In this document: in pieces, positions 1 through 64,000 of the stretch
How positions within the stretch are numbered: position 1 is the stretch's first letter
Layout of the letters: every line of letters starts with the position of its first letter
Source: Bacteroidota bacterium
GTDB lineage: Bacteria > Bacteroidota > Bacteroidia > UKL13-3
Assembly (NCBI GenBank): GCA_027487835.1
Contig: JAIYCU010000019.1
Span: 1 to 64,000 of the forward strand
DNA: 64,000 nucleotides
Direction: 5' to 3'
Position numbers and translations under genes: made by a program
The notes under the pieces: model-generated
What the model was told of the DNA's origin: nothing
The model's input: the letters and a program-made list of their open reading frames with translations, nothing else
Databases searched by the model: none

Positions 1-183
1 CCTACACACAAAAGAATTTACACAGTTCTTCGTTCACCACACGTGAACAAAAAAGCCAGAGAACAATTCCAGTTGTGCTCATACAAAAGGTTGTTGGATA
101 TTTATAGTTCTACCGCAAAGACTGTTGATGCTTTAATGAAGCTCGAATTGCCAAGCGGAGTTGATGTTGAAATTAAAGTTTGA
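1..183 (+). CDS. rpsJ: 30S ribosomal protein S10, C-terminal part
   Basis: This is the last 60 codons of S10; the start lies before the window. The reading frame beginning at base 1 ends at TGA 181-183 and contains the conserved RSPHVN stretch and the usual C-terminal end EIKV. S10 is a 30S head protein, and its NusB-bound form takes part in transcription antitermination in other bacteria. It is the first gene of the S10 operon, which fits its position 11 bases before rplC. Identity is secure; only the length is unknown. Confidence 0.95.
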
Positions 184-194
184 TAGCTATTACT

Positions 195-812
195 ATGTCA
201 GGTTTAATAGGAAAAAAATTAGGAATGACCAGCATCTTTGATGTAAACGGAAAGCAAGTTGCTTGTACGGTACTCGAAGTGGGGCCTTGTGTAGTTACAC
301 AAGTTAAAACATCTGATAAAGATGGTTACTCAGCTGTTCAAATAGCGTATGGTGATGCGAAAGAAAAAAACACACCCGCTGCGTTAAAAGGTATTTACAC
401 AAAAGCCAATACAACGCCAAAATCGAAAATGGCTGAGTTTAAAGGATTTGAACAAACCCTTGCGGTTGGTCAAACTTTAACAGTAGACTTATTCGAAGTT
501 GGAGAGTTTGTGGATGTTGTAGGTACTTCAAAAGGAAAAGGTTTCCAAGGTGTTGTTAAACGTCATGGTTTCAGTGGGGTTGGTATGCAAACTCACGGTC
601 AGCATAATCGTTTACGTGCGCCTGGTTCATTGGGTGCGTCATCAGATCCTTCGCGTGTATTCAAAGGAATGCGCATGGCAGGTAGAACTGGCGGTACTCG
701 TGTTAAGAAAACCAACTTAGAAGTATTGAAGATTCACAAAGACCAAAATTTATTGGTAGTTAAAGGTGCAATACCTGGTCACAAAGGTTCAATCGTTTTG
801 ATAGAAAAGTAA
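195..812 (+). CDS. rplC: 50S ribosomal protein L3
   Basis: L3 (205 aa) binds 23S rRNA near the peptidyl transferase centre and nucleates 50S assembly. The N-terminus [12 protein letters not shown] and the central GMQTHGQHN and GMRMAGRTG stretches are hallmark L3 sequence. An upstream in-frame TTG at 180 would overlap the rpsJ stop, so I place the start at ATG 195, which gives the family-typical N-terminus. The gene lies 11 bases after rpsJ and 1 base before rplD, as expected in the S10 operon. Confidence 0.96.
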
Positions 813-813
813 A

Positions 814-1440
814 ATGGAATTAGCAGTATTAAATACCAGTGGAACAGAGACCGGTAAAAAGGTCACTTTAAATACCGATATATTTGGTATCGAACCAAAT
901 GATCATGCCATTTACTTAGATGTGAAGCAATATTTGGCTAACCAACGCCAAGGAACGCATTCATCAAAAGAGAAGAGCACTATCAGTGGTTCAACAAAGA
1001 AGTTACATAGACAAAAAGGTACAGGTGGTTCACGTAAAGGTTCAATCAAGTCTGGTACTTTTGTAGGAGGAGCGCGTATCCATGGACCACGCCCTAGAGA
1101 TTATAGTTTTAAGTTGAATCGTAAATTGAAGCAATTAGCGCGTAAAAGTGCTTTGGCTTATAAAGTGAAAGAAAATGGTATTACCATTCTTGAAAACTTT
1201 AGCATGGATTCACCTAAAACTAAGAATTACCTTAGCATATTAAATAGCTTGAAGGCATCAGATAGTAAAACCATTATGGTACTAGCTGATTACAATGAGA
1301 ATATTTTAAGAAGTGGTAGAAATTTACCAAAAGCTAAAGTAATGGCGGCAAAAGACTTAAGCACTTATGATATTTTAAATGCGGATAGGTTAATTTTGCT
1401 TGAAGGTTCAGTAGAAGTAATTGAGAATATTTTAAAATAA
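814..1440 (+). CDS. rplD: 50S ribosomal protein L4
   Basis: L4 (208 aa) is an early-assembly 23S rRNA-binding protein whose long loop lines the peptide exit tunnel. The tunnel-loop signature KLHRQKGTGGSRKGS, followed by FVGGARIHGPRPRDYS, is clear around residues 63-96. In E. coli L4 also represses its own operon; nothing visible here tests that. The gene starts one base after rplC ends and is 6 bases from rplW, so it is translated within the S10 operon. Confidence 0.96.
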   Translation: MELAVLNTSGTETGKKVTLNTDIFGIEPNDHAIYLDVKQYLANQRQGTHSSKEKSTISGSTKKLHRQKGTGGSRKGSIKSGTFVGGARIHGPRPRDYSFKLNRKLKQLARKSALAYKVKENGITILENFSMDSPKTKNYLSILNSLKASDSKTIMVLADYNENILRSGRNLPKAKVMAAKDLSTYDILNADRLILLEGSVEVIENILK

Positions 1441-1446
1441 GGCATC

Positions 1447-1737
1447 ATGAGTATATTAAAAAAGCCTTTAGTAACAGAGAAGTTTACAGCTATTAGCGAC
1501 AAGTTAAATAAAGTAAGCTTTGTGGTGGCTAAAACAGCTACTAAAACTGAAATAAAGAATGCGGTTGAAACAATTTACAGCGTCAACGTTGTAAGTGTTA
1601 ACACTATGATTTATGCCGGTAAAGCTAAATCTAGATTTACAAAGAGGGGTAACTTCTCAGGACGTAAAGCCTCTTTTAAGAAAGCAGTAATAACCTTGCA
1701 AGACGGTCAAAAAATTGACTTCTTCGCTAATATCTAA
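1447..1737 (+). CDS. rplW: 50S ribosomal protein L23
   Basis: L23 (96 aa) sits at the exit of the ribosomal tunnel and docks trigger factor and SRP. The N-terminal [10 protein letters not shown] and the [11 protein letters not shown] segment are typical. The length matches the family, and the gene lies in the standard order between rplD and rplB with short spacers. There is no sign of truncation or unusual extension. Confidence 0.95.
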
Positions 1738-1745
1738 TAGAAGCA

Positions 1746-2576
1746 ATGGGAATTAGGAAATATAAACCAGTAACACCCGGTACCAGATTTAAGGCAGCCA
1801 ACACTTTTGAAGAGTTGACACCGGGATACAAAGTGGAGAAATCACTTTTGTTAAGCCAGAAAAGTTCTGGTGGTAGAAATAATACCGGTAAAATGACCAT
1901 GCGCTACATGGGTGGCGGTCATAAGAAGTTGTATCGTATCATCGATTTCAAAAGAAATAAGTATGGTGTTGAAGCAAAGGTTGATTCAATTCAGTACGAC
2001 CCAAATCGTACTTGTAGGATTGCTTTGTTAATCTATGCAGATGGTGAGAAGAGATATATTTTGGCACCTAGAGGATTAGAAGCAGGAATGACTATTAGCA
2101 GTGGTTCTGGCGTTTCACCTGATTTAGGTAACAGTTTACCGTTATCAGAAATTCCATTAGGAACAACTATTCACAATATAGAGTTACAACCAGGTCGTGG
2201 TGGTCAATTGGTAAGATCTGCTGGTTCAGCTGCCCAATTGTTAAACCGTGATGGAAAATATGCAACTGTAAAGTTAGCATCAGGTGAAACTAGAAATATA
2301 TTGGTTACTTGTTATGCAACAGTTGGTCAGGTTTCAAACCAAGACCATATGAACGAAAGAAAAGGAAAAGCCGGTGCTAACCGTTGGTTAGGCAGACGTC
2401 CTAGAACTCGTCCAGTTGCGATGAATCCAGTGGATCACCCAATGGGTGGTGGTGAAGGTAGAGCTTCAGGAGGACATCCAAGATCTCGTAAAGGCTTAAA
2501 GGCAAAAGGTTACAAAACCCGCTCGCCTAAGAAGTATTCAAATTCAATGATTATCGAAAGTCGTAAGAAGAAATAA
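1746..2576 (+). CDS. rplB: 50S ribosomal protein L2
   Basis: L2 (276 aa) is a primary 23S rRNA-binding protein required for subunit association and peptidyl transfer. The highly conserved C-terminal block with [13 protein letters not shown], which carries the functionally important histidine, is present near residues 225-240. The N-terminal YKPVTPGTR is typical. It starts with ATG 8 bases after the rplW stop and is followed 5 bases later by rpsS. Length and sequence are ordinary for the family. Confidence 0.97.
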
Positions 2577-2581
2577 CAAAT

Positions 2582-2848
2582 ATGGCGCGTTCATTAAAGA
2601 AAGGTCCATTCGTAGAGGTAAAGCTTGAAAAGAAAGTTTTCGCTATGAATGAAAATAAAAAGAAATCAGTAATTAAAACTTGGAGTCGCAGGTCGATGAT
2701 TACTCCTGATTTCGTGGGTCATACTTTTGCAGTTCACAATGGAAGTAAGTTTATACCTGTGTATGTAACTGAAAACATGGTTGGACACAAATTAGGAGAA
2801 TTTGCCCCAACAAGAACATTTAAGTCGCATCCTGTTAAGAAAGATTAA
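2582..2848 (+). CDS. rpsS: 30S ribosomal protein S19
   Basis: S19 (88 aa) lies in the 30S head and contacts S13 and the A-site finger of 23S rRNA. The [10 protein letters not shown] start, the [21 protein letters not shown] core and the [10 protein letters not shown] segment are diagnostic. It is closely spaced between rplB and rplV, as in nearly all S10 operons. A minus-strand open frame lying over its end and rplV is a shadow. Confidence 0.96.
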
Positions 2849-2853
2849 GAAGA

Positions 2854-3243
2854 ATGGAAGCTGTAGCTAAATTAAATAATTGCCCTACCTCGCCACGTAA
2901 GATGAGGTTGCTTGCCGACCTTATTCGCGGTAAGCGAGTAGAAGAGGCTTTCAATATCTTAGTATTTAATGCTAAGAAAGAAAACTCACTTCGCTTAGAG
3001 AAGCTTTTACGTTCTGCCATTTCTAATTGGCAGCAAAAGAACGAAGGCAGCAGAGTAGAAGAGAGTCAATTATATGTAAAGACTATCTTTGTAGATGGTG
3101 GCCCAATGATTAAACGCATTTTGCCAGCTCCGCAAGGAAGAGCGCATAGAATTCGCAAACGTTCCAACCATGTAACGCTTGTGGTAGACAGCAAAACTGC
3201 TGCTACTGTTCAGAATGTTGAATCAATAGAAACCGAAAAATAA
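2854..3243 (+). CDS. rplV: 50S ribosomal protein L22
   Basis: L22 (129 aa) contacts all domains of 23S rRNA and lines the exit tunnel with its beta-hairpin. [24 protein letters not shown] near the N-terminus and the hairpin region around [14 protein letters not shown] are recognisable. It begins 5 bases after rpsS and ends 7 bases before rpsC. Length is slightly above the E. coli protein, from a short C-terminal tail. Confidence 0.95.
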
Positions 3244-3250
3244 TAACAGA

Positions 3251-4033
3251 ATGGGACAGAAGGTAAACCCTATAGGAATACGTTTAGGCATCATCAGAGG
3301 CTGGGAGTCTAACTGGTATGGAGGTAAAAATTTCTCAGAGAAACTTATCGAAGATGAGAAGATCAGAAAGTACCTTAATGCACGTATCACAAAAGGTGGA
3401 ATAGCAAAAATCATCATTGAGCGTACCATTAAGCGTGTTATTATTACCATACATACTAGCAGACCAGGTATAGTTATTGGTAAAGCAGGTTCAGAAGTTG
3501 ACAAAATCAAAGAAGAAGTTAAGAAATTAACTAAGAAAGATGTTGCCATCAATATTTTTGAAATCAAAAGACCAGAACTCGATGCAACATTAGTTGGGGA
3601 GTCAATTGCCAACCAAATTGAGGCGCGTGTTTCTTACAAGAGAGCTGTAAAGATGGCTCTTGCTTCTACCATGAGAATGGGAGCTGAAGGTATAAAGGTT
3701 ATGGTTAGTGGACGTTTAGGTGGTGCGGAGATGGCAAGATCTGAGGTATTTAAAGAAGGAAGAACACCACTTCATACTTTACGTGCCGATATTGATTATA
3801 CCATCGCAGAAGCGCTAACTGTTTACGGAAAAATTGGTATTAAGGTTTGGATTTGCAAGGGTGAAGTATTTGGTAAAAGAGATTTATCACCTAATGTAGG
3901 TATCAATACCGGAAATGATAAGCCATCTGGTGGAAGACCTGATAGAAGGCCAGAAGGTGGAGACAGAAGAGATAGAAGAAGTGGAGGAGGCGACAGAAGA
4001 AATTCTGGTGGCGGAGATCGCAGAAGAAAGTAA
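3251..4033 (+). CDS. rpsC: 30S ribosomal protein S3 with arginine/glycine-rich tail
   Basis: S3 (260 aa) forms part of the mRNA entry channel in the 30S head. [13 protein letters not shown], the KH-domain core with [13 protein letters not shown], and the C-terminal [12 protein letters not shown] segment are typical. The protein is longer than the approximately 233-residue E. coli form because of a low-complexity tail from about residue 220, built from repeated DRR, GGGDRR and RPDRRPEGG units. The tail is strongly basic and likely disordered; I infer RNA contact but have no direct evidence. It is followed by a 32-base gap before rplP. Confidence 0.96.
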
Positions 4034-4065
4034 TAAATTGTTCGAAAGTATAATTAACTGTAAAA

Positions 4066-4485
4066 ATGTTACAGCCTAAAAAGACTAAATATAGGAAACA
4101 GCAAAAAGGTAAAATGAAGGGTAACGCCACTCGTGGATTTAACGTAGCCTTCGGTAGCTTTGGATTAAAAGCACTAGATACCTGTTTCTTGACTTCTAAG
4201 CAATTGGAAGCAGCCCGTGTGGCTCTAAATCGTTACATGAAACGTGAAGGACAGGTTTGGATCAGAGTATTTCCTGATAAACCGATGACACGTAAGCCTG
4301 CCGAAGTACGTATGGGTAAAGGTAAGGGAGCGCCAGAGTTTTGGGTGGCCCGTTGTTGGCCAGGAACCATTATCTTTGAAGCTGACGGTGTTCCAAAAGC
4401 AGTAGCGCAAGAAGCTATGAGATTGGCTTCACAGAAGTTACCAGTAGTTACAAAATTTGTTGTTAAACCTGAATATAGCGAATAA
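4066..4485 (+). CDS. rplP: 50S ribosomal protein L16
   Basis: L16 (139 aa) binds near the A site and helps organise the central protuberance. [19 protein letters not shown] at the start and the [18 protein letters not shown] segment are signatures of the family. Length is as expected. The spacer upstream (4034-4065) is a little longer than its neighbours' but holds no clear promoter. rpmC starts 2 bases after its stop. Confidence 0.96.
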
Positions 4486-4487
4486 TT

Positions 4488-4688
4488 ATGAAGAATACAG
4501 AAATCAGGGAATTGTCGAACAAAGAATTGGCAGCTAGAATTCGTGAAGAAAGAGCGGGTTTAAATAAGCTTTTATTAAACCATGCCATTTCACCGGTTGA
4601 AAATCCCAATATCATCAAAGAAAATAAGAGGTTAATTGCACGTTTAGTAACTGAGCAACGTAAACGTCAGATTGTTAATGCTCAATAA
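4488..4688 (+). CDS. rpmC: 50S ribosomal protein L29
   Basis: L29 (66 aa) is a small helical hairpin protein near the tunnel exit, next to L23. The [17 protein letters not shown] start and the [15 protein letters not shown] end match the family. It starts with ATG 2 bases after rplP and lies directly before rpsQ, the usual order. It is a normal-length gene with nothing unusual. Confidence 0.93.
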
Positions 4689-4696
4689 GCGGGAAT

Positions 4697-4966
4697 ATGG
4701 AAAATATAACTGAAGAAAGAAATTCGAGAAAGGTTATCATCGGGAAAGTAGTGAGCAATAAAATGCAAAAGACTATTGTAGTATCCGTTGAACGTAAAGT
4801 GATGCACCCGAAATATGGTAAGTTCATCAAGATGACCTCAAAATTTAAAGCTCATGATGAAAAGAATGAGTGTGGAGTTAATGACATTGTAAAAGTGATG
4901 GAAACTCGTCCGCTTAGTAAAGATAAGCGTTGGAGATTAGTAGAAGTCATTGAAAAAGCTAAGTAA
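4697..4966 (+). CDS. rpsQ: 30S ribosomal protein S17
   Basis: S17 (89 aa) is an OB-fold primary binder of 16S rRNA. The [19 protein letters not shown] and MHPKYGKF segments followed by [16 protein letters not shown] identify it. The N-terminal 10 residues ([10 protein letters not shown]) form a short acidic lead before the core. It lies 8 bases after rpmC and 2 bases before rplN. Confidence 0.95.
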
Positions 4967-4968
4967 CG

Positions 4969-5337
4969 ATGATACAACAAGAATCAAGGCTAAAAGTAGC
5001 AGATAACAGTGGCGCAAAAGAAGTACTTTGCATACGTGTACTAGGTGGTACAGGTAGAAGGTATGCCTCTGTAGGAGATAAAATTGTAGTGACCGTTAAA
5101 TCGGCGATTCCTTCTGGCACCGTAAAGAAAGGTACTGTCTCAAAAGCAGTAGTTGTTCGTACGAAAAAAGAAGTTCGCAGACAAGATGGTTCTTATATTC
5201 GTTTCGATGATAATTCTTGCGTTTTATTGAACGCGCAAGATGAGCCACGTGCAACCCGTATTTTCGGACCTGTTGCTCGTGAACTTAGAGAAAAACAGTT
5301 CATGAAAATTGTATCTTTAGCACCGGAGGTTCTATAA
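4969..5337 (+). CDS. rplN: 50S ribosomal protein L14
   Basis: L14 (122 aa) forms an intersubunit bridge with 16S rRNA and is the docking site for Rsf[20 protein letters not shown] and the end [19 protein letters not shown] are near-universal in the family. Start at ATG 4969, 2 bases after the rpsQ stop, and stop 2 bases before rplX. The minus-strand open frame across its end is a shadow. Confidence 0.96.
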
Positions 5338-5339
5338 CC

Positions 5340-5678
5340 ATGGAAAGAAAGTTTAACAGCCAGGCTAAACGTCATATCAAGAAGGGCGATAATGTAATTA
5401 TTGTTGCGGGTGATGATAAAGGCAAAAAAGGCAGAGTAATTGAAGTAATTACTGAAACAAACAGAGCGATAGTTGAAGGCATTAACATTGTTAAGCGCCA
5501 TACTAAACCTAATGCTCAAAACCAAAATGGTGGCATTATTTCGAAAGAAGCACCTGTTCATATCTCTAATTTAAAAGTGGTTGATAAGTCAGGTAACGCT
5601 ACCAAAGTTGGTCGTAAGACCAATGAAAATGGAAAACTTGTAAGGGTATCAAAAAAATCTGGTGATTTTATTGATTAA
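5340..5678 (+). CDS. rplX: 50S ribosomal protein L24
   Basis: L24 (112 aa) starts 50S assembly by binding the 5' end of 23S rRNA. The KOW motif is seen as KKGDNVIIVAGDDKGKKGRV near residues 14-33. The GINIVKRHTKPN and GGIISKEAPVHISN segments are also typical. The gene starts 2 bases after rplN and ends 12 bases before rplE. Confidence 0.95.
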   Translation: MERKFNSQAKRHIKKGDNVIIVAGDDKGKKGRVIEVITETNRAIVEGINIVKRHTKPNAQNQNGGIISKEAPVHISNLKVVDKSGNATKVGRKTNENGKLVRVSKKSGDFID

Positions 5679-5690
5679 TAGTTAAGTAAT

Positions 5691-6239
5691 ATGTACAAGC
5701 CAAGATTAAAAGAACAGTATTCAAAGGAAATCGTTCCTGCAATGCAAGAAAGATTCAAGTACAAGAACCCAATGATGGTTCCTAAGTTACTTAAGATTTG
5801 CATTAACCAAGGAGTTGGAGCAGCAGTAGCTGATAAGAAGTTAGTTGATCAAGCAATGGAAGAATTATCAAACATTGCTGGTCAGAAAGCAGTTCCAACC
5901 CGTTCAAAGAAAGATATCTCAAATTTCAAATTAAGAAAAGGTGTTCCCGTTGGTACACGCGTAACTTTACGTGGCGACCGTATGTTCGAATTCCTTGACC
6001 GTTTGATTTCAGTATCATTGCCACGTGTAAGAGACTTCCAAGGATTGAAGCTAAAAGGCTTTGATGGCAGAGGAAACTACAACATGGGTGTTACTGAGCA
6101 AATTATATTCCCTGAAATCGTGATCGATAAAGTGAATAGAATTAATGGTATGGATATCACTTTCGTTACAACCGCCAGTTCAGATGAGCAATGTTTAGAA
6201 TTGCTTAAAGAATTTGGTTTACCTTTCAAAAAAGCGTAA
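5691..6239 (+). CDS. rplE: 50S ribosomal protein L5
   Basis: L5 (182 aa) binds 5S rRNA and contacts the P-site t[16 protein letters not shown], the [18 protein letters not shown] segment and the C-terminal [21 protein letters not shown] are family hallmarks. ATG at 5691 gives a normal-length product. It is followed by rpsN after 10 bases, the order seen in the spc operon. Confidence 0.96.
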
Positions 6240-6249
6240 TATTTATATA

Positions 6250-6519
6250 ATGGCAAAAGAGTCAGTAAAAGCGCGTCAACGCAAAAGAGAGAAAATGGTA
6301 GCAAAGTTTGCTACTAAGCGTGAGGCATTAAAACAAGCAGGTGACTATATAGGATTGCAAAAGCTTCCTAAAAATGCTTCACCTGTTCGTTTAAAAAATC
6401 GTTGTAAATTAACTGGACGTCCTAAGGGCTACATGAAAGATTTCGGTATCTGCCGTAATCAATTTCGTGAACTTGCCTTGATGGGCAAAATCCCAGGTGT
6501 TACCAAATCAAGTTGGTAA
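6250..6519 (+). CDS. rpsN: 30S ribosomal protein S14, zinc-free long form
   Basis: S14 (89 aa) is a 30S head protein. [17 protein letters not shown] and the C-terminal [24 protein letters not shown] identify it. It is the long form without the CXXC...CXXC zinc ribbon, so it should not need zinc. An in-frame TTG upstream (6214) would overlap rplE, so ATG 6250 is chosen. After the stop comes a 124-base gap with a promoter, the first long gap in the cluster, so this gene probably ends a sub-operon for part of the transcripts. Confidence 0.95.
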
Positions 6520-6530
6520 GATAAAAAAAA

Positions 6531-6562
6531 TTTGAAAGGGGAAGCAAATAATTATATATTTG
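6531..6562 (+). promoter_or_regulatory. Bacteroidota-type promoter before rpsH
   Basis: A TTTG (-33) at 6531-6534 and TATATTTG (-7) at 6555-6562 are separated by exactly 20 bases, matching the Bacteroidota consensus TTTG-N19/20-TAnnTTTG. Transcription would begin near 6567, giving a leader of about 75 bases before the rpsH ATG at 6644. It sits in the only sizeable gap between rpsN and rpsH and would start a second transcript covering rpsH to secY. Confidence 0.75.
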
Positions 6563-6589
6563 CGACCCTTTAATATTAACAATCACTTA

Positions 6590-6624
6590 GCAAGTAAGAG
6601 TAAAAGCCTTGGCTTACTGCTTGC
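6590..6624 (+). promoter_or_regulatory. stem-loop in the rpsH leader
   Basis: The leader between the promoter and rpsH can fold: GCAAG (6590-6594) pairs with CTTGC (6620-6624), and inside it either TAAG (6595-6598) pairs with CTTA (6613-6616) or AAGCC pairs with GGCTT (6604-6608 with 6611-6615). The two inner pairings exclude each other. There is no U-tract, so it is not a plain terminator. I infer a possible ribosomal-protein binding leader, with S8 the obvious candidate, but this is not shown. Confidence 0.35.
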
Positions 6625-6643
6625 AAGTAATAAAATATATCAT

Positions 6644-7042
6644 ATGACAGATCCAATATCAGATTATTTAACCAGGCTTCGTAATGCGATCAAGGCAAAC
6701 CATCGTATTGTTGAAATTCCAAGCTCCAAAATTAAAAAGGAGATTACTCGTGTTTTATTCGAGAAAGGTTACATCCTAAACTATAAATTTGAGGATGTTG
6801 AAAACCGTCAAGGCAATATTAAGATTGCCCTAAAGTATCACCCAGTTACCAAAACTTCAGCAATTAAAACGCTTGAGCGAGTAAGTCGCCCAGGTTTACG
6901 TCGTTATACTGGTGTAGATTCATTACCCCGTGTAATTAATGGAATGGGTGTTGCTATTGTTACAACTTCGAAAGGAGTTATGACCGAGAAGGAAGCAAGA
7001 ATCCAAAATGTTGGTGGCGAAGTATTATGTTACATTTATTAA
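6644..7042 (+). CDS. rpsH: 30S ribosomal protein S8
   Basis: S8 (132 aa) binds the central domain of 16S rRNA. MTDPISDYLTRLRNAIKANH and the RVSRPGLRRYTG segment are typical. The open frame extends upstream to 6560, but that part overlaps the promoter and leader, and ATG 6644 gives the standard N-terminus. In E. coli S8 is the translational repressor of this operon; the hairpin-containing leader just upstream makes that question relevant here. Confidence 0.96.
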   Translation: MTDPISDYLTRLRNAIKANHRIVEIPSSKIKKEITRVLFEKGYILNYKFEDVENRQGNIKIALKYHPVTKTSAIKTLERVSRPGLRRYTGVDSLPRVINGMGVAIVTTSKGVMTEKEARIQNVGGEVLCYIY

Positions 7043-7061
7043 TTAATAGGAGCATCATCAA

Positions 7062-7616
7062 ATGTCACGTATAGGTAAAGCAATCATAAAAGTTCCAGCA
7101 GGTGTAGAAGTTTCGGTTTCTACTTCGAATTTGGTCACTGTAAAAGGTCCAAAAGGTCAATTGACCCAACAAATGGACTACGATATTAAACTTGAAGTTT
7201 CTGAAGGCATTATTACATTTACAAGAGCTACAGACCATAAGCGCCATAGAGCCTTGCATGGTTTATATAGATCTTTAGTAAATAATATGGTTACAGGAGT
7301 TACTACAGGTTATGTAAAACGCCAAGAATTAGTGGGTGTGGGTTATAAGGCTACAAATGAAGGAAATGTACTTGATTTAACCTTAGGATATTCACATCAT
7401 ATTTACTTCGAAGTTCCAAAAGAAATTCAAGTAAAAACTGAGCAAGATAAAGGAAAGAACCCTATTATTACCTTAGAAGGTATTGATAAGCAATTGGTGG
7501 GTCAAGTTGCCGCAAAGATTCGTTCATTACGCGCACCAGAGCCATATAAAGGTAAGGGTATTAAGTTTGTAAATGAAGTATTGAGAAGAAAAGCAGGTAA
7601 AACTGCTTCTAAATAA
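7062..7616 (+). CDS. rplF: 50S ribosomal protein L6
   Basis: L6 (184 aa) lies near the GTPase-associated centre and the sarcin-ricin loop. MSRIGKAIIKVPAGV, the HGLYRSLVNNMVTGV segment and the C-terminal SLRAPEPYKGKGIKF are hallmark stretches of the two duplicated L6 domains. Spacing is 19 bases from rpsH and 9 bases to rplR. Length is normal. Confidence 0.96.
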   Translation: MSRIGKAIIKVPAGVEVSVSTSNLVTVKGPKGQLTQQMDYDIKLEVSEGIITFTRATDHKRHRALHGLYRSLVNNMVTGVTTGYVKRQELVGVGYKATNEGNVLDLTLGYSHHIYFEVPKEIQVKTEQDKGKNPIITLEGIDKQLVGQVAAKIRSLRAPEPYKGKGIKFVNEVLRRKAGKTASK

Positions 7617-7625
7617 TATTGAGCT

Positions 7626-7970
7626 ATGTTTAATAAAGATTCAAGAAGAGGAAAAATTCGTGCCCGTATACGCAGCCGCGTAACCGGTACAGCTCAGAAG
7701 CCACGTCTGTCTGTGTTTAGGAGTAATAGATTTATTTATGCTCAATTGATTGATGATATAGCAGGTGTTACTTTGGTTGCAAGTTCATCAAAATCGCTAT
7801 CAGAAAAGGTTGCCAAGGCTGAGTCTTCAGTATTAGTTGGTAAGAGTTTAGCCGAGAAGGCGCTTACAGCTGGCATAACTGAGATTGTTTTTGATAGAGG
7901 TGGTTACCTTTATCATGGAAGAGTAAAGGCGCTAGCTGATGGCGCTCGTGAGGGTGGTCTTAAATTTTAA
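7626..7970 (+). CDS. rplR: 50S ribosomal protein L18
   Basis: L18 (114 aa) binds 5S rRNA with L5. The [21 protein letters not shown] core and the end [23 protein letters not shown] are strongly conserved features. It is a normal-length gene between rplF and rpsE and starts at ATG 7626. Confidence 0.95.
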
Positions 7971-7984
7971 TCGAAAGAAAGAGT

Positions 7985-8509
7985 ATGTCAACAGCGAACA
8001 TAAAAAAAGTTAGAACAACTGATATTGAGTTAAAAGAAAAGGTTGTTTCTATAAATCGTGTAGCCAAGGTTACAAAAGGTGGTAGAACCTTCAGTTTCTC
8101 TGCATTAGTAGTAGTAGGTGATGGAAACGGCATCGTTGGTTATGGTTTAGGTAAATCTTTAGAAGTTACCGATGCTATCTCTAAAGGTGTAGATGATGCT
8201 AAGAAGAATTTAGTAAAAGTTCCTGTATTAAAAGGAACAGTCCCTCATGAGCAATTAGGAAAATACGGCGGTGGTAGAGTATTCCTCAAGCCAGCGGCCC
8301 ACGGTACTGGGGTAATTGCAGGTGGTGCAATGCGTGCAGTACTTGAAAGTGCTGGTGTTACAGACGTATTAGCTAAATCAAAGGGTTCTTCTAATCCACA
8401 CAATGTGGTTAAAGCAACCATTAATGCATTATTAGAAATGCGTGATGCATATACCATTGCCCAACAAAGAGGAATTAGTTTAAAGAAAGTATTTAACGGA
8501 CAAGAATAA
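7985..8509 (+). CDS. rpsE: 30S ribosomal protein S5
   Basis: S5 (174 aa) lies at the mRNA entry and helps decoding fidelity. The double-stranded RNA-binding segment [20 protein letters not shown] and the [17 protein letters not shown] and [20 protein letters not shown] blocks are diagnostic. It begins 14 bases after rplR and ends 5 bases before rpmD. Confidence 0.96.
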
Positions 8510-8514
8510 TAGCG

Positions 8515-8694
8515 ATGGAAAAGTTAAGAGTTACACAAATTAAAAGCGCCATCGACCGCAAAGAAGATCAAAAGCGCACCGTTCGTGCCCTAGGTTTTAC
8601 AAAACTTCACCAAGTTAAAGAAGTTGAAGCAACACCGCAAATATTGGGTATGATCAACAAAGTTTCTCATTTGTTAAAAGTTGAAAAAATCTAA
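8515..8694 (+). CDS. rpmD: 50S ribosomal protein L30
   Basis: L30 is a small 50S protein; here it is 59 aa, too short for many ORF finders. The frame from ATG 8515 to TAA 8692-8694 reads MEKLRVTQIKSAIDRK at the start and contains RTVRALGFTKLHQ and GMINKVSHLL, all typical of L30. It lies between rpsE and rplO with spacers of 5 and 11 bases, its standard place. Confidence 0.95.
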   Translation: MEKLRVTQIKSAIDRKEDQKRTVRALGFTKLHQVKEVEATPQILGMINKVSHLLKVEKI

Positions 8695-8705
8695 ATAGAC
8701 CATAC

Positions 8706-9152
8706 ATGAAATTACATACATTAAAACCAGCTCCGGGTTCTACCCATAGAGAAGGTAAAAGGTTAGGTCGTGGTGAAGGTAGTGGTAAAGGTGGTACAGC
8801 TTCTCGTGGTCATAAAGGTGCTGGTTCTAGAAGTGGTACTAGCACAAAAAGAGGTTTTGAAGGTGGTCAGATGCCATTGTATCGTCGTATTCCTAAGTTT
8901 GGTTTTAAGAACTTAAACAGAGTAGAATATGCGCCAATTAACCTCGATAAACTTCAGGAATTAGCGGATAAAGGTATCAGCAAAATTGATGCTTCTACCT
9001 TGAAAGATAATGGCCTAATTGGTAAAAATGATTTAGTTAAAATTTTAGGTCGTGGCGAACTAAAGGCCGCACTTGAAATTAAAGCAAATAAATTTTCAGT
9101 TGCAGCCCAGAAAGCTATCGAAGCAGCAGGTGGAAGTATCACTAGTATCTAA
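8706..9152 (+). CDS. rplO: 50S ribosomal protein L15
   Basis: L15 (148 aa) is a late-assembly 50S protein. The glycine/arginine-rich N-terminal segment with GRGEGSGKGGTASRGHKG and the core GFEGGQMPLYRRIPKFGF identify it. The C-terminal half carries the usual KANKFSVAAQKAIEAAGG. The gene precedes secY by 19 bases. Confidence 0.95.
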   Translation: MKLHTLKPAPGSTHREGKRLGRGEGSGKGGTASRGHKGAGSRSGTSTKRGFEGGQMPLYRRIPKFGFKNLNRVEYAPINLDKLQELADKGISKIDASTLKDNGLIGKNDLVKILGRGELKAALEIKANKFSVAAQKAIEAAGGSITSI

Positions 9153-9171
9153 ACTTTAAAATTCCCAAACG

Positions 9172-10533
9172 GTGAAGAAATTAATAGAAACATTTCAAAA
9201 CATATTCCGCATCGAGGAACTAAGGTACAAACTACTTGTTACCTTCTGGATGTTACTTGCCTACCGCTTGGGTACCTATGTAACGCTGCCAGGTGTAGAT
9301 CCAAACATGTTGGAAGGTTCTGCTCAACAGGCTGAAGGTGGTATTTTTGGCTTGATTAATACTTTTGCAGGTGGTGCCTTTGCAAGGGGTTCTATTTTTG
9401 CACTTGGTATTATGCCTTATATCTCAGCTTCAATCGTTGTTCAATTAATGAGTTTAGCTGTTCCTTCCTTTCAAAGATTACAGAAAGAGGGTGAAGATGG
9501 TAGACGCAAAATCAATCAAATTACTAGGTACTTAACAATTGTGATTACAGCAGTTCAATCAATTGGTTTTTTAATAAATCTTAGAACTGAAAATCCTCAA
9601 GCAATTATCTCGGTTACTAATCCTGAAGTTATTTCAAACTTCATGTTTATGCTCAGCTCTGTTGTGGTTTTAACTTCTAGTACCATGTTTGTAATGTGGT
9701 TAGGAGAGAGAATTACAGAAAAGGGTATTGGAAATGGTATTTCACTTATCATCATGATTGGTATTATTGCACGTCTCCCTGAAGCTTTAGTGAAGGAATT
9801 CAACTTTAAATTAGGTGAATCAGGAGGTGGTTTGGTTATATTCCTTGTCGAATTGGCTGTCTTGTTCGCGGTAATTATGGTCACCATTCTACTTGTTCAA
9901 GGCACACGTAAGATACCGGTACAATATGCTAAGCGTATTGTTGGAAATAGACAATATGGAGGAGCTAGACAATATATACCTCTTAAGGTTAATGCAGCTG
10001 GAGTTATGCCAATCATTTTTGCGCAAGCATTAATGTTCATTCCTAGTACCATTGCCCAATTCTTCCCTGATTATGAAACAATGCAAGGAGTTATGGGTGC
10101 TTTCATTAATCCTATGGGTTGGGTCTATAATGTTACTTTTGCAACTTTGATTATTCTTTTTACCTATTTCTACACAGCTATTACGGTAAATGCTAATCAA
10201 ATTGCGGATGAAATGAAAAGAAACGGTGGCTTTATCCCAGGTGTTAAACCAGGTAAATCTACTGCGGATTTTATAGACAACGTTATGTCGAGAATTACAC
10301 TTCCAGGTGCTTTCTTCTTAGCTTTCGTTGCCATACTTCCGTCTTTAGCGAGTATTTTTAACATAAATAGTCAGTTTGCTCAATTCTATGGAGGCACTTC
10401 TTTACTCATCCTTGTGGGTGTGGTTTTAGATACCCTACAGCAAGTTGAGAGTCATTTAATGATGCGTCATTATGATGGATTGATGAAAAGTGGAAGAATT
10501 AAAGGGAGACAAACTGCGGGAACTTCAGTTTAA
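9172..10533 (+). CDS. secY: preprotein translocase subunit SecY
   Basis: SecY (453 aa) is the channel of the Sec translocon in the inner membrane and feeds the signal-peptide proteins found later in this window. About ten hydrophobic segments are visible. Conserved blocks include TYVTLPGVD, the GIMPYISASIVVQL plug region, the cytoplasmic loop KRIVGNRQYGGARQYIPLK, and FIPGVKPGKST. The start is GTG at 9172. In many Bacteroidota map follows secY; here only a promoter and infA follow. Confidence 0.96.
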   Translation: MKKLIETFQNIFRIEELRYKLLVTFWMLLAYRLGTYVTLPGVDPNMLEGSAQQAEGGIFGLINTFAGGAFARGSIFALGIMPYISASIVVQLMSLAVPSFQRLQKEGEDGRRKINQITRYLTIVITAVQSIGFLINLRTENPQAIISVTNPEVISNFMFMLSSVVVLTSSTMFVMWLGERITEKGIGNGISLIIMIGIIARLPEALVKEFNFKLGESGGGLVIFLVELAVLFAVIMVTILLVQGTRKIPVQYAKRIVGNRQYGGARQYIPLKVNAAGVMPIIFAQALMFIPSTIAQFFPDYETMQGVMGAFINPMGWVYNVTFATLIILFTYFYTAITVNANQIADEMKRNGGFIPGVKPGKSTADFIDNVMSRITLPGAFFLAFVAILPSLASIFNINSQFAQFYGGTSLLILVGVVLDTLQQVESHLMMRHYDGLMKSGRIKGRQTAGTSV

Positions 10534-10545
10534 TGTAATTATTTC

Positions 10546-10576
10546 GTTGATATTATAAAAATATTACGTATTTTTG
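10546..10576 (+). promoter_or_regulatory. Bacteroidota-type promoter before infA
   Basis: GTTG (10546-10549) and TATTTTTG (10569-10576) are separated by 19 bases in the 62-base gap between secY and infA. This fits the TTTG-N19/20-TAnnTTTG promoter form with one mismatch in the -33 box. Transcription would start near 10581, about 15 bases before the infA ATG, and would drive infA-rpmJ-rpsM-rpsK-rpsD-rpoA-rplQ. Confidence 0.65.
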
Positions 10577-10595
10577 CTCCCCTTTTTCTTACAAT

Positions 10596-10814
10596 ATGCC
10601 AAAGCAATCGCTAATCAAACAAGACGGAACAATCACAGAATCACTGAGTAACGCAATGTTCAGGGTTCAACTAGAAAATGGGCACGAAGTGATTGCCCAT
10701 ATCTCAGGTAAAATGAGAATGCACTACATTAAAATTTTACCTGGTGATAAAGTGTCGATAGAAATGTCGCCATATGACTTAAGTAAAGGTAGAATTATAT
10801 ACAGGTATAAATAA
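10596..10814 (+). CDS. infA: translation initiation factor IF-1
   Basis: IF-1 (72 aa) is an OB-fold protein that occupies the ribosomal A site during initiation. The core [21 protein letters not shown] and the end [20 protein letters not shown] are near-universal. It opens the alpha-operon segment behind its own promoter and is followed 12 bases later by rpmJ. Confidence 0.97.
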
Positions 10815-10826
10815 TAACTGGCAAAA

Positions 10827-10943
10827 ATGAAGATCAGAGCATCTGTAAAGAAGCGCAGTGAAGACTGCATCATTGTTAAGCGTAAAGGAAGAGTTTACAT
10901 CATTAACAAAAAGAACCCTAAGTTTAAACAACGTCAAGGATAA
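10827..10943 (+). CDS. rpmJ: 50S ribosomal protein L36, zinc-free form
   Basis: L36 (38 aa) is too short for most ORF thresholds. The frame from ATG 10827 to TAA 10941-10943 starts [14 protein letters not shown] and ends NPKFKQRQG, clear L36 features. Only one cysteine is present, so the usual C-X2-C...C-X4-H zinc site is missing; this is a zinc-free paralogue type. Together with the zinc-free S14 it suggests low zinc use in these ribosomal proteins. Confidence 0.95.
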
Positions 10944-10952
10944 TAAAGTAAT

Positions 10953-11330
10953 ATGGCTCGTATATCAGGTATAGATTTACCCAAAAACAAAAGAGGGGAG
11001 ATAGGTTTAACCTACATCTTCGGTATTGGTCGCTCAACTGCTCAAAAGATATTGACCAGTTGCAATGTATCATGGGACAAGAAAGTAAGTGAGTGGAATG
11101 ACGAAGAGTTAAATGCTATTCGTAAGCACATCACCGAAGGAGTAACTGTAGAAGGGGAACTTCGTTCTGAGCGTCAATTAAACATTAAACGTTTAATGGA
11201 TATTGGCTGCTACAGAGGACTTCGTCACCGTAAGGGCTTGCCTGTTCGTGGACAACGTACACGTACAAATTCTCGCACTCGTAAAGGTAAACGTAAAACA
11301 GTTGCCGGTAAAAAGAAGGTAACTAAATAA
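10953..11330 (+). CDS. rpsM: 30S ribosomal protein S13
   Basis: S13 (125 aa) lies at the top of the 30S head and touches P-site tRNA with its C-terminal tail. [29 protein letters not shown] and the [20 protein letters not shown] block are diagnostic. The tail is rich in lysine, as usual. It starts 9 bases after rpmJ. Confidence 0.96.
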
Positions 11331-11347
11331 TAAGTAATTAAAAGAAA

Positions 11348-11740
11348 ATGGCTGCTAATAACAAAAAAGTAACCAAAAAGAAGACGGTTAGTGTTGAACC
11401 ACATGGTCAAGTACACATTAAGGCTTCTTTTAACAACGTGATTATCTCAATCACTAACCAAACTGGTCAGGTTATTTCATGGGCTTCTGCTGGTAAAATG
11501 GGTTTTAGAGGCTCCAAAAAGAATACACCCTATGCTGCACAAATGGCATCTGCAGATTGCGCGAAAGTTGCAGTTGACTCAGGTTTGAAAAAAGTTGATG
11601 TTTTTATTAAAGGACCTGGTTCTGGTCGTGATTCTGCAATCAGAACCTTACAATCAAGTGGATTAGAAGTTTTATCTATTACAGATATCACCCCGCTACC
11701 ACACAATGGTTGTCGTCCTCCAAAAGCTCGTAGGGTATAA
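11348..11740 (+). CDS. rpsK: 30S ribosomal protein S11
   Basis: S11 (130 aa) forms part of the platform near the E site. [34 protein letters not shown] and the C-terminal [18 protein letters not shown] match the family closely. The gene lies 17 bases after rpsM and 20 bases before rpsD in the normal alpha-operon order. Confidence 0.96.
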
Positions 11741-11760
11741 TTTAATAATAGAGAAGAGAA

Positions 11761-12369
11761 ATGGCAAGATATATTGGACCCAAAACCAAAATCGCAAGAC
11801 GCTTTAAAGATCCAATTTTTGGACCTGATAAGTCTTTCGAGAAAAGACAAACCCCTCCAGGACAACATGGTGCGTCACGTAAGCGTTCTAAACCTACAGA
11901 ATATGCAATTCAGTTATCTGAAAAACAAAAAGCTAAATATACGTATGGTGTTTTAGAACGTCAGTTTTTCAAAACATTTGAATTAGCCGCTAGAAAAAAA
12001 GGTATTACTGGTGAGAACTTACTAAAGTTCCTAGAATCTAGATTAGATAATACCGTTTTCAGATTAGGCCTAGCACCAACAAGAGGTCAAGCTCGTCAAT
12101 TGGTATCTCATAGACACATCACTGTTAATGGTAATTTGGTTAATATTCCATCTTACCAATTGAAACCTGGTGATGTTATTGCAGTAAGAGAGAAATCTAA
12201 ATCTTTAGAATCTATTACTACTGCTGTTGCTACTAGTAATCCTAAGAAATTTAATTGGATTAACTTCGAAGCAAATGCACTTAGCGGAACTTTTTTAGCT
12301 TATCCAGAGCGTGATCAGATTCCTGAAAATATCAAAGAACAACTCATCGTTGAATTGTATTCAAAATAA
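11761..12369 (+). CDS. rpsD: 30S ribosomal protein S4
   Basis: S4 (202 aa) is a primary 16S rRNA binder and, in E. coli, the translational repressor of this operon. [15 protein letters not shown] at the start and the S4 domain around [19 protein letters not shown] and [13 protein letters not shown] are clear. The N-terminal region has no zinc-binding cysteine cluster. It is followed 19 bases later by rpoA. Confidence 0.96.
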
Positions 12370-12388
12370 TCATTAATCCGGTAAATCA

Positions 12389-13381
12389 ATGGGTATCCTC
12401 GCATTTCAAAAACCTGATAAAGTTATCATGCACAAAGAAACTGACTTTTTTGGTCAGTTTGAATTCCGTCCGCTTGAAAAAGGCTACGGAGTTACCATCG
12501 GTAATTCTTTAAGGAGAATTCTATTGTCTTCACTTGAAGGCTTTGCTATCACTTCAGTTAAAATCACCGGTGTAGATCACGAATTCTCTACCATCAAGGG
12601 AGTAATTGAGGATGTAACTGCAATTGTTTTGAATCTTAAAAAGATTCGTTTCAAGCGCATCGTTGACGGAGTTGATAACGAAAAAGTTTATATCAATATC
12701 AAAGGTCAAAATCAATTTTTGGCTGGTGAAATTGGAAAACATACCAATAGCTTTAAGGTGTTAAACCCTGAATTAGTTATTTGTAACATGGAGCCTTTCG
12801 TTCACCTAGAAGTTGAACTTACAGTTGAAAAGGGCAGAGGTTACGTGCCAGCTGAAGAGAATAAAAATAAGGATGCTTCTATTGGTGTAATAGCCATTGA
12901 CTCAATTTTCACTCCTATTAAGAATGTGAAATTTAGCGTAGAAGATTTTCGCGTAGAACAAAAAACCGACTACGAAAAGTTAGCTATCGAGATTCAAACA
13001 GATGGTTCAATTCATCCAGAAGATGCTTTAAAAGAAGCTGCAAAAATTCTTATACAACACTTTATGTTATTCTCTGATGAGTTAATCACATTGGATACGC
13101 AAGTGAAAGAACCAACCCAAGAAGTTGATGAAAATTATCTTCAGGTTCGCAAAATTCTTAAAACTCCTCTATCTGATTTAGATTTATCAGTGCGTGCTTA
13201 CAATTGCTTGAAAGCTGCTGATATTAAATCTTTGGCCGATTTAGTTTCTTATGATATTGCAGACCTACTTAAGTTCCGCAATTTTGGTAAGAAATCACTT
13301 AGCGAATTAGAAGAGCTTGTTAGAGACAAAGGTTTAACTTTTGGTATTGATGTTTCTAAATATAAATTAGATCAGGAATAA
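12389..13381 (+). CDS. rpoA: DNA-directed RNA polymerase subunit alpha
   Basis: RpoA (330 aa) dimerises to start RNA polymerase assembly. The N-terminal domain carries [20 protein letters not shown] and [15 protein letters not shown]. The C-terminal domain from about residue 255 has the helix-hairpin-helix DNA-binding region around [20 protein letters not shown] and [14 protein letters not shown]. Length and domain order are ordinary. It lies between rpsD and rplQ as in most bacteria. Confidence 0.97.
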
Positions 13382-13425
13382 TTAATTGGATGCACAAACA
13401 TCCAGACAGACAATAGGTAAAGATC

Positions 13426-13896
13426 ATGAGACACGGAAAAACATTTAATCATTTAGGTAGAACTGCAACCCATAGAAAGTCGTTGTTGTCAAATATGGCT
13501 ACTTCGCTAATTCTTCATAAACGCATTACCACAACTACGGCTAAAGCTAAGGAATTACGCAAGTACATAGAGCCTCTTATTACTAAAGCAAAGGACGATT
13601 CTACTCACTCTAGAAGGGTTGTATTTAGTTACCTTAAAAGTAAAGAATCTACTTCAGAATTATTTGGAGCAGTTGCGCAAAAAGTTGCTGATAGACCAGG
13701 TGGATATACCCGCATTCTAAAGTTAATGAACCGTAAAGGTGATAACGCAGAAATGGCTATCATTGAATTAGTTGATTTCAACGAGAATTTATTGAAAGAT
13801 ACTAGCACTAAAACTGCTACTAAAAGAACGAGAAGAGGAAAGAAAACTGCAGCGGTGGAAACTGCTACAGAAGCTGCTACCGAAGAAAACGCATAG
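13426..13896 (+). CDS. rplQ: 50S ribosomal protein L17 with extended tail
   Basis: L17 (156 aa) is a 50S protein near the tunnel exit. [20 protein letters not shown] and the [22 protein letters not shown] segment identify it. The last ~35 residues form a low-complexity tail of Lys/Arg ([12 protein letters not shown]) followed by Ala/Glu/Thr, common in Bacteroidota L17 and absent from E. coli. It is the last gene of the cluster and is followed by a strong terminator. Confidence 0.95.
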
Positions 13897-13914
13897 TCGT
13901 TATCTCTATAAAAG

Positions 13915-13951
13915 AAAAGCCTGTTTCAATATTTTGAAACAGGCTTTTTTG
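13915..13951 (+). terminator. rho-independent terminator of the ribosomal cluster
   Basis: A perfect 15-bp stem with arms AAAAGCCTGTTTCAA (13915-13929) and its complement (13934-13948), a 4-base loop, and a run of T follow the rplQ stop by 18 bases. It ends the alpha-operon transcript. Its arms closely resemble those of the terminator at 28411. Confidence 0.93.
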
Positions 13952-14211
13952 TTTGACCCATTTGGTAGTTTACACTCCTTCAATAATCCATTCGAAAAAT
14001 AATCAAAAATGCGATAATGCACAAGGGTTCCATTAACTTAACTAAACTTAAAGCGTACAATATTCTTTTCCTATTTCTTTAGGCTTCCCGCTTACCTTAG
14101 TCTCTTTTTTTGTATAGTTACATAGGTTTTTCTTCAATTGATACAAATACTTGCGTTTTAAGCCTAATATGCCTTAGCTTTAAACCCTTTATCATCTTTA
14201 TCGCGCTAGCC
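13952..14211. other. intergenic region before the giant PKD gene
   Basis: About 260 AT-rich bases between the rplQ terminator and the start of the giant secreted protein. The giant gene's open frame extends back to a TTG at 14110, but those codons precede the signal peptide and are unlikely to be translated. I see no convincing TAnnTTTG promoter, no RNA gene and no repeat here. Confidence 0.5.
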
Positions 14212-17200
14212 ATGCAGCATTTTCTACGTCTTGTAACTTTTTGTCTTTTTAGCCTATTGCTCCATCGCAATGCATTGGCTCAACCTGCTATTTTTCTTGA
14301 TAGTAATTTGGTAAGAACGCTTGCGGGTGCAGGTACCGTAGGAAATGTTAATGCCATTGGCTCCTTCGCTAGGTTCAATGAGCCAACGGGCGTTTGTGTA
14401 GATACCTTTGGAAATATTTATGTGGCGGATTATGCCAATCATTCTATCCGAAAGGTTAACCCAATTACGGGTGAGGTTACCTTGTTTGCTGGTTCTGGCC
14501 TTGCAGGCTATGCCGATGGAATTGGTGCCGCAGCAAGTTTTAATTCGCCCACCGGTTTAACGTGTGATAAAGCTGGAAATGTTTATGTGGCCGATCAATT
14601 TAATCTGCGCATTCGAAAGATTACCCCGGCTGGCGAGGTTTCTACTTTTGCAGGTACTGGTAATGTAGGTACGCTTAATGGCGCTGCCTCAGCTGCTACT
14701 TTTACTTTCCCCTGCGGCATTGCCCTTGATACCAATGGCAATTTTTATGTAGCGGATCAGTATAGCCATGTGATACGAAAAATTAGTAATACAGGCACTG
14801 TTTCTGTTTTTGCTGGCACGCCCAATGCGGCCGGTTTTGTAAATGGACAAGATGTGCTGGCTAGGTTTAATACCCCAACGGGTGTGGCGGTAGACTTGCA
14901 AGGGAATGTTTATGTGGCCGACAATAAAAATAATTGTGTTCGAAAGATTACCCCAAGTGGACTGGTTTCTACTTTAGCGGGAAATGGCACCAATGGTTAT
15001 GCAGATGGGATAGGCACCAATGCGGTGTTTTTAGCTCCCTCTGGCCTGTATGCAGATGACTTAGGAAATGTATATGTGTCTGATAAAAATAACCAACGCA
15101 TCAGAAAGATTGCTACCAATGGAATGGTATCAACCCTGCTTGGAGATGGCATTTACCAAGGCTTAAATGGAAATGGAATCTTAGGTAGGGTAGGCAACCC
15201 ATATGGTATCGCCTTAGATAAAGCAGGACGTGCCTTAATTGTTGAAACGGGTTTTCACCTGCTTCGCAGAACAGCAGCCACCTTTATTGATACGTTTTAT
15301 ACAAAAATTACCCAAGCTTCTACGGTTAACAGCTTCTCCTTTACGGCGTATCAATTAACCACCAACGCAGACGTAGTAGCAAGCCCGGGTTTTCAGATTT
15401 CTTTGAGTAGGGATTTTGGCTTTACAGATTCTCTTTCTATTTCTCCCCTCAATGGCATCGTAAATCAAACCATTTATGTTCGGTGTTTAAGCAATACCAA
15501 TGGGGGTATTATAACAGGTGTTGCACAAATTAAAAGTCTTGGTGCCAACACGGTTTCGGTGCCACTTGTGGCTTCGGTTTCTTGTGATGGACTCAACATT
15601 CAACCCAATTATGTGCGAGATGCTGTAGCAGGTGTTCCGTATAGTTTTGGCTTTTCAGCCCAACAAGTAGGGCAACTCTCTTGGTCGCTTGCGGCTGGCA
15701 ATTTGCCTAATGGACTTACTTTAAACGCACTTACAGGAGAAATAGCGGGTACTACCAATGCGGTAGGTTCTTATACTTTTACCCTTCAAGGTTTGGCCTC
15801 GGCCACATGCCTTGTGCAACAAAATTATAGCATGCTGGTGGTAAATACTGCCCTGCCAAGGTTTGGATACTTTGTTAATTCTTGTGCCAATAGAACCATT
15901 CAGTTTTATGATTCATCCCTTATTGCCAATACTTATCTATGGGATTTTGGGGATGGCACAAATTCTACGCTTAAGAGTCCTTCTAAAACCTATAGCAAAG
16001 ATTCTATTTACCTCGTTACACTTACCATCAATGGAACTGTTTCTTTCTCTCGAAGCATTGCTGTGTATGCAACGCCAGTTTCGCCTGTCATTAGCACTTC
16101 AAATGATTGTAATTTTCAATATTCTTTTCAAGGAGCACCCCTAGGTGGGCAATATACCTACCAATGGATGTTTGAGGGAGGCAATGGTTCCGACTCACTT
16201 TCGCGCGTTGTTAACAGAAGGTATCTTAGCACAGATACTGCCCAAGTGTATTTACTGCTTACCTCAGGTGGCAGGTGCACTGTGGCTTCAAATGTGCTTC
16301 GGTTCAAACCGACCCTTTATGCCCCCATTGTAAAAGCAGGCATTGGTGTGAGTGCACCCGGAAATAATTTTTGCACCAATAATAGAATTATAAGCAATAC
16401 CAGTAGCAGTGGATTATTGGCTTATACCTTAAGTGTGAATGGTGGACCCTTTTTACCCATTACGGCTTCAGTAAATTTAAATGGTTTAAGCAAAGGTACC
16501 TATCAATTAAAATTGGCAACCCACAATGGAATTTGTTTCGACACGGCCAATGCAAGTTTTGTGATTTCTACCACTACCGCTGCTTTTACAGAACAAGCTA
16601 GTACCTGCAATGCTTCTGTTCAGTTTACCAATACTTCTTTTGCCGAAGAACCACTTGCATTAACTTATTCATGGATTTTTGGTGCGCCTCAAAAGGGAAG
16701 TTCTACCCTTGTTAACCCCTTGTTTAATTTTGGAAGTGGCGGCGTTGATACCGTTTTTTTAACGGTTACAGCTGCTAATGGGTGCTCAAATTCTATCCAA
16801 AAAGCAATTACCATTAGCAATGGTACCACACCAAACCCATCGTTTACTTGGCAAGCCAATCAACCTTGTAACAACCGCATTCAATTTACAAACACCTCTA
16901 ACAATGGGGCCACTTCTTACCTATGGAGTTTTGGCGATAGTACCTCTAGCACCGCTTTGCATCCTAGCAAATCTTATGGAGATACAGGCAATTATACGGT
17001 AATACTTTATGCGTTTAATGGCACTTGTACTACCGCTATCCTGCAAACTGTGCGCATCGTGCCTGGTGCAATAGGGCCCTTTGCACAATTTACTATTAAT
17101 AAAGATAATCAACTTTTCTCTGCGCAATCTTTTGATTTTGCAAATGCAAGCAAACACCTTGGTGCTGGCTTTAATAGCAGTTATCAATGGGAGTTTGGCG

Positions 17201-20200
17201 ATGGTAGATTCTCAACTAATACTTTTGTATTTAATAAAGTATATGCAGATACGGGTAATTTTTGGGTAAGGCTTATTGCTACCAATAATTTAGGTTGCAA
17301 GGATACCATTTATAAAGGGGTTCGGGTTGAACCAATTGAGTGGGTTAGGTTTGGATATCAAACACCAAGTTGCACCACGCGCAGCATTCAGTTTATAGAT
17401 TCATCTTACCTTGCTAGCTCATGGTTTTGGGAGTTTGGGGATGGAGATACTTCTACCCAAAGAAACCCTATGCATACCTATGCAAAGGATTCAAGTTATT
17501 GGGTTAAGTTAACCATAAATGGCATAAGAACTACCCTTAGAAATATTGAAATTATAAATCAAGCACCTATTAGTGCCATTAGTTCTTCAGTGAATTGTGC
17601 CTATGAATTTAGTTTTTTTGGTGCGCCTTTAGGACAGAATTATAGCTATCATTGGCAGTTTTTAGGAGGCACAGGAAGCGATACTACCCTTCGCATTCCC
17701 ACTAGAACCTATACTTCGCCTGGTTTAACTTCTGTAGATTTAACCGTTTATAACCAAGGCAAGTGTCCGGTTTCAGCCCCCCAATTTATATTTACGCCCA
17801 CCATTGTACAAAATGGGTTTACCACTAAAGCAATGGTATATGCGCCTGATAGCAACTTGTGCTCAACCACCCGCATTATTAAAAATGAAGGCCTAGGCGC
17901 TAATTTGTATTTATGGCGCATAGACAAGGGTGCTTTTGATACCCTCTTTACGGCAGATACGCTTACTGGTTTGGCACCAGGGCCGCATATTGTTCAGGTG
18001 GTTGGTAGCAAAGGATTTTGTGTAGATACCTTAAACTTCCCTTTTATCATTAGTGCACCGGTCCCTTCCTTTATTGCCATCCCTAGTGCATGCAACCAAC
18101 AAGTAAATTTTTTAAGTACTTCTACTGTTACAGATAATGGTTCCCTAACCTATCAATGGTTTTTTGGTAAGCCTTTAAAAGGAACTGCAAATACCCAAAA
18201 TGCAAGTTTTAATTTTGGGGTGGCTGGCTTAGACTCGGCTTTCTTAACCTTAACAAGTTCTAGTGGCTGTTCCTTAACCCTTGGTAAAAGTGTATTGGTG
18301 GGCAATGGCACCGGACCAAATGCTAGTTTTGTATCAACTTTAGCAAATACCACCTGCCGTAATTTAATTCAATTTACCAATACCACCGGGGCAGGATTTT
18401 CATATTACTGGGATTTTGGAGATAGTAGTTTTAGCACCCTTGCCAATCCTTTGCATGGCTTTGCCAAATTAGGAAGCTATACAGTTACGCTAACCGTAAG
18501 TAATGGCAGTTGCAGCTCGGTGGCTACCAAAATAATTCAAATAGATTCTGGTGCATTTGGGCCAGCAGCTAGGTTTAGTTTGAACCAAGTGAGCATGCCA
18601 ATAGATAACCATAGTTTTACCTTTATCAATGCGAGTTCACATTTGGGCAATAATGCTTGGAATACTAAATATACTTGGAATACTGGAGATGGATTTATCG
18701 ATTCAACCACCAATTCAATTTATAATAAAAAATATAGCGCACCAGGCACTTATTTGATTTCATTAAGGGCTACCAATTCTTTGGGATGTGCTGATGTGTA
18801 CACAGCCCCCGTAACGGTATACCCTGTGGTGCAGGCAAAGTTTGGTTTTGTGCAAAATGCATGTAGCAATCGTTTGGTTCAATTTAGAGATTCATCCAGT
18901 TTGGCCACTAGCTATAAATGGTATTTTGGGGATGGAGATTCATCTAGCTTGGCAAATCCATCGCATCTTTATTTAAAAGATAGCATGTATACAGTTAGGT
19001 TATTCATTAATGGAACGCATAGCATAGACCAAGCAGTTACGGTGGCAACTACACCTGTAATTGGCAGTTTAAGTGCGCTTGCCGCTTGCGATAATATGTA
19101 TGGTTTTTATGGCGCACCTATTGGCAATCAGTATAATTATTATTGGGGTTTTTCAGCGGGTAGTTTTGGAAGCGATACCTTCTTGCGCGTTCCTTTTAGA
19201 GGGTATTCAGTAGCAGGTATTAAAACGGTTACCTTACAAGTGCGTTCCTATGGCAGGTGTGCAGCAAATGCAACACCACTTAGCTTTAATGCAGCGGTAT
19301 TTGTTCCAAGTGCCAAAGCTGCATTTGAAGTAGTACCGCCTGTTGGGCAAAATTATTGTTCTAATAATCGTGTAATTAATAATTTAAGTAATCCTGGTTT
19401 ATTGTCTTATACCTATAGCTTAAACGGTGGACCTTTTATTCCCTTAGGGATTTCTGCGGCCATTAATAATTTATCACCTGGCTACCACTTAATAAGAATG
19501 GCTGTTTATAACGGCAATTGTGCCGATACGGTGGCAGATGTAATTAATATTTCTACCCCTGTCCCTAATTTTGAATCGGTAGCGAGTAATTGCAATCAAT
19601 TGGTGAGTTTCAAGAATCTATCCACTACCAATGACTTGGCCGGCATGAGCTATGCTTGGCAGTTTGGCTCGCCCGTAAAAGGAGGCTCAAATGCAAGCAA
19701 TCCAGTATTTAATTTTGTTGTACCAGGCATAGATACGGTTACCTTAACAGCCACTTCACAAAGTGGTTGTGCAGTGAGTATAAAGAAGGCAATCACAGCC
19801 GGATTAGGGTCAACCCAACTGCCTTTAGATTTTAGTTATTCTGTGGCGCCAAATTCTTGCAGCAACCGCATCCAATTTAACAACCTTAGTCCGGCAGATA
19901 CCGCCTTGCGATTTACATGGAATTTTCCGGATGGTACTTCTGATATCAGGTTGAGTCCGGTAAAAACCTTTTCAGACACTGGCAATTTAGAGGTGATATT
20001 AATTGGTAATAAAAATGGTTGCTTTAGTACGCTTGCTAAAACGGTCAATCTGCCTTTTGGAAGCTTTGGTCCAATTGCTGCCTTTATCCCTAATAATCCT
20101 GCGCAAGATTTTGTTGGCCATTCCTTTAATTTCTTAAACAATAGTTCCTCTTTGGGATTGGGTTGGGTTGTAGCGCACCGCTGGAGTTTTGGAGATGGCA

Positions 20201-22125
20201 AGCAAGATTCTGTTAATACTTTTATCTTTAATAAGAAGTTTGCTAGTCCAGGAAAATACCAAATAATGTTAAGCGTACTTGGCTCTACCGGATGCAGAGA
20301 TACGGCCTATGCGCAAGTAGAGGTATTGCCCATTCCTGTTGCCAAGTTTGGCCTGAGTGGATTAAGTTGCAATAACAGAAGCGTGCAATTTTTAGATTCT
20401 TCCATTTTGGCCACCTCTTATAAATGGAGATTTGGCGATGGCGATTCTTCTACTTTGGCCAATCCAACACATACCTATGCAGCAGATGGAAACTATTTAG
20501 TGAGTTTAACCATCAATAACATATCCATATTTTCTAGAACCATAGAAATCGTAAACTCACCCAATGCATCCTTTTTGGTTCAAGCCAATAATTGCCAAAA
20601 TGTATTTAGTTTAACACCTGTAAGTAATGGAACAGAATATACTTATTTATGGTTAGGCGATAGAAAATATTGGTCAGATTCTAGCGAGCGTTTGCAACGT
20701 ATTTCATTTACCAAAACAGATACAGGCTATATTCAATTGCTTGTTACAAAAAAAGGATTGTGTTCTTCTTTGTCATCGCTAGACACTTTGTATGGATTTA
20801 ACGGACCCAAAGCAGATTTTTCAATTGCCATTTCAGATTCCTGCGGCAATGGACGCTTATTGGTAAACAATAGCACAGGGATGACACAAACTTTATATAT
20901 TTTAGATAATGATGCACCCAAAAGTGTAGGGGCTATGATAGCCTTAAATAGTTTGAGTGAAGGCATCCATAAACTGAGCGTAATTGCGGTGGAGAATTTA
21001 TGCTCGGATACCTTAAGTACTACTTTTACCATTTCTGATATTACAGGTGATTTTGAGGCTACTCAATTAGCCTGTGTTAAAACCATTCAGTTTGAACCTA
21101 AACTTAGTTTTGAACCAACACTTTCTGCCAATTATTTGTGGAATTTTGGGGATGGAAATTTTGCTGATACCGCCATGATTAATCATACGTATTTAAATGG
21201 CGGACTCATACCTGTTAGTTTAGAAGTGACCTTAAGCAATGGTTGCAGAAAGATATTGAGCAAAGACATCACAGTGGTGGATCAATCTGGCCCAGGCGCA
21301 GTAATTACTCAAACTCTACAAACAGGTACACCTTGTAATACTGGCTATAGATTTAATGCTTTAAGCAGCAATGCGGTTCAATATTTATGGGATTTTGGAG
21401 ATGGATTTAAAACGCCATTATTGCCAAGTAATTCAGTGTTTCATGCCTATGCATTTACGGGTAATTACCCTGTGGTATTGGCCGCAATAGATGCAAAAGG
21501 TTGCAGTAGTATTTCTGATACCTTGTTTCTTCAAGTTAATAATACGGGCAAGGCTAGGCCCGTTTCTAGGTTTGTTACCTTGGATACTACCATGTGTTAT
21601 TTAACCCAAAATTATAATTTAGTAAATGCGTCCTACATGAGTGGGATAGGCTTTATTAATGGCACACAATGGAACTTTGGGGATGGGAATATAGATGTGC
21701 TAAATACTTCAATATTTGGGAAGAAATTTAGTCAAGTAGGTAATTATAAAGTAACGCTTACCAGCACCTCAGATGCGGGCTGTATTGATTCGTTTAGTAT
21801 TGTATTAAAGGTAGTAGATGATTCCATTTGTAATCCAAATCCAGTGGGTTTAACCCAAGCAAAGGCTGCAAAAGGTGTGATATTATATCCTAATCCAAAT
21901 GAGGGTAATTTCTATTTGCAATCTCGCAAAGATATTGGGGCGAGTAAAGTTAGCGTATATGACATAGCTGGTAGATTGGTATGGGAGCAATCGGTTTATT
22001 TCGGGTTGAACCAAAGTCAGTGGCTCGAGCTAGGCTTTTTGAAAGCAGGGAACTATCTGTTAACACTCACCACAAAGAATTCCGAGCAAGAGCGCATTAA
22101 GTTTGTAGTGTATGAGGTTAAATAG
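14212..22125 (+). CDS. giant secreted NHL/PKD-repeat protein with T9SS sorting domain
   Basis: This 2,637-aa protein is probably exported and anchored or released at the cell surface by the type IX secretion system. A signal peptide (MQHFLRLVTFCLFSLLL...ALAQ) supports ATG 14212. Residues ~30-400 contain about six NHL repeats (pattern GNVYVADQ-N-RIRKI), giving a beta-propeller. A putative Ig-like domain follows (~500-545). From residue ~550 to ~2555 come PKD-like domains with the WDFGDG motif, arranged as four super-repeats starting at residues 550, 1046, 1543 and 2045. The last ~80 residues (ILYPNPNEGNF, then VYDIAGRLVW) form a T9SS type A sorting domain. It stands alone. The function is likely adhesion or gliding-related, but this is inference. 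Confidence 0.9.
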   Translation: MQHFLRLVTFCLFSLLLHRNALAQPAIFLDSNLVRTLAGAGTVGNVNAIGSFARFNEPTGVCVDTFGNIYVADYANHSIRKVNPITGEVTLFAGSGLAGYADGIGAAASFNSPTGLTCDKAGNVYVADQFNLRIRKITPAGEVSTFAGTGNVGTLNGAASAATFTFPCGIALDTNGNFYVADQYSHVIRKISNTGTVSVFAGTPNAAGFVNGQDVLARFNTPTGVAVDLQGNVYVADNKNNCVRKITPSGLVSTLAGNGTNGYADGIGTNAVFLAPSGLYADDLGNVYVSDKNNQRIRKIATNGMVSTLLGDGIYQGLNGNGILGRVGNPYGIALDKAGRALIVETGFHLLRRTAATFIDTFYTKITQASTVNSFSFTAYQLTTNADVVASPGFQISLSRDFGFTDSLSISPLNGIVNQTIYVRCLSNTNGGIITGVAQIKSLGANTVSVPLVASVSCDGLNIQPNYVRDAVAGVPYSFGFSAQQVGQLSWSLAAGNLPNGLTLNALTGEIAGTTNAVGSYTFTLQGLASATCLVQQNYSMLVVNTALPRFGYFVNSCANRTIQFYDSSLIANTYLWDFGDGTNSTLKSPSKTYSKDSIYLVTLTINGTVSFSRSIAVYATPVSPVISTSNDCNFQYSFQGAPLGGQYTYQWMFEGGNGSDSLSRVVNRRYLSTDTAQVYLLLTSGGRCTVASNVLRFKPTLYAPIVKAGIGVSAPGNNFCTNNRIISNTSSSGLLAYTLSVNGGPFLPITASVNLNGLSKGTYQLKLATHNGICFDTANASFVISTTTAAFTEQASTCNASVQFTNTSFAEEPLALTYSWIFGAPQKGSSTLVNPLFNFGSGGVDTVFLTVTAANGCSNSIQKAITISNGTTPNPSFTWQANQPCNNRIQFTNTSNNGATSYLWSFGDSTSSTALHPSKSYGDTGNYTVILYAFNGTCTTAILQTVRIVPGAIGPFAQFTINKDNQLFSAQSFDFANASKHLGAGFNSSYQWEFGDGRFSTNTFVFNKVYADTGNFWVRLIATNNLGCKDTIYKGVRVEPIEWVRFGYQTPSCTTRSIQFIDSSYLASSWFWEFGDGDTSTQRNPMHTYAKDSSYWVKLTINGIRTTLRNIEIINQAPISAISSSVNCAYEFSFFGAPLGQNYSYHWQFLGGTGSDTTLRIPTRTYTSPGLTSVDLTVYNQGKCPVSAPQFIFTPTIVQNGFTTKAMVYAPDSNLCSTTRIIKNEGLGANLYLWRIDKGAFDTLFTADTLTGLAPGPHIVQVVGSKGFCVDTLNFPFIISAPVPSFIAIPSACNQQVNFLSTSTVTDNGSLTYQWFFGKPLKGTANTQNASFNFGVAGLDSAFLTLTSSSGCSLTLGKSVLVGNGTGPNASFVSTLANTTCRNLIQFTNTTGAGFSYYWDFGDSSFSTLANPLHGFAKLGSYTVTLTVSNGSCSSVATKIIQIDSGAFGPAARFSLNQVSMPIDNHSFTFINASSHLGNNAWNTKYTWNTGDGFIDSTTNSIYNKKYSAPGTYLISLRATNSLGCADVYTAPVTVYPVVQAKFGFVQNACSNRLVQFRDSSSLATSYKWYFGDGDSSSLANPSHLYLKDSMYTVRLFINGTHSIDQAVTVATTPVIGSLSALAACDNMYGFYGAPIGNQYNYYWGFSAGSFGSDTFLRVPFRGYSVAGIKTVTLQVRSYGRCAANATPLSFNAAVFVPSAKAAFEVVPPVGQNYCSNNRVINNLSNPGLLSYTYSLNGGPFIPLGISAAINNLSPGYHLIRMAVYNGNCADTVADVINISTPVPNFESVASNCNQLVSFKNLSTTNDLAGMSYAWQFGSPVKGGSNASNPVFNFVVPGIDTVTLTATSQSGCAVSIKKAITAGLGSTQLPLDFSYSVAPNSCSNRIQFNNLSPADTALRFTWNFPDGTSDIRLSPVKTFSDTGNLEVILIGNKNGCFSTLAKTVNLPFGSFGPIAAFIPNNPAQDFVGHSFNFLNNSSSLGLGWVVAHRWSFGDGKQDSVNTFIFNKKFASPGKYQIMLSVLGSTGCRDTAYAQVEVLPIPVAKFGLSGLSCNNRSVQFLDSSILATSYKWRFGDGDSSTLANPTHTYAADGNYLVSLTINNISIFSRTIEIVNSPNASFLVQANNCQNVFSLTPVSNGTEYTYLWLGDRKYWSDSSERLQRISFTKTDTGYIQLLVTKKGLCSSLSSLDTLYGFNGPKADFSIAISDSCGNGRLLVNNSTGMTQTLYILDNDAPKSVGAMIALNSLSEGIHKLSVIAVENLCSDTLSTTFTISDITGDFEATQLACVKTIQFEPKLSFEPTLSANYLWNFGDGNFADTAMINHTYLNGGLIPVSLEVTLSNGCRKILSKDITVVDQSGPGAVITQTLQTGTPCNTGYRFNALSSNAVQYLWDFGDGFKTPLLPSNSVFHAYAFTGNYPVVLAAIDAKGCSSISDTLFLQVNNTGKARPVSRFVTLDTTMCYLTQNYNLVNASYMSGIGFINGTQWNFGDGNIDVLNTSIFGKKFSQVGNYKVTLTSTSDAGCIDSFSIVLKVVDDSICNPNPVGLTQAKAAKGVILYPNPNEGNFYLQSRKDIGASKVSVYDIAGRLVWEQSVYFGLNQSQWLELGFLKAGNYLLTLTTKNSEQERIKFVVYEVK
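15859..21840 (+). repeat. four-copy ~1.5-kb super-repeat inside the giant PKD gene
   Basis: The coding sequence holds four tandem copies starting at 15859, 17347, 18838 and 20344, with spacings of 1488, 1491 and 1506 bases. Each begins with (R/K)FG, a cysteine-containing segment, QF-DSS and a W-FGDG module. It then goes through the same order of modules: a GAP-G segment, an IxN segment, a C-Q-V/I-F segment, a second FGD module and an SSxLG segment. Copies are similar at protein level but clearly diverged in DNA, so the duplications are old. The fourth copy is the most altered. Confidence 0.85.
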
Positions 22126-22135
22126 TTTAGGACGG

Positions 22136-22490
22136 GGTAGAACTAGTTTAGGTAGAAATACAACTGGGTATGGATTAAGGTAGAACTAGGTTTAGGTAGA
22201 AACATAAATGGGTATAGGTTTGGGGTACAACTAGGTTTAGGTAGAAACATAGCTGGGTATGAGTTAGGGTATAACTAGTTTAGGTAGAAACATAACTGGG
22301 CACAAATTAGGGTATAACTAGTTTAGCTAGAAACATAAATGGGTATAGGTTAGCGGTACAACTAGGTTTAAGTAGAAACATAACTGGGCATGTGTGGAGG
22401 GTTAGCTAGGTATAGCTTAGGGTATAACTAGGTTTAGTTAGAAACATAACTGGGTATGTTTGAAGGTACAATTGGCTTAGGTTTTTACAT
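22136..22490 (+). repeat. 44-bp tandem repeat array
   Basis: Starting 10 bases after the giant gene's stop, a unit of 43-45 bases repeats head to tail: units begin at 22136, 22179, 22224, 22268, 22311, 22355, then a half unit at 22399 (22 bases), a full unit at 22421 and a decaying unit at 22465. Core blocks are GGTANAACTAG, TTTAGGTAGAAACATA and ACTGGGTAT. All units have the same orientation and are imperfect. There are no spacers, so it is not a CRISPR array. It has strong G-over-C strand bias and no obvious hairpin. Confidence 0.9.
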
Positions 22491-22922
22491 AGCACGCTAT
22501 CATTTATACAACCATATAAATTGGTTGTTTGGGCATAAATTCTTAAGTTTTTTGCCGTTAAGAACTTCTTCCACATTTAATTTTTCAGTGCTTATTATGC
22601 AGTCAATTCTAGTTGTATCTTGGTATATGGAATTTGAAGGATTCTTTATTTTTAAGTGAATAGGATATCTCACTTCGCTAAAATTTTTATAGAAAAAAGG
22701 ATATTCCCAACTGTCTCCAGTTAGGTTCAAACCAATCTTAGAAAATTATTTAAGGCTCGACAACTTACCTTCGTAAACTAAAATAAATATTAAAACAAAA
22801 GTGATGGGTATGAGAATGGTTGCCATGCTATAATCAAAATGTGAATATAGATTTATTTTAAAAATATTGTAACAAAATAGAAAGTGAGCGCGTCACATGC
22901 ACAAACCCCTTAAAACTAAAAC
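22491..22922. other. AT-rich intergenic region before the sigma factor gene
   Basis: This stretch of about 430 bases lies between the tandem array and the ECF sigma gene. A minus-strand frame of 76 codons (22500-22730) reads as plausible protein but has only a TTG start and a stop just upstream; it could be a gene remnant. One copy of the dispersed motif GGTTCAAACC lies at 22724-22733. I see no clear promoter or RNA gene. Confidence 0.4.
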
Positions 22923-23408
22923 ATGACAGTTGCCGAATACAATAGTTGTGTGGATCAATACGCTGATGCCCTGTTTCGCTTTGTGGTGAAGAACCTCAAG
23001 GATAGCGATGCAGCTAGAGATGTGGTGCAAGACACGTTTGAAAAATTATGGTTAAAGGCCGAGCAAGTAGATTTTCAGAAGTCGAAAAGCTATTTGTTTA
23101 CCGCAGGTTACCATACCATGATTGATAAAATACGCAAAGAGAAATATTCGGCAGTGATGGAAGAGCATCATGAGGAGTTTGTTCAAACCGATAACAAATA
23201 CAGTGATTTGAAAAAGATATTGAATAAAGCTTTAGAAACTTTAAGTGAAATACAAAGACATGTGGTATTGCTTAGAGATTATGAAGGGTATAGCTATGAG
23301 GAGATAGGCGAAATTACTGGGTTGAATGAAAGTCAGGTTAAGGTTTATATCTACCGGGCTAGGTTGGCAATGAAAAATTATTTAGGCAGTTTAGAAAACG
23401 TTATATGA
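22923..23408 (+). CDS. ECF-type RNA polymerase sigma factor
   Basis: This 161-aa protein has the ECF (sigma-70 group 4) architecture. Region 2 (about residues 8-75) includes DAARDVVQDTFEKLW and the DKIRKEK end. Region 4 (about 105-155) has LSEIQRHVVLLRDYEGYSYEEIGEITG and a DNA-binding helix ESQVKVYIYRAR. It directs RNA polymerase to a small set of promoters, usually under an anti-sigma factor. Its stop overlaps the start of the next gene (ATGA), so the two are translationally coupled. The signal it answers to cannot be told from the sequence. Confidence 0.93.
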   Translation: MTVAEYNSCVDQYADALFRFVVKNLKDSDAARDVVQDTFEKLWLKAEQVDFQKSKSYLFTAGYHTMIDKIRKEKYSAVMEEHHEEFVQTDNKYSDLKKILNKALETLSEIQRHVVLLRDYEGYSYEEIGEITGLNESQVKVYIYRARLAMKNYLGSLENVI

Positions 23409-24475
23409 GCAATTTACCTAATTTATCGAACTACGAAGAATGGTTGATTAACCATTTGGAAGGCTTGTTGGATGCTGAGGAAACAGCTGTTTTATTAGCG
23501 TTTTTAGACCAGCACCCAAACATAAAGGCAGAATTTGATTTGTTAACTAGTCAGGATTTAGCCATAGAACCACTTGCCATTACCCAAGATTTCTCTTATT
23601 TGAAAAAGCCTGAAATTGGCACCTTAAGCACTGCAAATGAGAATGACTTAATAGCATTATTGGAAGGTGATTTGGCGCCTTTTGAAGCTGCCCAGCTTAC
23701 GCAACAAATTGCACTACAACCTGCCTTGAAAAATGCCTACGACTTATTTAAGAAAACTAAAATGAGTCCGAGTGCCCAGGTGTTTGAAAACAAAGAAAAA
23801 TTAAAGCGCAAAAAGGCTATACTTCTTTCGATGTTGCCCTTAAGGATAACTGCAATTGCCGCTGCATTGCTGTTATTAAGTTATGGTTCTTGGCTTTTTT
23901 TGAACCAAACGCATGAAAGTGAAATAACGGGGCAAATGATGGTAAACAAGGAATTGCCTGCCATTAGTAATGAAGAGGTAAGTACAGGGCCTGAGACGGT
24001 AAGGAGCAAGAGCAAGAGCAAGAGCAAGAGCAAGAGCATGAGCAAGGGCAAGAGGGTGGAATTAGCCACCGAAGGCTTTTTTGCTGCTGCAAAAATGGAT
24101 GCCCAGCGTATTGCATTGCACGGATTACCAGTATTTGAAACCGTGGAAATGCAGCGTCCAATGCTTAAGCCTATTGAAAGAATGCCTATGCTTAAGTATA
24201 ATAACCCTAGCCTAATGGCTTTGAACGAACCTAAATTTTTAAAGCCAAGTGAGTGGATACTTCAAAAAATTAAAAGAAATATACCAGCACAAGCTTTAGT
24301 GACAGCCGATACCATTAGTAGGGGAGGCGCAGGCTATTTAGCCATGGATTTATTAACTAAGACTACGGGCATTAGCATGGAAACCTATGCTAATGAAAAT
24401 GACCCTAGGAGAAGAGTTGCTTTAGTTTCTAAGTACTTTTCTTATGAAAGAGTTAGCTATCAAAAAAATAATTAA
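23405..24475 (+). CDS. putative membrane anti-sigma-like protein
   Basis: I do not recognise a named family across this 356-aa protein. The N-terminal ~140 residues are hydrophilic and contain two EGxLxxxE-like helices (NHLEGLLDAEETA and ALLEGDLAPFEAAQ). One transmembrane segment follows (about residues 143-168), then a low-complexity Ser-Lys stretch (SKSKSKSKS) and a C-terminal outer part. The single membrane span and the 4-base overlap with the ECF sigma gene suggest an anti-sigma or co-regulator role; this is inference. A ZAS-type zinc motif (HxxxCxxC) is not visible. Confidence 0.75.
   Translation: MSNLPNLSNYEEWLINHLEGLLDAEETAVLLAFLDQHPNIKAEFDLLTSQDLAIEPLAITQDFSYLKKPEIGTLSTANENDLIALLEGDLAPFEAAQLTQQIALQPALKNAYDLFKKTKMSPSAQVFENKEKLKRKKAILLSMLPLRITAIAAALLLLSYGSWLFLNQTHESEITGQMMVNKELPAISNEEVSTGPETVRSKSKSKSKSKSMSKGKRVELATEGFFAAAKMDAQRIALHGLPVFETVEMQRPMLKPIERMPMLKYNNPSLMALNEPKFLKPSEWILQKIKRNIPAQALVTADTISRGGAGYLAMDLLTKTTGISMETYANENDPRRRVALVSKYFSYERVSYQKNN
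24005..24052 (+). repeat. AGCAAG hexanucleotide microsatellite in the anti-sigma-like gene
   Basis: AGCAAG is repeated five times perfectly (24005-24034) and then three more times with single-base changes (to 24052). It encodes the Ser-Lys run just outside the predicted membrane span. Copy-number changes would add or remove two codons without shifting the frame. Confidence 0.9.
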
Positions 24476-24483
24476 TTAAAAAA

Positions 24484-25941
24484 ATGAAATACGTAAAAGT
24501 AATGTTGCTTTTGCTACTTGGATTAGGAGCAAATGCACAAACAGAAATGAGTTTAGGTGAGTTTAATGGCATTGAAGTGGATGTTCCATTAAAATTAGAA
24601 TTGATTGCCTCAGATAAGGCACAAGCAAAAACAAGTAAGGATATTAACGCTTATTCTTTTGAAATTAGAAATGGCGTACTTGAAATTGGATTTAAAAAGG
24701 GCGTTCCCCCTTCTAACGAACCTTTGCAAATTTACTTTGTAACTTTAAAACAGATCGAGTTAAATGGCGCAGCGCAAGCAGAAACCAAAGAAGGATCGGT
24801 AATAAAAGCAGAAAACTTAAATATAGAATGCAATGGTGCTGCCAAATCTAATTTTAAGGTAGAGGTTAAACAACTTGAATTAGAGTCTGCAGGTGCTGCC
24901 AAAATCACCTTAAGCGGAACGGCCAATGTTGTGAATATTGAATTGGCTGGTGCTTCTAAAATATATGCGGCTACTTTAAAGGCAAAGGACTTAAAGCTAG
25001 AGTCGGCTGGGGCCTCTTATTTTGAAGTGTACGCTTCTGAAAACTTAACCATAGAGGCAGCAGGTGCCGCTAAAGGAACGTATGATGGTAACCCGATGAC
25101 GAAAAATATTAATGTAAGTGGGGTGGCTAATATTGTAGATGCAAGTACCGGTAAAAACCTAAGCGATGAGCGGTCGAACCCAGATGATACAACCCGTATA
25201 TCCTTAGGAAAAAAGAAGTTCATCATCATTGAGGAAGGGGAGGAGATTACCATTGAAGAAGACATTGAGGGAGAAAAGCAATCCAAAGGCACCAAGAAGA
25301 AGGATTTGAAAAGTGTATATACTGGCTTTGAATTGGGCATGGGTTATTTAGGTTCGAACCAATTTGGAGAAGCCTTAGATGACAAGTACAATTTTCTGAA
25401 AACAGACGTTTCTAAATCTTGGTTTTATGGATTTAATCCATTAGAAGGGGACTTGCAATTGATAACTAACAAGCTTGCCTTAACCTCTGGATTGGGCTTT
25501 GAGTTTCAACAATTGGAATTTAATACAGATAGGGTATTGACGGCAAATGTTTCACAGGTAAGTGCAGATTCAGGGTTTAAGGCAATGACAAAAAATAGAC
25601 TTTATAACTTTAATATAAGCGTGCCTCTATTAATTAAGTTTGCACCAAGAACTGCCAAATCTAACAATGGTTTTCACATGGCAGTTGGGGTAATTGGAAC
25701 CTACAAAGCGTATTCACATTTAAGACTAGAAAGTACTGCCAATGGGTACGAAGAAAATATAAAAGTGAAGGATGATTTTAATCTTAATCCTTTTAGGTTA
25801 ACTGCCACTGCAAGGGTTGGATATGGTTGGTTTAGGGCTTTTGCTAACTATAATTTAACCCCATACTTTAATACGGCCAATGGCAATCCTGATGTAAGAA
25901 ATATTACCGTTGGGTTAACAATTATTCCATTAGATTTATAA
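24484..25941 (+). CDS. GIN-domain (DUF2807) protein fused to an outer-membrane beta-barrel
   Basis: This 485-aa protein starts with a signal peptide (MKYVKVMLLLLLGLGANAQ). Residues ~22-215 show the DUF2807/GIN pattern of repeated short beta-strand units such as ELNGAAQAE, ECNGAAKSN, ESAGAAKIT, ELAGASKIY and EAAGAAKGT, i.e. a regular beta-helix. A hydrophilic acidic linker (~235-275, with IIIEEGEEITIEED) leads to a C-terminal ~200-residue region with alternating strands and a hydrophobic end, typical of PorT-like outer-membrane barrels. It begins 8 bases after the anti-sigma-like gene and is probably in its operon. Confidence 0.82.
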   Translation: MKYVKVMLLLLLGLGANAQTEMSLGEFNGIEVDVPLKLELIASDKAQAKTSKDINAYSFEIRNGVLEIGFKKGVPPSNEPLQIYFVTLKQIELNGAAQAETKEGSVIKAENLNIECNGAAKSNFKVEVKQLELESAGAAKITLSGTANVVNIELAGASKIYAATLKAKDLKLESAGASYFEVYASENLTIEAAGAAKGTYDGNPMTKNINVSGVANIVDASTGKNLSDERSNPDDTTRISLGKKKFIIIEEGEEITIEEDIEGEKQSKGTKKKDLKSVYTGFELGMGYLGSNQFGEALDDKYNFLKTDVSKSWFYGFNPLEGDLQLITNKLALTSGLGFEFQQLEFNTDRVLTANVSQVSADSGFKAMTKNRLYNFNISVPLLIKFAPRTAKSNNGFHMAVGVIGTYKAYSHLRLESTANGYEENIKVKDDFNLNPFRLTATARVGYGWFRAFANYNLTPYFNTANGNPDVRNITVGLTIIPLDL

Positions 25942-25960
25942 AATAAACCTAAAATTTAGC

Positions 25961-25999
25961 AAAGCTTGGGTCAAATTGAATTTTGGCCTAAGTTTTGTT
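25961..25999 (+). terminator. rho-independent terminator after the GIN-domain gene
   Basis: An 11-bp stem pairs CTTGGGTCAAA (25965-25975) with TTTTGGCCTAAG (25981-25992), including two G-U pairs, with a small loop followed by TTTTGTTG. It lies 20 bases after the stop of the sigma/anti-sigma/GIN operon and just before the next gene. Confidence 0.65.
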
Positions 26000-26022
26000 G
26001 AAATGAGAGAAACTTTAGAAAC

Positions 26023-27129
26023 ATGAAAAAACACATACTAAGCTTAGCATTATTGGCCACCACTGTGGCAGGTTTTGCGCAAATTACCGTAGAAAGAGCA
26101 GATTTTGCTGTGCCAGGCGATTGGTTCTTAATGGCCAATGATTATGATATTTCTGCCAATGAGAGCAACGCCTTGAAGGTGGCTGGTGCCAACAAAACTT
26201 GGTCGATTAAAGGATTCGAAAGACAAGATAAGGATACCTCTTTTTATGCAGATGGCAATACCTTTCCAGGTGCACCCGAAGGTTGTAATTTAGTAGAATA
26301 CACCAAAGACCCACAAACTGGAGATTTGCTGCCTTCTTTTTATGCCATTGATAATAATTGGTTAAAGACATTAATTGATGGTAGTGAATTTGGAGAGTTC
26401 TCAGGTGCATTAAAACTGATGAAGTTTCCATCTACCATGAGTACAAATTTTAAAGACTCGGTGCAATCTAGCTTCACTGCTTTGGCAACTGATTTGGGTT
26501 TTCCAGCTAATCCGCTTTTTGATTCTGCAAAAATAACCTTTAAGGTAAAAATTGATGCCATCATCGACGGATATGGCACGCTTCAAATGGATGCAGGTAA
26601 TTTTGAAGTTTTAAGACAAAAGGCAATTCAGCAATTAGATGCAGCTTTTCAATTGAGAAATGTATTAACCGGTAAATATATTGACGTTCCACTTGGAGGT
26701 GAATTAGAAGGATTGAATGAAAAGACAGAAGGATATTTTTGGGTAGGAAAAAATTCAGGTTATTTTTACGCTAGTGCTACAACAGATTCTAATGGAATGG
26801 TTGTGGAAGTAAACCACATGTTGGCTTCTTCAAGGGGTGTAGCATCTGGATTGAAAAATCTAACAGCAGGCGGAAACACACCTAGTAAAGTTTACCCAGT
26901 TCCAGCTACAGAGCTAGTAACCATTGAAACGGAGGTACGTAAAACAACCAAAGCAGATCTTGTTATTTTTGATATTTTAGGCAATAAAGTAATAGAGAAA
27001 AACAGTGTTGAAATGTACGTTGGTTCAAACCAATTGCCAATTAATGTGCAAAACCTAAAGCCAGGGGTATATATTTTTACCATGGAGGGCGAAGGATTTA
27101 AAACCTCCAATAAGTTTATCGTTAAATAA
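26023..27129 (+). CDS. secreted protein with T9SS type A sorting domain
   Basis: This 368-aa protein has a signal peptide (MKKHILSLALLATTVAGFAQ) and a C-terminal ~85-residue T9SS sorting domain (KVYPVPATELVTIE, then VIFDILGNKVIEK and NLKPGVYIFTMEG). The middle part (about 20-275) is an unrecognised domain with no catalytic signature that I can name. It should be exported by Sec and then by T9SS. It stands between two terminators, so it is probably a single-gene transcript. Confidence 0.88.
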   Translation: MKKHILSLALLATTVAGFAQITVERADFAVPGDWFLMANDYDISANESNALKVAGANKTWSIKGFERQDKDTSFYADGNTFPGAPEGCNLVEYTKDPQTGDLLPSFYAIDNNWLKTLIDGSEFGEFSGALKLMKFPSTMSTNFKDSVQSSFTALATDLGFPANPLFDSAKITFKVKIDAIIDGYGTLQMDAGNFEVLRQKAIQQLDAAFQLRNVLTGKYIDVPLGGELEGLNEKTEGYFWVGKNSGYFYASATTDSNGMVVEVNHMLASSRGVASGLKNLTAGGNTPSKVYPVPATELVTIETEVRKTTKADLVIFDILGNKVIEKNSVEMYVGSNQLPINVQNLKPGVYIFTMEGEGFKTSNKFIVK

Positions 27130-27149
27130 TTGACGGATTACAAAATAGA

Positions 27150-27181
27150 AAAGGTCGGTAAGCAATTACCGGCCTTTTTTT
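27150..27181. terminator. terminator between convergent genes
   Basis: AAGGTCGGTAA (27151-27161) pairs with TTACCGGCCTT (27166-27176), with a G-U pair and a GCAA loop region, followed by a T run. A-rich sequence precedes it, so it may serve both the rightward gene ending at 27129 and the leftward gene ending at 27197. Confidence 0.85.
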
Positions 27182-27196
27182 ATGTCTTTTATTGGT

Positions 27197-28369
27197 TTAA
27201 AATGCTTCTCCAATAAATAAGTAAAAGCCTCTGCCTTCATTGGTAAAAGCAAGGTCTGCCCTTAGGTAGATATCTTTTGCTTTAAAAATTAGGTATCGAA
27301 GACCCGCACCTGCTGCAAATTTTGTGGTGCGTGGGTTTAGGAACTGAGGGGAGTTGGCTACATTGCCCATAGAAGCAAATAGAGCTGCGCCTATTTTTTT
27401 CGAAAAAGGCAGAGGTAAAAAGCGATACTCTGCTTGCAAGTTAATCATCGTATTGTCTCTAAACCTGCCCAAGTAATAGCCGCGCATCATTGATTCGCCT
27501 CCCATTAAAGCCAATTGGTTAAAAGGAATGTTTCCTACATTTGCAATGCCATTACTTTGCAAAGCAAACACTTGTTTAGGTGCAAAGCCTTCTCTAAAAT
27601 ATCTAATGTCGTATTGAAAAGAACGAAATGGAATATCACTATTTAAGGCTTTGGAATATTCTAAATAGGCTAATTCTGCAAACATTCCCTTTCTTACATT
27701 CAACACATTTTTACGGTCATCATATACAATTCCTAAACCTAATGCAGTATTGCTAGAGCCATTTGCACCTGTTGGAAATTTAAAGTTAGTATTTGTTGCT
27801 TCTAAGTTAAAGGAGACATCAAAAATTCGCTGATGGTCGAATTCCAATCCAGCATAAAAATTCTCTTTAATTTTCCTTAGGGCGCGCTCTCTAAGTTGAA
27901 AACTCCCATTACTTACCACCGTATATTTGCTGCTAGTATTAGCGCCAATGCCATAATATTTTAAAGGAAAATATTGAAATCTACTTCGGCCTAAAAAGAA
28001 CCAATTATTTTGATCCGAGTAAATGGCATGATCTAACCAGATGCCATATTGCCTTTGTTGGGTATAAAAGGTAAAGGTGTTTATTTCATTTAAGCGATTT
28101 TGGTAATTTTTCTTTGCATGAAATAAAATCAAGTTTGCAAATCCAAATTCCCATTTTGTTTCTGGTGTATAGGCAAGGGTAGGGTAAATTAAAAACTTTG
28201 GACCACCAGAGGTGTCATCGGATATCACTTCTTTAAGGATGGGTTTGTTTTTAAGTTGCTCAATATTGTTTTTGAGTACTTGTGCAAAGCCTGTTTTTGT
28301 GTAAAAGAAAAACAGTACAATGCAAAGCGGCTTTGCTGTATGGGTAAGCTTGTTCTTAATAAGCAACAT
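27197..28369 (-). CDS. BamA/TamA-like outer-membrane barrel protein (surface antigen D15 family)
   Basis: This 390-aa protein has an N-terminal hydrophobic signal (about residues 12-30, ending GFAQ). It then shows alternating beta-strands to a C-terminal phenyl-rich end (FYLFIGEAF). The segment GGESMMRGYYLGRFRDN near residue 290 corresponds to the (V/I/M)RG(F/Y) motif of the Omp85/BamA barrel. There are no visible POTRA domains, so it is a barrel-only member rather than BamA itself. It is an outer-membrane protein of unknown role, transcribed leftward and alone. Confidence 0.78.
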   Translation of the reverse strand: MLLIKNKLTHTAKPLCIVLFFFYTKTGFAQVLKNNIEQLKNKPILKEVISDDTSGGPKFLIYPTLAYTPETKWEFGFANLILFHAKKNYQNRLNEINTFTFYTQQRQYGIWLDHAIYSDQNNWFFLGRSRFQYFPLKYYGIGANTSSKYTVVSNGSFQLRERALRKIKENFYAGLEFDHQRIFDVSFNLEATNTNFKFPTGANGSSNTALGLGIVYDDRKNVLNVRKGMFAELAYLEYSKALNSDIPFRSFQYDIRYFREGFAPKQVFALQSNGIANVGNIPFNQLALMGGESMMRGYYLGRFRDNTMINLQAEYRFLPLPFSKKIGAALFASMGNVANSPQFLNPRTTKFAAGAGLRYLIFKAKDIYLRADLAFTNEGRGFYLFIGEAF

Positions 28370-28410
28370 ACGGTTTATAAATAAAACTTATAAATTAGTT
28401 TTATAAATCA

Positions 28411-28446
28411 AAAAAGCCTGTTACAATTTTTGTAACAGGCTTTTTA
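28411..28446 (-). terminator. terminator of the leftward T9SS cargo gene
   Basis: Perfect 16-bp arms AAAAAGCCTGTTACAA (28411-28426) and its complement (28430-28445) around a 3-base T loop, with T or A runs on both sides. It lies 17 bases beyond the stop of the 28463 gene in its direction of transcription. Its arm differs by one base from the rplQ terminator over the core. Confidence 0.9.
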
Positions 28447-28462
28447 TAAAATCAAAACTTGA

Positions 28463-29836
28463 TTATTCTGTGATAATTAATTTTTGAGTAGTTTCTGAAC
28501 CAGCAACTTTTACGTTAACCATGTAAACACCTGCGTTTACGTTGTTCAAATCCATTTTCAATTCATATTTACCGTTGGTTACTTTACCGTATTCAAAAGT
28601 TTTAACAGTTTGACCCAATAAATTAACTAAGCTAATTTCTACGTTTCCAGCTTTAGCAATTTCTAAAGAAACGGTTGCATTGCTTTTAGCAGGATTAGGA
28701 TAAACACTTAGGATGCTTACGGCTGCATTTTCTGTTAAACCAACACCTGGCTTGCCATTAGATGTATCAACTGAAATATGGAAGAAAGCTTCAGCAAAAC
28801 GCTCACTTGTGAAAGCTTGGCCTGCGATGTAACCATTCCATCCATTTACAGATGCATATGAAGATGCTTTCAATGCCATTTGAGCCGTATTGTGGTAGGT
28901 AGTATTTTCCCAACCAGCAGCACCTTCATTTAAGAATAAACCATATCCGAAATAATTAGTTCTGCGTAAGCCTGCAGGAGCAGTAGCAGGATCTTGTTGG
29001 TAAATAAATACAGCTGTATCTACACCAACTACCGCAGGAATACCTGATTTAAAAGTCCAAGCAAAACCTACCAAAATATCTTGGCTTGATCCGTTTGCAT
29101 TGATAGTCATATTAGCTGGAGCTGCAAAAGTTGCATACTTGCTAGACCAAGAATTTTCGAATCCATTGTTATTGTTAGCACGAGTTGTATCAAAAATACC
29201 ACCTGTTCTAGATGAAATTAAGATAGTATCGATATCAAAATAACCAGCTGGCATGCGCTTTCCAAAATCCCAACCATTGGTTGGTCTAGCATAGCGTGTA
29301 CCATCTGTAAAGGCAGCTCTTGTAATTTGAGAACCTCTCCAATAAGATAAGAAAACAGTATCTACAACTGGTCTATCACCGCCCATTCCATCAGGAACTC
29401 TATCAACGTTACGTACATATAAGTAACGGAAAGCAATACTGTCTAATTTGTAGCTGTTAAAACGAGATAATTGATTATTTGGATTTGCAGTTAACTGAAT
29501 CAAATCATCTTTAGGGTCAAAAATATGACCAATTGAAGTTGCACCACCGTAACGGATGGTTCCATCATCTTCAACAAATTTGTTTAATGAATCGTGCACG
29601 ATGAAATCTACATACCCTTGTAAGGCAGGTCCCGCATTGCTTTGCTCGATCATTTCCACGATAGAAAACCAGGCAGAAACAGGCTCGCCTCCTTTATTAA
29701 AGGCTCTGTTTTTGAATGGGTTTGTTTGTACACCTTCAGCTTTGTTGCGAATTTCGCTGCTGTTGTCAATTTTTTGAGCCATAGCTGCTGTTCCGATAGA
29801 AAGCGCAGCAAGTGCTGTTAGTAACAGTTTTTTCAT
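28463..29836 (-). CDS. secreted protein with T9SS type A sorting domain
   Basis: This 457-aa protein has a signal peptide (MKKLLLTALAALSIGTAAMAQ) and a C-terminal T9SS sorting domain (ILSVYPNPAKSNATVSLE, VEISLVNLLGQTVKTFEYG, VNAGVYMVNVKV). The middle ~350 residues are rich in aromatic and Asn residues and I cannot assign them to a family. It has its own promoter and terminator, and its lack of rare codons suggests it is well expressed. No enzyme signature was seen. Confidence 0.88.
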   Translation of the reverse strand: MKKLLLTALAALSIGTAAMAQKIDNSSEIRNKAEGVQTNPFKNRAFNKGGEPVSAWFSIVEMIEQSNAGPALQGYVDFIVHDSLNKFVEDDGTIRYGGATSIGHIFDPKDDLIQLTANPNNQLSRFNSYKLDSIAFRYLYVRNVDRVPDGMGGDRPVVDTVFLSYWRGSQITRAAFTDGTRYARPTNGWDFGKRMPAGYFDIDTILISSRTGGIFDTTRANNNNGFENSWSSKYATFAAPANMTINANGSSQDILVGFAWTFKSGIPAVVGVDTAVFIYQQDPATAPAGLRRTNYFGYGLFLNEGAAGWENTTYHNTAQMALKASSYASVNGWNGYIAGQAFTSERFAEAFFHISVDTSNGKPGVGLTENAAVSILSVYPNPAKSNATVSLEIAKAGNVEISLVNLLGQTVKTFEYGKVTNGKYELKMDLNNVNAGVYMVNVKVAGSETTQKLIITE

Positions 29837-29860
29837 TTTTATTGAAGAATTTTAAAGTTT

Positions 29861-29891
29861 CGAAAATAGTTCTTTCGTGCGAATATACAAT
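29861..29891 (-). promoter_or_regulatory. promoter of the leftward T9SS cargo gene
   Basis: Read on the minus strand, ATTG (29888-29891) and TATTTTCG (29861-29868) are separated by 19 bases. This is the Bacteroidota TTTG-N19-TAnnTTTG form with one mismatch in each box. The start codon lies 24 bases downstream of the -7 box. Confidence 0.5.
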
Positions 29892-29922
29892 TTAGTCATT
29901 TTTTTTCTTTACAGGGTTGCAT

Positions 29923-31881
29923 TTAATTCGCAATTTCCACCCAATTGCCATCTGTTCTTATAAGTTCAATCAACTCATCCACTGCTTCCGAAGAGTTTAC
30001 AGATTTTTTTACCACTTCTTTCCCCTTGTATAAGGTTATTTTTCCTACCCCAGAGCCTACATAACCATAATCTGCATCTGCCATTTCTCCTGGTCCGTTT
30101 ACAATGCAGCCCATAATTGCAATTTTGATGCCCTTAAGGTGGTCGGTTCTTTTTCTAATCATTGCAGTAGTTTCTTGCAAATCAAATAAAGTTCGTCCGC
30201 AACTTGGGCAGCTAATATATTCTGTTTTACTTATTCTTACCCTTGCAGCTTGCAAAATGCCAAACGATATATCATTTAAGCGTTTTTTGTCTTGCGTACT
30301 TTCAGTAAAAAACACACCATCGCCCATTCCATCAATTAATAAACTTCCTAAATCTGTAGCACTGTGTAGCATGGTTAAGTCTAAAGAAATAGGGGTATTT
30401 CCATGTGCTTCATTCAATCCAATTATGACAGGAAGATTTACAAGGTTGTTTTTTAACAAGCCAAATGCATTTCTCAAATCTGGCATTATTGCTTCATGCC
30501 TGCTTTCTAGGATTAAAACAAACGACTTTAACTGTTTTATTTTTTCAATAAAATCGATTGAGGCGAGCTCCTTAGTTTGAATATGCAAAAAGTTTAAGGT
30601 ACTAGAAAATGCATGGTTATTTTCTAATTCCTTGCTTGAGATAAGCGGAAATGCATTGGTTTTATCGCTTAGTTGCTGCCAAGTTTGTAGGTTATAAATT
30701 GCTTTCAACCCAACAGGAAGCATAAAGGCACTTGGGTGATTGCCTAAATACACAAAATCTACCCCTAAATCAGACATGCTCCATTTGTCGGTAGCTGGTA
30801 AGTAGGTAAAGCCAACTTGGTCTAAATCTTCTGGATTTAGAGGAGATTCGCTAAAATTGGCAATAATTCTAGGCACATGGTGCGCCCCCAAATTATAGAT
30901 TTCTTGTGTTTGTCTTTTTTGGTAGCTAAAAAATAGCTTAGGATCTTTTTCAAAAGCGTTTGCTGCTGGCTCAATGGCTGCATGGGAACTTCTGTGTGTG
31001 TATCTTGCAGCTAATCTTTGCGCCACTGGCACTTCAAATTCTGGGTCTTCTGTGAGCGAAACCCGAATGGTATCACCAATTCCATCTTCCAATAAGGCGC
31101 CAATGCCTAAGGCAGATTTTATGCGGCCATCATCACCATCTCCTGCTTCTGTAACCCCTAAGTGTAAAGGATAATGCATGTTGTTTTGGTTCATGGTTTG
31201 AACCAAAAGTCGATAGGCTTGCACCATCACCTGGGGGTTGCTGGCTTTCATTGACAGGACAATATTTTTGTAACCTTCGTCTTCGCAAATTCTCAAGAAT
31301 TCCATGGCACTTTCTACCATGCCAAGCGGAGTGTCACCATATTTGCTTAGGATTCTATCACTTAAAGAGCCATGGTTCGTGCCAATGCGCATGGCAGTGC
31401 CGTATTCCTTGCATATTTTTACAAGTGGAATAAATTTTTCGCGGATGCGTTCAATTTCGGCTTGATATTCTATATCCGAATAATCAATTACTTGAAACTT
31501 CTTTTTATCGGCATAATTGCCGGGGTTAATTCTCACTTTCTCAACAATGCGTGCTGCCAATTCAGCTGCATTGGGGGTAAAATGAATATCGGCCACTAAG
31601 GGAACATAAATTCCTTTTGCTTGCAAGGATTTTTTAATGGCTTCTAAGTTTTGTGCTTCTTTTAGGCTAGGTGCAGTTAACCTTACTAATTCGCAACCGG
31701 CCTCTACCATGCGGGTTATTTGGGCCACTGAACCTTCCGTATCCATGGTATCTGTAGTGGTCATACTTTGAATGCGAATGGGGAAGTCGCTACCCATTTT
31801 TAAATCGCCTAAATGGGCGGTAATGGTTTTTCTTCTAAGGTATTTTACCAGGCTATTGGTAAAAGATGCTGCTTGATTCAT
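29923..31881 (-). CDS. ispG: 4-hydroxy-3-methylbut-2-en-1-yl diphosphate synthase, long form
   Basis: IspG (GcpE, 652 aa) reduces MEcPP to HMBPP in the non-mevalonate isoprenoid pathway, using a [4Fe-4S] cluster. The TIM-barrel half begins with IRIQSMTTTDTMDTEGSVAQ and contains VRLTAPSLKEAQN and MRIGTNHGSLSDR. The C-terminal half carries cluster ligands Cys558 and Cys561 (CPSCGR), Cys592 and Glu599 (GCIVNGPGEM). The ~270-residue insertion between the two marks the long form found in Bacteroidota, Chlamydiae and plants. It lies 16 bases downstream of an SDR gene in the same operon. Confidence 0.97.
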   Translation of the reverse strand: MNQAASFTNSLVKYLRRKTITAHLGDLKMGSDFPIRIQSMTTTDTMDTEGSVAQITRMVEAGCELVRLTAPSLKEAQNLEAIKKSLQAKGIYVPLVADIHFTPNAAELAARIVEKVRINPGNYADKKKFQVIDYSDIEYQAEIERIREKFIPLVKICKEYGTAMRIGTNHGSLSDRILSKYGDTPLGMVESAMEFLRICEDEGYKNIVLSMKASNPQVMVQAYRLLVQTMNQNNMHYPLHLGVTEAGDGDDGRIKSALGIGALLEDGIGDTIRVSLTEDPEFEVPVAQRLAARYTHRSSHAAIEPAANAFEKDPKLFFSYQKRQTQEIYNLGAHHVPRIIANFSESPLNPEDLDQVGFTYLPATDKWSMSDLGVDFVYLGNHPSAFMLPVGLKAIYNLQTWQQLSDKTNAFPLISSKELENNHAFSSTLNFLHIQTKELASIDFIEKIKQLKSFVLILESRHEAIMPDLRNAFGLLKNNLVNLPVIIGLNEAHGNTPISLDLTMLHSATDLGSLLIDGMGDGVFFTESTQDKKRLNDISFGILQAARVRISKTEYISCPSCGRTLFDLQETTAMIRKRTDHLKGIKIAIMGCIVNGPGEMADADYGYVGSGVGKITLYKGKEVVKKSVNSSEAVDELIELIRTDGNWVEIAN

Positions 31882-31897
31882 TGGGTTAAATTTACTT

Positions 31898-32623
31898 CTA
31901 AATATCGCCTAAAATAGGTCTAAGGATTATTTGTTCAACATTTGTACTTTCAGAAAGTTCATAGCTTGTCCAAACAATTTTGGCTATGTCTTGTGGCGTC
32001 ATAAAACGTTCTTGAGGCAAACCAGCACTTTCCCAACTTTGGGTATAGGTGGCGCCAGGCAATAAGGCAGTTACTCTAATATTATGTTCTTTAACTTCTT
32101 CACGAAGGGTTTGGTTCAAACCGTATAAGCCAAATTTACTGATACTATAAGAGCCCCCATTAGGATAGGCCTTGATACTAGCAATTGAGCAGATATTAAA
32201 TACATGGCCTTTTTTGTTTTTAATCATGCTTGGTACTATTGCGCGGCAAAGGTGATAAGCAGAGGAGAGATTTACTTGCCATATTTTCTCAAATTGACCT
32301 TCCGGCTCTTCTAAAATTTTTCCTGGTTCAAAAATACCAGCATTATTCACTAACACTTCAATAGAACCAAACTCTTCGAGCGCATCTGCTGCAAAGGATT
32401 TTAGGTCAACAATATTACTTGCATCGCATGTTTCGAATAGAAATTGCTGGCTAGGATATTGGGTAGAAAGCCGCACAAAAAGTTCTGAAAGGTGTTGTTC
32501 ATTTCTGGCGCAGCCTGCCACGTTAAATCCGTGTGCAGCAAATGATTCGGCAATGGCAAGGCCAATTCCTTTGGTGCAACCTGTAATGAAGACAGCTGGA
32601 TTGTGTTTTGATTCAGTACTCAT
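31898..32623 (-). CDS. short-chain dehydrogenase/reductase
   Basis: This 241-aa SDR has the nucleotide-binding motif TGCTKGIG (residues 14-21), NNAG (93-96) and the catalytic set Ser146, Tyr159 and Lys163 (YSISK). It should be a cytoplasmic NAD(P)H-dependent oxidoreductase. The substrate is unknown: the sequence is FabG-like, but neither the context nor a visible motif settles it. It is the first gene of a two-gene operon with ispG, behind a good promoter, and is divergent from mlaE. Confidence 0.9.
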   Translation of the reverse strand: MSTESKHNPAVFITGCTKGIGLAIAESFAAHGFNVAGCARNEQHLSELFVRLSTQYPSQQFLFETCDASNIVDLKSFAADALEEFGSIEVLVNNAGIFEPGKILEEPEGQFEKIWQVNLSSAYHLCRAIVPSMIKNKKGHVFNICSIASIKAYPNGGSYSISKFGLYGLNQTLREEVKEHNIRVTALLPGATYTQSWESAGLPQERFMTPQDIAKIVWTSYELSESTNVEQIILRPILGDI

Positions 32624-32627
32624 TGGG

Positions 32628-32659
32628 CGAATTTATCTTTAATAAATGAAGCCACCAAA
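32628..32659 (-). promoter_or_regulatory. promoter of the SDR-ispG operon
   Basis: On the minus strand TTTG (32656-32659) and TAAATTCG (32628-32635) are separated by 20 bases, with one mismatch in the -7 box. The -7 box ends only 4 bases before the SDR start codon, so the transcript would be leaderless or nearly so. Confidence 0.5.
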
Positions 32660-32682
32660 AAAACCAAAAATAGGAATACTCC

Positions 32683-32712
32683 TTGAAGTTTATGGCTAAT
32701 CAGGTATATTTG
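32683..32712 (+). promoter_or_regulatory. promoter of the mlaE-mlaF pair
   Basis: TTG (32683-32685, preceded by C) and TATATTTG (32705-32712) are separated by exactly 19 bases. The -7 box ends 3 bases before ATG 32716, so transcription would begin about at the start codon. This argues against using the upstream in-frame ATG at 32692. Confidence 0.5.
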
Positions 32713-32715
32713 AGC

Positions 32716-33459
32716 ATGAAATTTTTAGAATTTTTTGGCAGCTACCTGCTTTTTCTGAGGGCATGTTTTAGGTTACCTGATAAAGGCAAAATGTTTAGGC
32801 GCTCTTTACTTGCCGAAGTTTACAAAATGGGTAATGATTCATTTGCAATTGTTTCAATCATTTCAATTTTTATAGGTGCTGTAGCCGTAATTCAGTTTGG
32901 GAGTCAATTGATTGGTAGCTTGGTTCCAATGACCATTCTTGGAAGAATTGTGCGCGATGCAAATATATTGGAGTTTTCGCCAACTATTACCGCATTGGTA
33001 ATGGCAGGTAAGATTGGTTCAAACATAGCCTCAGAAATTGGGACGATGAAGGTGAGTGAACAGATAGACGCCCTAGAAATTATGGGATTAAATTCGGCTA
33101 ATTATGTGGGTTTACCTAAAATTCTTGCTGCTTTATTTGCCATTCCAGCCTTGGTAACCTATAGCATGTTTTTGTCAAACCTTGGGGGTGCAATTTCTTG
33201 TTATTTTACTAATATGGTTACGGTAGATATTTATATAGCAGGTCTAAGAGAATCGTTTGATGGATTTTATGTTACCCATGCTTTAACAAAGGCATTTACC
33301 TCTGCTTTTTTAATTTCATCTATCTCGGCCTATCATGGCTATCAAACAGAAGGTGGCGCACTTGAGGTAGGGGCTGCTAGTACCAAAGCTGTTGTGCAAA
33401 GTTGCATTGCTATTATTTTCTTTGATTATATCTTAACCCAACTAATGCTTTATAAATAA
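32716..33459 (+). CDS. mlaE: MlaE-type lipid ABC transporter permease
   Basis: This 247-aa protein belongs to the MlaE/YrbE permease family, which moves phospholipids between inner and outer membrane with MCE proteins. The family core is clear: FIGAVAVIQFG, then ALVMAGKIGSNIASEIGTMKVSEQIDALEIMG and a final set of hydrophobic segments. The frame is open upstream to 32683, with an ATG at 32692. I choose ATG 32716 because MKFLEFFGSYLLF resembles the family N-terminus and a promoter overlaps the earlier start. It overlaps mlaF by one base. No mlaD (MCE) gene is in the window. Confidence 0.9.
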   Translation: MKFLEFFGSYLLFLRACFRLPDKGKMFRRSLLAEVYKMGNDSFAIVSIISIFIGAVAVIQFGSQLIGSLVPMTILGRIVRDANILEFSPTITALVMAGKIGSNIASEIGTMKVSEQIDALEIMGLNSANYVGLPKILAALFAIPALVTYSMFLSNLGGAISCYFTNMVTVDIYIAGLRESFDGFYVTHALTKAFTSAFLISSISAYHGYQTEGGALEVGAASTKAVVQSCIAIIFFDYILTQLMLYK

Positions 33460-34193
33460 TGATAGAAATAGGAAGTATTGTTAAAGAATTTAATGGTAAA
33501 AGGGTTTTAGACCAAATTAGTGCCGAGTTTGAGCCTAGCAAATGTAGTTTTGTTATTGGAGCTAGTGGAGGTGGAAAAAGTGTATTGATGAAATGCATGG
33601 TGGGTTTGTTAACACCTGAATCTGGAAGCATAAGTTTTAATAACAGGGATTTTTTGCAATTAGATTACCAGGCAAAGAAAGATTTACGTCAAGAAATTGG
33701 GATGCTATTTCAAGGGGGCGCGTTGTTTGATTCTTTGTCGGTAGAAGATAATGTAGCTTTCCCCCTTCAAATGTTTACCCAAAAGACTAAAGAAGAAATT
33801 CTAGAACGCGTTAATTTTTGTTTGCAAAGGGTGAAATTAGAAAACGTCAACAAACTTTTCCCATCCAATATCAGTGGCGGGATGAAGAAGCGTGTGGGCA
33901 TTGCCCGAGCCATTGCGCTCAATCCAAAATATTTATTTTGCGATGAACCTAATAGCGGCTTAGATCCTATCACTTCTAGGGTTATTGACGAGTTAATTCT
34001 TGAAATTACCCAAGAATACAAAATCACCACTATTATCAATTCGCATGATATCAAAAGTGTGTTTGACATGGGCGATCATATTGTATTTATTTACCAAGGA
34101 AAAGCCCTATGGGAAGGCAATAAATCTTTTTTAGGGAAGTCTGGTTGCAAAGAATTAGATGATTTTATAAAAGCAAGCGAGTTTGGTCGCTAA
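33459..34193 (+). CDS. mlaF: MlaF-type ABC transporter ATP-binding protein
   Basis: This 244-aa ATPase drives the MlaE permease. It has Walker A GASGGGKS (residues 34-41), a Q-loop (MLFQGG), the signature ISGGMKKR (138-145) and Walker B YLFCDEP (158-164) followed by NSGLDP. The ATG shares its A with the mlaE stop (TAATG), so the pair is translationally coupled. No strong terminator follows. Assignment to the Mla family rests on both proteins together. Confidence 0.92.
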   Translation: MIEIGSIVKEFNGKRVLDQISAEFEPSKCSFVIGASGGGKSVLMKCMVGLLTPESGSISFNNRDFLQLDYQAKKDLRQEIGMLFQGGALFDSLSVEDNVAFPLQMFTQKTKEEILERVNFCLQRVKLENVNKLFPSNISGGMKKRVGIARAIALNPKYLFCDEPNSGLDPITSRVIDELILEITQEYKITTIINSHDIKSVFDMGDHIVFIYQGKALWEGNKSFLGKSGCKELDDFIKASEFGR

Positions 34194-34356
34194 AAAGTTT
34201 CAGTTTGAACCGATTTGAATGTCCTCAAATTATATGTTTTAAATCATTAAAAAACCACCTTTTTCTTCTTAGTTTTGAAATACGTTCTTGATATTTGAAT
34301 CCAAGATAGAATATTAATCTTAACTCCTCAACCAAGCATTAATTATAACTTAAATA

Positions 34357-35064
34357 ATGAAAAATATACTCCTCACCTCACTCATTGTATTAAGCTTTCT
34401 AGTAATATTGGAAGCTTGTCAGCATAAGACAGAAATTGTGGTTCCTAAAACCAACCCCACTGATACCACAGGGAATAATCCTAACCCAAATCCTTGTGAT
34501 TCTAACATTGTTTATTTTGATAAGGACATATTGCCTATTCTTAACTCAAATTGTGCCATGAGTGGTTGCCACGATGCAGGCACTGCTGCCGAAGGTGTGG
34601 TGTTGAATTCATACGAAAAGGTTATGTCAACTGGTAAAATTACGCCTTATAATTCCAATAAAAGTGAGTTGTATGAAGTAATTACAGAAACAGATCCTAA
34701 AAAAATTATGCCTCCTCCGCCAAACGCTAAATTAAGTGCAGCACAAATTGCATTAATTGCCAAATGGATAAACCAAGGTGCCAAAAAAATTGATTGCAAT
34801 AGTTCAACTTGTGATTCAACCAATGTTACCTATACAAAACAGGTAAGTAAAATGCTTAATACTTACTGCGTAGGTTGCCATAACGCTGCGAGTCCAAGTG
34901 GCAATGTGCTCCTCGATTCTTATGCAAATGCCAAACAAGCTACCTTAAACGGGAATGTAGTTGGAAGCGTATTAGGCGGTACCATGCCCAAAGGAGGTAA
35001 TTCCTTAAGTGCATGCAATAAAAGAATCTTGCAACTTTGGGCCGCAAATGCTTGTCCTCAATAA
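34357..35064 (+). CDS. lipoprotein with two cytochrome c-type haem motifs
   Basis: This 235-aa protein has a lipoprotein signal peptide with Cys21 at the lipobox (ILEAC). Two haem motifs follow: Cys66-X4-Cys71-His72 (CAMSGCH), a non-canonical spacing, and Cys171-X2-Cys174-His175 (CVGCH), the normal form. Met118 in IMPPPP is a likely axial ligand of the first haem. It should sit in the periplasm or on the outer membrane as an electron carrier. It begins a closely spaced set with two further haem-motif lipoproteins and a DUF5777 barrel, probably one operon. Confidence 0.85.
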   Translation: MKNILLTSLIVLSFLVILEACQHKTEIVVPKTNPTDTTGNNPNPNPCDSNIVYFDKDILPILNSNCAMSGCHDAGTAAEGVVLNSYEKVMSTGKITPYNSNKSELYEVITETDPKKIMPPPPNAKLSAAQIALIAKWINQGAKKIDCNSSTCDSTNVTYTKQVSKMLNTYCVGCHNAASPSGNVLLDSYANAKQATLNGNVVGSVLGGTMPKGGNSLSACNKRILQLWAANACPQ

Positions 35065-35067
35065 TAT

Positions 35068-35535
35068 ATGAATACAAAATTTATAGTGGCCATATTTACG
35101 GCTACAGTACTTTGGGTTTCTTGCTCTCATTATGATGAATTGCAGGCAAACCTAACTGAGTCTGAACAAGGCGACGATGAAAGCCATAATGCAGGGCAAA
35201 ATTGCGGGAGTTGTCATAACAAAAGTGGACACGAAGCGGTGTTAGAGGCAGGCTGGTGGAATGTTTCTGGTACCGTTTATACTTCGCAAAATCGGGCACA
35301 AAAAAATGCAATTATTGAGCTTTGGGAAAAGCCAAACAAACAGGGTAAATTGGTAAAGCGTCTTGTTTCTGATGACTTAGGTAATTTTTATACCAATCAA
35401 ATTTTAAATTTTAATGGCGGTGTTTATCCAACAATCACTGTCAATAACCAAACAATTGCCATGGGAACTTCCTTTAATGGAGGAAGCTGTAATAGTTGTC
35501 ATGGCATCACTACTTCTAAATTAAGCATTGATTAA
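35068..35535 (+). CDS. lipoprotein with two CXXCH haem motifs
   Basis: This 155-aa protein has a short signal with Cys19 at the lipobox (VLWVSCS). Haem motifs are Cys46-GS-Cys49-His50 and, near the C-terminus, Cys141-NS-Cys144-His145. The middle ~80 residues (WWNVSGTVYTSQNRAQKNAI, then DDLGNFYTNQ) look like a beta-sandwich of the carboxypeptidase-regulatory type, an inference from pattern only. It starts 3 bases after the preceding gene. I do not recognise a named family. Confidence 0.8.
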   Translation: MNTKFIVAIFTATVLWVSCSHYDELQANLTESEQGDDESHNAGQNCGSCHNKSGHEAVLEAGWWNVSGTVYTSQNRAQKNAIIELWEKPNKQGKLVKRLVSDDLGNFYTNQILNFNGGVYPTITVNNQTIAMGTSFNGGSCNSCHGITTSKLSID

Positions 35536-35536
35536 T

Positions 35537-35872
35537 ATGAAATATAAAATAATCTCAGTTTTTATTCTTTTGGCTTTTTTACAATCTTGTTATAAAGACA
35601 AAGAAGAGCTTTTGTACCCCAATGAATTTAATAATTCTGACACTACCCTTGTTACTTATTCTGCTTTTGTAAAGCCATTATTAGATGCTAAGTGTGGCAC
35701 TAGTTGTCATGCTTCGTATATGAATTATGCAGGTTTAAAAGTGGCTTTAGATAATGGCAATTTTAACAATAGGGTTTTGGTTAAAAAAGACATGCCCCCT
35801 TCTGGCGCCCTTGGTGCAACTGATTTGGCAAAATTAAAAAGATGGTTAGACGCTGGTGCACCTAATAATTAA
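35537..35872 (+). CDS. small lipoprotein with a CX3CH haem-like motif
   Basis: This 111-aa protein has a lipoprotein signal with Cys18 (AFLQSC). The single haem-like motif is Cys53-GTS-Cys57-His58, with three residues between the cysteines instead of two. Met86 in DMPPSG is in the place of an axial ligand, as in the larger neighbour, and KLKRWLDAGAP at the end is typical of small cytochrome domains of this group. ATG 35537 is preferred to a TTG at 35528 that overlaps the previous gene. Whether haem is attached is unproven. Confidence 0.8.
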   Translation: MKYKIISVFILLAFLQSCYKDKEELLYPNEFNNSDTTLVTYSAFVKPLLDAKCGTSCHASYMNYAGLKVALDNGNFNNRVLVKKDMPPSGALGATDLAKLKRWLDAGAPNN

Positions 35873-35876
35873 AAAG

Positions 35877-36776
35877 ATGAAAAATTTACTACTCACCATT
35901 GGATTTATGGCTTCAGCTTTTTTTGCAGGGGCTCAGGATGATTTATTGCAAATGCTAGATAATGAAAATCCATCTAAGCCCATTCCTGTTTTTGCTACCT
36001 TCAAATCTACGCGTATATTAAACGGACAAAGCAATGAACATGTGGCTAAAAAACACCTCAATTTTGTCATCTTACATCGCTTTGGCGAAGTAAATGGCGG
36101 TGCCTACGAGCTTTGGGGTTTGGATCAAGCCAATATTAGATTGGTGTTTGATTATGGCATTACAGACCGAATTCAAGCGGGCTTTGCGCGTAGTTCGGTT
36201 GGTAAATCATATGATGGAAATCTTAAGGTTAAAATCCTAAAACAAAGCAAAGGCAAAGGAGGTGTGCCAGTTACTTTAAACTATTACGGAAACATAGCAG
36301 TAAATACACTTACTTGGGCCAATCCAGATCGCAATAATTATTTTACATCACGACTTTCCTACTTTAACCAGGTAATTGTTGCGCGTAAGTTTAATGATTA
36401 CCTTAGTTTACAAATTGCACCAACTTTTGTGCATACTAATTTAGTAAAACTTAATGCCGACCCAAATACAATTTTCGCCTTAGGAATGGGAGGGAGCATT
36501 AAAATGAACAGAAGTTTTCGTTTCAATTTTGAATATTATCCTATGCTAAATGGAAAGGAGAGCCTTACTTCTACAGGAAATAAGCGGTACAATTATTTAG
36601 CTGCTGGTTTCGACATCGAAACAGGTGGACATGTTTTTCAATTGATGCTAAGCAATGGCAGAGGGATGTTAGAACAACACATGGTTACAGAAACATCAAC
36701 AAGTTGGTCTAATGGCGGCGTGCGCATTGGTTTTAACATTGCGCGCACCTTTTCTTTAGGCAAAAAGAAAAAGTAA
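35877..36776 (+). CDS. DUF5777 family beta-barrel protein
   Basis: This protein (299 aa) has a signal peptide (MKNLLLTIGFMASAFFAGAQ). The body shows alternating strands and the segments HLNFVILHRFGEVNGGAYELWG and GITDRIQAGFARSSVGKSYDG, which I associate with the DUF5777 outer-membrane family. It starts 4 bases after the small haem lipoprotein and is therefore co-transcribed with the cytochrome-type genes. It could be a pore or partner for electron transfer through the outer membrane; that is inference. Confidence 0.82.
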   Translation: MKNLLLTIGFMASAFFAGAQDDLLQMLDNENPSKPIPVFATFKSTRILNGQSNEHVAKKHLNFVILHRFGEVNGGAYELWGLDQANIRLVFDYGITDRIQAGFARSSVGKSYDGNLKVKILKQSKGKGGVPVTLNYYGNIAVNTLTWANPDRNNYFTSRLSYFNQVIVARKFNDYLSLQIAPTFVHTNLVKLNADPNTIFALGMGGSIKMNRSFRFNFEYYPMLNGKESLTSTGNKRYNYLAAGFDIETGGHVFQLMLSNGRGMLEQHMVTETSTSWSNGGVRIGFNIARTFSLGKKKK

Positions 36777-36890
36777 GTTTCGGTTTGAACCAAACTTATC
36801 TTACAATAAGTGAGGCTTGGCATCATTTTAGTTTGGATAAGTTATAATAGAATTTTAAATCCAATGGAAATTGGGAATCAATCAAAAAAT

Positions 36891-37433
36891 ATGAAAAAAA
36901 TAATGTTAGTTATGGTAATGGTTGGAATAGGATTTTTAGCCAATGCCCAATTGTATTCAACCGCAGCAGGCAAAGTTGGATTTTTCTCTAAAACACCTGT
37001 AGAAGATATTAAAGCAGAAAACACAAGCGTATTGGCAGTATTAAAAGCCGAAACAAATGAGTTGGCAATTTCTATTACCAATACCTCTTTTGCCTTTGAC
37101 AACAAATTAATGCAAGAGCATTTTAATGAAAAGTATATGGAAAGCGAGAAGTTTCCAAAAAGTACTTTCAAGGGTAAAATCAATGAGAAAATAGATTATA
37201 CCAAAGACGGCGAATATGCAGTTACAGCCACCGGAATTTTAAATATTCATGGGGTTGAACAAAACAGAACCATTTCTGGTACCTTAACGATTAAGGATGG
37301 TAAGGTGCAATTGGTAAGTAACTTTAAAGTAAAAGTAGCTGATCATAAAATCACTATTCCAACTATTGTTACTGCAAAAATTGCTGAGGAGATTGAGGTA
37401 AAGGTTGACTTATTATTAGTAAAGAAAGGATAA
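36891..37433 (+). CDS. YceI family protein
   Basis: This 180-aa protein has a signal peptide (MKKIMLVMVMVGIGFLANAQ) and the YceI lipocalin-like fold pattern: YSTAAGKVGFFSKTPVEDI, MESEKFPKSTFKGKI and TGILNIHGVEQNRTISGTL. YceI proteins bind polyisoprenoid lipids or quinone-like ligands in a beta-barrel pocket. The start at 36891 gives the signal peptide; the open frame runs further upstream without one. It follows the DUF5777 gene by 114 bases, a gap that contains one GGTTTGAACC, and ends before a strong terminator. Confidence 0.92.
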   Translation: MKKIMLVMVMVGIGFLANAQLYSTAAGKVGFFSKTPVEDIKAENTSVLAVLKAETNELAISITNTSFAFDNKLMQEHFNEKYMESEKFPKSTFKGKINEKIDYTKDGEYAVTATGILNIHGVEQNRTISGTLTIKDGKVQLVSNFKVKVADHKITIPTIVTAKIAEEIEVKVDLLLVKKG

Positions 37434-37460
37434 GACACATTTAAGCAGTTATTTATTCAT

Positions 37461-37490
37461 AAAAAAAGAGGCCTAGGCCTCTTTTTTTTG
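37461..37490. terminator. bidirectional terminator between yceI and recA
   Basis: The palindrome GAGGCCTAGGCCTC (37468-37481) is flanked by seven A on the left and eight T on the right, a symmetrical terminator for the two convergent genes. It is 27 bases beyond the YceI stop and 19 beyond the recA stop. Confidence 0.92.
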
Positions 37491-37508
37491 TAATCAATCA
37501 AATCTTAA

Positions 37509-38540
37509 TTATTCAGTGTCTCCGCCTTTTGCTTTAAAGATTTCTCCACCAGCGGCTTTAACTCTTATTAAGCCTTCAATTTCTTGACAAAGTTCTGGAT
37601 TATCTGTAAGCAGTTGCTTTACTGAATCTCTACCTTGTCCTAATTTTGTTTCGTTATAGCTAAACCAAGAACCAGATTTTTTGATGATTTCTAGGTCAAC
37701 TCCCAAGTCAATGATTTCACCTAATTTGGAAATTCCTTCTCCATAGATAATGTCAAATTCTACGGTTCTAAAAGGAGGAGCAACTTTATTTTTAGCTACT
37801 TTTACTTTCGTTCTATTACCTACAATATCTAATCCATCTTTAATTTGGCCAATGCGGCGAATATCTAAACGAACGGATGAATAAAACTTAAGTGCATTAC
37901 CACCGGTGGTTGTTTCGGGACTACCAAACATTACACCAATTTTATCACGCAATTGGTTGATGAAAATACAGATACAACCTGTTTTATTAATTGTACCAGT
38001 TAATTTTCTGAGCGCCTGACTCATTAACCTGGCTTGTAAACCCATTTTACTTTCACCCATATCACCTTCTAATTCGGCTTTAGGTACCAAAGCAGCTACC
38101 GAGTCAATGACAATAATATCAATGGCGCCTGAGCGAATAAGGGCATCTGCAATTTCAAGCGCTTGTTCACCATCATCTGGTTGAGAGATGATGAGATTTT
38201 CAATGTCGATGCCAAGTTTTTCTGCATAGTTTCTATCAAAGGCATGTTCGGCATCTACAAAGGCTGCAATGCCACCCTTTTTCTGGGCTTCTGCAATCGC
38301 ATGCATAGAAAGGGTTGTTTTACCTGAAGATTCTGGTCCGTAGATTTCAATAATCCTTCCTTGGGGATAGCCGCCAATTCCTAAGGCAACATCTAGTGAA
38401 AGTGAGCCAGTAGATAAGGCTTCAATATCAACCACCTTTTGATCGCTCATGCGCATTACGGTTCCTTTGCCATAGGTTTTGTCTAGCTTATCAATTGTAA
38501 GCTGCAAAGCTTTCAACTTTTCTTTTACATCTGTACTCAT
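37509..38540 (-). CDS. recA: recombinase RecA
   Basis: RecA (343 aa) forms filaments on single-stranded DNA for recombination and SOS induction. Walker A GPESSGKT is at residues 68-75, Walker [21 protein letters not shown] around 135-155, and the L2-loop region [20 protein letters not shown] follows. Length is normal. It is transcribed leftward. I see no clear LexA-type operator in the upstream region, though I have no consensus for this organism. Confidence 0.98.
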
Positions 38541-38560
38541 TTTCGTCTGATTTTGTGGTT

Positions 38561-38568
38561 CAAATTTA
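38561..38568 (-). promoter_or_regulatory. candidate -7 box of the recA promoter
   Basis: On the minus strand TAAATTTG matches the -7 consensus TAnnTTTG exactly, 20 bases upstream of the recA ATG. No good TTTG is present 19-20 bases further upstream, so the -33 half is weak or absent. This half-site alone is moderate evidence. Confidence 0.4.
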
Positions 38569-38701
38569 GTTTGCTTTCTGCTTTATTGTTGTCTAAACTA
38601 CATAATACTATCCACAAGTTATACCAAGTTTAAACTATTGATAAACAAACTAATGGAATAAAATGTATATTATATTGCCCAATAAATGTTAAATAAAATA
38701 A

Positions 38702-38738
38702 CAAAAACCGATTCTCTTAAATCAGAGAATTCGGTTTT
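38702..38738 (-). terminator. terminator of ssb
   Basis: AAAACCGA and TTCTCT arms (38704-38718) pair with AGAGAA and TCGGTTTT (38724-38738), leaving a small internal irregularity. Read on the minus strand the stem is followed by TTTTTGTT. It lies 15 bases beyond the ssb stop and separates ssb from recA. Confidence 0.8.
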
Positions 38739-38752
38739 GCAGGGGCTTGTTT

Positions 38753-39103
38753 TTAGTTAGTTTTTTTATCTTTTGGACCCACCATTAAGAGATCATTGAC
38801 AATGATTTCTGTTACATACCTTTTATTACCACTTTTGTCTATATAATCTCTAACGGATAGTTTTCCTTCGATGGCTACCTCTTTTCCTTTTTCTAAATAT
38901 TTCTCGCAGAATTCTGCTTGTTTGCCCCAAGCTACAATAAGATGCCACATGGCATCGCTTACCTTTTTGCCTTCAGCATTTGTGTAGGTTTCGTTGGTGG
39001 CAATAGAGAAGTTGGCTACCTTTTTGCCATTAACGGTAGTTTTGATTTCTGGATTTTGCCCAAGGTGGCCAATGAGGCGCACGCTGTTTCTGAGGTTTGT
39101 CAT
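38753..39103 (-). CDS. ssb: single-stranded DNA-binding protein
   Basis: SSB (116 aa) covers single-stranded DNA in replication and repair. The OB-fold core is typical: SVRLIGHLGQNPEIKTTVNGKKVANFSIATNE, then WHLIVAWGKQAEFCEKYLEKGKEVAIEGKL. The protein is short and lacks the long Gly/Pro-rich linker and acidic tip of the main SSB in many bacteria, so it may be a second, accessory SSB. The frame extends back to 39136, but a promoter -7 box lies there, so ATG at 39103 is preferred. It lies upstream of recA in the same direction. Confidence 0.93.
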   Translation of the reverse strand: MTNLRNSVRLIGHLGQNPEIKTTVNGKKVANFSIATNETYTNAEGKKVSDAMWHLIVAWGKQAEFCEKYLEKGKEVAIEGKLSVRDYIDKSGNKRYVTEIIVNDLLMVGPKDKKTN

Positions 39104-39133
39104 ACGGTTTTGTTTAGGTTTAAAAATGTATGT

Positions 39134-39141
39134 CAAATTTA
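39134..39141 (-). promoter_or_regulatory. candidate -7 box of the ssb promoter
   Basis: TAAATTTG on the minus strand matches TAnnTTTG exactly and lies 30 bases upstream of the ssb ATG at 39103. It overlaps the alternative upstream start at 39136, supporting the shorter protein. No clear -33 TTTG is seen. Confidence 0.4.
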
Positions 39142-39208
39142 ATTACCCTCTTTTTAGGAGCCGTATGTTAAACGTAATTATCCGAGTATAAACGGATAGA
39201 TGTGCGCA

Positions 39209-39240
39209 TAAAAAAAGCCCCGCGAAGCGGGGCTTTTTTT
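39209..39240 (-). terminator. terminator of the 817-aa secreted protein gene
   Basis: A GC-rich stem GCCCCGC/GCGGGGC with a GAA loop (39216-39232) is flanked by A and T runs of seven bases, so it could work in both directions. It lies 33 bases beyond the stop at 39273. Confidence 0.92.
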
Positions 39241-39272
39241 ATGACTTAAACCATTTGGTTCAAACCGAATGA

Positions 39273-41726
39273 TTATTTGCTAACCAATACTTTTACTGTT
39301 TTGCTGCCCGCATGGCTACTTAACTGAATAAAGTAAATGCCATTCTTTAATTCTGAAGTATTAATGGTGGTTTGAACCGAAGCGCTGTTATAAATTTCGC
39401 TGCTTAAAGTTCTACCACTAATGTCCATTAATGAAATGGTTAAAGGTAAAGTTTGGATACCATTTACGCTTACATTGATTAAATCTGTAGCTGGGTTAGG
39501 GAAGATACTTGTTTGAGCAAATACCAATTCATTTTCGTTGATGCCAATGGCAGAGTAAACAATCACTGTTCTAGTGATAGAATCTTTATTACCTGCTTTA
39601 TCTGTAGCCTTGTAGGTTAAAGTATATGAACCCAATTTGGTATTATCTACCGAACCTGTGATTACAATGCTGCTGCTGATGTCACCATCTTTGTTGTCTA
39701 TTGCGGTAGCACCTACTTCATTATAAACGGTATTAACCAAAACTGAATCTGGGTTTTTACCCTTTAAAGTAAGTAAAGGCTTTTCTGTATCTGGTGCACC
39801 ACTAAAATCTAAGTCGTTGCTATCTCTTGGTTGTAATTTCCAGTTGCTAAAAGTTAAAGTTAAAATACCTTGCACTTTGTTCATGGTTTGACCCAATACT
39901 AAGTTAGTGTTAAAATTATCTGGCAAACGCGTGCTGATATCATCGATACGTAAACCTGAGGTTTTTGTTTTGTCTGTATTGATTACAAATTCACCAAAGT
40001 TTGAAGGTGCGTCTGCATTGGTGTTCACAACAAATACGCTATCAAATCTCATTAACATTCCTTCATAAGGTGCGAGTTCTGGTCTGCGTGTTGCGCTTGC
40101 AGAAATGGCCGCGATTGTGTCTATTGGCATGGTAACAAAATTAGGAAGCGTTGCTCCTGTGCTAATTCTTGTGCCTGCAATATTGTTCAGGGTGGTCATT
40201 CCAAAGCTTTCAATAATTCTGAATCCAGTGATAGAAACTGAATCACCTACTCTCCATGTACCTGTAGCATCATTTGGTCTTCTGTTGATGATGATGGCAC
40301 TGTTTACATCGTTGCCGTTTTGTACGGTAAGAATATTAGTAGTTCCTTGAGTCATGCCTGTCGCTGTTACAACGCCTCTAACATCTATACCTGTAATAGA
40401 GTCATTGTTCCAAATGGTTTGGTTATTTGGATAAGGTGAGAATTGTAAATCTTGAATGGTTTTAATTCCATTATCACTTACTCGGTAAGCATTAAATGAA
40501 CCAAATGCATCAGGTGAGTTGGTAAATGAGCCATTAATGTCTGTTGGGCGAATGAAGTATTTTACTACTGAATTATTTGGTCTAGCAGGAATATAACCAA
40601 ACCAAATCATGGTATCGTTAGGGAAGGTGTTTCTTGTTAAAGTAATCGAATCAAAAGTAGTAGAAGAATATCCAAGGGTATGGAATAATTTAACATTGCT
40701 TACCCTAACAGTTCCTTGTTGTACTTTTACTAAAACACCTACCGAATCAGTCGATTTTGCAATTACTGGGGTACGCTCGCGGCTACTAACAGTTGGAGGC
40801 GTGTAGGCACTTGGACCCAAGTCATTTGGCATTAATGGATTGATGGTGAAGCGGTATTGTCCAGAAATAGCACTTTCTACAATAATACCTCTAATGTAGC
40901 TGATTCTTGTGCCAATTAATGGCGGTGTGAACCTACCTGCTGGCAATACTGAATCTGTATTATTATCATTTCTGAACCAACCTGAGAAATCGCCTACGTC
41001 AATGGCATTACCTTGGTCATCTGCAACGCTCCAGAAAAAACGACTTCCGCTTGGAGTTCTTGAAAATACGGTTACATTTTTTAATTCTACATATGAACCT
41101 TCCCATTTTTCACCTTTAACTTTTTGTTGAACTTGTCCTGAACTTGCATTACCTGTCATTAACGAATCAATTTTCAACTCAACAGGACGAACTTTATATG
41201 AATTTAGGTCTTGTAATTCAACGCCATTTTCCCATAAAGGATTGGCGGCAATCATGTTTACTTGACTTTGACCTTGTCTAGTCCCAGCTGGTGCTGTACC
41301 TCTAAAGGTGCGTATTACGCCTGTTACTCTAACCTTAGTGCCTGGCTTTAGGTTATCATAAAACTTGGTTTCATTTAATAAGGTTGCAAGGTTTTTGCCT
41401 GTATTTGCAGGTTCACACATAATCTCTACACCTTTCCAAGGGCCGCTAACTGTATCAGTCATTAAAACAGTCGCTTTTCTAGATGTACTAAGACCATAAA
41501 ACCTTGGGTCAAACATTACGTATCCATCAAATCTTACAGTGTCTCTATAAATAGAATCTGTAAAGAAAGGGTTTATGTAATCACTTGAATCGTTTGGAAA
41601 TGTAGCAGACAATTTATTGTCGTTTACAAATTGAACGGTTTGAATAGGAACAATTGGATACGGATTTTGCGCTTGGGCTAAAAATCCTAGTAAACCAAGG
41701 CCTAAACTTAGGAGAAATTTTTTCAT
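39273..41726 (-). CDS. secreted multidomain protein with Ig-like (DUF5011-type) and T9SS sorting domains
   Basis: This 817-aa protein has a signal peptide (MKKFLLSLGLGLLGFLAQAQ). The N-terminal part contains two OB-like segments with GTKVRVTGVIRTF and VRGVVTATGMTQG, as in secreted nuclease-associated proteins; no nuclease signature is seen. Around residues 650-730 is a DUF5011-type Ig-like domain (EVGATAIDNKDGDISSSIV and GSYTLTYKATDKAGN). The last ~80 residues form a T9SS sorting domain (SIFPNPATDLINVSV, ISLMDISGRTLSS, LKNGIYFIQLSS). It has its own promoter and terminator. Function unknown. Confidence 0.87.
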   Translation of the reverse strand: MKKFLLSLGLGLLGFLAQAQNPYPIVPIQTVQFVNDNKLSATFPNDSSDYINPFFTDSIYRDTVRFDGYVMFDPRFYGLSTSRKATVLMTDTVSGPWKGVEIMCEPANTGKNLATLLNETKFYDNLKPGTKVRVTGVIRTFRGTAPAGTRQGQSQVNMIAANPLWENGVELQDLNSYKVRPVELKIDSLMTGNASSGQVQQKVKGEKWEGSYVELKNVTVFSRTPSGSRFFWSVADDQGNAIDVGDFSGWFRNDNNTDSVLPAGRFTPPLIGTRISYIRGIIVESAISGQYRFTINPLMPNDLGPSAYTPPTVSSRERTPVIAKSTDSVGVLVKVQQGTVRVSNVKLFHTLGYSSTTFDSITLTRNTFPNDTMIWFGYIPARPNNSVVKYFIRPTDINGSFTNSPDAFGSFNAYRVSDNGIKTIQDLQFSPYPNNQTIWNNDSITGIDVRGVVTATGMTQGTTNILTVQNGNDVNSAIIINRRPNDATGTWRVGDSVSITGFRIIESFGMTTLNNIAGTRISTGATLPNFVTMPIDTIAAISASATRRPELAPYEGMLMRFDSVFVVNTNADAPSNFGEFVINTDKTKTSGLRIDDISTRLPDNFNTNLVLGQTMNKVQGILTLTFSNWKLQPRDSNDLDFSGAPDTEKPLLTLKGKNPDSVLVNTVYNEVGATAIDNKDGDISSSIVITGSVDNTKLGSYTLTYKATDKAGNKDSITRTVIVYSAIGINENELVFAQTSIFPNPATDLINVSVNGIQTLPLTISLMDISGRTLSSEIYNSASVQTTINTSELKNGIYFIQLSSHAGSKTVKVLVSK

Positions 41727-41749
41727 ACAATATGATGTTTTTTGCGGCT

Positions 41750-41779
41750 CAAAAATAAGGCTTTATTTTCTATCTCAAA
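41750..41779 (-). promoter_or_regulatory. promoter of the 817-aa secreted protein gene
   Basis: On the minus strand TTTG (41776-41779) and TATTTTTG (41750-41757) are separated by 18 bases, an exact match in both boxes with a spacer one base shorter than usual. The start codon is 23 bases downstream. Confidence 0.6.
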
Positions 41780-41859
41780 GGATTGTGGAAGGAATTAATA
41801 ATGAATTAAAGTGCAAGTTTCTTTTTCTCCTTGAAAAATATAATGTTAACACTAAATTC

Positions 41860-41891
41860 TTGGGGCAAATACAGAGATTATCCCATATTTG
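41860..41891 (+). promoter_or_regulatory. weak candidate promoter before the 700-aa secreted protein
   Basis: TTG (41860-41862) and CATATTTG (41884-41891), one mismatch from TAnnTTTG, are 21 bases apart. The -7 box ends 9 bases before ATG 41901, so the transcript would have almost no leader. The match is not strong. Confidence 0.3.
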
Positions 41892-41900
41892 TAAATCATT

Positions 41901-44003
41901 ATGACAAGAATATTTTGTACACTCTTGCTGGCATTTCTTTCTTTTGCAGCCTTGGCGCAGGTTCCAGCGCAAAGCAGGTTTACCAATGTAGGTAGAATTG
42001 GGCTAACGGTTAATAACTTCGGCACTTTTGGTCGCCCAACAGTACGAAGCAATACCCAAGGGCCGCCATCTTTAGCTTTCCCAAGAGGTTCTGGCATTGA
42101 GCATTTGTTTGAGGCTGGCATTTGGATTGGCGCACAGGTAAACGGACAGGTGCGGGTAAGCACCAGTTCTGTAGATGCAAGTTCTGGTTACAGCACAGGT
42201 GGGCAAGGTTTTGAGCTAACCCAAACCAGTACAATTAAAGAAAGGTCTAAACTGCCCAATAGCAGCAATTTCTCCAATTCTGCTGTTTCTCACCAAGATT
42301 TTTTAATGAATTTAACAGATTCTTTTGTGGTGATACCGGGCACTTCTATTCCCATTGCGGGTCATCAAAATCCATTGGGTGCAAGCATAGCTTTGGAAAC
42401 TTATACTTGGAATTTCCCTTTTGCAGATTTTTTTGTGATTTGCAATTATACCATTACCAATAGCTCTCAAAATCGCTGGGATTCTGTTTATCTAGGGGCC
42501 TTTGCAGATATGGTTGTGCGCAATGTAAATTATACACGCGATGCGGGTACCGCCTTTTTTAACAAAGGAAGGAATGGTATTAACAAAGACTATATGTCGT
42601 TTTTTGCCTACCAAAGTTTTGGGGATGATATAGATTTCACCAAGTCATATGGTGCCATTCAATTTTTAGGAATGGATTGGCGGGGCATGTTTTTTAATCC
42701 AAACAAACCAGATACCTTTTTGGCAGCTGGCTTGCCTTTACCACAATGCAATTTTAACTTTTGGAATTTTAACTCCATTGCCACGCCTTGGAATACGCCT
42801 GGAACTGAGCAAGAACGCTATTTAAAATTAAGTTCTAGCATTGATTCTGCTACCTTATATGGTGTTGATGGTCCTATTTATGGAACGCCAGCCAATTGGT
42901 TGCAATTGCTTTCAAACGGGCCCTTGGTAAGTGTTGAGCCGGGTGAATCATTTACATATACTATTGCCTTTGTATGCGCCAAACAAAAAGAGCCTTATTC
43001 TAATTTCCCAACTAATAGCACCTATATAATTTCAACTCCTGCTTCTGAGGGTGATTTATTGGCTTCATTTAAGCGCACTAGAAGTACATTTTTGGGGGAG
43101 GATGTGAATGAAGACGGTAAGTATAGGCCAGAATTAGATTTGAACCAAAATGGCAAGCTCGACCGCTTCCTATTGTCGGAGCCACCTAATTCTCCTCGCA
43201 CCAAAATTGTAGCTGGGGATAATAAGATTGAAGTTTATTGGGATAAATCGGCAGAGTTTTCTGTTGACCCAATTTCTCGTAGTTTAGATTTTGAAGGCTA
43301 TAGATTGTACCGCACCAATATTGGGGATGATTTAAAACTAAACTTGATTGAGGATGCCAATCGTATTGGTCAGTGGGATTCGGCCGGAAACGATGTTGGG
43401 TTCAACAATGGCTTTAAAGATGTTGCCTTAGAGAAGCCTGTTTTATTTGAAGGCGATACCACTCAGTATTTTTATAAATATACTTTAAACAACCTCACCA
43501 ATGGATGGCAATATTTGGTGGTGGTTACGGCTTTTGATGAAGGCGATAAACGCATTTCAGTGGATCCTTTAGAATCTTCTTTTACCGAGAACGAGAACCG
43601 CGTTTTCCCAGGTACCGAGGTGAACAATTTTGGCGCCAATGCAAAAAAGGTGGGTGTATATCCAAACCCTTATAATACATCTGCTGCTTGGGATGGCAAT
43701 ACATCCCGTACTAGAAAATTGTATTTTAATAATTTACCTGCCAAGTGTGAAATTCATATTTACACAGGAAGTGGAGATTTGGTAGCTACTTTGCAACATC
43801 AATCAAATACATATAATGGCTCAAATGTGGGTTGGTCTGGCACCTTTGGAAATTCAGAAAAAACAACCATGAGTGGGGGAGAGCATGCTTGGGATTTATT
43901 AAGTGACAGTAAAACCCAATTGTCAACTGGGGTATATATGTTTACGGTAAAAGATTTGCAAAGTGGCGAGGTGCAACGTGGAAATTTTGCCATTATAAAA
44001 TAA
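41901..44003 (+). CDS. large secreted protein with T9SS-like C-terminal domain
   Basis: This 700-aa protein has a signal peptide (MTRIFCTLLLAFLSFAALAQ). Most of the sequence is an unrecognised beta-rich region with GIEHLFEAGIWIGAQVNGQV near the start. A Ca-binding-like stretch DVNEDGKYRPELDLNQNGKLD is near residues 395-415, of the dockerin or EF-hand kind. The last ~110 residues (VGVYPNPYNTSAAWDG, CEIHIYTGSGDLVATL, STGVYMFTVKD) resemble FlgD-Ig/T9SS sorting domains. It lies 8 bases upstream of the HsdR-N-like gene, so the two may share a transcript. Confidence 0.82.
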   Translation: MTRIFCTLLLAFLSFAALAQVPAQSRFTNVGRIGLTVNNFGTFGRPTVRSNTQGPPSLAFPRGSGIEHLFEAGIWIGAQVNGQVRVSTSSVDASSGYSTGGQGFELTQTSTIKERSKLPNSSNFSNSAVSHQDFLMNLTDSFVVIPGTSIPIAGHQNPLGASIALETYTWNFPFADFFVICNYTITNSSQNRWDSVYLGAFADMVVRNVNYTRDAGTAFFNKGRNGINKDYMSFFAYQSFGDDIDFTKSYGAIQFLGMDWRGMFFNPNKPDTFLAAGLPLPQCNFNFWNFNSIATPWNTPGTEQERYLKLSSSIDSATLYGVDGPIYGTPANWLQLLSNGPLVSVEPGESFTYTIAFVCAKQKEPYSNFPTNSTYIISTPASEGDLLASFKRTRSTFLGEDVNEDGKYRPELDLNQNGKLDRFLLSEPPNSPRTKIVAGDNKIEVYWDKSAEFSVDPISRSLDFEGYRLYRTNIGDDLKLNLIEDANRIGQWDSAGNDVGFNNGFKDVALEKPVLFEGDTTQYFYKYTLNNLTNGWQYLVVVTAFDEGDKRISVDPLESSFTENENRVFPGTEVNNFGANAKKVGVYPNPYNTSAAWDGNTSRTRKLYFNNLPAKCEIHIYTGSGDLVATLQHQSNTYNGSNVGWSGTFGNSEKTTMSGGEHAWDLLSDSKTQLSTGVYMFTVKDLQSGEVQRGNFAIIK

Positions 44004-44011
44004 AGGCAAGC

Positions 44012-44449
44012 ATGCAATTAAATTTTCCAAGCTACGATTTTAGGATAGAGCAGCAGGGTGAAAGTTTAAAAATTTACGATGCGTTTCGCAAAAAGTGGGT
44101 GGTATTAACGCCTGAAGAATGGGTGCGTCAGCATGTGTTGGCGTATTTGGTTCAAACCAAAAATTATGCAGCCAGTTTATTAGCGGTTGAAAGAAGTTTA
44201 ACCTATAACACCCGTAAAAAGCGCTTTGATATTTTGGTATTTGATAAGAAGGCCAAACCTTTTATGTTGATTGAATGCAAAGCCCCGGAGGTAAAGTTAA
44301 GTGAGGAAACTTTGATGCAAATCTGCACCTACAATACGGTATTCAATGTCCCATTTTTATTTGTTAGCAATGGGCTAGCACATATTTTATATACTTTGAA
44401 TGAGGATTTAAAATATGTAATTGCGCAGGATTTCCCTGACTTATCTTAA
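44012..44449 (+). CDS. stand-alone HsdR N-terminal-domain protein (PD-(D/E)XK nuclease fold)
   Basis: This 145-aa protein matches the N-terminal nuclease domain of type I restriction HsdR. The PD-(D/E)XK set is visible as Asp73 (RFDILVF) and Glu88-Cys-Lys90 (IECKAP). There are no helicase motifs and no hsdM or hsdS nearby, so it is not a restriction enzyme in itself; such single-domain proteins are widespread in Bacteroidota with unknown role. It ends 4 bases from the convergent transporter gene, with no room for a terminator. Confidence 0.87.
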   Translation: MQLNFPSYDFRIEQQGESLKIYDAFRKKWVVLTPEEWVRQHVLAYLVQTKNYAASLLAVERSLTYNTRKKRFDILVFDKKAKPFMLIECKAPEVKLSEETLMQICTYNTVFNVPFLFVSNGLAHILYTLNEDLKYVIAQDFPDLS

Positions 44450-44453
44450 GTTG

Positions 44454-45734
44454 TTACATCATAATACCTGCCAAGGTTGCACTTAAGTAGGAAGCCAGCG
44501 TTCCACAAATAAGTGCTTTGAAGCCAAGCTTGGCAAGGTCGGCACGGCGAGAAGGAGCTAATTCTCCAATGCCGCCCACTTGAATGGCAATAGAGCTAAA
44601 ATTGGCAAATCCACATAAAGCAAAACTGGCAATAATAACAGATTTTGGGGCCAAAGCACCAGCTTCTATCATAGGGGTTAATTTTGCATAGGCCACAAAT
44701 TCATTGATTACCATTTTATTTCCCATAAGGGAACCAACGGTCTGAATGTCTTGGTTGGGAACGCCCATGGCCCAAGCAAACATTGAAAAGAAGCTTCCAA
44801 AAATTTGGTCGAGACTTAAAGTAGCCATCTGAATGCCTGCAAAATCAAGGGAGAGTCCAATTCCTGCCAGGATAGAGCCAAACTTTCCAAGTATTACATC
44901 TGCCAAGGCGATGATGGCAATAAAGCCTATAAGCATGGCAATTACGTTCAAGGATATTTTTAATCCATCAGAAGCACCATGGCTAATTGCGTCCAAAAGG
45001 TTGGCATGTGATTTTTTTACTTCTAATTTAATGACACCTTTGGTAGGGGATTCTTCTGTTTCTGGCCATACTATTTTAGAAATGACCAAGGCACCAGGCG
45101 CAGCCATAATGCTGGCTGCTAGCAAATAGGGGGCAGGTACGCCCATTGAGATATAAACTGCCATCACTCCACCTGCAATGCACGCCATGCTACCACTCAT
45201 GCTGGCAAGGAGCTCGCTCATGGTCATGGTATTGAGGTAAGGTTTAATCATAATTTGTGCTTCTACTTGGCCTACAAAGGCACTGGCTACATTAGAGAGG
45301 GCTTCGCTGCCGCTTACGCGCATTAGAAAATGTACAATTTTAGCAAAGAAAGAAACGATGATTTGCATGAGGCCCACATGATAGGCCATGCTTACTAAAA
45401 CAGCTACAAAAATAATGGTAGGCATTATTTTAAACATGAACAAGAAACTGTATTGGTCGCCAAAAATGGGCTGCAACAACTCTGGTTTCATGAGTCCGCC
45501 AAATACAAATTCACCGCCTTTATCAGCAAGTTTTAAGAGCAATTCGATTTTTTTTCCGACATAGGCAAATAGGTTTGAGCCTACACTTGTTTTAAGAATA
45601 AAAACAGCCAATCCTGCCTGAAGGGCAAGACCACTTATTACTAATCTATAATTAATTGCTTTTCGGTTATTAGAGAGCAGGAAAGCAATTCCTAAAATAA
45701 CGGCAATACCAATGAGTCCGGATAGATTTTCCAT
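44454..45734 (-). CDS. NupC-type concentrative nucleoside transporter
   Basis: This 426-aa membrane protein belongs to the CNT (NupC) family, which imports nucleosides with sodium or protons. About ten hydrophobic segments are seen. Conserved stretches include SYRL-like ends, FVGQVEAQIMIKPYLNTMTMSELLASMSGSMACIAGGVMAVYIS and the C-terminal CGFANFSSIAIQVGGIGELAP. It begins 2 bases after the upstream DUF151 gene, so the two form an operon. Substrate specificity cannot be told. Confidence 0.93.
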   Translation of the reverse strand: MENLSGLIGIAVILGIAFLLSNNRKAINYRLVISGLALQAGLAVFILKTSVGSNLFAYVGKKIELLLKLADKGGEFVFGGLMKPELLQPIFGDQYSFLFMFKIMPTIIFVAVLVSMAYHVGLMQIIVSFFAKIVHFLMRVSGSEALSNVASAFVGQVEAQIMIKPYLNTMTMSELLASMSGSMACIAGGVMAVYISMGVPAPYLLAASIMAAPGALVISKIVWPETEESPTKGVIKLEVKKSHANLLDAISHGASDGLKISLNVIAMLIGFIAIIALADVILGKFGSILAGIGLSLDFAGIQMATLSLDQIFGSFFSMFAWAMGVPNQDIQTVGSLMGNKMVINEFVAYAKLTPMIEAGALAPKSVIIASFALCGFANFSSIAIQVGGIGELAPSRRADLAKLGFKALICGTLASYLSATLAGIMM

Positions 45735-45736
45735 AT

Positions 45737-46327
45737 TTATTTTTGTCTCCTTTGTATTTCGTCTCTAATTTTTGCGGCTTTTATATAGTCTTCTATAGAT
45801 AATGATTTTTCAAGCAGTGTATGCAACTGTTCGAGGGTCATTTTGGTAAATTCTCTTGGCTCCTCAGCGGCTTTGCTTTTGGGTTTTTGTGGAGGGGCCT
45901 CGGCGGCTTCGTGAAGCTCGTCATTAAATTCAACCCCGGCAGCATCCATGATATCTTCGTAGGTGTAAATTGGACATTTAAACCGGACTGCCAAGGCAAT
46001 TGCGTCGGAAGTTCTAGCATCTAATTCTTTTACTTCGCCTTGAAATTCACAAACCATTTTGGCATGGAACACGCCTTCATGCAAATTATAGATTACCACT
46101 TCGTGCATGTTAATATCAAAAAGGCTAAAGAAATTAACAAATAAGTCGTGAGTCATAGGCCTAAAAGGAACCACTTTTTCAATTTCTATAGCAATAGCTT
46201 GGGCTTCGAAGCTGCCAATAACAATGGGAAGTTTTCTATTGCTATTTTCTTCAGCTAGTATAAGTGTGTAAGAACCACTGGTTTGTCCAGTAGTTAACCC
46301 TGCTATGCTAAGTTTAACCCTATTCAT
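45737..46327 (-). CDS. bifunctional nuclease (DUF151) family protein with UVR-like C-terminus
   Basis: This 196-aa protein has the BFN/DUF151 domain in residues ~1-135: LPIVIGSFEAQAIAIEIE, RPMTHDLFVNFF and LDARTSDAIALAVRFKCPIY. The C-terminal ~40 residues (LHTLLEKSLSIEDYIKAAKIRDEIQRRQ) look like a UVR domain. A charged Ala/Pro/Lys linker joins the two. Members of this family have been reported to cleave DNA and RNA; the role in bacteria is poorly defined. It is the first gene of the pair with the nucleoside transporter, suggesting a nucleotide-scavenging link. Confidence 0.92.
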   Translation of the reverse strand: MNRVKLSIAGLTTGQTSGSYTLILAEENSNRKLPIVIGSFEAQAIAIEIEKVVPFRPMTHDLFVNFFSLFDINMHEVVIYNLHEGVFHAKMVCEFQGEVKELDARTSDAIALAVRFKCPIYTYEDIMDAAGVEFNDELHEAAEAPPQKPKSKAAEEPREFTKMTLEQLHTLLEKSLSIEDYIKAAKIRDEIQRRQK

Positions 46328-46442
46328 TCAATTGATTTTATCGAAGAACGAATTAAGTAAAATTGTGTGATGAACCAAGCACAAGTTATCCCAAAAATGT
46401 GAAGGTGGGTTTGGGAAGGGGAAAGTGCAGGGGTATAAATAG

Positions 46443-46467
46443 GAACGGCCGCCTTCGGCGGCCGTTC
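46443..46467 (-). terminator. GC-rich hairpin after etfA
   Basis: A perfect 11-bp GC-rich stem with arms GAACGGCCGCC and GGCGGCCGTTC around a 3-base loop, strikingly GC-rich for this AT-rich DNA. It lies 19 bases beyond the etfA stop. The U-tract on the minus strand is poor (CCTATTTATA), so it may be a weak terminator or a 3'-end-stabilising hairpin. Confidence 0.6.
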
Positions 46468-46485
46468 TGAAATTAGAATGAAGTA

Positions 46486-47454
46486 TTAAGCTTGTTGGGC
46501 TTTAAACGCTTTTGCGGCCGCGGTGATTTTGGGTAAAATTTCGAAGGCATCTCCCACAATACCATAATCTGCTGCCTTAAAGAAGGGAGCTTCAGGGTCT
46601 TTATTAATAGCCACAATTACTTTACTTGAACTAACACCCGCCAAGTGCTGAATAGCGCCGCTAATTCCTATGGCAATATATAAATTTGGTTTAATGGTAA
46701 TACCTGTTTGGCCAACATGTTCGCTATGTGGTCTCCAATGCATATCACTTACTGGCTTAGAGCATGCGGTAGCAGCACCTAAAGTATCCGCTAATTCTTC
46801 CACTAAGTTCCAGTTTTCTGGTCCTTTCATTCCGCGGCCAGCGCTTACTACAAGCTCAGCCTCCGTTAATGGAATTTTGCCACTGGCTCTTGCAATTTCT
46901 ATTGATTTTGTTTTTGCATCATCTGCACTTAACCCAGCATCAGCCAATTCAACAGCACAAGTATTTGAACTTTCGATAATGGTAAATGAGTTAGGGGTAA
47001 TGGCCAAAACTTTAATAGACGTGTTAATGGCAACATCAGCAAAGGCTTTTCCAGAAAATACACTGCGTCTTACTTTGAAACCTGCTTGCGTATCTGGTAA
47101 TGAAATCACACCTGCCGCAATGCCCGCATTTAATTGAGCAGCTACGCGAGGCGCAACCATTTTACCACTGTAGGTATTTGAAATTACAACCACTTCTGCA
47201 TTGCAAGATTTGGCAGCATGAGCAATTACTTTGCTGTACAATTCGCCATTGAAATTCATCAAGTAATCTTGGTTGTAATTAAATACTTTGTGTGCACCAT
47301 AATTGCCAAGTGCTACCAATTTAGCTTCATCTACCTTCCCAATTGAAACAACAGATATTTGGCCAGCACTCATTTGGCTTGCATAGGAAATAGCTTCAAA
47401 AACAGCTTTTTTGAAATTACCATCTTGGTTTTCTGCAAATACTAATATGTTCAT
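46486..47454 (-). CDS. etfA: electron transfer flavoprotein subunit alpha
   Basis: EtfA (322 aa) with EtfB carries electrons from acyl-CoA and related dehydrogenases to the membrane quinone pool. The FAD-binding C-terminal domain is clear: VVSAGRGMKGPENWNLVEEL, then HVGQTGITIKPNLYIAIGISGAIQHLAG and INKDPEAPFFKAADYGIVGD. The N-terminal domain has the typical MNILVFAENQDGNF. It lies 21 bases after etfB in the same direction. No acyl-CoA dehydrogenase or ETF:quinone oxidoreductase is in the window. Confidence 0.96.
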   Translation of the reverse strand: MNILVFAENQDGNFKKAVFEAISYASQMSAGQISVVSIGKVDEAKLVALGNYGAHKVFNYNQDYLMNFNGELYSKVIAHAAKSCNAEVVVISNTYSGKMVAPRVAAQLNAGIAAGVISLPDTQAGFKVRRSVFSGKAFADVAINTSIKVLAITPNSFTIIESSNTCAVELADAGLSADDAKTKSIEIARASGKIPLTEAELVVSAGRGMKGPENWNLVEELADTLGAATACSKPVSDMHWRPHSEHVGQTGITIKPNLYIAIGISGAIQHLAGVSSSKVIVAINKDPEAPFFKAADYGIVGDAFEILPKITAAAKAFKAQQA

Positions 47455-47475
47455 AATAGATTATTATTTTTTAGA

Positions 47476-48213
47476 TTAGATAACTTTGGCTTCTGTGTGA
47501 AGCAATTGAATTAAGGTACCTGCTTCTTCCACGCTAATCAATTTGCAAGCACCTTTTGCTGCAGGTAATTCAAAGTTTAATGTTTGTGAATTGGCTTGAG
47601 CCGAGCTTGCTTCAACCACTTTAAGCGGTTTGGTGCGGGCTGCCATAATTCCGCGCATGTTAGGAATTCTTGGCTCGGTAAGTTCTTTTTGTGCACTTGC
47701 CACTAAAGGTAATTTGCATTCTAATTTTTCTCTGCCCCCATCTATATCTCTTTCAAGACTTACAATATCTCCATTTACATCAATGGCAGTAACCACATTT
47801 ACACTTGGCATATTCAACATTTCTGCTAATAATCCAGCTACAAGTCCTCCGTTATAGTCGATACTCTCGCGTCCAGTTAGGATTAAATCGAAACTTTCAC
47901 TTTTGGCATAATTAGCAATTTCTGATGCTACAAAGAAGGCATCTACTGGTTCTGCATTAACTCTAACCGCATCATGCGCACCAATGGCTAAGGCTTTTCT
48001 AATGCTTGGTTCGGCATCTGCCAAGCCAACATTAATAGCTGTTACAGTGCCACCAACTTTTTCGGTTAGTTCTAATGCTTTTGTAAGTGCCAACTCATCG
48101 TAGGGATTAATAATAAATTGAACACCTTGGGTGTTGAATTTTGTGTTGTTTTCTGTGAATGTTACCTTGGTGGTAGTGTCGGGAACATTGCTAATACAAA
48201 CCAGTACTTTCAT
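47476..48213 (-). CDS. etfB: electron transfer flavoprotein subunit beta
   Basis: EtfB (245 aa) pairs with EtfA. MKVLVCISNVPDTTTKV at the start, INPYDELALTKALEL and the LILTGRESIDYNGG segment are family hallmarks; an AMP site is expected here. The open frame extends to 48330, but those residues precede the normal N-terminus and cover the promoter region, so ATG at 48213 is taken. A -7 box TATTTTTG lies 66 bases upstream on the minus strand. Confidence 0.96.
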   Translation of the reverse strand: MKVLVCISNVPDTTTKVTFTENNTKFNTQGVQFIINPYDELALTKALELTEKVGGTVTAINVGLADAEPSIRKALAIGAHDAVRVNAEPVDAFFVASEIANYAKSESFDLILTGRESIDYNGGLVAGLLAEMLNMPSVNVVTAIDVNGDIVSLERDIDGGREKLECKLPLVASAQKELTEPRIPNMRGIMAARTKPLKVVEASSAQANSQTLNFELPAAKGACKLISVEEAGTLIQLLHTEAKVI

Positions 48214-48278
48214 ATTCTTTTCAGATTTTATGAACCTTGGGTTTTTTGAGCCCGAAGATTCTATTAGTTTTGGGTTGG

Positions 48279-48286
48279 CAAAAATA
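48279..48286 (-). promoter_or_regulatory. candidate -7 box of the etfB-etfA promoter
   Basis: TATTTTTG on the minus strand matches TAnnTTTG exactly. A TTTC lies 19 bases further upstream (one mismatch from TTTG), within the start of the divergent TPR gene. The leader would be about 60 bases. Confidence 0.4.
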
Positions 48287-48308
48287 AGCCAATATTTAAC
48301 ATTCTGAA

Positions 48309-48626
48309 ATGAACCTAGAACGATTAGCAAAACTCTTACAAATGTTGGAAGAAAATAAGGAAGATACTTTCCTTACTTATGCCATAGCCATGGAATATTT
48401 AGGAGATGCAGATACAGAAAATTCTTTGTTATGGTTTGGTAAAACTTTGGAAATCAATGATGCGCACTTACCTGCTATGTATCAGCTAGCCTTGCTGCAT
48501 TCAGCGTTGGGTCAAACCGAAACTGCCTGTAGCTATTTAGAAAAAGGATTAATTTTACTAAAGGAAAGCAAAGATTTAAAGACACGAAACGAGTTTAGAA
48601 GCTTATTAGACGAACTACTTTTTTAA
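48309..48626 (+). CDS. small tetratricopeptide-repeat protein
   Basis: This 105-aa protein consists of about two TPR-like helical pairs: DTFLTYAIAMEYLGDADTEN, then SLLWFGKTLEIND and MYQLALLHSALGQTETACSYLEKGL. It has no signal peptide, so it is cytoplasmic and probably a protein-interaction module. It is divergent from etfB and its stop codon overlaps that of the convergent epimerase gene by two bases (48624-48625). Confidence 0.85.
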   Translation: MNLERLAKLLQMLEENKEDTFLTYAIAMEYLGDADTENSLLWFGKTLEINDAHLPAMYQLALLHSALGQTETACSYLEKGLILLKESKDLKTRNEFRSLLDELLF

Positions 48627-49033
48627 GGATTTGGATTATCCATGCATAATTCTATTAGCACACCATTGGTATCTTTTGGGTGCACAAATGCGATGAGTTT
48701 CCCATCAGCGCCTTTTTTAGGCGTTTCATGAATAAGGGTAAACCCATCTGCTTTAAGGCGAGCAAGGGATGCATAAATATCTTCCACCGCAAACGCAATA
48801 TGATGGATACCTTCTCCTTTTTTTGCAATAAATTTTGCAATGGTACTTTCTTCACTACTCGCCTCTAATAGCTCAATTTTGTTGGGTCCAACCTGATAGA
48901 AAATAGTATTTACGTGCTCACTTTCCACGCTTTCTGTTTTATAAGGGGTTGTATTAAACATGGCATTAAAGAGTGCAATGGATTTTTCTGCATTGGCAAC
49001 TGCAATACCAATATGTTCAATTTTCTGCATCAT
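48623..49033 (-). CDS. mce: methylmalonyl-CoA epimerase
   Basis: This 136-aa vicinal-oxygen-chelate protein should interconvert (R)- and (S)-methylmalonyl-CoA in propionate metabolism. IEHIGIAVANAEKSIALF contains the first metal-ligand His; KGEGIHHIAFAVEDI and GVLIELCM carry the later His and Glu ligands. It overlaps the end of the upstream phosphopantetheinyl transferase gene by 17 bases, so they are co-transcribed. No methylmalonyl-CoA mutase gene is in the window. Confidence 0.92.
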   Translation of the reverse strand: MMQKIEHIGIAVANAEKSIALFNAMFNTTPYKTESVESEHVNTIFYQVGPNKIELLEASSEESTIAKFIAKKGEGIHHIAFAVEDIYASLARLKADGFTLIHETPKKGADGKLIAFVHPKDTNGVLIELCMDNPNP

Positions 49034-49673
49034 TATCTGAAGTATAGGTAAGTACTATTTGATCGTAGAATTTAAAATGGATTTTTTGTTCTTTAGAAAA
49101 ATCATCTTTTGCAATGGCACCCCAAAAGTATTTTTCGGTTTGATCCAATTTAAAAGGCCCGATATTTAAATGTTTTTTAAAATCGAGTTCTTTTTTACTA
49201 TATAATTTATACAAAGTTTCCTTTGCACTCCAAATCAGTGTCATTTCTGGTATTTGATTGGGTAAACCTGCAAAATTTTGTTCGGCATCATTTAGAAATT
49301 TTTGGCTAACCCTAAGAATTCTTGTGTCAACCAATTCTAGGTCGATACCCACATGTTTATTTTTACTCAAGTAAATACCTGCCATGTGGGCCGCGTGGGT
49401 AATAGAAATAAACCACTGAACGCCATTTACCCAGAGAGTAGGGCGATTGTTTGCATCCTTTTCCAATCTTAATTTGCTGCCTTTAAAGACCTCTTGAATA
49501 AGGCATCTACTTGCTAACCAATGTAAAGAATTGGCGCCACCAAGCCGTTGGTCTTTTTCTTCTTCAGAAAATTGATGCGAAAGTTGCACTTTCAAAGCGT
49601 CGCTATTTTCTGTAATATGCCATATCGCAACAAGGTTGTTTTCACTTATTAATATTTGGTCAAATAATGGCAT
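49017..49673 (-). CDS. 4'-phosphopantetheinyl transferase superfamily protein
   Basis: This 218-aa protein transfers the phosphopantetheine arm of CoA to a carrier protein. It has the Sfp-type motifs: SITHA (residues 90-94), the Mg-binding GIDLE (Asp111, Glu113) and WSAKETLYKLY (148-158, with Glu152). Whether its target is the fatty-acid acyl carrier protein or a specialised carrier cannot be told. It is the first gene of a pair with mce and diverges from the WD40 gene across a 42-base gap. Confidence 0.9.
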   Translation of the reverse strand: MPLFDQILISENNLVAIWHITENSDALKVQLSHQFSEEEKDQRLGGANSLHWLASRCLIQEVFKGSKLRLEKDANNRPTLWVNGVQWFISITHAAHMAGIYLSKNKHVGIDLELVDTRILRVSQKFLNDAEQNFAGLPNQIPEMTLIWSAKETLYKLYSKKELDFKKHLNIGPFKLDQTEKYFWGAIAKDDFSKEQKIHFKFYDQIVLTYTSDNDAEN

Positions 49674-49682
49674 CGTACTGCA

Positions 49683-49700
49683 AGTTTAAAAATTTAAACT
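49683..49700. promoter_or_regulatory. palindrome between divergent genes
   Basis: AGTTTAAA and its exact complement TTTAAACT surround AA in the 42-base gap between the divergent transferase and WD40 genes. Its position fits an operator or overlapping promoter, but no TAnnTTTG pair is clear. Confidence 0.3.
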
Positions 49701-49715
49701 CATTTTTGAACCAAG

Positions 49716-50633
49716 ATGGAAATAAAGAATAGAATAAATGCGAAAAGAATTATAAATTTCAGTGGACATACGGGCAGTATTTATGCCTTAAGCTTGTCTC
49801 CTGAACGTCCTTACATTTATACGGGTGGGTCGGACGGAATGGTAATAGAGTGGAATGAAGCCAATCCAAATGAGGGGAGATTGGTTGCCAAATTAACAGA
49901 ACCCGTTTACAGTATATTTTTCGATTCGGAGACCAATTATCTATGGATTGGCGCGGCTTCTGGTAATTTACACATTATTGATTTACAACAAAAGGCAGAG
50001 CTAAAACTTTATACAACCCATACCAAAGGAATTTTTGATATTAAGAAATGGAGGGGCAGTATTTTTGTGGCAGGTGGCGATGGGAGCTTAAGTTGGTATG
50101 ATGTTTTTAAATTAGATTTTGAGGGTAAAAGGCAAATTTCAGATAAGAGTTTAAGGTGTCTTGCTATTGAACCTGTAAAGGGTTTATTGGCCATTGGTTC
50201 GAGCGATACCTTTATTTATATTTACGATAAAGAACTTATTTTGGTTCAGCCTCAAATAGAAGCCCATCAAAACTCTGTATTTTCATTGGCCTTTTCGGAT
50301 AATGGGTCTTTATTATTTAGTGGAGGGAGGGATGCGATGTTAAATATATGGCGTGTATCCGAAGGTTTTGCTAGGGTAAACGCTATTCCGGCACATAATT
50401 TACATGTTCATTCAATTGCTTTAAATCCACATTATCCATATATGATTACCTCAAGCATGGATAAAACCATAAAAATTTGGGATGTTAATAGCTTTGAACT
50501 CTTAAGAGTTATGGATAAAATGAGGCATCAGGCCCATGTTAATTCAATAAATAAAATAGCTTGGTTGACCAAAGATAAATTTGTGTCGATTAGTGATGAT
50601 AAAAACGTGATGGTTTGGGAATTAGAAATTTGA
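49716..50633 (+). CDS. WD40-repeat protein
   Basis: This 305-aa protein is a single beta-propeller of about seven WD40 repeats, for example SGHTGSIYALSLSPERPYIYTGGSDG, AHQNSVFSLAFSDNGSLLFSGGRD and NLHVHSIALNPHYPYMITSSMDKTIKIWD. There is no signal peptide or extra domain. It is probably a cytoplasmic scaffold of unknown partner. It is followed by a 345-base AT-rich gap. Confidence 0.92.
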   Translation: MEIKNRINAKRIINFSGHTGSIYALSLSPERPYIYTGGSDGMVIEWNEANPNEGRLVAKLTEPVYSIFFDSETNYLWIGAASGNLHIIDLQQKAELKLYTTHTKGIFDIKKWRGSIFVAGGDGSLSWYDVFKLDFEGKRQISDKSLRCLAIEPVKGLLAIGSSDTFIYIYDKELILVQPQIEAHQNSVFSLAFSDNGSLLFSGGRDAMLNIWRVSEGFARVNAIPAHNLHVHSIALNPHYPYMITSSMDKTIKIWDVNSFELLRVMDKMRHQAHVNSINKIAWLTKDKFVSISDDKNVMVWELEI

Positions 50634-50978
50634 TAAATACTTAAAAATGACTTAATTTTAATCTGATTTTAATTAATTTTAAGAATTTTTTTAGTATTTA
50701 ACGTAGCCAATGTTAAGTTTAAAATGGTATTTACTGCAATTGGAATAATTCTAAGGCGCGTTAGGTTAAGAAATCATTGTGGAAGTTTTCAATGTTTGCT
50801 ATGTTCATATTATCAAAAATCAGACAAACACATTTTTCAGCCTATAGAAACAACTTTACAATCCTAAATTATCTTCATTGAATTGTAGAATGTAAATTCT
50901 TGAAAATCAGATTAAAAATCTGATTGCTGTCATTATTTTGCCTGGTTTGAATAAGAAAAATAACTAAATCAAACCTAT
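50634..50978. other. AT-rich intergenic region before the second giant gene
   Basis: This gap of 345 bases contains only AT-rich sequence with weak stem potential just after the WD40 stop and one perfect inverted repeat, AATCAGATT / AATCTGATT at 50905-50925 with a 3-base loop. It lies 53 bases before the giant gene's ATG. It could be an operator or short attenuator stem. I see no convincing promoter pair. Confidence 0.4.
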
Positions 50979-53900
50979 ATGATTCAATTTCGATTTCAAT
51001 TTCGATTAAGCTTTTTACTTTGCTTAATTCTTTTAGGTTCTGTGTTTACTGCCCAATCACAGGTGAGTACATACACATTTTCTAGTACCTCAGCTACATT
51101 TGTACCTATAACGGGTGCTACCTTATTGTCTGGGGTTGGTACGGTAAACGACGACAACCAATTTTCTAATGTCCCAATTGGATTTTCATTTTTGTACAAT
51201 GGTGTTTCCTATACCACTGTGGGTGTTAACTCAAATGGATACATTACTATGGGGGGAACTGCTGGTGCAAGTTGGTATGATGGAACTTCCATGCCTAATC
51301 TTGCAAACACCATTCATGGTTTAAGCGAGGATTTACATGGTACAAATAGTACTTGTCAATTAGGATATGTTACAACTGGAACAGCTGGCTCAAGGGTATT
51401 TACGTTAGAGTGGAGAAATTGGGGGTTTTATAATAATTCATCGACTTTATATAATGAATTGAGTTTTCAAATAAGGCTTAATGAAGCAACGGGTTCAATA
51501 GAGTTTAATTATTCTAATGGGACACCAATAACTACGCAAACACCTCAAGTTGGTTTAACGGGTGCCCTTACCTCCGATTTTATTGGTAGAACTTCTGCAA
51601 GTAGTTGGTCATCTACTTCCGCAATGACAACTAATGCGCAACAAATGGGATGGTCGAGTACGAATAATGTTGGTACCGGACTGCGCTATACCTATACACC
51701 TCCGCCAATGGTTTATGTTAGTTCAACCACTACACATCCAAGCACCGCGGCGGCAACGCCAGGCGCAAGTAATGTTCAAATGTTGGCGGTACAAATTGTT
51801 ACCACAGGTGCAGGCGCTCCATTGGTGGTAAATCAATTGGATTTTTCAACAGCAGGAACTACAAACTTGGCAGATATTAGTAATGCGAAAGTTTTTTATA
51901 CAGGCACAAATAGTAATTTCTCATCCGCTGTGCAATTTGGTTCGAGCCAAACCTCACCAGGTGCTACCTTTAATGTAACAGGTTCACAAGCTTTAGCAAC
52001 AGGTACTAATTATTTTTGGTTGGTTTATGATGTAAATGGAAGCGCAGCTTCTAATAATGTATTGGATGCCGCATGCAGTCAGATTACTTATAATACTTCA
52101 ACTACAGCGGTGCCAACTATTCAGGCACCAATAGGAAGCAGAACAATTCGCCCATCTATGAATGGAGCGTATGCCATTGGAACGGGTGGAGATTTTACAA
52201 CTTTAACTTCGGCAGTGAATGAGTTGGTTGCAGTTGGTGCAACGGGTCCGGTAACTTTTAATCTTACCAATGCTTATTATGGTGTTTCTACTGGCGAAGT
52301 TTTTCCTATTGCTATTTCTAGGATTCCAAATTTATGTGGGTCATGTAATTCCTTATTACCTATTTTAACTATACAACCAGCGTCAAGTACTTCTGGTGTT
52401 TTAATTGAAAATTTGGCTGCAAATGCACAAAATCTATTTAATGTTTCTGGCGCCCAGTTTGTTACCATTGATGGTAGATTGGGTGGATCAGGCACCTCTA
52501 AAAGTTTGGTATTGAGTAATGGATCAACAACAGGAATTACTGTAAATTTTCTAAATGATGCTAGGCAGGTGCTTTTGAGAGATTGTATGATAAAAAGTGC
52601 TAATACTAGCGCAATCTCTGGTGCAATTGTAATTGGCGGTTCAAATGGAACTTTAGGAAATGATAGTATCTTAATTACCAATTGTAATATTACAAATTAT
52701 GCAGTTGCTGCTGCAACCTTGGCAAACGGTATTTATTCGGCAGGGCAATCTTCAATCATCCAAAATGATTATATCACCCTAGTAAACAATAATATTTATA
52801 ATTTCACTACAAATGGAATTTCTGTTTTATCTACAGGCTCTGGTATTGGTGCATTTTGGACCATTACAGGAAATAGTATATATGATACAATTGCCAGTGC
52901 GGGAACCACAACGCGAATTGGTATAAACTTTCTCCCTGCCACTGGTGCAACTAATTCTTTTGGGCATATCATCAGTGGAAACTTTATTGGTGGTACTTCT
53001 CCATTTTGTTTAGGTTCACCTTTAACATTTACAGGTGCTTTTGGCAGTTTTACGGCACTTGCGATTAGCAATTCTGCAAGTGCAAGTGCAACTCAAATTC
53101 ATAATAATACCATTACCAATATCGTACTTTCTGGTGCTGGTACCAGGGCGTTAACTGGGATAACCTTAAGTGGTCCAGGGTTTTATTCTGTGAACGGAAA
53201 TGTTATGGGTCATAGAAGTACTCCTAATACTATAACAAGTGCCAATAACGGTACAGTGCAGTTTCTATCTAATACAGGTTCAGGAACAATTTCAATTGTA
53301 AATAATGTTGCTGCTAACATTGGTTTAACAAATATTGGTACTTCTACTGCATTCAGAGGGATTGTTTCTACAGGTGGTTCAGGTACACAAACCATTACAG
53401 GAGATAGTATTTATAATATATCACTTACTGGAACAGCCACTGGTTCTTTAACAACAGCCGCCTTTGCAGGTATTGCAGTCGCCGCAAGTCCAACTACTTT
53501 GCTAATTAACAATAACCTGATAACAGGAATTAGTAACTTGCAAATAGGTTCACATGTAATGGTGGGTATTTCATCCACTGGGTTTCCAACTAATTTAAGC
53601 ATTCAAAATAATCAGGTTGTAAATCTGAGATCTCAATCTACTGCGATTGGCTCAACAACTGCGGCTGCATTAAATGGAGTAATTGTAGGAGGTGGAACAA
53701 CGGTAAGTGTTACCGGAAATACCATCAATCAATTAAGAGTGGGTGGTTCTGCAGGTACACAATTAAATGGTATGTGTTTTACTTCAGGCACAAATACAGT
53801 TACAGGTAATACCATTTCAAACCTATCTACTGTAACCACCTCAATTGGATCTACTACATTGTCTGGTTTAAATGGAATTTTGTCAACTTCTACAGCAGTT

Positions 53901-56900
53901 CAAACCATTACTGGAAATACAATAGATTCATTATCTTATTCACCAGTTACAGCTGCTGCAGTTAATATTAATGGTATTTATTCTGCTGGAGGAACTAATT
54001 CTTCAATAAGTAATAATACGATTACAAGGATTTTATCAAGGAGTTCAGCTACCGGCACTACAAATTCATCTTCAATTGTTGGTGTTAATATTTCGAGTTC
54101 TGGTTTGAGCCTAACTGTCAATGGTAATACGATTCATAGTTTGGTTAATTTAAATCCAACTGCCGCAGTTAATATTTCAGGGATAGCGCATAATAGCAGT
54201 AATACCTTTTTAAATAACAACACAATTATTGCTAGAAATAATATTCATAGTTTTGGATTAGTTACTTCTGGCCTTGGAGGTTTTACAGGAATAACCATTA
54301 CAAATTCAGTTGCGATTGTCCAAAACAACATGGTTAGATTGGGATTAGACGCTGCAGGCGTTGACCAAGCTGGACCTTTTATTAGAAGGGGTATTCATTT
54401 TTCTGGTTCTAATGCAGGTGGCGCCTTAGGTTTCAGGGTTTACCACAACTCAATTTATATCGCTGGAACCCACGCTTCGGGCGCGAGCAATACCGCAGCG
54501 ATAGAATTTACAAGTGCAATTGCAACAGGGTCTGTAGACGTTAGGAATAATATTTTTGCAAACGCGTCAAGTGGCGGTACTGGATTTCATTGTGGACTTA
54601 AAGTATTTAGTACGGCTAATTTTAACAGTAATAACAATTTGTATTTTTCCCCAGGAACTGGTGGTAGAATTGCGATGAATAACTTAACAGCCTATACTGC
54701 AATTTCTGGTACAGGTGGATGGTCAGAGGCAAGTGCTTTAGACGGGAATAGTGGTATTGGTAATCCAAATTTTATTAATGCCACTGGTACTTCAGCAACC
54801 CTTAACTTAAGATTAGCTAGTCCAACACCTGCGGAAGGACATGGAAATGCTTTATTTACAGTTTCCGATAATTTTGATGGATTGGGTAGAGGAACTAGAA
54901 CCCCTGTTGATATAGGTGCAGATGCAGGCAACTTTACTTCAAGTGCAGATGTGTTTGCCCCAATTATAAGCTATACGGCATTAACAAATTCCTTTACTTC
55001 TGCCAATAGAGCATTGTCAGTTTCTATTATAGATGCAGGTGGTATCCCAACAACTGGTTTAAATGTGCCACGTGTTTATTACAAGAAAATGGCAACAGGT
55101 ACTTATGTTAGTTCACCTGGTACTTTAAATGTGGGAACAGGAAATTCAAGTGTTTGGGATTTTACATTGGATCATTCATTGCTTGGAGGAGTTAATCCTG
55201 GAGATTCGGTTTACTATTATGTAATTGCGCAAGATTTAGCAGGGAATATTGTATCTCAATCACCTTATGCGGTTGCAACAGATGTAAATACCGTGGTGAA
55301 TCATCCATCAAATATTTTGGTGAATGCTTATAGAAGAACGCCAACCTTAGGAAGTCCAATTTTGGTTGGAACAGGTAATGCAATTACCTCACTTACCGCA
55401 GCAAATAATACTGGCTTATTTTTCATGTTGAACAATGGTGCCATAGATGGAAATGTTGAGGTGTTAATCACAAGTGATATTACAGAAACTGGTGCTTTGG
55501 CATTAAATGAGGTCATTCAATTAAGTGCAGGTGTTCAAGGGCAATATGGTTATAAAATTAGAATTAGGCCTAGTGATAATACTAAGCGCACTATCACAGG
55601 CGCGTATGGTACTCCCCTCATAAGTTTAAATGGTGCGGATAATATTGTATTTACAGGTGTTTCGCCAATTGGTACGCCAGCTGACACTAACTTAACTTTT
55701 GCAAGTACAAGTACATTTGCACCTGTATTTCAGTTTGGTAATGATGCCATAAACGATTCTTTGCATAACCTAAATATCATTGGAAGAAATACTTCTACTT
55801 TATCTGGATTAATAAATATTTCAACAGCAGGTTCAGTTTCAGGAAATGATAATATTAGTATTGTTGGATGTAATATTTATACCGGATTATTAACAGCACC
55901 GCATGCAAATGGTGTTTACAGCGTAGGTACTACGGGTAGGGAGAATGATAATTTATTGGTGTTAAATAATAACATATTCAACTTCACCAATATTGGCGTA
56001 AATATTGGTACTGGGAATGGTAATAATTTAAAAGTTTCTAGCAACCATTTTTATAATAATAACACTACCCTGCCAAGCACTGCTTTAACTGGAATTAGTT
56101 TAACGCCTGGCGCCTTAAGTAATAATGACACGATAGACGGAAATTACATTGGAGGTAGGCAAAGATTTTGCAGTGGACCAGCCCTTACAAATTCTGGAGC
56201 AACCACCTTTACAGGAATAAATGTAAGTGTGGGAACTGCCACAGGAGTTAGCATTACAAATAATTTTATTCAAAACATTAATTATACAAATGTTACTACC
56301 TCAACTATAACAGGTATCAATGCCATAGGCGGCAGGGTATTAATTGCTAATGACACAATTGGGCACAGAATTTTGAGTAACAATATTAGTTTGGATGGAA
56401 ACTCTGGTTTTATTGGAATTAACTCTACTACAAGTTCTACTATTAGCATTATCAATAGTTTTGTAGGTAATATAAATGCAACAAGCACAGGTGTAAGTTC
56501 ATTTATAAGAGGTATTAATGTTTCATCTTCTACTTCTCCCGTAATAATTAGTGGAAATACGCTTGTCAACTTTAATACGCTTTCAACAAATGCTGGAACA
56601 ACTACAGCACCCGCATTATCTGGTATAATTGTTTCAAGTAGTTCTACCTCACAAATAATTTCAAATAACATTATTGCTGGATTGTTTGCTAATACAACAG
56701 CCACTGCGGCTGTAAAAGTATTTGGTATATATGTTTCATCAGGTACCAATACTATTATAAATAACTCAGTAAGTAATCTAAATAATAGTGCCATTAGCAC
56801 AGGTACAGCAACTGCTGCTGCTATTATTGGGATAGCTTTACCTAGTACAAATTTGGGTCAAACCTTTTCAAATAATTTGATTGAGAATTTAAACCAAAAT

Positions 56901-59900
56901 GGGATTGGAGCCACCCAAGTTATTGGTGCTTATTCCATTTCGCAAGCTTTAACCTTTGTAGGAAATACCATCAGAAATTTAAATAGTTACTCAACTAGTA
57001 CTAGCACAATTGGTGGTTCAGCTATAGTAGGATTTTCTTATCCTACAGGCTTTACAAATAACACCTTTACAGATAATCAAGTTCATTCATTACAGCATAT
57101 AAATAATTTGGCCACTGCGGGTGTGAATTTAATAGGTATGTACTTTGTGAATGGAACAACAGGAAGTAATTTATTTGCAAGGAATAAAATTCACTCAATT
57201 GGATCAATTTCTGCAAATCCTGTAACAATCCATGGCGTTAACTGTGGTGGAGGTACCACCACCTTTGCCAATAACATGATTAGGTTAGGTTATGACAAGG
57301 ATGGTAATATTCTTGCCTCTGGGATGTATAATATTTTTGGTTTTACATTAGGAACAGGTTCTTTAAATAATGTTTATCATAATTCAATTTATGTAACTCA
57401 AGGATTTCAACAATCAACACCACCTTATTTAAATACACAATTCACTTATGCGTTTAATTGCACTTCTGTTCCTAATTTAAATATTCTTAATAATATTTTT
57501 GTTAATGATGCTACAAACCTAGGAACTGGTACTTATGCTGTAAGCGGTACGCATGGTGTAATGAGGTTTGGTTCAATGGCTGCTACTTTAAATAGTAATT
57601 ATAATATTTATAATTATGGAGATACATCTGATGGTGCTGTATTAGTTACTATTGGAAATAATGGAGTTGGCGCATTTAATCAAAATTATACAGTGTTTAA
57701 TAAAGCGGTTAGTTCTGGCTCACTGTTAAGTTGGCAAGCCTCTTCTGCACCATATAAAGATTTGAATAGTGCGGTGGTTAATCCTAATTTCATTAATCCT
57801 GTTGGAACGGCTGCAACGGGCAGTTTGTATTTATCTGCTAGCAATCCTGCAGAAGGTACTGGTGACAATTCATTGGCAGCTCTTGTGTTAACAGACGTGG
57901 ATGGTGCTTCTAGAGGTGATTCTACACCAGTAGACATTGGCGCTGATGGAGGTAATTTTACAAGAACACCAGATGCATTTGCCCCAATCATTACTTATAC
58001 AGCTTTAACAAATACTCCATCACTTGCTAATAGAACTTTATCTGCGAGTATCACTGATTTAGTAGGTATTCAGACGACAGCGGGTAGTAGACCAAAAATT
58101 TATTTTAAGAAAAATTCTTCAACCACTTTTGTTGCATCAGAAGGTTCACTTGCATCTGGAAATGCGCTAAATGGAACTTGGGATTTTACCATTAATCATA
58201 GTTTACTTTCAGTTGGTTTAGGTGATACGCTTTCATATTTTGTGGTAGCACAAGATATTGCTGGGAATATTGCAGTTTCGCCATTCCCTGGATTTGCTAC
58301 AAGTGTTAATAATATTACTGACACACCTGATGTGTTAAGTTCTTACTTAATTAGTTCTCCATTACCAACCGTTTTAAATGTAGGTCCGGCCGAAACTTAT
58401 AAGTGTTTAACCTGTGCAGGAGATACAGGTCTCTTCAATGCGATTAATAATGGATTTTTGGCTGGAAATACTATTGTTAATATAGTAGGTGATACCTTAT
58501 TTGAATCTGGCGCTGTAGCTTTAAACAGGTGGTTAGAAACCTCTAGTGGCGTTATTGGAAATTATGGGTACAGTTTAACAATTAGACCTTCAAATAATAA
58601 TAGAAAGCTTCTTTATGGAGATATTGCAAATAATCAGTTATTACGTTTTAATGGGGCCTCAAACATTAACATTACAGGTGTTGCATCTGCTGGTTCAGCG
58701 GCCGATACTAACTTGGTTATTCAGAATAGAAATACAATCGGTATAGGTTGTATTCAATTGGTAAATGATGCCTCAAATGTTTCTATTTCTAATATGATTT
58801 TTACCGGACGTGCAGGTACCTTAATTGTAATTGGTGGAACTACGCGTACAACTGGTAATGATAATATCGCAATTAGAAATAGTTATTTTAGAGCAGATAC
58901 AATTAATACCTTGTATACAAATGGTTTATTGGCCACAGGAACTGCAGGTAAAGAAAATGATAATATTACCATTGAAGGTTGTTATGCCGACAATTTTTCG
59001 CAATTGGGTTTTGGTTTTAATGCTGGAAATGGAAATAACCTAATCATAAAGAACAATCATTTGTATAATTCGTCCAACACTTTTTCTGGTGTAGCAACCT
59101 GCTATGGATTGTTTGTATCTGCTGGCATCAATTCAAATGGAGATTCAATAACTGGTAACTACATTGGTGGTTCAGCTCCATTTGCACAAGGAAGTGCATT
59201 AGTTATCTCAAGCGCTTCTTCATTTGTGGGGATGTTAATTAATGTAGGTGCTACAACTGGTGCTTATGTCAATAATAATTTCATTCAAAATATTACCAAT
59301 TTAAGTGGTGGTTTTAATGGGATTTCACTTCAAGGTTCTGGTACTTGTAATATTATACAAAATACAATTGGTTCAACCCAAACTGGAAGTATTACCACCT
59401 TAGGTAATTCTGCCAATGTGGGGGTATTATCTACAATGACTGGTAATATTAACCTTGAAAACAATACGGTAAGAAACCTTTACAGTAATAATGCTGGCGC
59501 TAGCGCCGCATCAAGAGGTATTATGGTTTCTTCTGGAAGTACCAATACTTTAACTATTAGAAATAATTCATTAAGTAATTTAATTACAAAATCTACCTCT
59601 GGCTCCTCTACTACCTTATCAGGTTTAGTGGGTATTGGTGTAAGTTCATCTTCAACTGCACAATTGATTACAGGAAATAGCATTTCAAATTTAATAGATA
59701 GTATCCTTACCGTTTATAGTGGGGTTGCTCATGGTATTTTTGCAAGCGCTGGTTTAAACACCATTACCAATAATACAATTAATGGTTTAAGGACATTTTC
59801 AAGTAATGCGAGCACCACCACCTTTGCGGCTATTCAAGGTATTGTGGTATCTTCATTCGTTGCAGGTCAAGTTGTTTCAAATAATACTATTAATGATTTA

Positions 59901-62900
59901 CGTTTACTGCCAGTTACTCCTAACTCAACCCAAGTTCTAGGTATCTTGGTTTCTTCTGCAAATGGAGTAACTATTAACGGAAATAGAATTGCAAACTTGG
60001 TTTCAAATAGTACTTCTACCGGAACTTTAACTTCTGCTGCCATCTCTGGTATTATGTATTCAACAACTTTAGCAGGGAATACAATTTCTGGTAATGAAAT
60101 TAAAGGTTTGTTAATTACCAATACTGGATTTTCTAATAGCCATGTATATGGAATTTATTATGGTGGTACCACAACAGGTTCACACACTTTAAGTGCAAAT
60201 AGAATTAGTAATTTAGATAACCTTACCAATGGAAATGGTTTGGTTTCAGGTATATGGAACAACTCTGCAGTTGCAACTGTTTCCAATAATATGATTCAGT
60301 TGGGAATCGATTCATTAGGTGCACTTCAGAATGCTCAATTAGATTTAAGAGGTATAGTGCATAATCATACAAATGCATCAAATTACTATCATAACTCAAT
60401 ATATATTGGCGGTACCCAAACTTTTGGTGCTTCCAATACAACTTGTTTAAACTTAACCAACACAATTTCTGTAGGTCAGTCGGTTAATGTAACTAACAAT
60501 ATTTTATATAACGCTGCCGCTAATAGCGGGTCAGCATCAGGTGTTCATTCATCTATTAGGTTAAATGGAGCCGTATCTCGCTTTAATAGTGATGGAAACT
60601 TATTGGCTGCAACGGGTGCTGGTGCCCAATTAACAAATGCCAATGGGGTAAATTATCCAAATTTACGAGGCATAGGTGGTTGGAATGTATCAACTGGCTT
60701 AGATATAAATTCGGGTCAATTAAGCACTTCTCCATTTGTGAATGCAACCGGAACCTCATCTACCGTAGATTTACATTTATTGGCGTCCAATGCGGCTGAG
60801 GCAAGTGGATTAAATACCCTAAGTTCTGTTATCACTAGTGATTTTGACGGTGAGCTCAGAGCAAGCAATACGCCAACTGATATTGGTGCTGATGCAGGTG
60901 TTTATGTACGTTCATTAGATGTATTTAATCCTTCAATCACCTATGCATTGTTAGGAAATACAGGTGATAATATTGGACCACGTGTTTTATCAAACGTTAC
61001 CATTACAGATAGCGTGGGTGTGCCACTTACAGGCTCATTCACTCCACGTTTATATTATAGAAAGGGCGTCAATGGTGCTTATAGTTCTGTTGTAGCCACA
61101 TCAACAACTGGTGCTGCTACCAATGCTAGTTTCTCATTTACCATGGATTATGCAAGTCTTGGTGGCGTAACAGTAAATGATTCTATTTTCTATTATGTGC
61201 TAGCCCAAGACTTAGCAGGAAATATTATTTCAAATCCTGCATTTGCAGTGGCCACAGATGTAAACACAGTTTTGGCACATCCAGTTAATCCTAATTTCTT
61301 TGTGATTTATCCAACCATACCTGCTAATAGTATTTTTAAAGTAGGTATTGGACAATCATTTGTTTCTTTAACTGGATCAGGTGGATTATTTGAGTTTTTA
61401 AATAATAGAAGTATTGCTGGCAATATTGAAGCCAGAATTACTAGTAATTTAAGTGAGCCAGGTTTATTCGGTTTGAACCAAATTGGTGAAAATGGAGTAG
61501 GAGGATATGAGTTTAGAATTTTACCAGATTCAGGTGTAGTTTCAGAACTTACCTTATCTGGAACTAGCTTATTAGGATTAATAAGATTAGAAGGGGCAGA
61601 TAGGGTTAAGTTTTCTGGTGTTCCTGCAGTAACAGGCAGTGTTGCAGATAGGTTATTACGCATCAGAAATTCATCTACAAACGGTGCTGCATTTTTATTC
61701 TTAAATGATGCACAAGGAGCCAAATTATCCAATTTAATAGTAGAGTCAGCCACCAGTACTGCAGGTACTGGAGTTGTACAGTTTGGTTTCTCAACAGCTA
61801 GCACTGGTAATGATTTTGATACCATTACAAATTGCTTAATTAGAAATGATGTTTCACAATCAGGTGGCTTAGGATTTCCAATCAATGGTATCTACTCAAA
61901 TAGCACGGTTACTGCTTTAAATTCTAATATCGTAATTGATGGAAATCAAATTTTCAATATTCAAGGAACCGGTGTATTGATTGATGCAGCAAATGGAGGA
62001 AATTGGAAGGTAATTAATAATAGCTTCTATTGGAATTCTGCCGTCTCATTAAATCAGTATACAGGTATTAATTTAAATGCCTTTAATTTAAGTAATAACA
62101 ATGAGGTTTCTGGTAATTATATTGGTGGTCAAGCCGCTTCAGCTTCAGGCGCACCAATGGTATTTAATGGGTTTAACTTCATTGGTATTAATATTAATGC
62201 AGGCCTTGGAAATACTATTTCAAATAATACCCTTCAAAATTTACAACAAGTAGCTTCTTCTTTCTCAATTTTCAACCTAATTCAGGTTTCTAATGGAGAT
62301 GCTTCTATAGCTGGAAATATCTTAGGTTCAAACCTTTCTCTTGCTAACATTAGAATGGATGGAACAGGAACTTTTAATGGCATTTCCTCAAGTTCAAATG
62401 GAATTGTCAATATTAGTAATAATCTTCTTTCAGGCCTTACGGTAGCCTCAAATGGCAGTACCTCTATCAATGGAATTGCGGTAAGCGATGGAAGAAATAC
62501 AATTACAGGAAACATTATTGGAAGCATCCTTAATAATGCATTTGACTTTAATTCTTCTGGAACTTTCCGAGGTATAAGCGTTAATACTGTATCTACTGCC
62601 TTAGCACCTACAACGGAAGTTAGTGCCAACTTGATAGGTGGGGTGACAGGTACAAGCACATTGTCTTCTATAATCATAGGAATTCAATATGCCGCACCAA
62701 GCAGAGGTTTAATTTTCGATAATATTATTTCTAATATTTCAATTCCAACTACCAATACAAATGGAGTAGGTGTTTCAAATGCCATTACAGGTATTCAATA
62801 TTCAGGTAGTTCTCCTTTGGGTGCAATCATTAGAGGTAACCAGATTTATAACTTGAGTTCAACTGCTACAAGTGCGGTAAATACATCTGTTTTTGGTGTT

Positions 62901-64000
62901 TATGTTACTAGTGCTTTAGGTATAGAGGTGAGCAGAAATAAGATTTATGCTTTAACTAATAGTAATACAATTTCTGCACTTGCTTCGCCGGCTATTGCTT
63001 CTGGAATTGTGGTAGGTGGTATCTCAAATGAGGTTAGAATTTTAAATAATCAAATTACTTTAGGAGTCAATCAAAATACAAATACCCAATTTACGGGTAT
63101 ATGGCAAACAACTTCTGGAGGTTTTACAGTTAGGGCTATTAATAACTCTATTTATTTAGGTGGAACAAGTGCAGGAAATTTCTCAAGTTTTGCCTATTTA
63201 AGAGGAAGTAATTCAACTACAGAAGTAACATCTGGTGTTAACTTAGTGAATAATGCATTAATAAATACTAGATCTGGTGGTTCAGGCAAACATTATGCTG
63301 TTGCAAACCAAGTATTAACTGGTGGTGCAGCAACAGGTGGAGGTTTTACTACCACAAGTGGAATTAATAATTTATTGGTTACCGCCAATGCAAATACCTT
63401 AGGCTTATGGGGTAATTTAGATAGATCAATTGATACTTGGAGAGTATCTTCAAATACAGATAGAACATCCTATTCATTAAGCAGTGGCAATGGTGCAGGA
63501 CAGTTTAATGATGCGGTAGCCTTTACAAATATTACTAGTGGCAATTTAATGCCAGTGGCAAGTGTAGATCAAAGTTGGTATTTCAATGGCAAAGGTATCG
63601 CTGGTTCGGCTTCAAGTTCAAATGCAGTTGATTATAGCAATGCATCAAGAGGAGTAACCCTAGGTTATGGCACAGATATCGGTGCATTTGAATTTAATTC
63701 AAGTGCTACGCCACCATCCGCTACAATTAGCGGAACAATTGGAGCTGGTAACACACAAACTATAAGTTTCGCAAATCGTCAAGTGGCTCAAATTACTTGG
63801 GGTAATAGTGGTGTATTGCCAAGCGCATTGACACTATTATATTATACAGGTGTTAATCCTCCTAACTTGACATCAGGTAAAACCTACCTTAATAACTATT
63901 ATGAAATGGCTGCTACAGGTGGTTCTGGATACACTTATTCGCTTTCGTTAAGTTATGATGACGCCTTGTTAGGCGATATGGCGAGTGAAGCTAGTTTAAA
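50979..64000 (+). CDS. second giant secreted beta-helix-repeat protein, N-terminal ~4,340 residues (runs off the window)
   Basis: The frame from ATG 50979 reads as protein at every point checked and has no stop seen to the window edge. It starts with a signal peptide (FRLSFLLCLILLGSVFTAQSQ). Residues ~22-230 form a beta-rich domain; ~245-385 resemble the BNR-associated N-terminal domain (LAVQIVTTGAGAPLVVNQLDF, then TNYFWLVYDVNG). After that come hundreds of short GNTI/NNTI-type turns, a parallel beta-helix pattern. DIGAD motifs at residues 1311, 2319, 3301 and (as DIGAF) 4233 mark ~1,000-aa modules, each followed by a Y-K/R...YYV-AQDLAGNI domain. Surface adhesin-like role inferred. A T9SS tail would lie outside the window. 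Confidence 0.85.
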   Translation, partial: MIQFRFQFRLSFLLCLILLGSVFTAQSQVSTYTFSSTSATFVPITGATLLSGVGTVNDDNQFSNVPIGFSFLYNGVSYTTVGVNSNGYITMGGTAGASWYDGTSMPNLANTIHGLSEDLHGTNSTCQLGYVTTGTAGSRVFTLEWRNWGFYNNSSTLYNELSFQIRLNEATGSIEFNYSNGTPITTQTPQVGLTGALTSDFIGRTSASSWSSTSAMTTNAQQMGWSSTNNVGTGLRYTYTPPPMVYVSSTTTHPSTAAATPGASNVQMLAVQIVTTGAGAPLVVNQLDFSTAGTTNLADISNAKVFYTGTNSNFSSAVQFGSSQTSPGATFNVTGSQALATGTNYFWLVYDVNGSAASNNVLDAACSQITYNTSTTAVPTIQAPIGSRTIRPSMNGAYAIGTGGDFTTLTSAVNELVAVGATGPVTFNLTNAYYGVSTGEVFPIAISRIPNLCGSCNSLLPILTIQPASSTSGVLIENLAANAQNLFNVSGAQFVTIDGRLGGSGTSKSLVLSNGSTTGITVNFLNDARQVLLRDCMIKSANTSAISGAIVIGGSNGTLGNDSILITNCNITNYAVAAATLANGIYSAGQSSIIQNDYITLVNNNIYNFTTNGISVLSTGSGIGAFWTITGNSIYDTIASAGTTTRIGINFLPATGATNSFGHIISGNFIGGTSPFCLGSPLTFTGAFGSFTALAISNSASASATQIHNNTITNIVLSGAGTRALTGITLSGPGFYSVNGNVMGHRSTPNTITSANNGTVQFLSNTGSGTISIVNNVAANIGLTNIGTSTAFRGIVSTGGSGTQTITGDSIYNISLTGTATGSLTTAAFAGIAVAASPTTLLINNNLITGISNLQIGSHVMVGISSTGFPTNLSIQNNQVVNLRSQSTAIGSTTAAALNGVIVGGGTTVSVTGNTINQLRVGGSAGTQLNGMCFTSGTNTVTGNTISNLSTVTTSIGSTTLSGLNGILSTSTAVQTITGNTIDSLSYSPVTAAAVNINGIYSAGGTNSSISNNTITRILSRSSATGTTNSSSIVGVNISSSGLSLTVNGNTIHSLVNLNPTAAVNISGIAHNSSNTFLNNNTIIARNNIHSFGLVTSGLGGFTGITITNSVAIVQNNMVRLGLDAAGVDQAGPFIRRGIHFSGSNAGGALGFRVYHNSIYIAGTHASGASNTAAIEFTSAIATGSVDVRNNIFANASSGGTGFHCGLKVFSTANFNSNNNLYFSPGTGGRIAMNNLTAYTAISGTGGWSEASALDGNSGIGNPNFINATGTSATLNLRLASPTPAEGHGNALFTVSDNFDGLGRGTRTPVDIGADAGNFTSSADVFAPIISYTALTNSFTSANRALSVSIIDAGGIPTTGLNVPRVYYKKMATGTYVSSPGTLNVGTGNSSVWDFTLDHSLLGGVNPGDSVYYYVIAQDLAGNIVSQSPYAVATDVNTVVNHPSNILVNAYRRTPTLGSPILVGTGNAITSLTAANNTGLFFMLNNGAIDGNVEVLITSDITETGALALNEVIQLSAGVQGQYGYKIRIRPSDNTKRTITGAYGTPLISLNGADNIVFTGVSPIGTPADTNLTFASTSTFAPVFQFGNDAINDSLHNLNIIGRNTSTLSGLINISTAGSVSGNDNISIVGCNIYTGLLTAPHANGVYSVGTTGRENDNLLVLNNNIFNFTNIGVNIGTGNGNNLKVSSNHFYNNNTTLPSTALTGISLTPGALSNNDTIDGNYIGGRQRFCSGPALTNSGATTFTGINVSVGTATGVSITNNFIQNINYTNVTTSTITGINAIGGRVLIANDTIGHRILSNNISLDGNSGFIGINSTTSSTISIINSFVGNINATSTGVSSFIRGINVSSSTSPVIISGNTLVNFNTLSTNAGTTTAPALSGIIVSSSSTSQIISNNIIAGLFANTTATAAVKVFGIYVSSGTNTIINNSVSNLNNSAISTGTATAAAIIGIALPSTNLGQTFSNNLIENLNQNGIGATQVIGAYSISQALTFVGNTIRNLNSYSTSTSTIGGSAIVGFSYPTGFTNNTFTDNQVHSLQHINNLATAGVNLIGMYFVNGTTGSNLFARNKIHSIGSISANPVTIHGVNCGGGTTTFANNMIRLGYDKDGNILASGMYNIFGFTLGTGSLNNVYHNSIYVTQGFQQSTPPYLNTQFTYAFNCTSVPNLNILNNIFVNDATNLGTGTYAVSGTHGVMRFGSMAATLNSNYNIYNYGDTSDGAVLVTIGNNGVGAFNQNYTVFNKAVSSGSLLSWQASSAPYKDLNSAVVNPNFINPVGTAATGSLYLSASNPAEGTGDNSLAALVLTDVDGASRGDSTPVDIGADGGNFTRTPDAFAPIITYTALTNTPSLANRTLSASITDLVGIQTTAGSRPKIYFKKNSSTTFVASEGSLASGNALNGTWDFTINHSLLSVGLGDTLSYFVVAQDIAGNIAVSPFPGFATSVNNITDTPDVLSSYLISSPLPTVLNVGPAETYKCLTCAGDTGLFNAINNGFLAGNTIVNIVGDTLFESGAVALNRWLETSSGVIGNYGYSLTIRPSNNNRKLLYGDIANNQLLRFNGASNINITGVASAGSAADTNLVIQNRNTIGIGCIQLVNDASNVSISNMIFTGRAGTLIVIGGTTRTTGNDNIAIRNSYFRADTINTLYTNGLLATGTAGKENDNITIEGCYADNFSQLGFGFNAGNGNNLIIKNNHLYNSSNTFSGVATCYGLFVSAGINSNGDSITGNYIGGSAPFAQGSALVISSASSFVGMLINVGATTGAYVNNNFIQNITNLSGGFNGISLQGSGTCNIIQNTIGSTQTGSITTLGNSANVGVLSTMTGNINLENNTVRNLYSNNAGASAASRGIMVSSGSTNTLTIRNNSLSNLITKSTSGSSTTLSGLVGIGVSSSSTAQLITGNSISNLIDSILTVYSGVAHGIFASAGLNTITNNTINGLRTFSSNASTTTFAAIQGIVVSSFVAGQVVSNNTINDLRLLPVTPNSTQVLGILVSSANGVTINGNRIANLVSNSTSTGTLTSAAISGIMYSTTLAGNTISGNEIKGLLITNTGFSNSHVYGIYYGGTTTGSHTLSANRISNLDNLTNGNGLVSGIWNNSAVATVSNNMIQLGIDSLGALQNAQLDLRGIVHNHTNASNYYHNSIYIGGTQTFGASNTTCLNLTNTISVGQSVNVTNNILYNAAANSGSASGVHSSIRLNGAVSRFNSDGNLLAATGAGAQLTNANGVNYPNLRGIGGWNVSTGLDINSGQLSTSPFVNATGTSSTVDLHLLASNAAEASGLNTLSSVITSDFDGELRASNTPTDIGADAGVYVRSLDVFNPSITYALLGNTGDNIGPRVLSNVTITDSVGVPLTGSFTPRLYYRKGVNGAYSSVVATSTTGAATNASFSFTMDYASLGGVTVNDSIFYYVLAQDLAGNIISNPAFAVATDVNTVLAHPVNPNFFVIYPTIPANSIFKVGIGQSFVSLTGSGGLFEFLNNRSIAGNIEARITSNLSEPGLFGLNQIGENGVGGYEFRILPDSGVVSELTLSGTSLLGLIRLEGADRVKFSGVPAVTGSVADRLLRIRNSSTNGAAFLFLNDAQGAKLSNLIVESATSTAGTGVVQFGFSTASTGNDFDTITNCLIRNDVSQSGGLGFPINGIYSNSTVTALNSNIVIDGNQIFNIQGTGVLIDAANGGNWKVINNSFYWNSAVSLNQYTGINLNAFNLSNNNEVSGNYIGGQAASASGAPMVFNGFNFIGININAGLGNTISNNTLQNLQQVASSFSIFNLIQVSNGDASIAGNILGSNLSLANIRMDGTGTFNGISSSSNGIVNISNNLLSGLTVASNGSTSINGIAVSDGRNTITGNIIGSILNNAFDFNSSGTFRGISVNTVSTALAPTTEVSANLIGGVTGTSTLSSIIIGIQYAAPSRGLIFDNIISNISIPTTNTNGVGVSNAITGIQYSGSSPLGAIIRGNQIYNLSSTATSAVNTSVFGVYVTSALGIEVSRNKIYALTNSNTISALASPAIASGIVVGGISNEVRILNNQITLGVNQNTNTQFTGIWQTTSGGFTVRAINNSIYLGGTSAGNFSSFAYLRGSNSTTEVTSGVNLVNNALINTRSGGSGKHYAVANQVLTGGAATGGGFTTTSGINNLLVTANANTLGLWGNLDRSIDTWRVSSNTDRTSYSLSSGNGAGQFNDAVAFTNITSGNLMPVASVDQSWYFNGKGIAGSASSSNAVDYSNASRGVTLGYGTDIGAFEFNSSATPPSATISGTIGAGNTQTISFANRQVAQITWGNSGVLPSALTLLYYTGVNPPNLTSGKTYLNNYYEMAATGGSGYTYSLSLSYDDALLGDMASEASL
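54909..63700 (+). repeat. ~3-kb super-modules inside the second giant gene
   Basis: The recurring junction encoding DIGAD(A/G)G, preceded by a D-DG-R-TP stretch, begins at 54909, 57933, 60879 and 63675 (spacings 3024, 2946 and 2796 bases). The first three are followed by a VFAPIISYTAL-like segment, a YYVIAQDLAGNI-like segment and a new block of beta-helix repeats. Spacing shrinks slightly along the gene. DNA copies are diverged, while the protein pattern is kept. Confidence 0.75.

Follow-up and report, generated by a model that had tools for sequence, protein, structure and literature searches.

A dispersed 22-bp satellite family with a conserved core in a genus of uncultured Bacteroidota

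A tandem array between a giant gene and a sigma factor gene

The window, i.e., the whole stretch of 64,000 nucleotides analysed here, belongs to a 3.38-Mb genome of 46 contigs (G000) from a genus of uncultured Bacteroidota represented by metagenomes, the MAG B1(2017) among them. Within the window, a tandem array occupies the space between two protein-coding genes:

14110..22125, + strand: upstream neighbour, a secreted protein of 2671 aa that carries NHL and PKD repeats and ends in a C-terminal domain for type IX secretion
about 22136..22492, - strand: satellite array of ~16 head-to-tail 22-bp units (TRF, profile R1 matches, and profile parse)
22393..22492, - strand: end at which the array is most degenerate and the two variants no longer alternate cleanly (unit listing; TRF 22-bp row at 22398-22441)
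22923..23408, + strand: downstream neighbour, an RNA polymerase sigma factor of the ECF type (161 aa)

A preliminary description of this locus, made from the sequence alone, had reported a regular array starting right behind the giant gene. The array is real: its TRF score reaches up to 404, compared with 62 for the best of 30 dinucleotide shuffles of the whole window, and its autocorrelation at lags 22, 43, and 44 (0.43-0.46) lies above that of all 1000 array shuffles (maximum 0.385). Also confirmed is its start, ~10 bp past the stop codon that ends the reading frame at 14110-22125. The unit of 43-45 bp given in that description is correct for a dimer of two variants but not for the fundamental unit, which is 22 bp long: on the minus strand, TAAACCTAGTTATACCCTAAYY-like units alternate with CATACCCAGTTATGTTTCTACC-like ones to form a 44-bp dimer. 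The ~16 units span 22139-22491, and the profile parse places successive units 21-23 bp apart. Likewise, the strong G-over-C bias exists at this locus (skew about +0.53), but is no trait of the related arrays described below (-0.25 to +0.10). The absence of dyad symmetry was nearly right, as we found a short, imperfect AACYnAGTT element as the only symmetry and no RNA-structure signal in the array against shuffles (folding z 0.9 and 0.05).

Several identities were rejected. The array is not a coding sequence or a part of the giant gene, since each of the six frames through it carries 6-16 stops and none is open. A structured RNA or riboswitch is ruled out by the absence of excess folding stability and of any Rfam family match up to E=1. 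No phage record was matched by the array, which removes a phage element from consideration; the one viral contig hit by a pattern of two core units was a coincidental match, with no array there. Elsewhere in the window, another giant open frame, of 4340 aa or more (50979-64000), runs off the right end, and TRF detected a (GAGCAA) x 8.5 hexamer tract (24004-24054) inside a 356-aa ORF after the sigma factor gene.

Dispersal, gene context, and turnover of family A

A BLAST search of G000 returned weak matches on other contigs, and at three such places there were 22-bp arrays with the same core. A sequence-only profile (R1) then located strong arrays, namely the window array on C3 and those at C4:4.7 kb, C4:64 kb, and C27:116 kb; the ones that it located on C20, C40, C25, and C46 were weaker or more degenerate. 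The sister species G007 (with a median protein identity of 87% over the part sampled) has strong arrays on C33 and C25 and a third split across the contig ends C37 and C5. In total, there are at least seven strong intergenic arrays (at least four in G000 and three in G007), plus several degenerate ones. Related non-coding arrays at several places in one genome are what defines a dispersed bacterial satellite family, and the window array is almost certainly one copy of such a non-coding 22-bp family, hereafter family A. The preliminary description had named a minisatellite among its possibilities, which is supported, and had noted that the array would have an ordinary explanation if its units turned up within an annotated gene family or a transposon; the strong copies are all intergenic, and no transposon was seen there.

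The family is narrowly distributed. Among 60 relatives, strong arrays occur in G007 only, and in the 64 genomes searched across the order, no strong arrays appeared beyond those of G000 and G007. Weak matches at L360, L079, and L080 have no array. The exception among the weak matches elsewhere is G027 (another genus, same family), in which a 21-bp array of another sequence (L081:7380-7690) lies downstream of a DEAD helicase gene; in the window's genome, a related helicase gene (L066) is followed by an array ~0.7 kb downstream.

Family A arrays sit in every kind of gene context. The flanking genes are in tandem at the window array and at the C33 and C25 arrays of G007, divergent at C4:4.7 kb (upstream of rnhA), and convergent at C27; the C4:64 kb array is near a tRNA-Asn gene, and a 545-aa gene is among the other neighbours. 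The family adjoins unrelated genes in varied orientations and thus has no fixed link to the giant gene, contrary to the suggested link with an unstable repeat gene. Moreover, the giant-gene orthologue in G007 stops at C27:303747 with no family A array behind it; a heptamer array lies ~200 bp past this orthologue. The sigma factor gene of G007 is 16 kb further on and has an upstream array of a different 22-bp sequence (L106), which we dropped as an orthologue of the window array because the unit differs and because of those 16 kb. In G004, the rplQ region immediately precedes the sigma factor gene, and both the giant gene and the array are absent.

At all four G000 sites examined, the genes next to the array are ordered differently in the sister species, compared with 8/120 gene neighbours in sampled regions (112/120 are conserved). 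Thus, the arrays occupy changeable places, an association in which they may or may not be the cause. Some family A loci have a sister-species counterpart without an array. We found no shared insertion ends, no clean empty site, and no flank words common to family A arrays; the left flank of the window array is coding sequence. In both sister species, a 159-aa protein without a Pfam match precedes a family A array (L067:6356-6835 and L075:9485-9964), while the other neighbours found around this gene do not match between the two loci; the gene and the array are possibly a mobile unit. Together with its dispersal, a fast turnover of the satellite is the best-supported statement that can be made about the window array.

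A conserved core and a period shared across the genus

We aligned the seven strong arrays to a cyclic 22-position profile. The arrays contain 15.7-20.8 units (mean 17.2, sd 1.7, n=7), i.e., about 16-21. At 10 of the 22 positions (T1, A2, A4, C5, A8, G9, T10, T11, T13, and A20) all seven have the same consensus base, which yields the core TAnAC[CT]nAGTTnT......A, read on the minus strand at the window array. The remainder varies freely, and the consensus base differs between loci at most positions outside the core. Within arrays, divergence is 2-17% at core positions and up to 48% elsewhere (chi2 268, 21 df). When the core set was defined from the other six arrays, every array was less divergent in its core (leave-one-out, Fisher p 1.6e-4 to 1.5e-9), p-values that are indicative only and overstate independence, since the units of an array are related by duplication. 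Because four of the arrays went into the profile with which they were found, similarity of the core between loci is favoured, but low variation within arrays is not. Uniform drift would not yield this pattern.

To survey periods, we analysed about 1.3 Mb (1.34 Mb) of G000, 0.47 Mb of G007, and 0.40 Mb of a further genome, G009. Non-coding arrays of unrelated sequence in this genus sample mostly have a period of 21-22 bp, or double or triple that length. In the 1.34 Mb of G000, this applies to about 13 of 19 non-coding arrays, a figure in which the choice of some contigs for their family A arrays inflates the count of family A but not that of the other families. By comparison, 0.43 Mb of other Bacteroidota yielded six non-coding arrays, none with a 21-22 bp period and four being 7- or 14-mers. 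Coding arrays in the survey are mostly multiples of three.

Several of these arrays were recorded individually. Family B is a different, AAGCTACTACCCAAATGGTGGG-like 22-bp array in G007 and G009 (L106:2160-2475, L266:320-510, and L303:11394-11638); its L106 copy has several open frames, since 22 is not divisible by 3. Family C arrays (GTACCCCCTTGGTTTAACATGG) occur in two species (L219:5311-5550 and L290:12235-12490), both with TTTACACA-type ends (TTTACACAATCTAATTTAC and TTTACACACTTAATGAGACGC), which suggests a mobile element. Family E arrays (L225:17700-18060 and L257:2060-2340) have a 42-bp unit with a hairpin, AGAAGCAAAATGCTTCT, and common ends, CAAGTTGTCAGG and TTTTGTCAGG; the L225 array gives a strong folding signal. 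With their repeated ends, families C and E may be BrickBuilt-type elements. A 42/63-bp array at L264:13131-13470, with a folding z of about -8 to -10, contains a long hairpin (GAAAGCATTATGTTTTAAGTAATACTTTC), and heptamer arrays of the CCATGGT / TCGATAG type are found at L222:19232-19477, L221:9157-9244, and L280:3389-3534.

Candidate explanations and known systems

What might protect the core? We suggest that it is the recognition site of a putative sequence-specific DNA-binding protein, a reading that we hold at a probability of about 0.5. The period of family A stays at ~two turns of the DNA helix. Given the protected core, this two-turn spacing, and the indifference to orientation, the constraint is most likely due to a DNA-binding protein. 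Such a protein would recognise the core and sit on successive units along one face of the helix. The same protein might also amplify or move the arrays, in the manner of a replication initiator or a transposase, and slippage and unequal recombination would then maintain copy number and dimer structure. That the binding protein is also the moving agent is speculation; if it were, core constraint, fixed spacing, orientation indifference, and rapid dispersal would be explained together. The preliminary description had listed a protein-binding array as one possible role, and the conserved core, as indirect evidence, makes this reading more likely. A neutral satellite, on the other hand, also disperses and homogenises.

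A neutral or selfish minisatellite is the alternative to be taken most seriously, and we consider it possible. Arrays would be born by slippage and spread occasionally by recombination, no protein would be bound, and the period would reflect the geometry of the copying mechanism. This fits the many unrelated sequence families that have just a period in common, the toleration of every gene context, and the excess of altered gene order at array sites (4/4 versus 8/120). It fits poorly with the protection of the same 10 positions in seven loci of two species and again inside each array, and with the narrow range of copy number.

The array could also be the interior of a BrickBuilt-kind MITE, mobilised by a transposase acting on terminal repeats. 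Such ends do exist in the genus: TTTACACACTTAATGAGACGC-like ends adjoin the family C arrays and one family A array of G007, and the two family E arrays have their ends in common. However, neither type of end is present at the window array, which begins 10 bp past a stop codon, and nothing consistent is common to the family A flanks; we regard this as improbable. Less probable still, and hard to maintain, is the idea that the array is transcribed as part of the giant gene's 3' UTR and influences the fate of the mRNA. The 10-bp distance from the stop codon is in keeping with it, as is the lack of a terminator-like site on the + strand from 21900 to 23000, but the array lacks RNA structure and an Rfam family and is missing behind the sister orthologue, and a general 3'-UTR function is at odds with family A arrays between divergent and between convergent genes. 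Finally, a chromosomal iteron-like decoy that titrates the replication initiator of an incoming plasmid (incompatibility) can be almost dismissed: the C25 array of G007 does match the 22-bp iterons that lie upstream of repM on Acinetobacter plasmids (GGTAAACCTnGTT core) and two position-permuted control arrays matched nothing, but the other four of five real arrays tested do not match, a similarity over 22 bp may arise by chance when many iteron families are compared, and the Rep_3 initiator family (PF01051) is absent from both G000 and G007. A plasmid iteron as such was rejected on the same results, and the replication-origin or Rep-gene location expected of one is not seen at the window array, whose neighbours are the giant gene and the ECF sigma factor gene.

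Extended to the genus, the protein-recognised core would become a wider proposal: unrelated two-turn (21-22 bp) chromosomal arrays, each with its own conserved core, would each be the substrate for binding and amplification by a different DNA-binding protein, as self-spreading satellites that are possibly related to iterons. We consider this unlikely. What the genus offers is several non-coding satellite families side by side with one common period, and array sites that differ between sister species, so that one can follow how arrays are born, spread, and homogenised and how their core is constrained. A biochemical question arises as well, namely which protein, if any, binds TAnAC[CT]nAGTTnT every 22 bp.

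Among known systems, TAACTGA heptamer arrays are intergenic direct repeats in some Bacteroidota (PMC4679880), and heptamer arrays also occur in this genus. They differ from family A in their 7-nt unit and in their placement, which in Orange Guaymas Maribeggiatoa is mostly just upstream of start codons (PMC4679880). The repM plasmid iterons of Acinetobacter are, like family A, 22-bp direct repeats, and have a 13-bp core in common with one G007 array; unlike them, family A is chromosomal, has 16-21 copies, and is accompanied by no Rep_3 gene. By sequence resemblance, the G007 array would provide a lead only.

The closest precedents are BrickBuilt and the dispersed satellites of Leptospira. BrickBuilt, a minisatellite/MITE of Porphyromonas gingivalis, consists of intergenic 23-nt repeats with a conserved and a variable part per unit (PMC4596501). 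Both it and family A are head-to-tail, imperfect repeats of about two turns without spacers, dispersed over a Bacteroidota genome and always placed between genes. However, the BrickBuilt period is 23 nt and that of family A is 22 (21-23), and one period is common to several unrelated sequence families in one genome here, unlike in BrickBuilt. BrickBuilt also has a leader and a tail with IS5-like terminal inverted repeats (PMC4596501). At the window array, no terminal repeat was recognised, and ends of the TTTACACA type were found at some other arrays only; lacking a leader, a tail, and inverted-repeat ends, the window array is therefore not filed as BrickBuilt-type. Leptospira interrogans and Methanocella conradii carry dispersed non-coding satellite families, which a survey of prokaryote satellites terms rare (PMC6749651). 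The parts of that survey drawn on here describe units of 37-46 nt and more, and report neither a common two-turn period nor core conservation (PMC6749651); as in family A, related tandem arrays lie at several intergenic places in one prokaryote genome.
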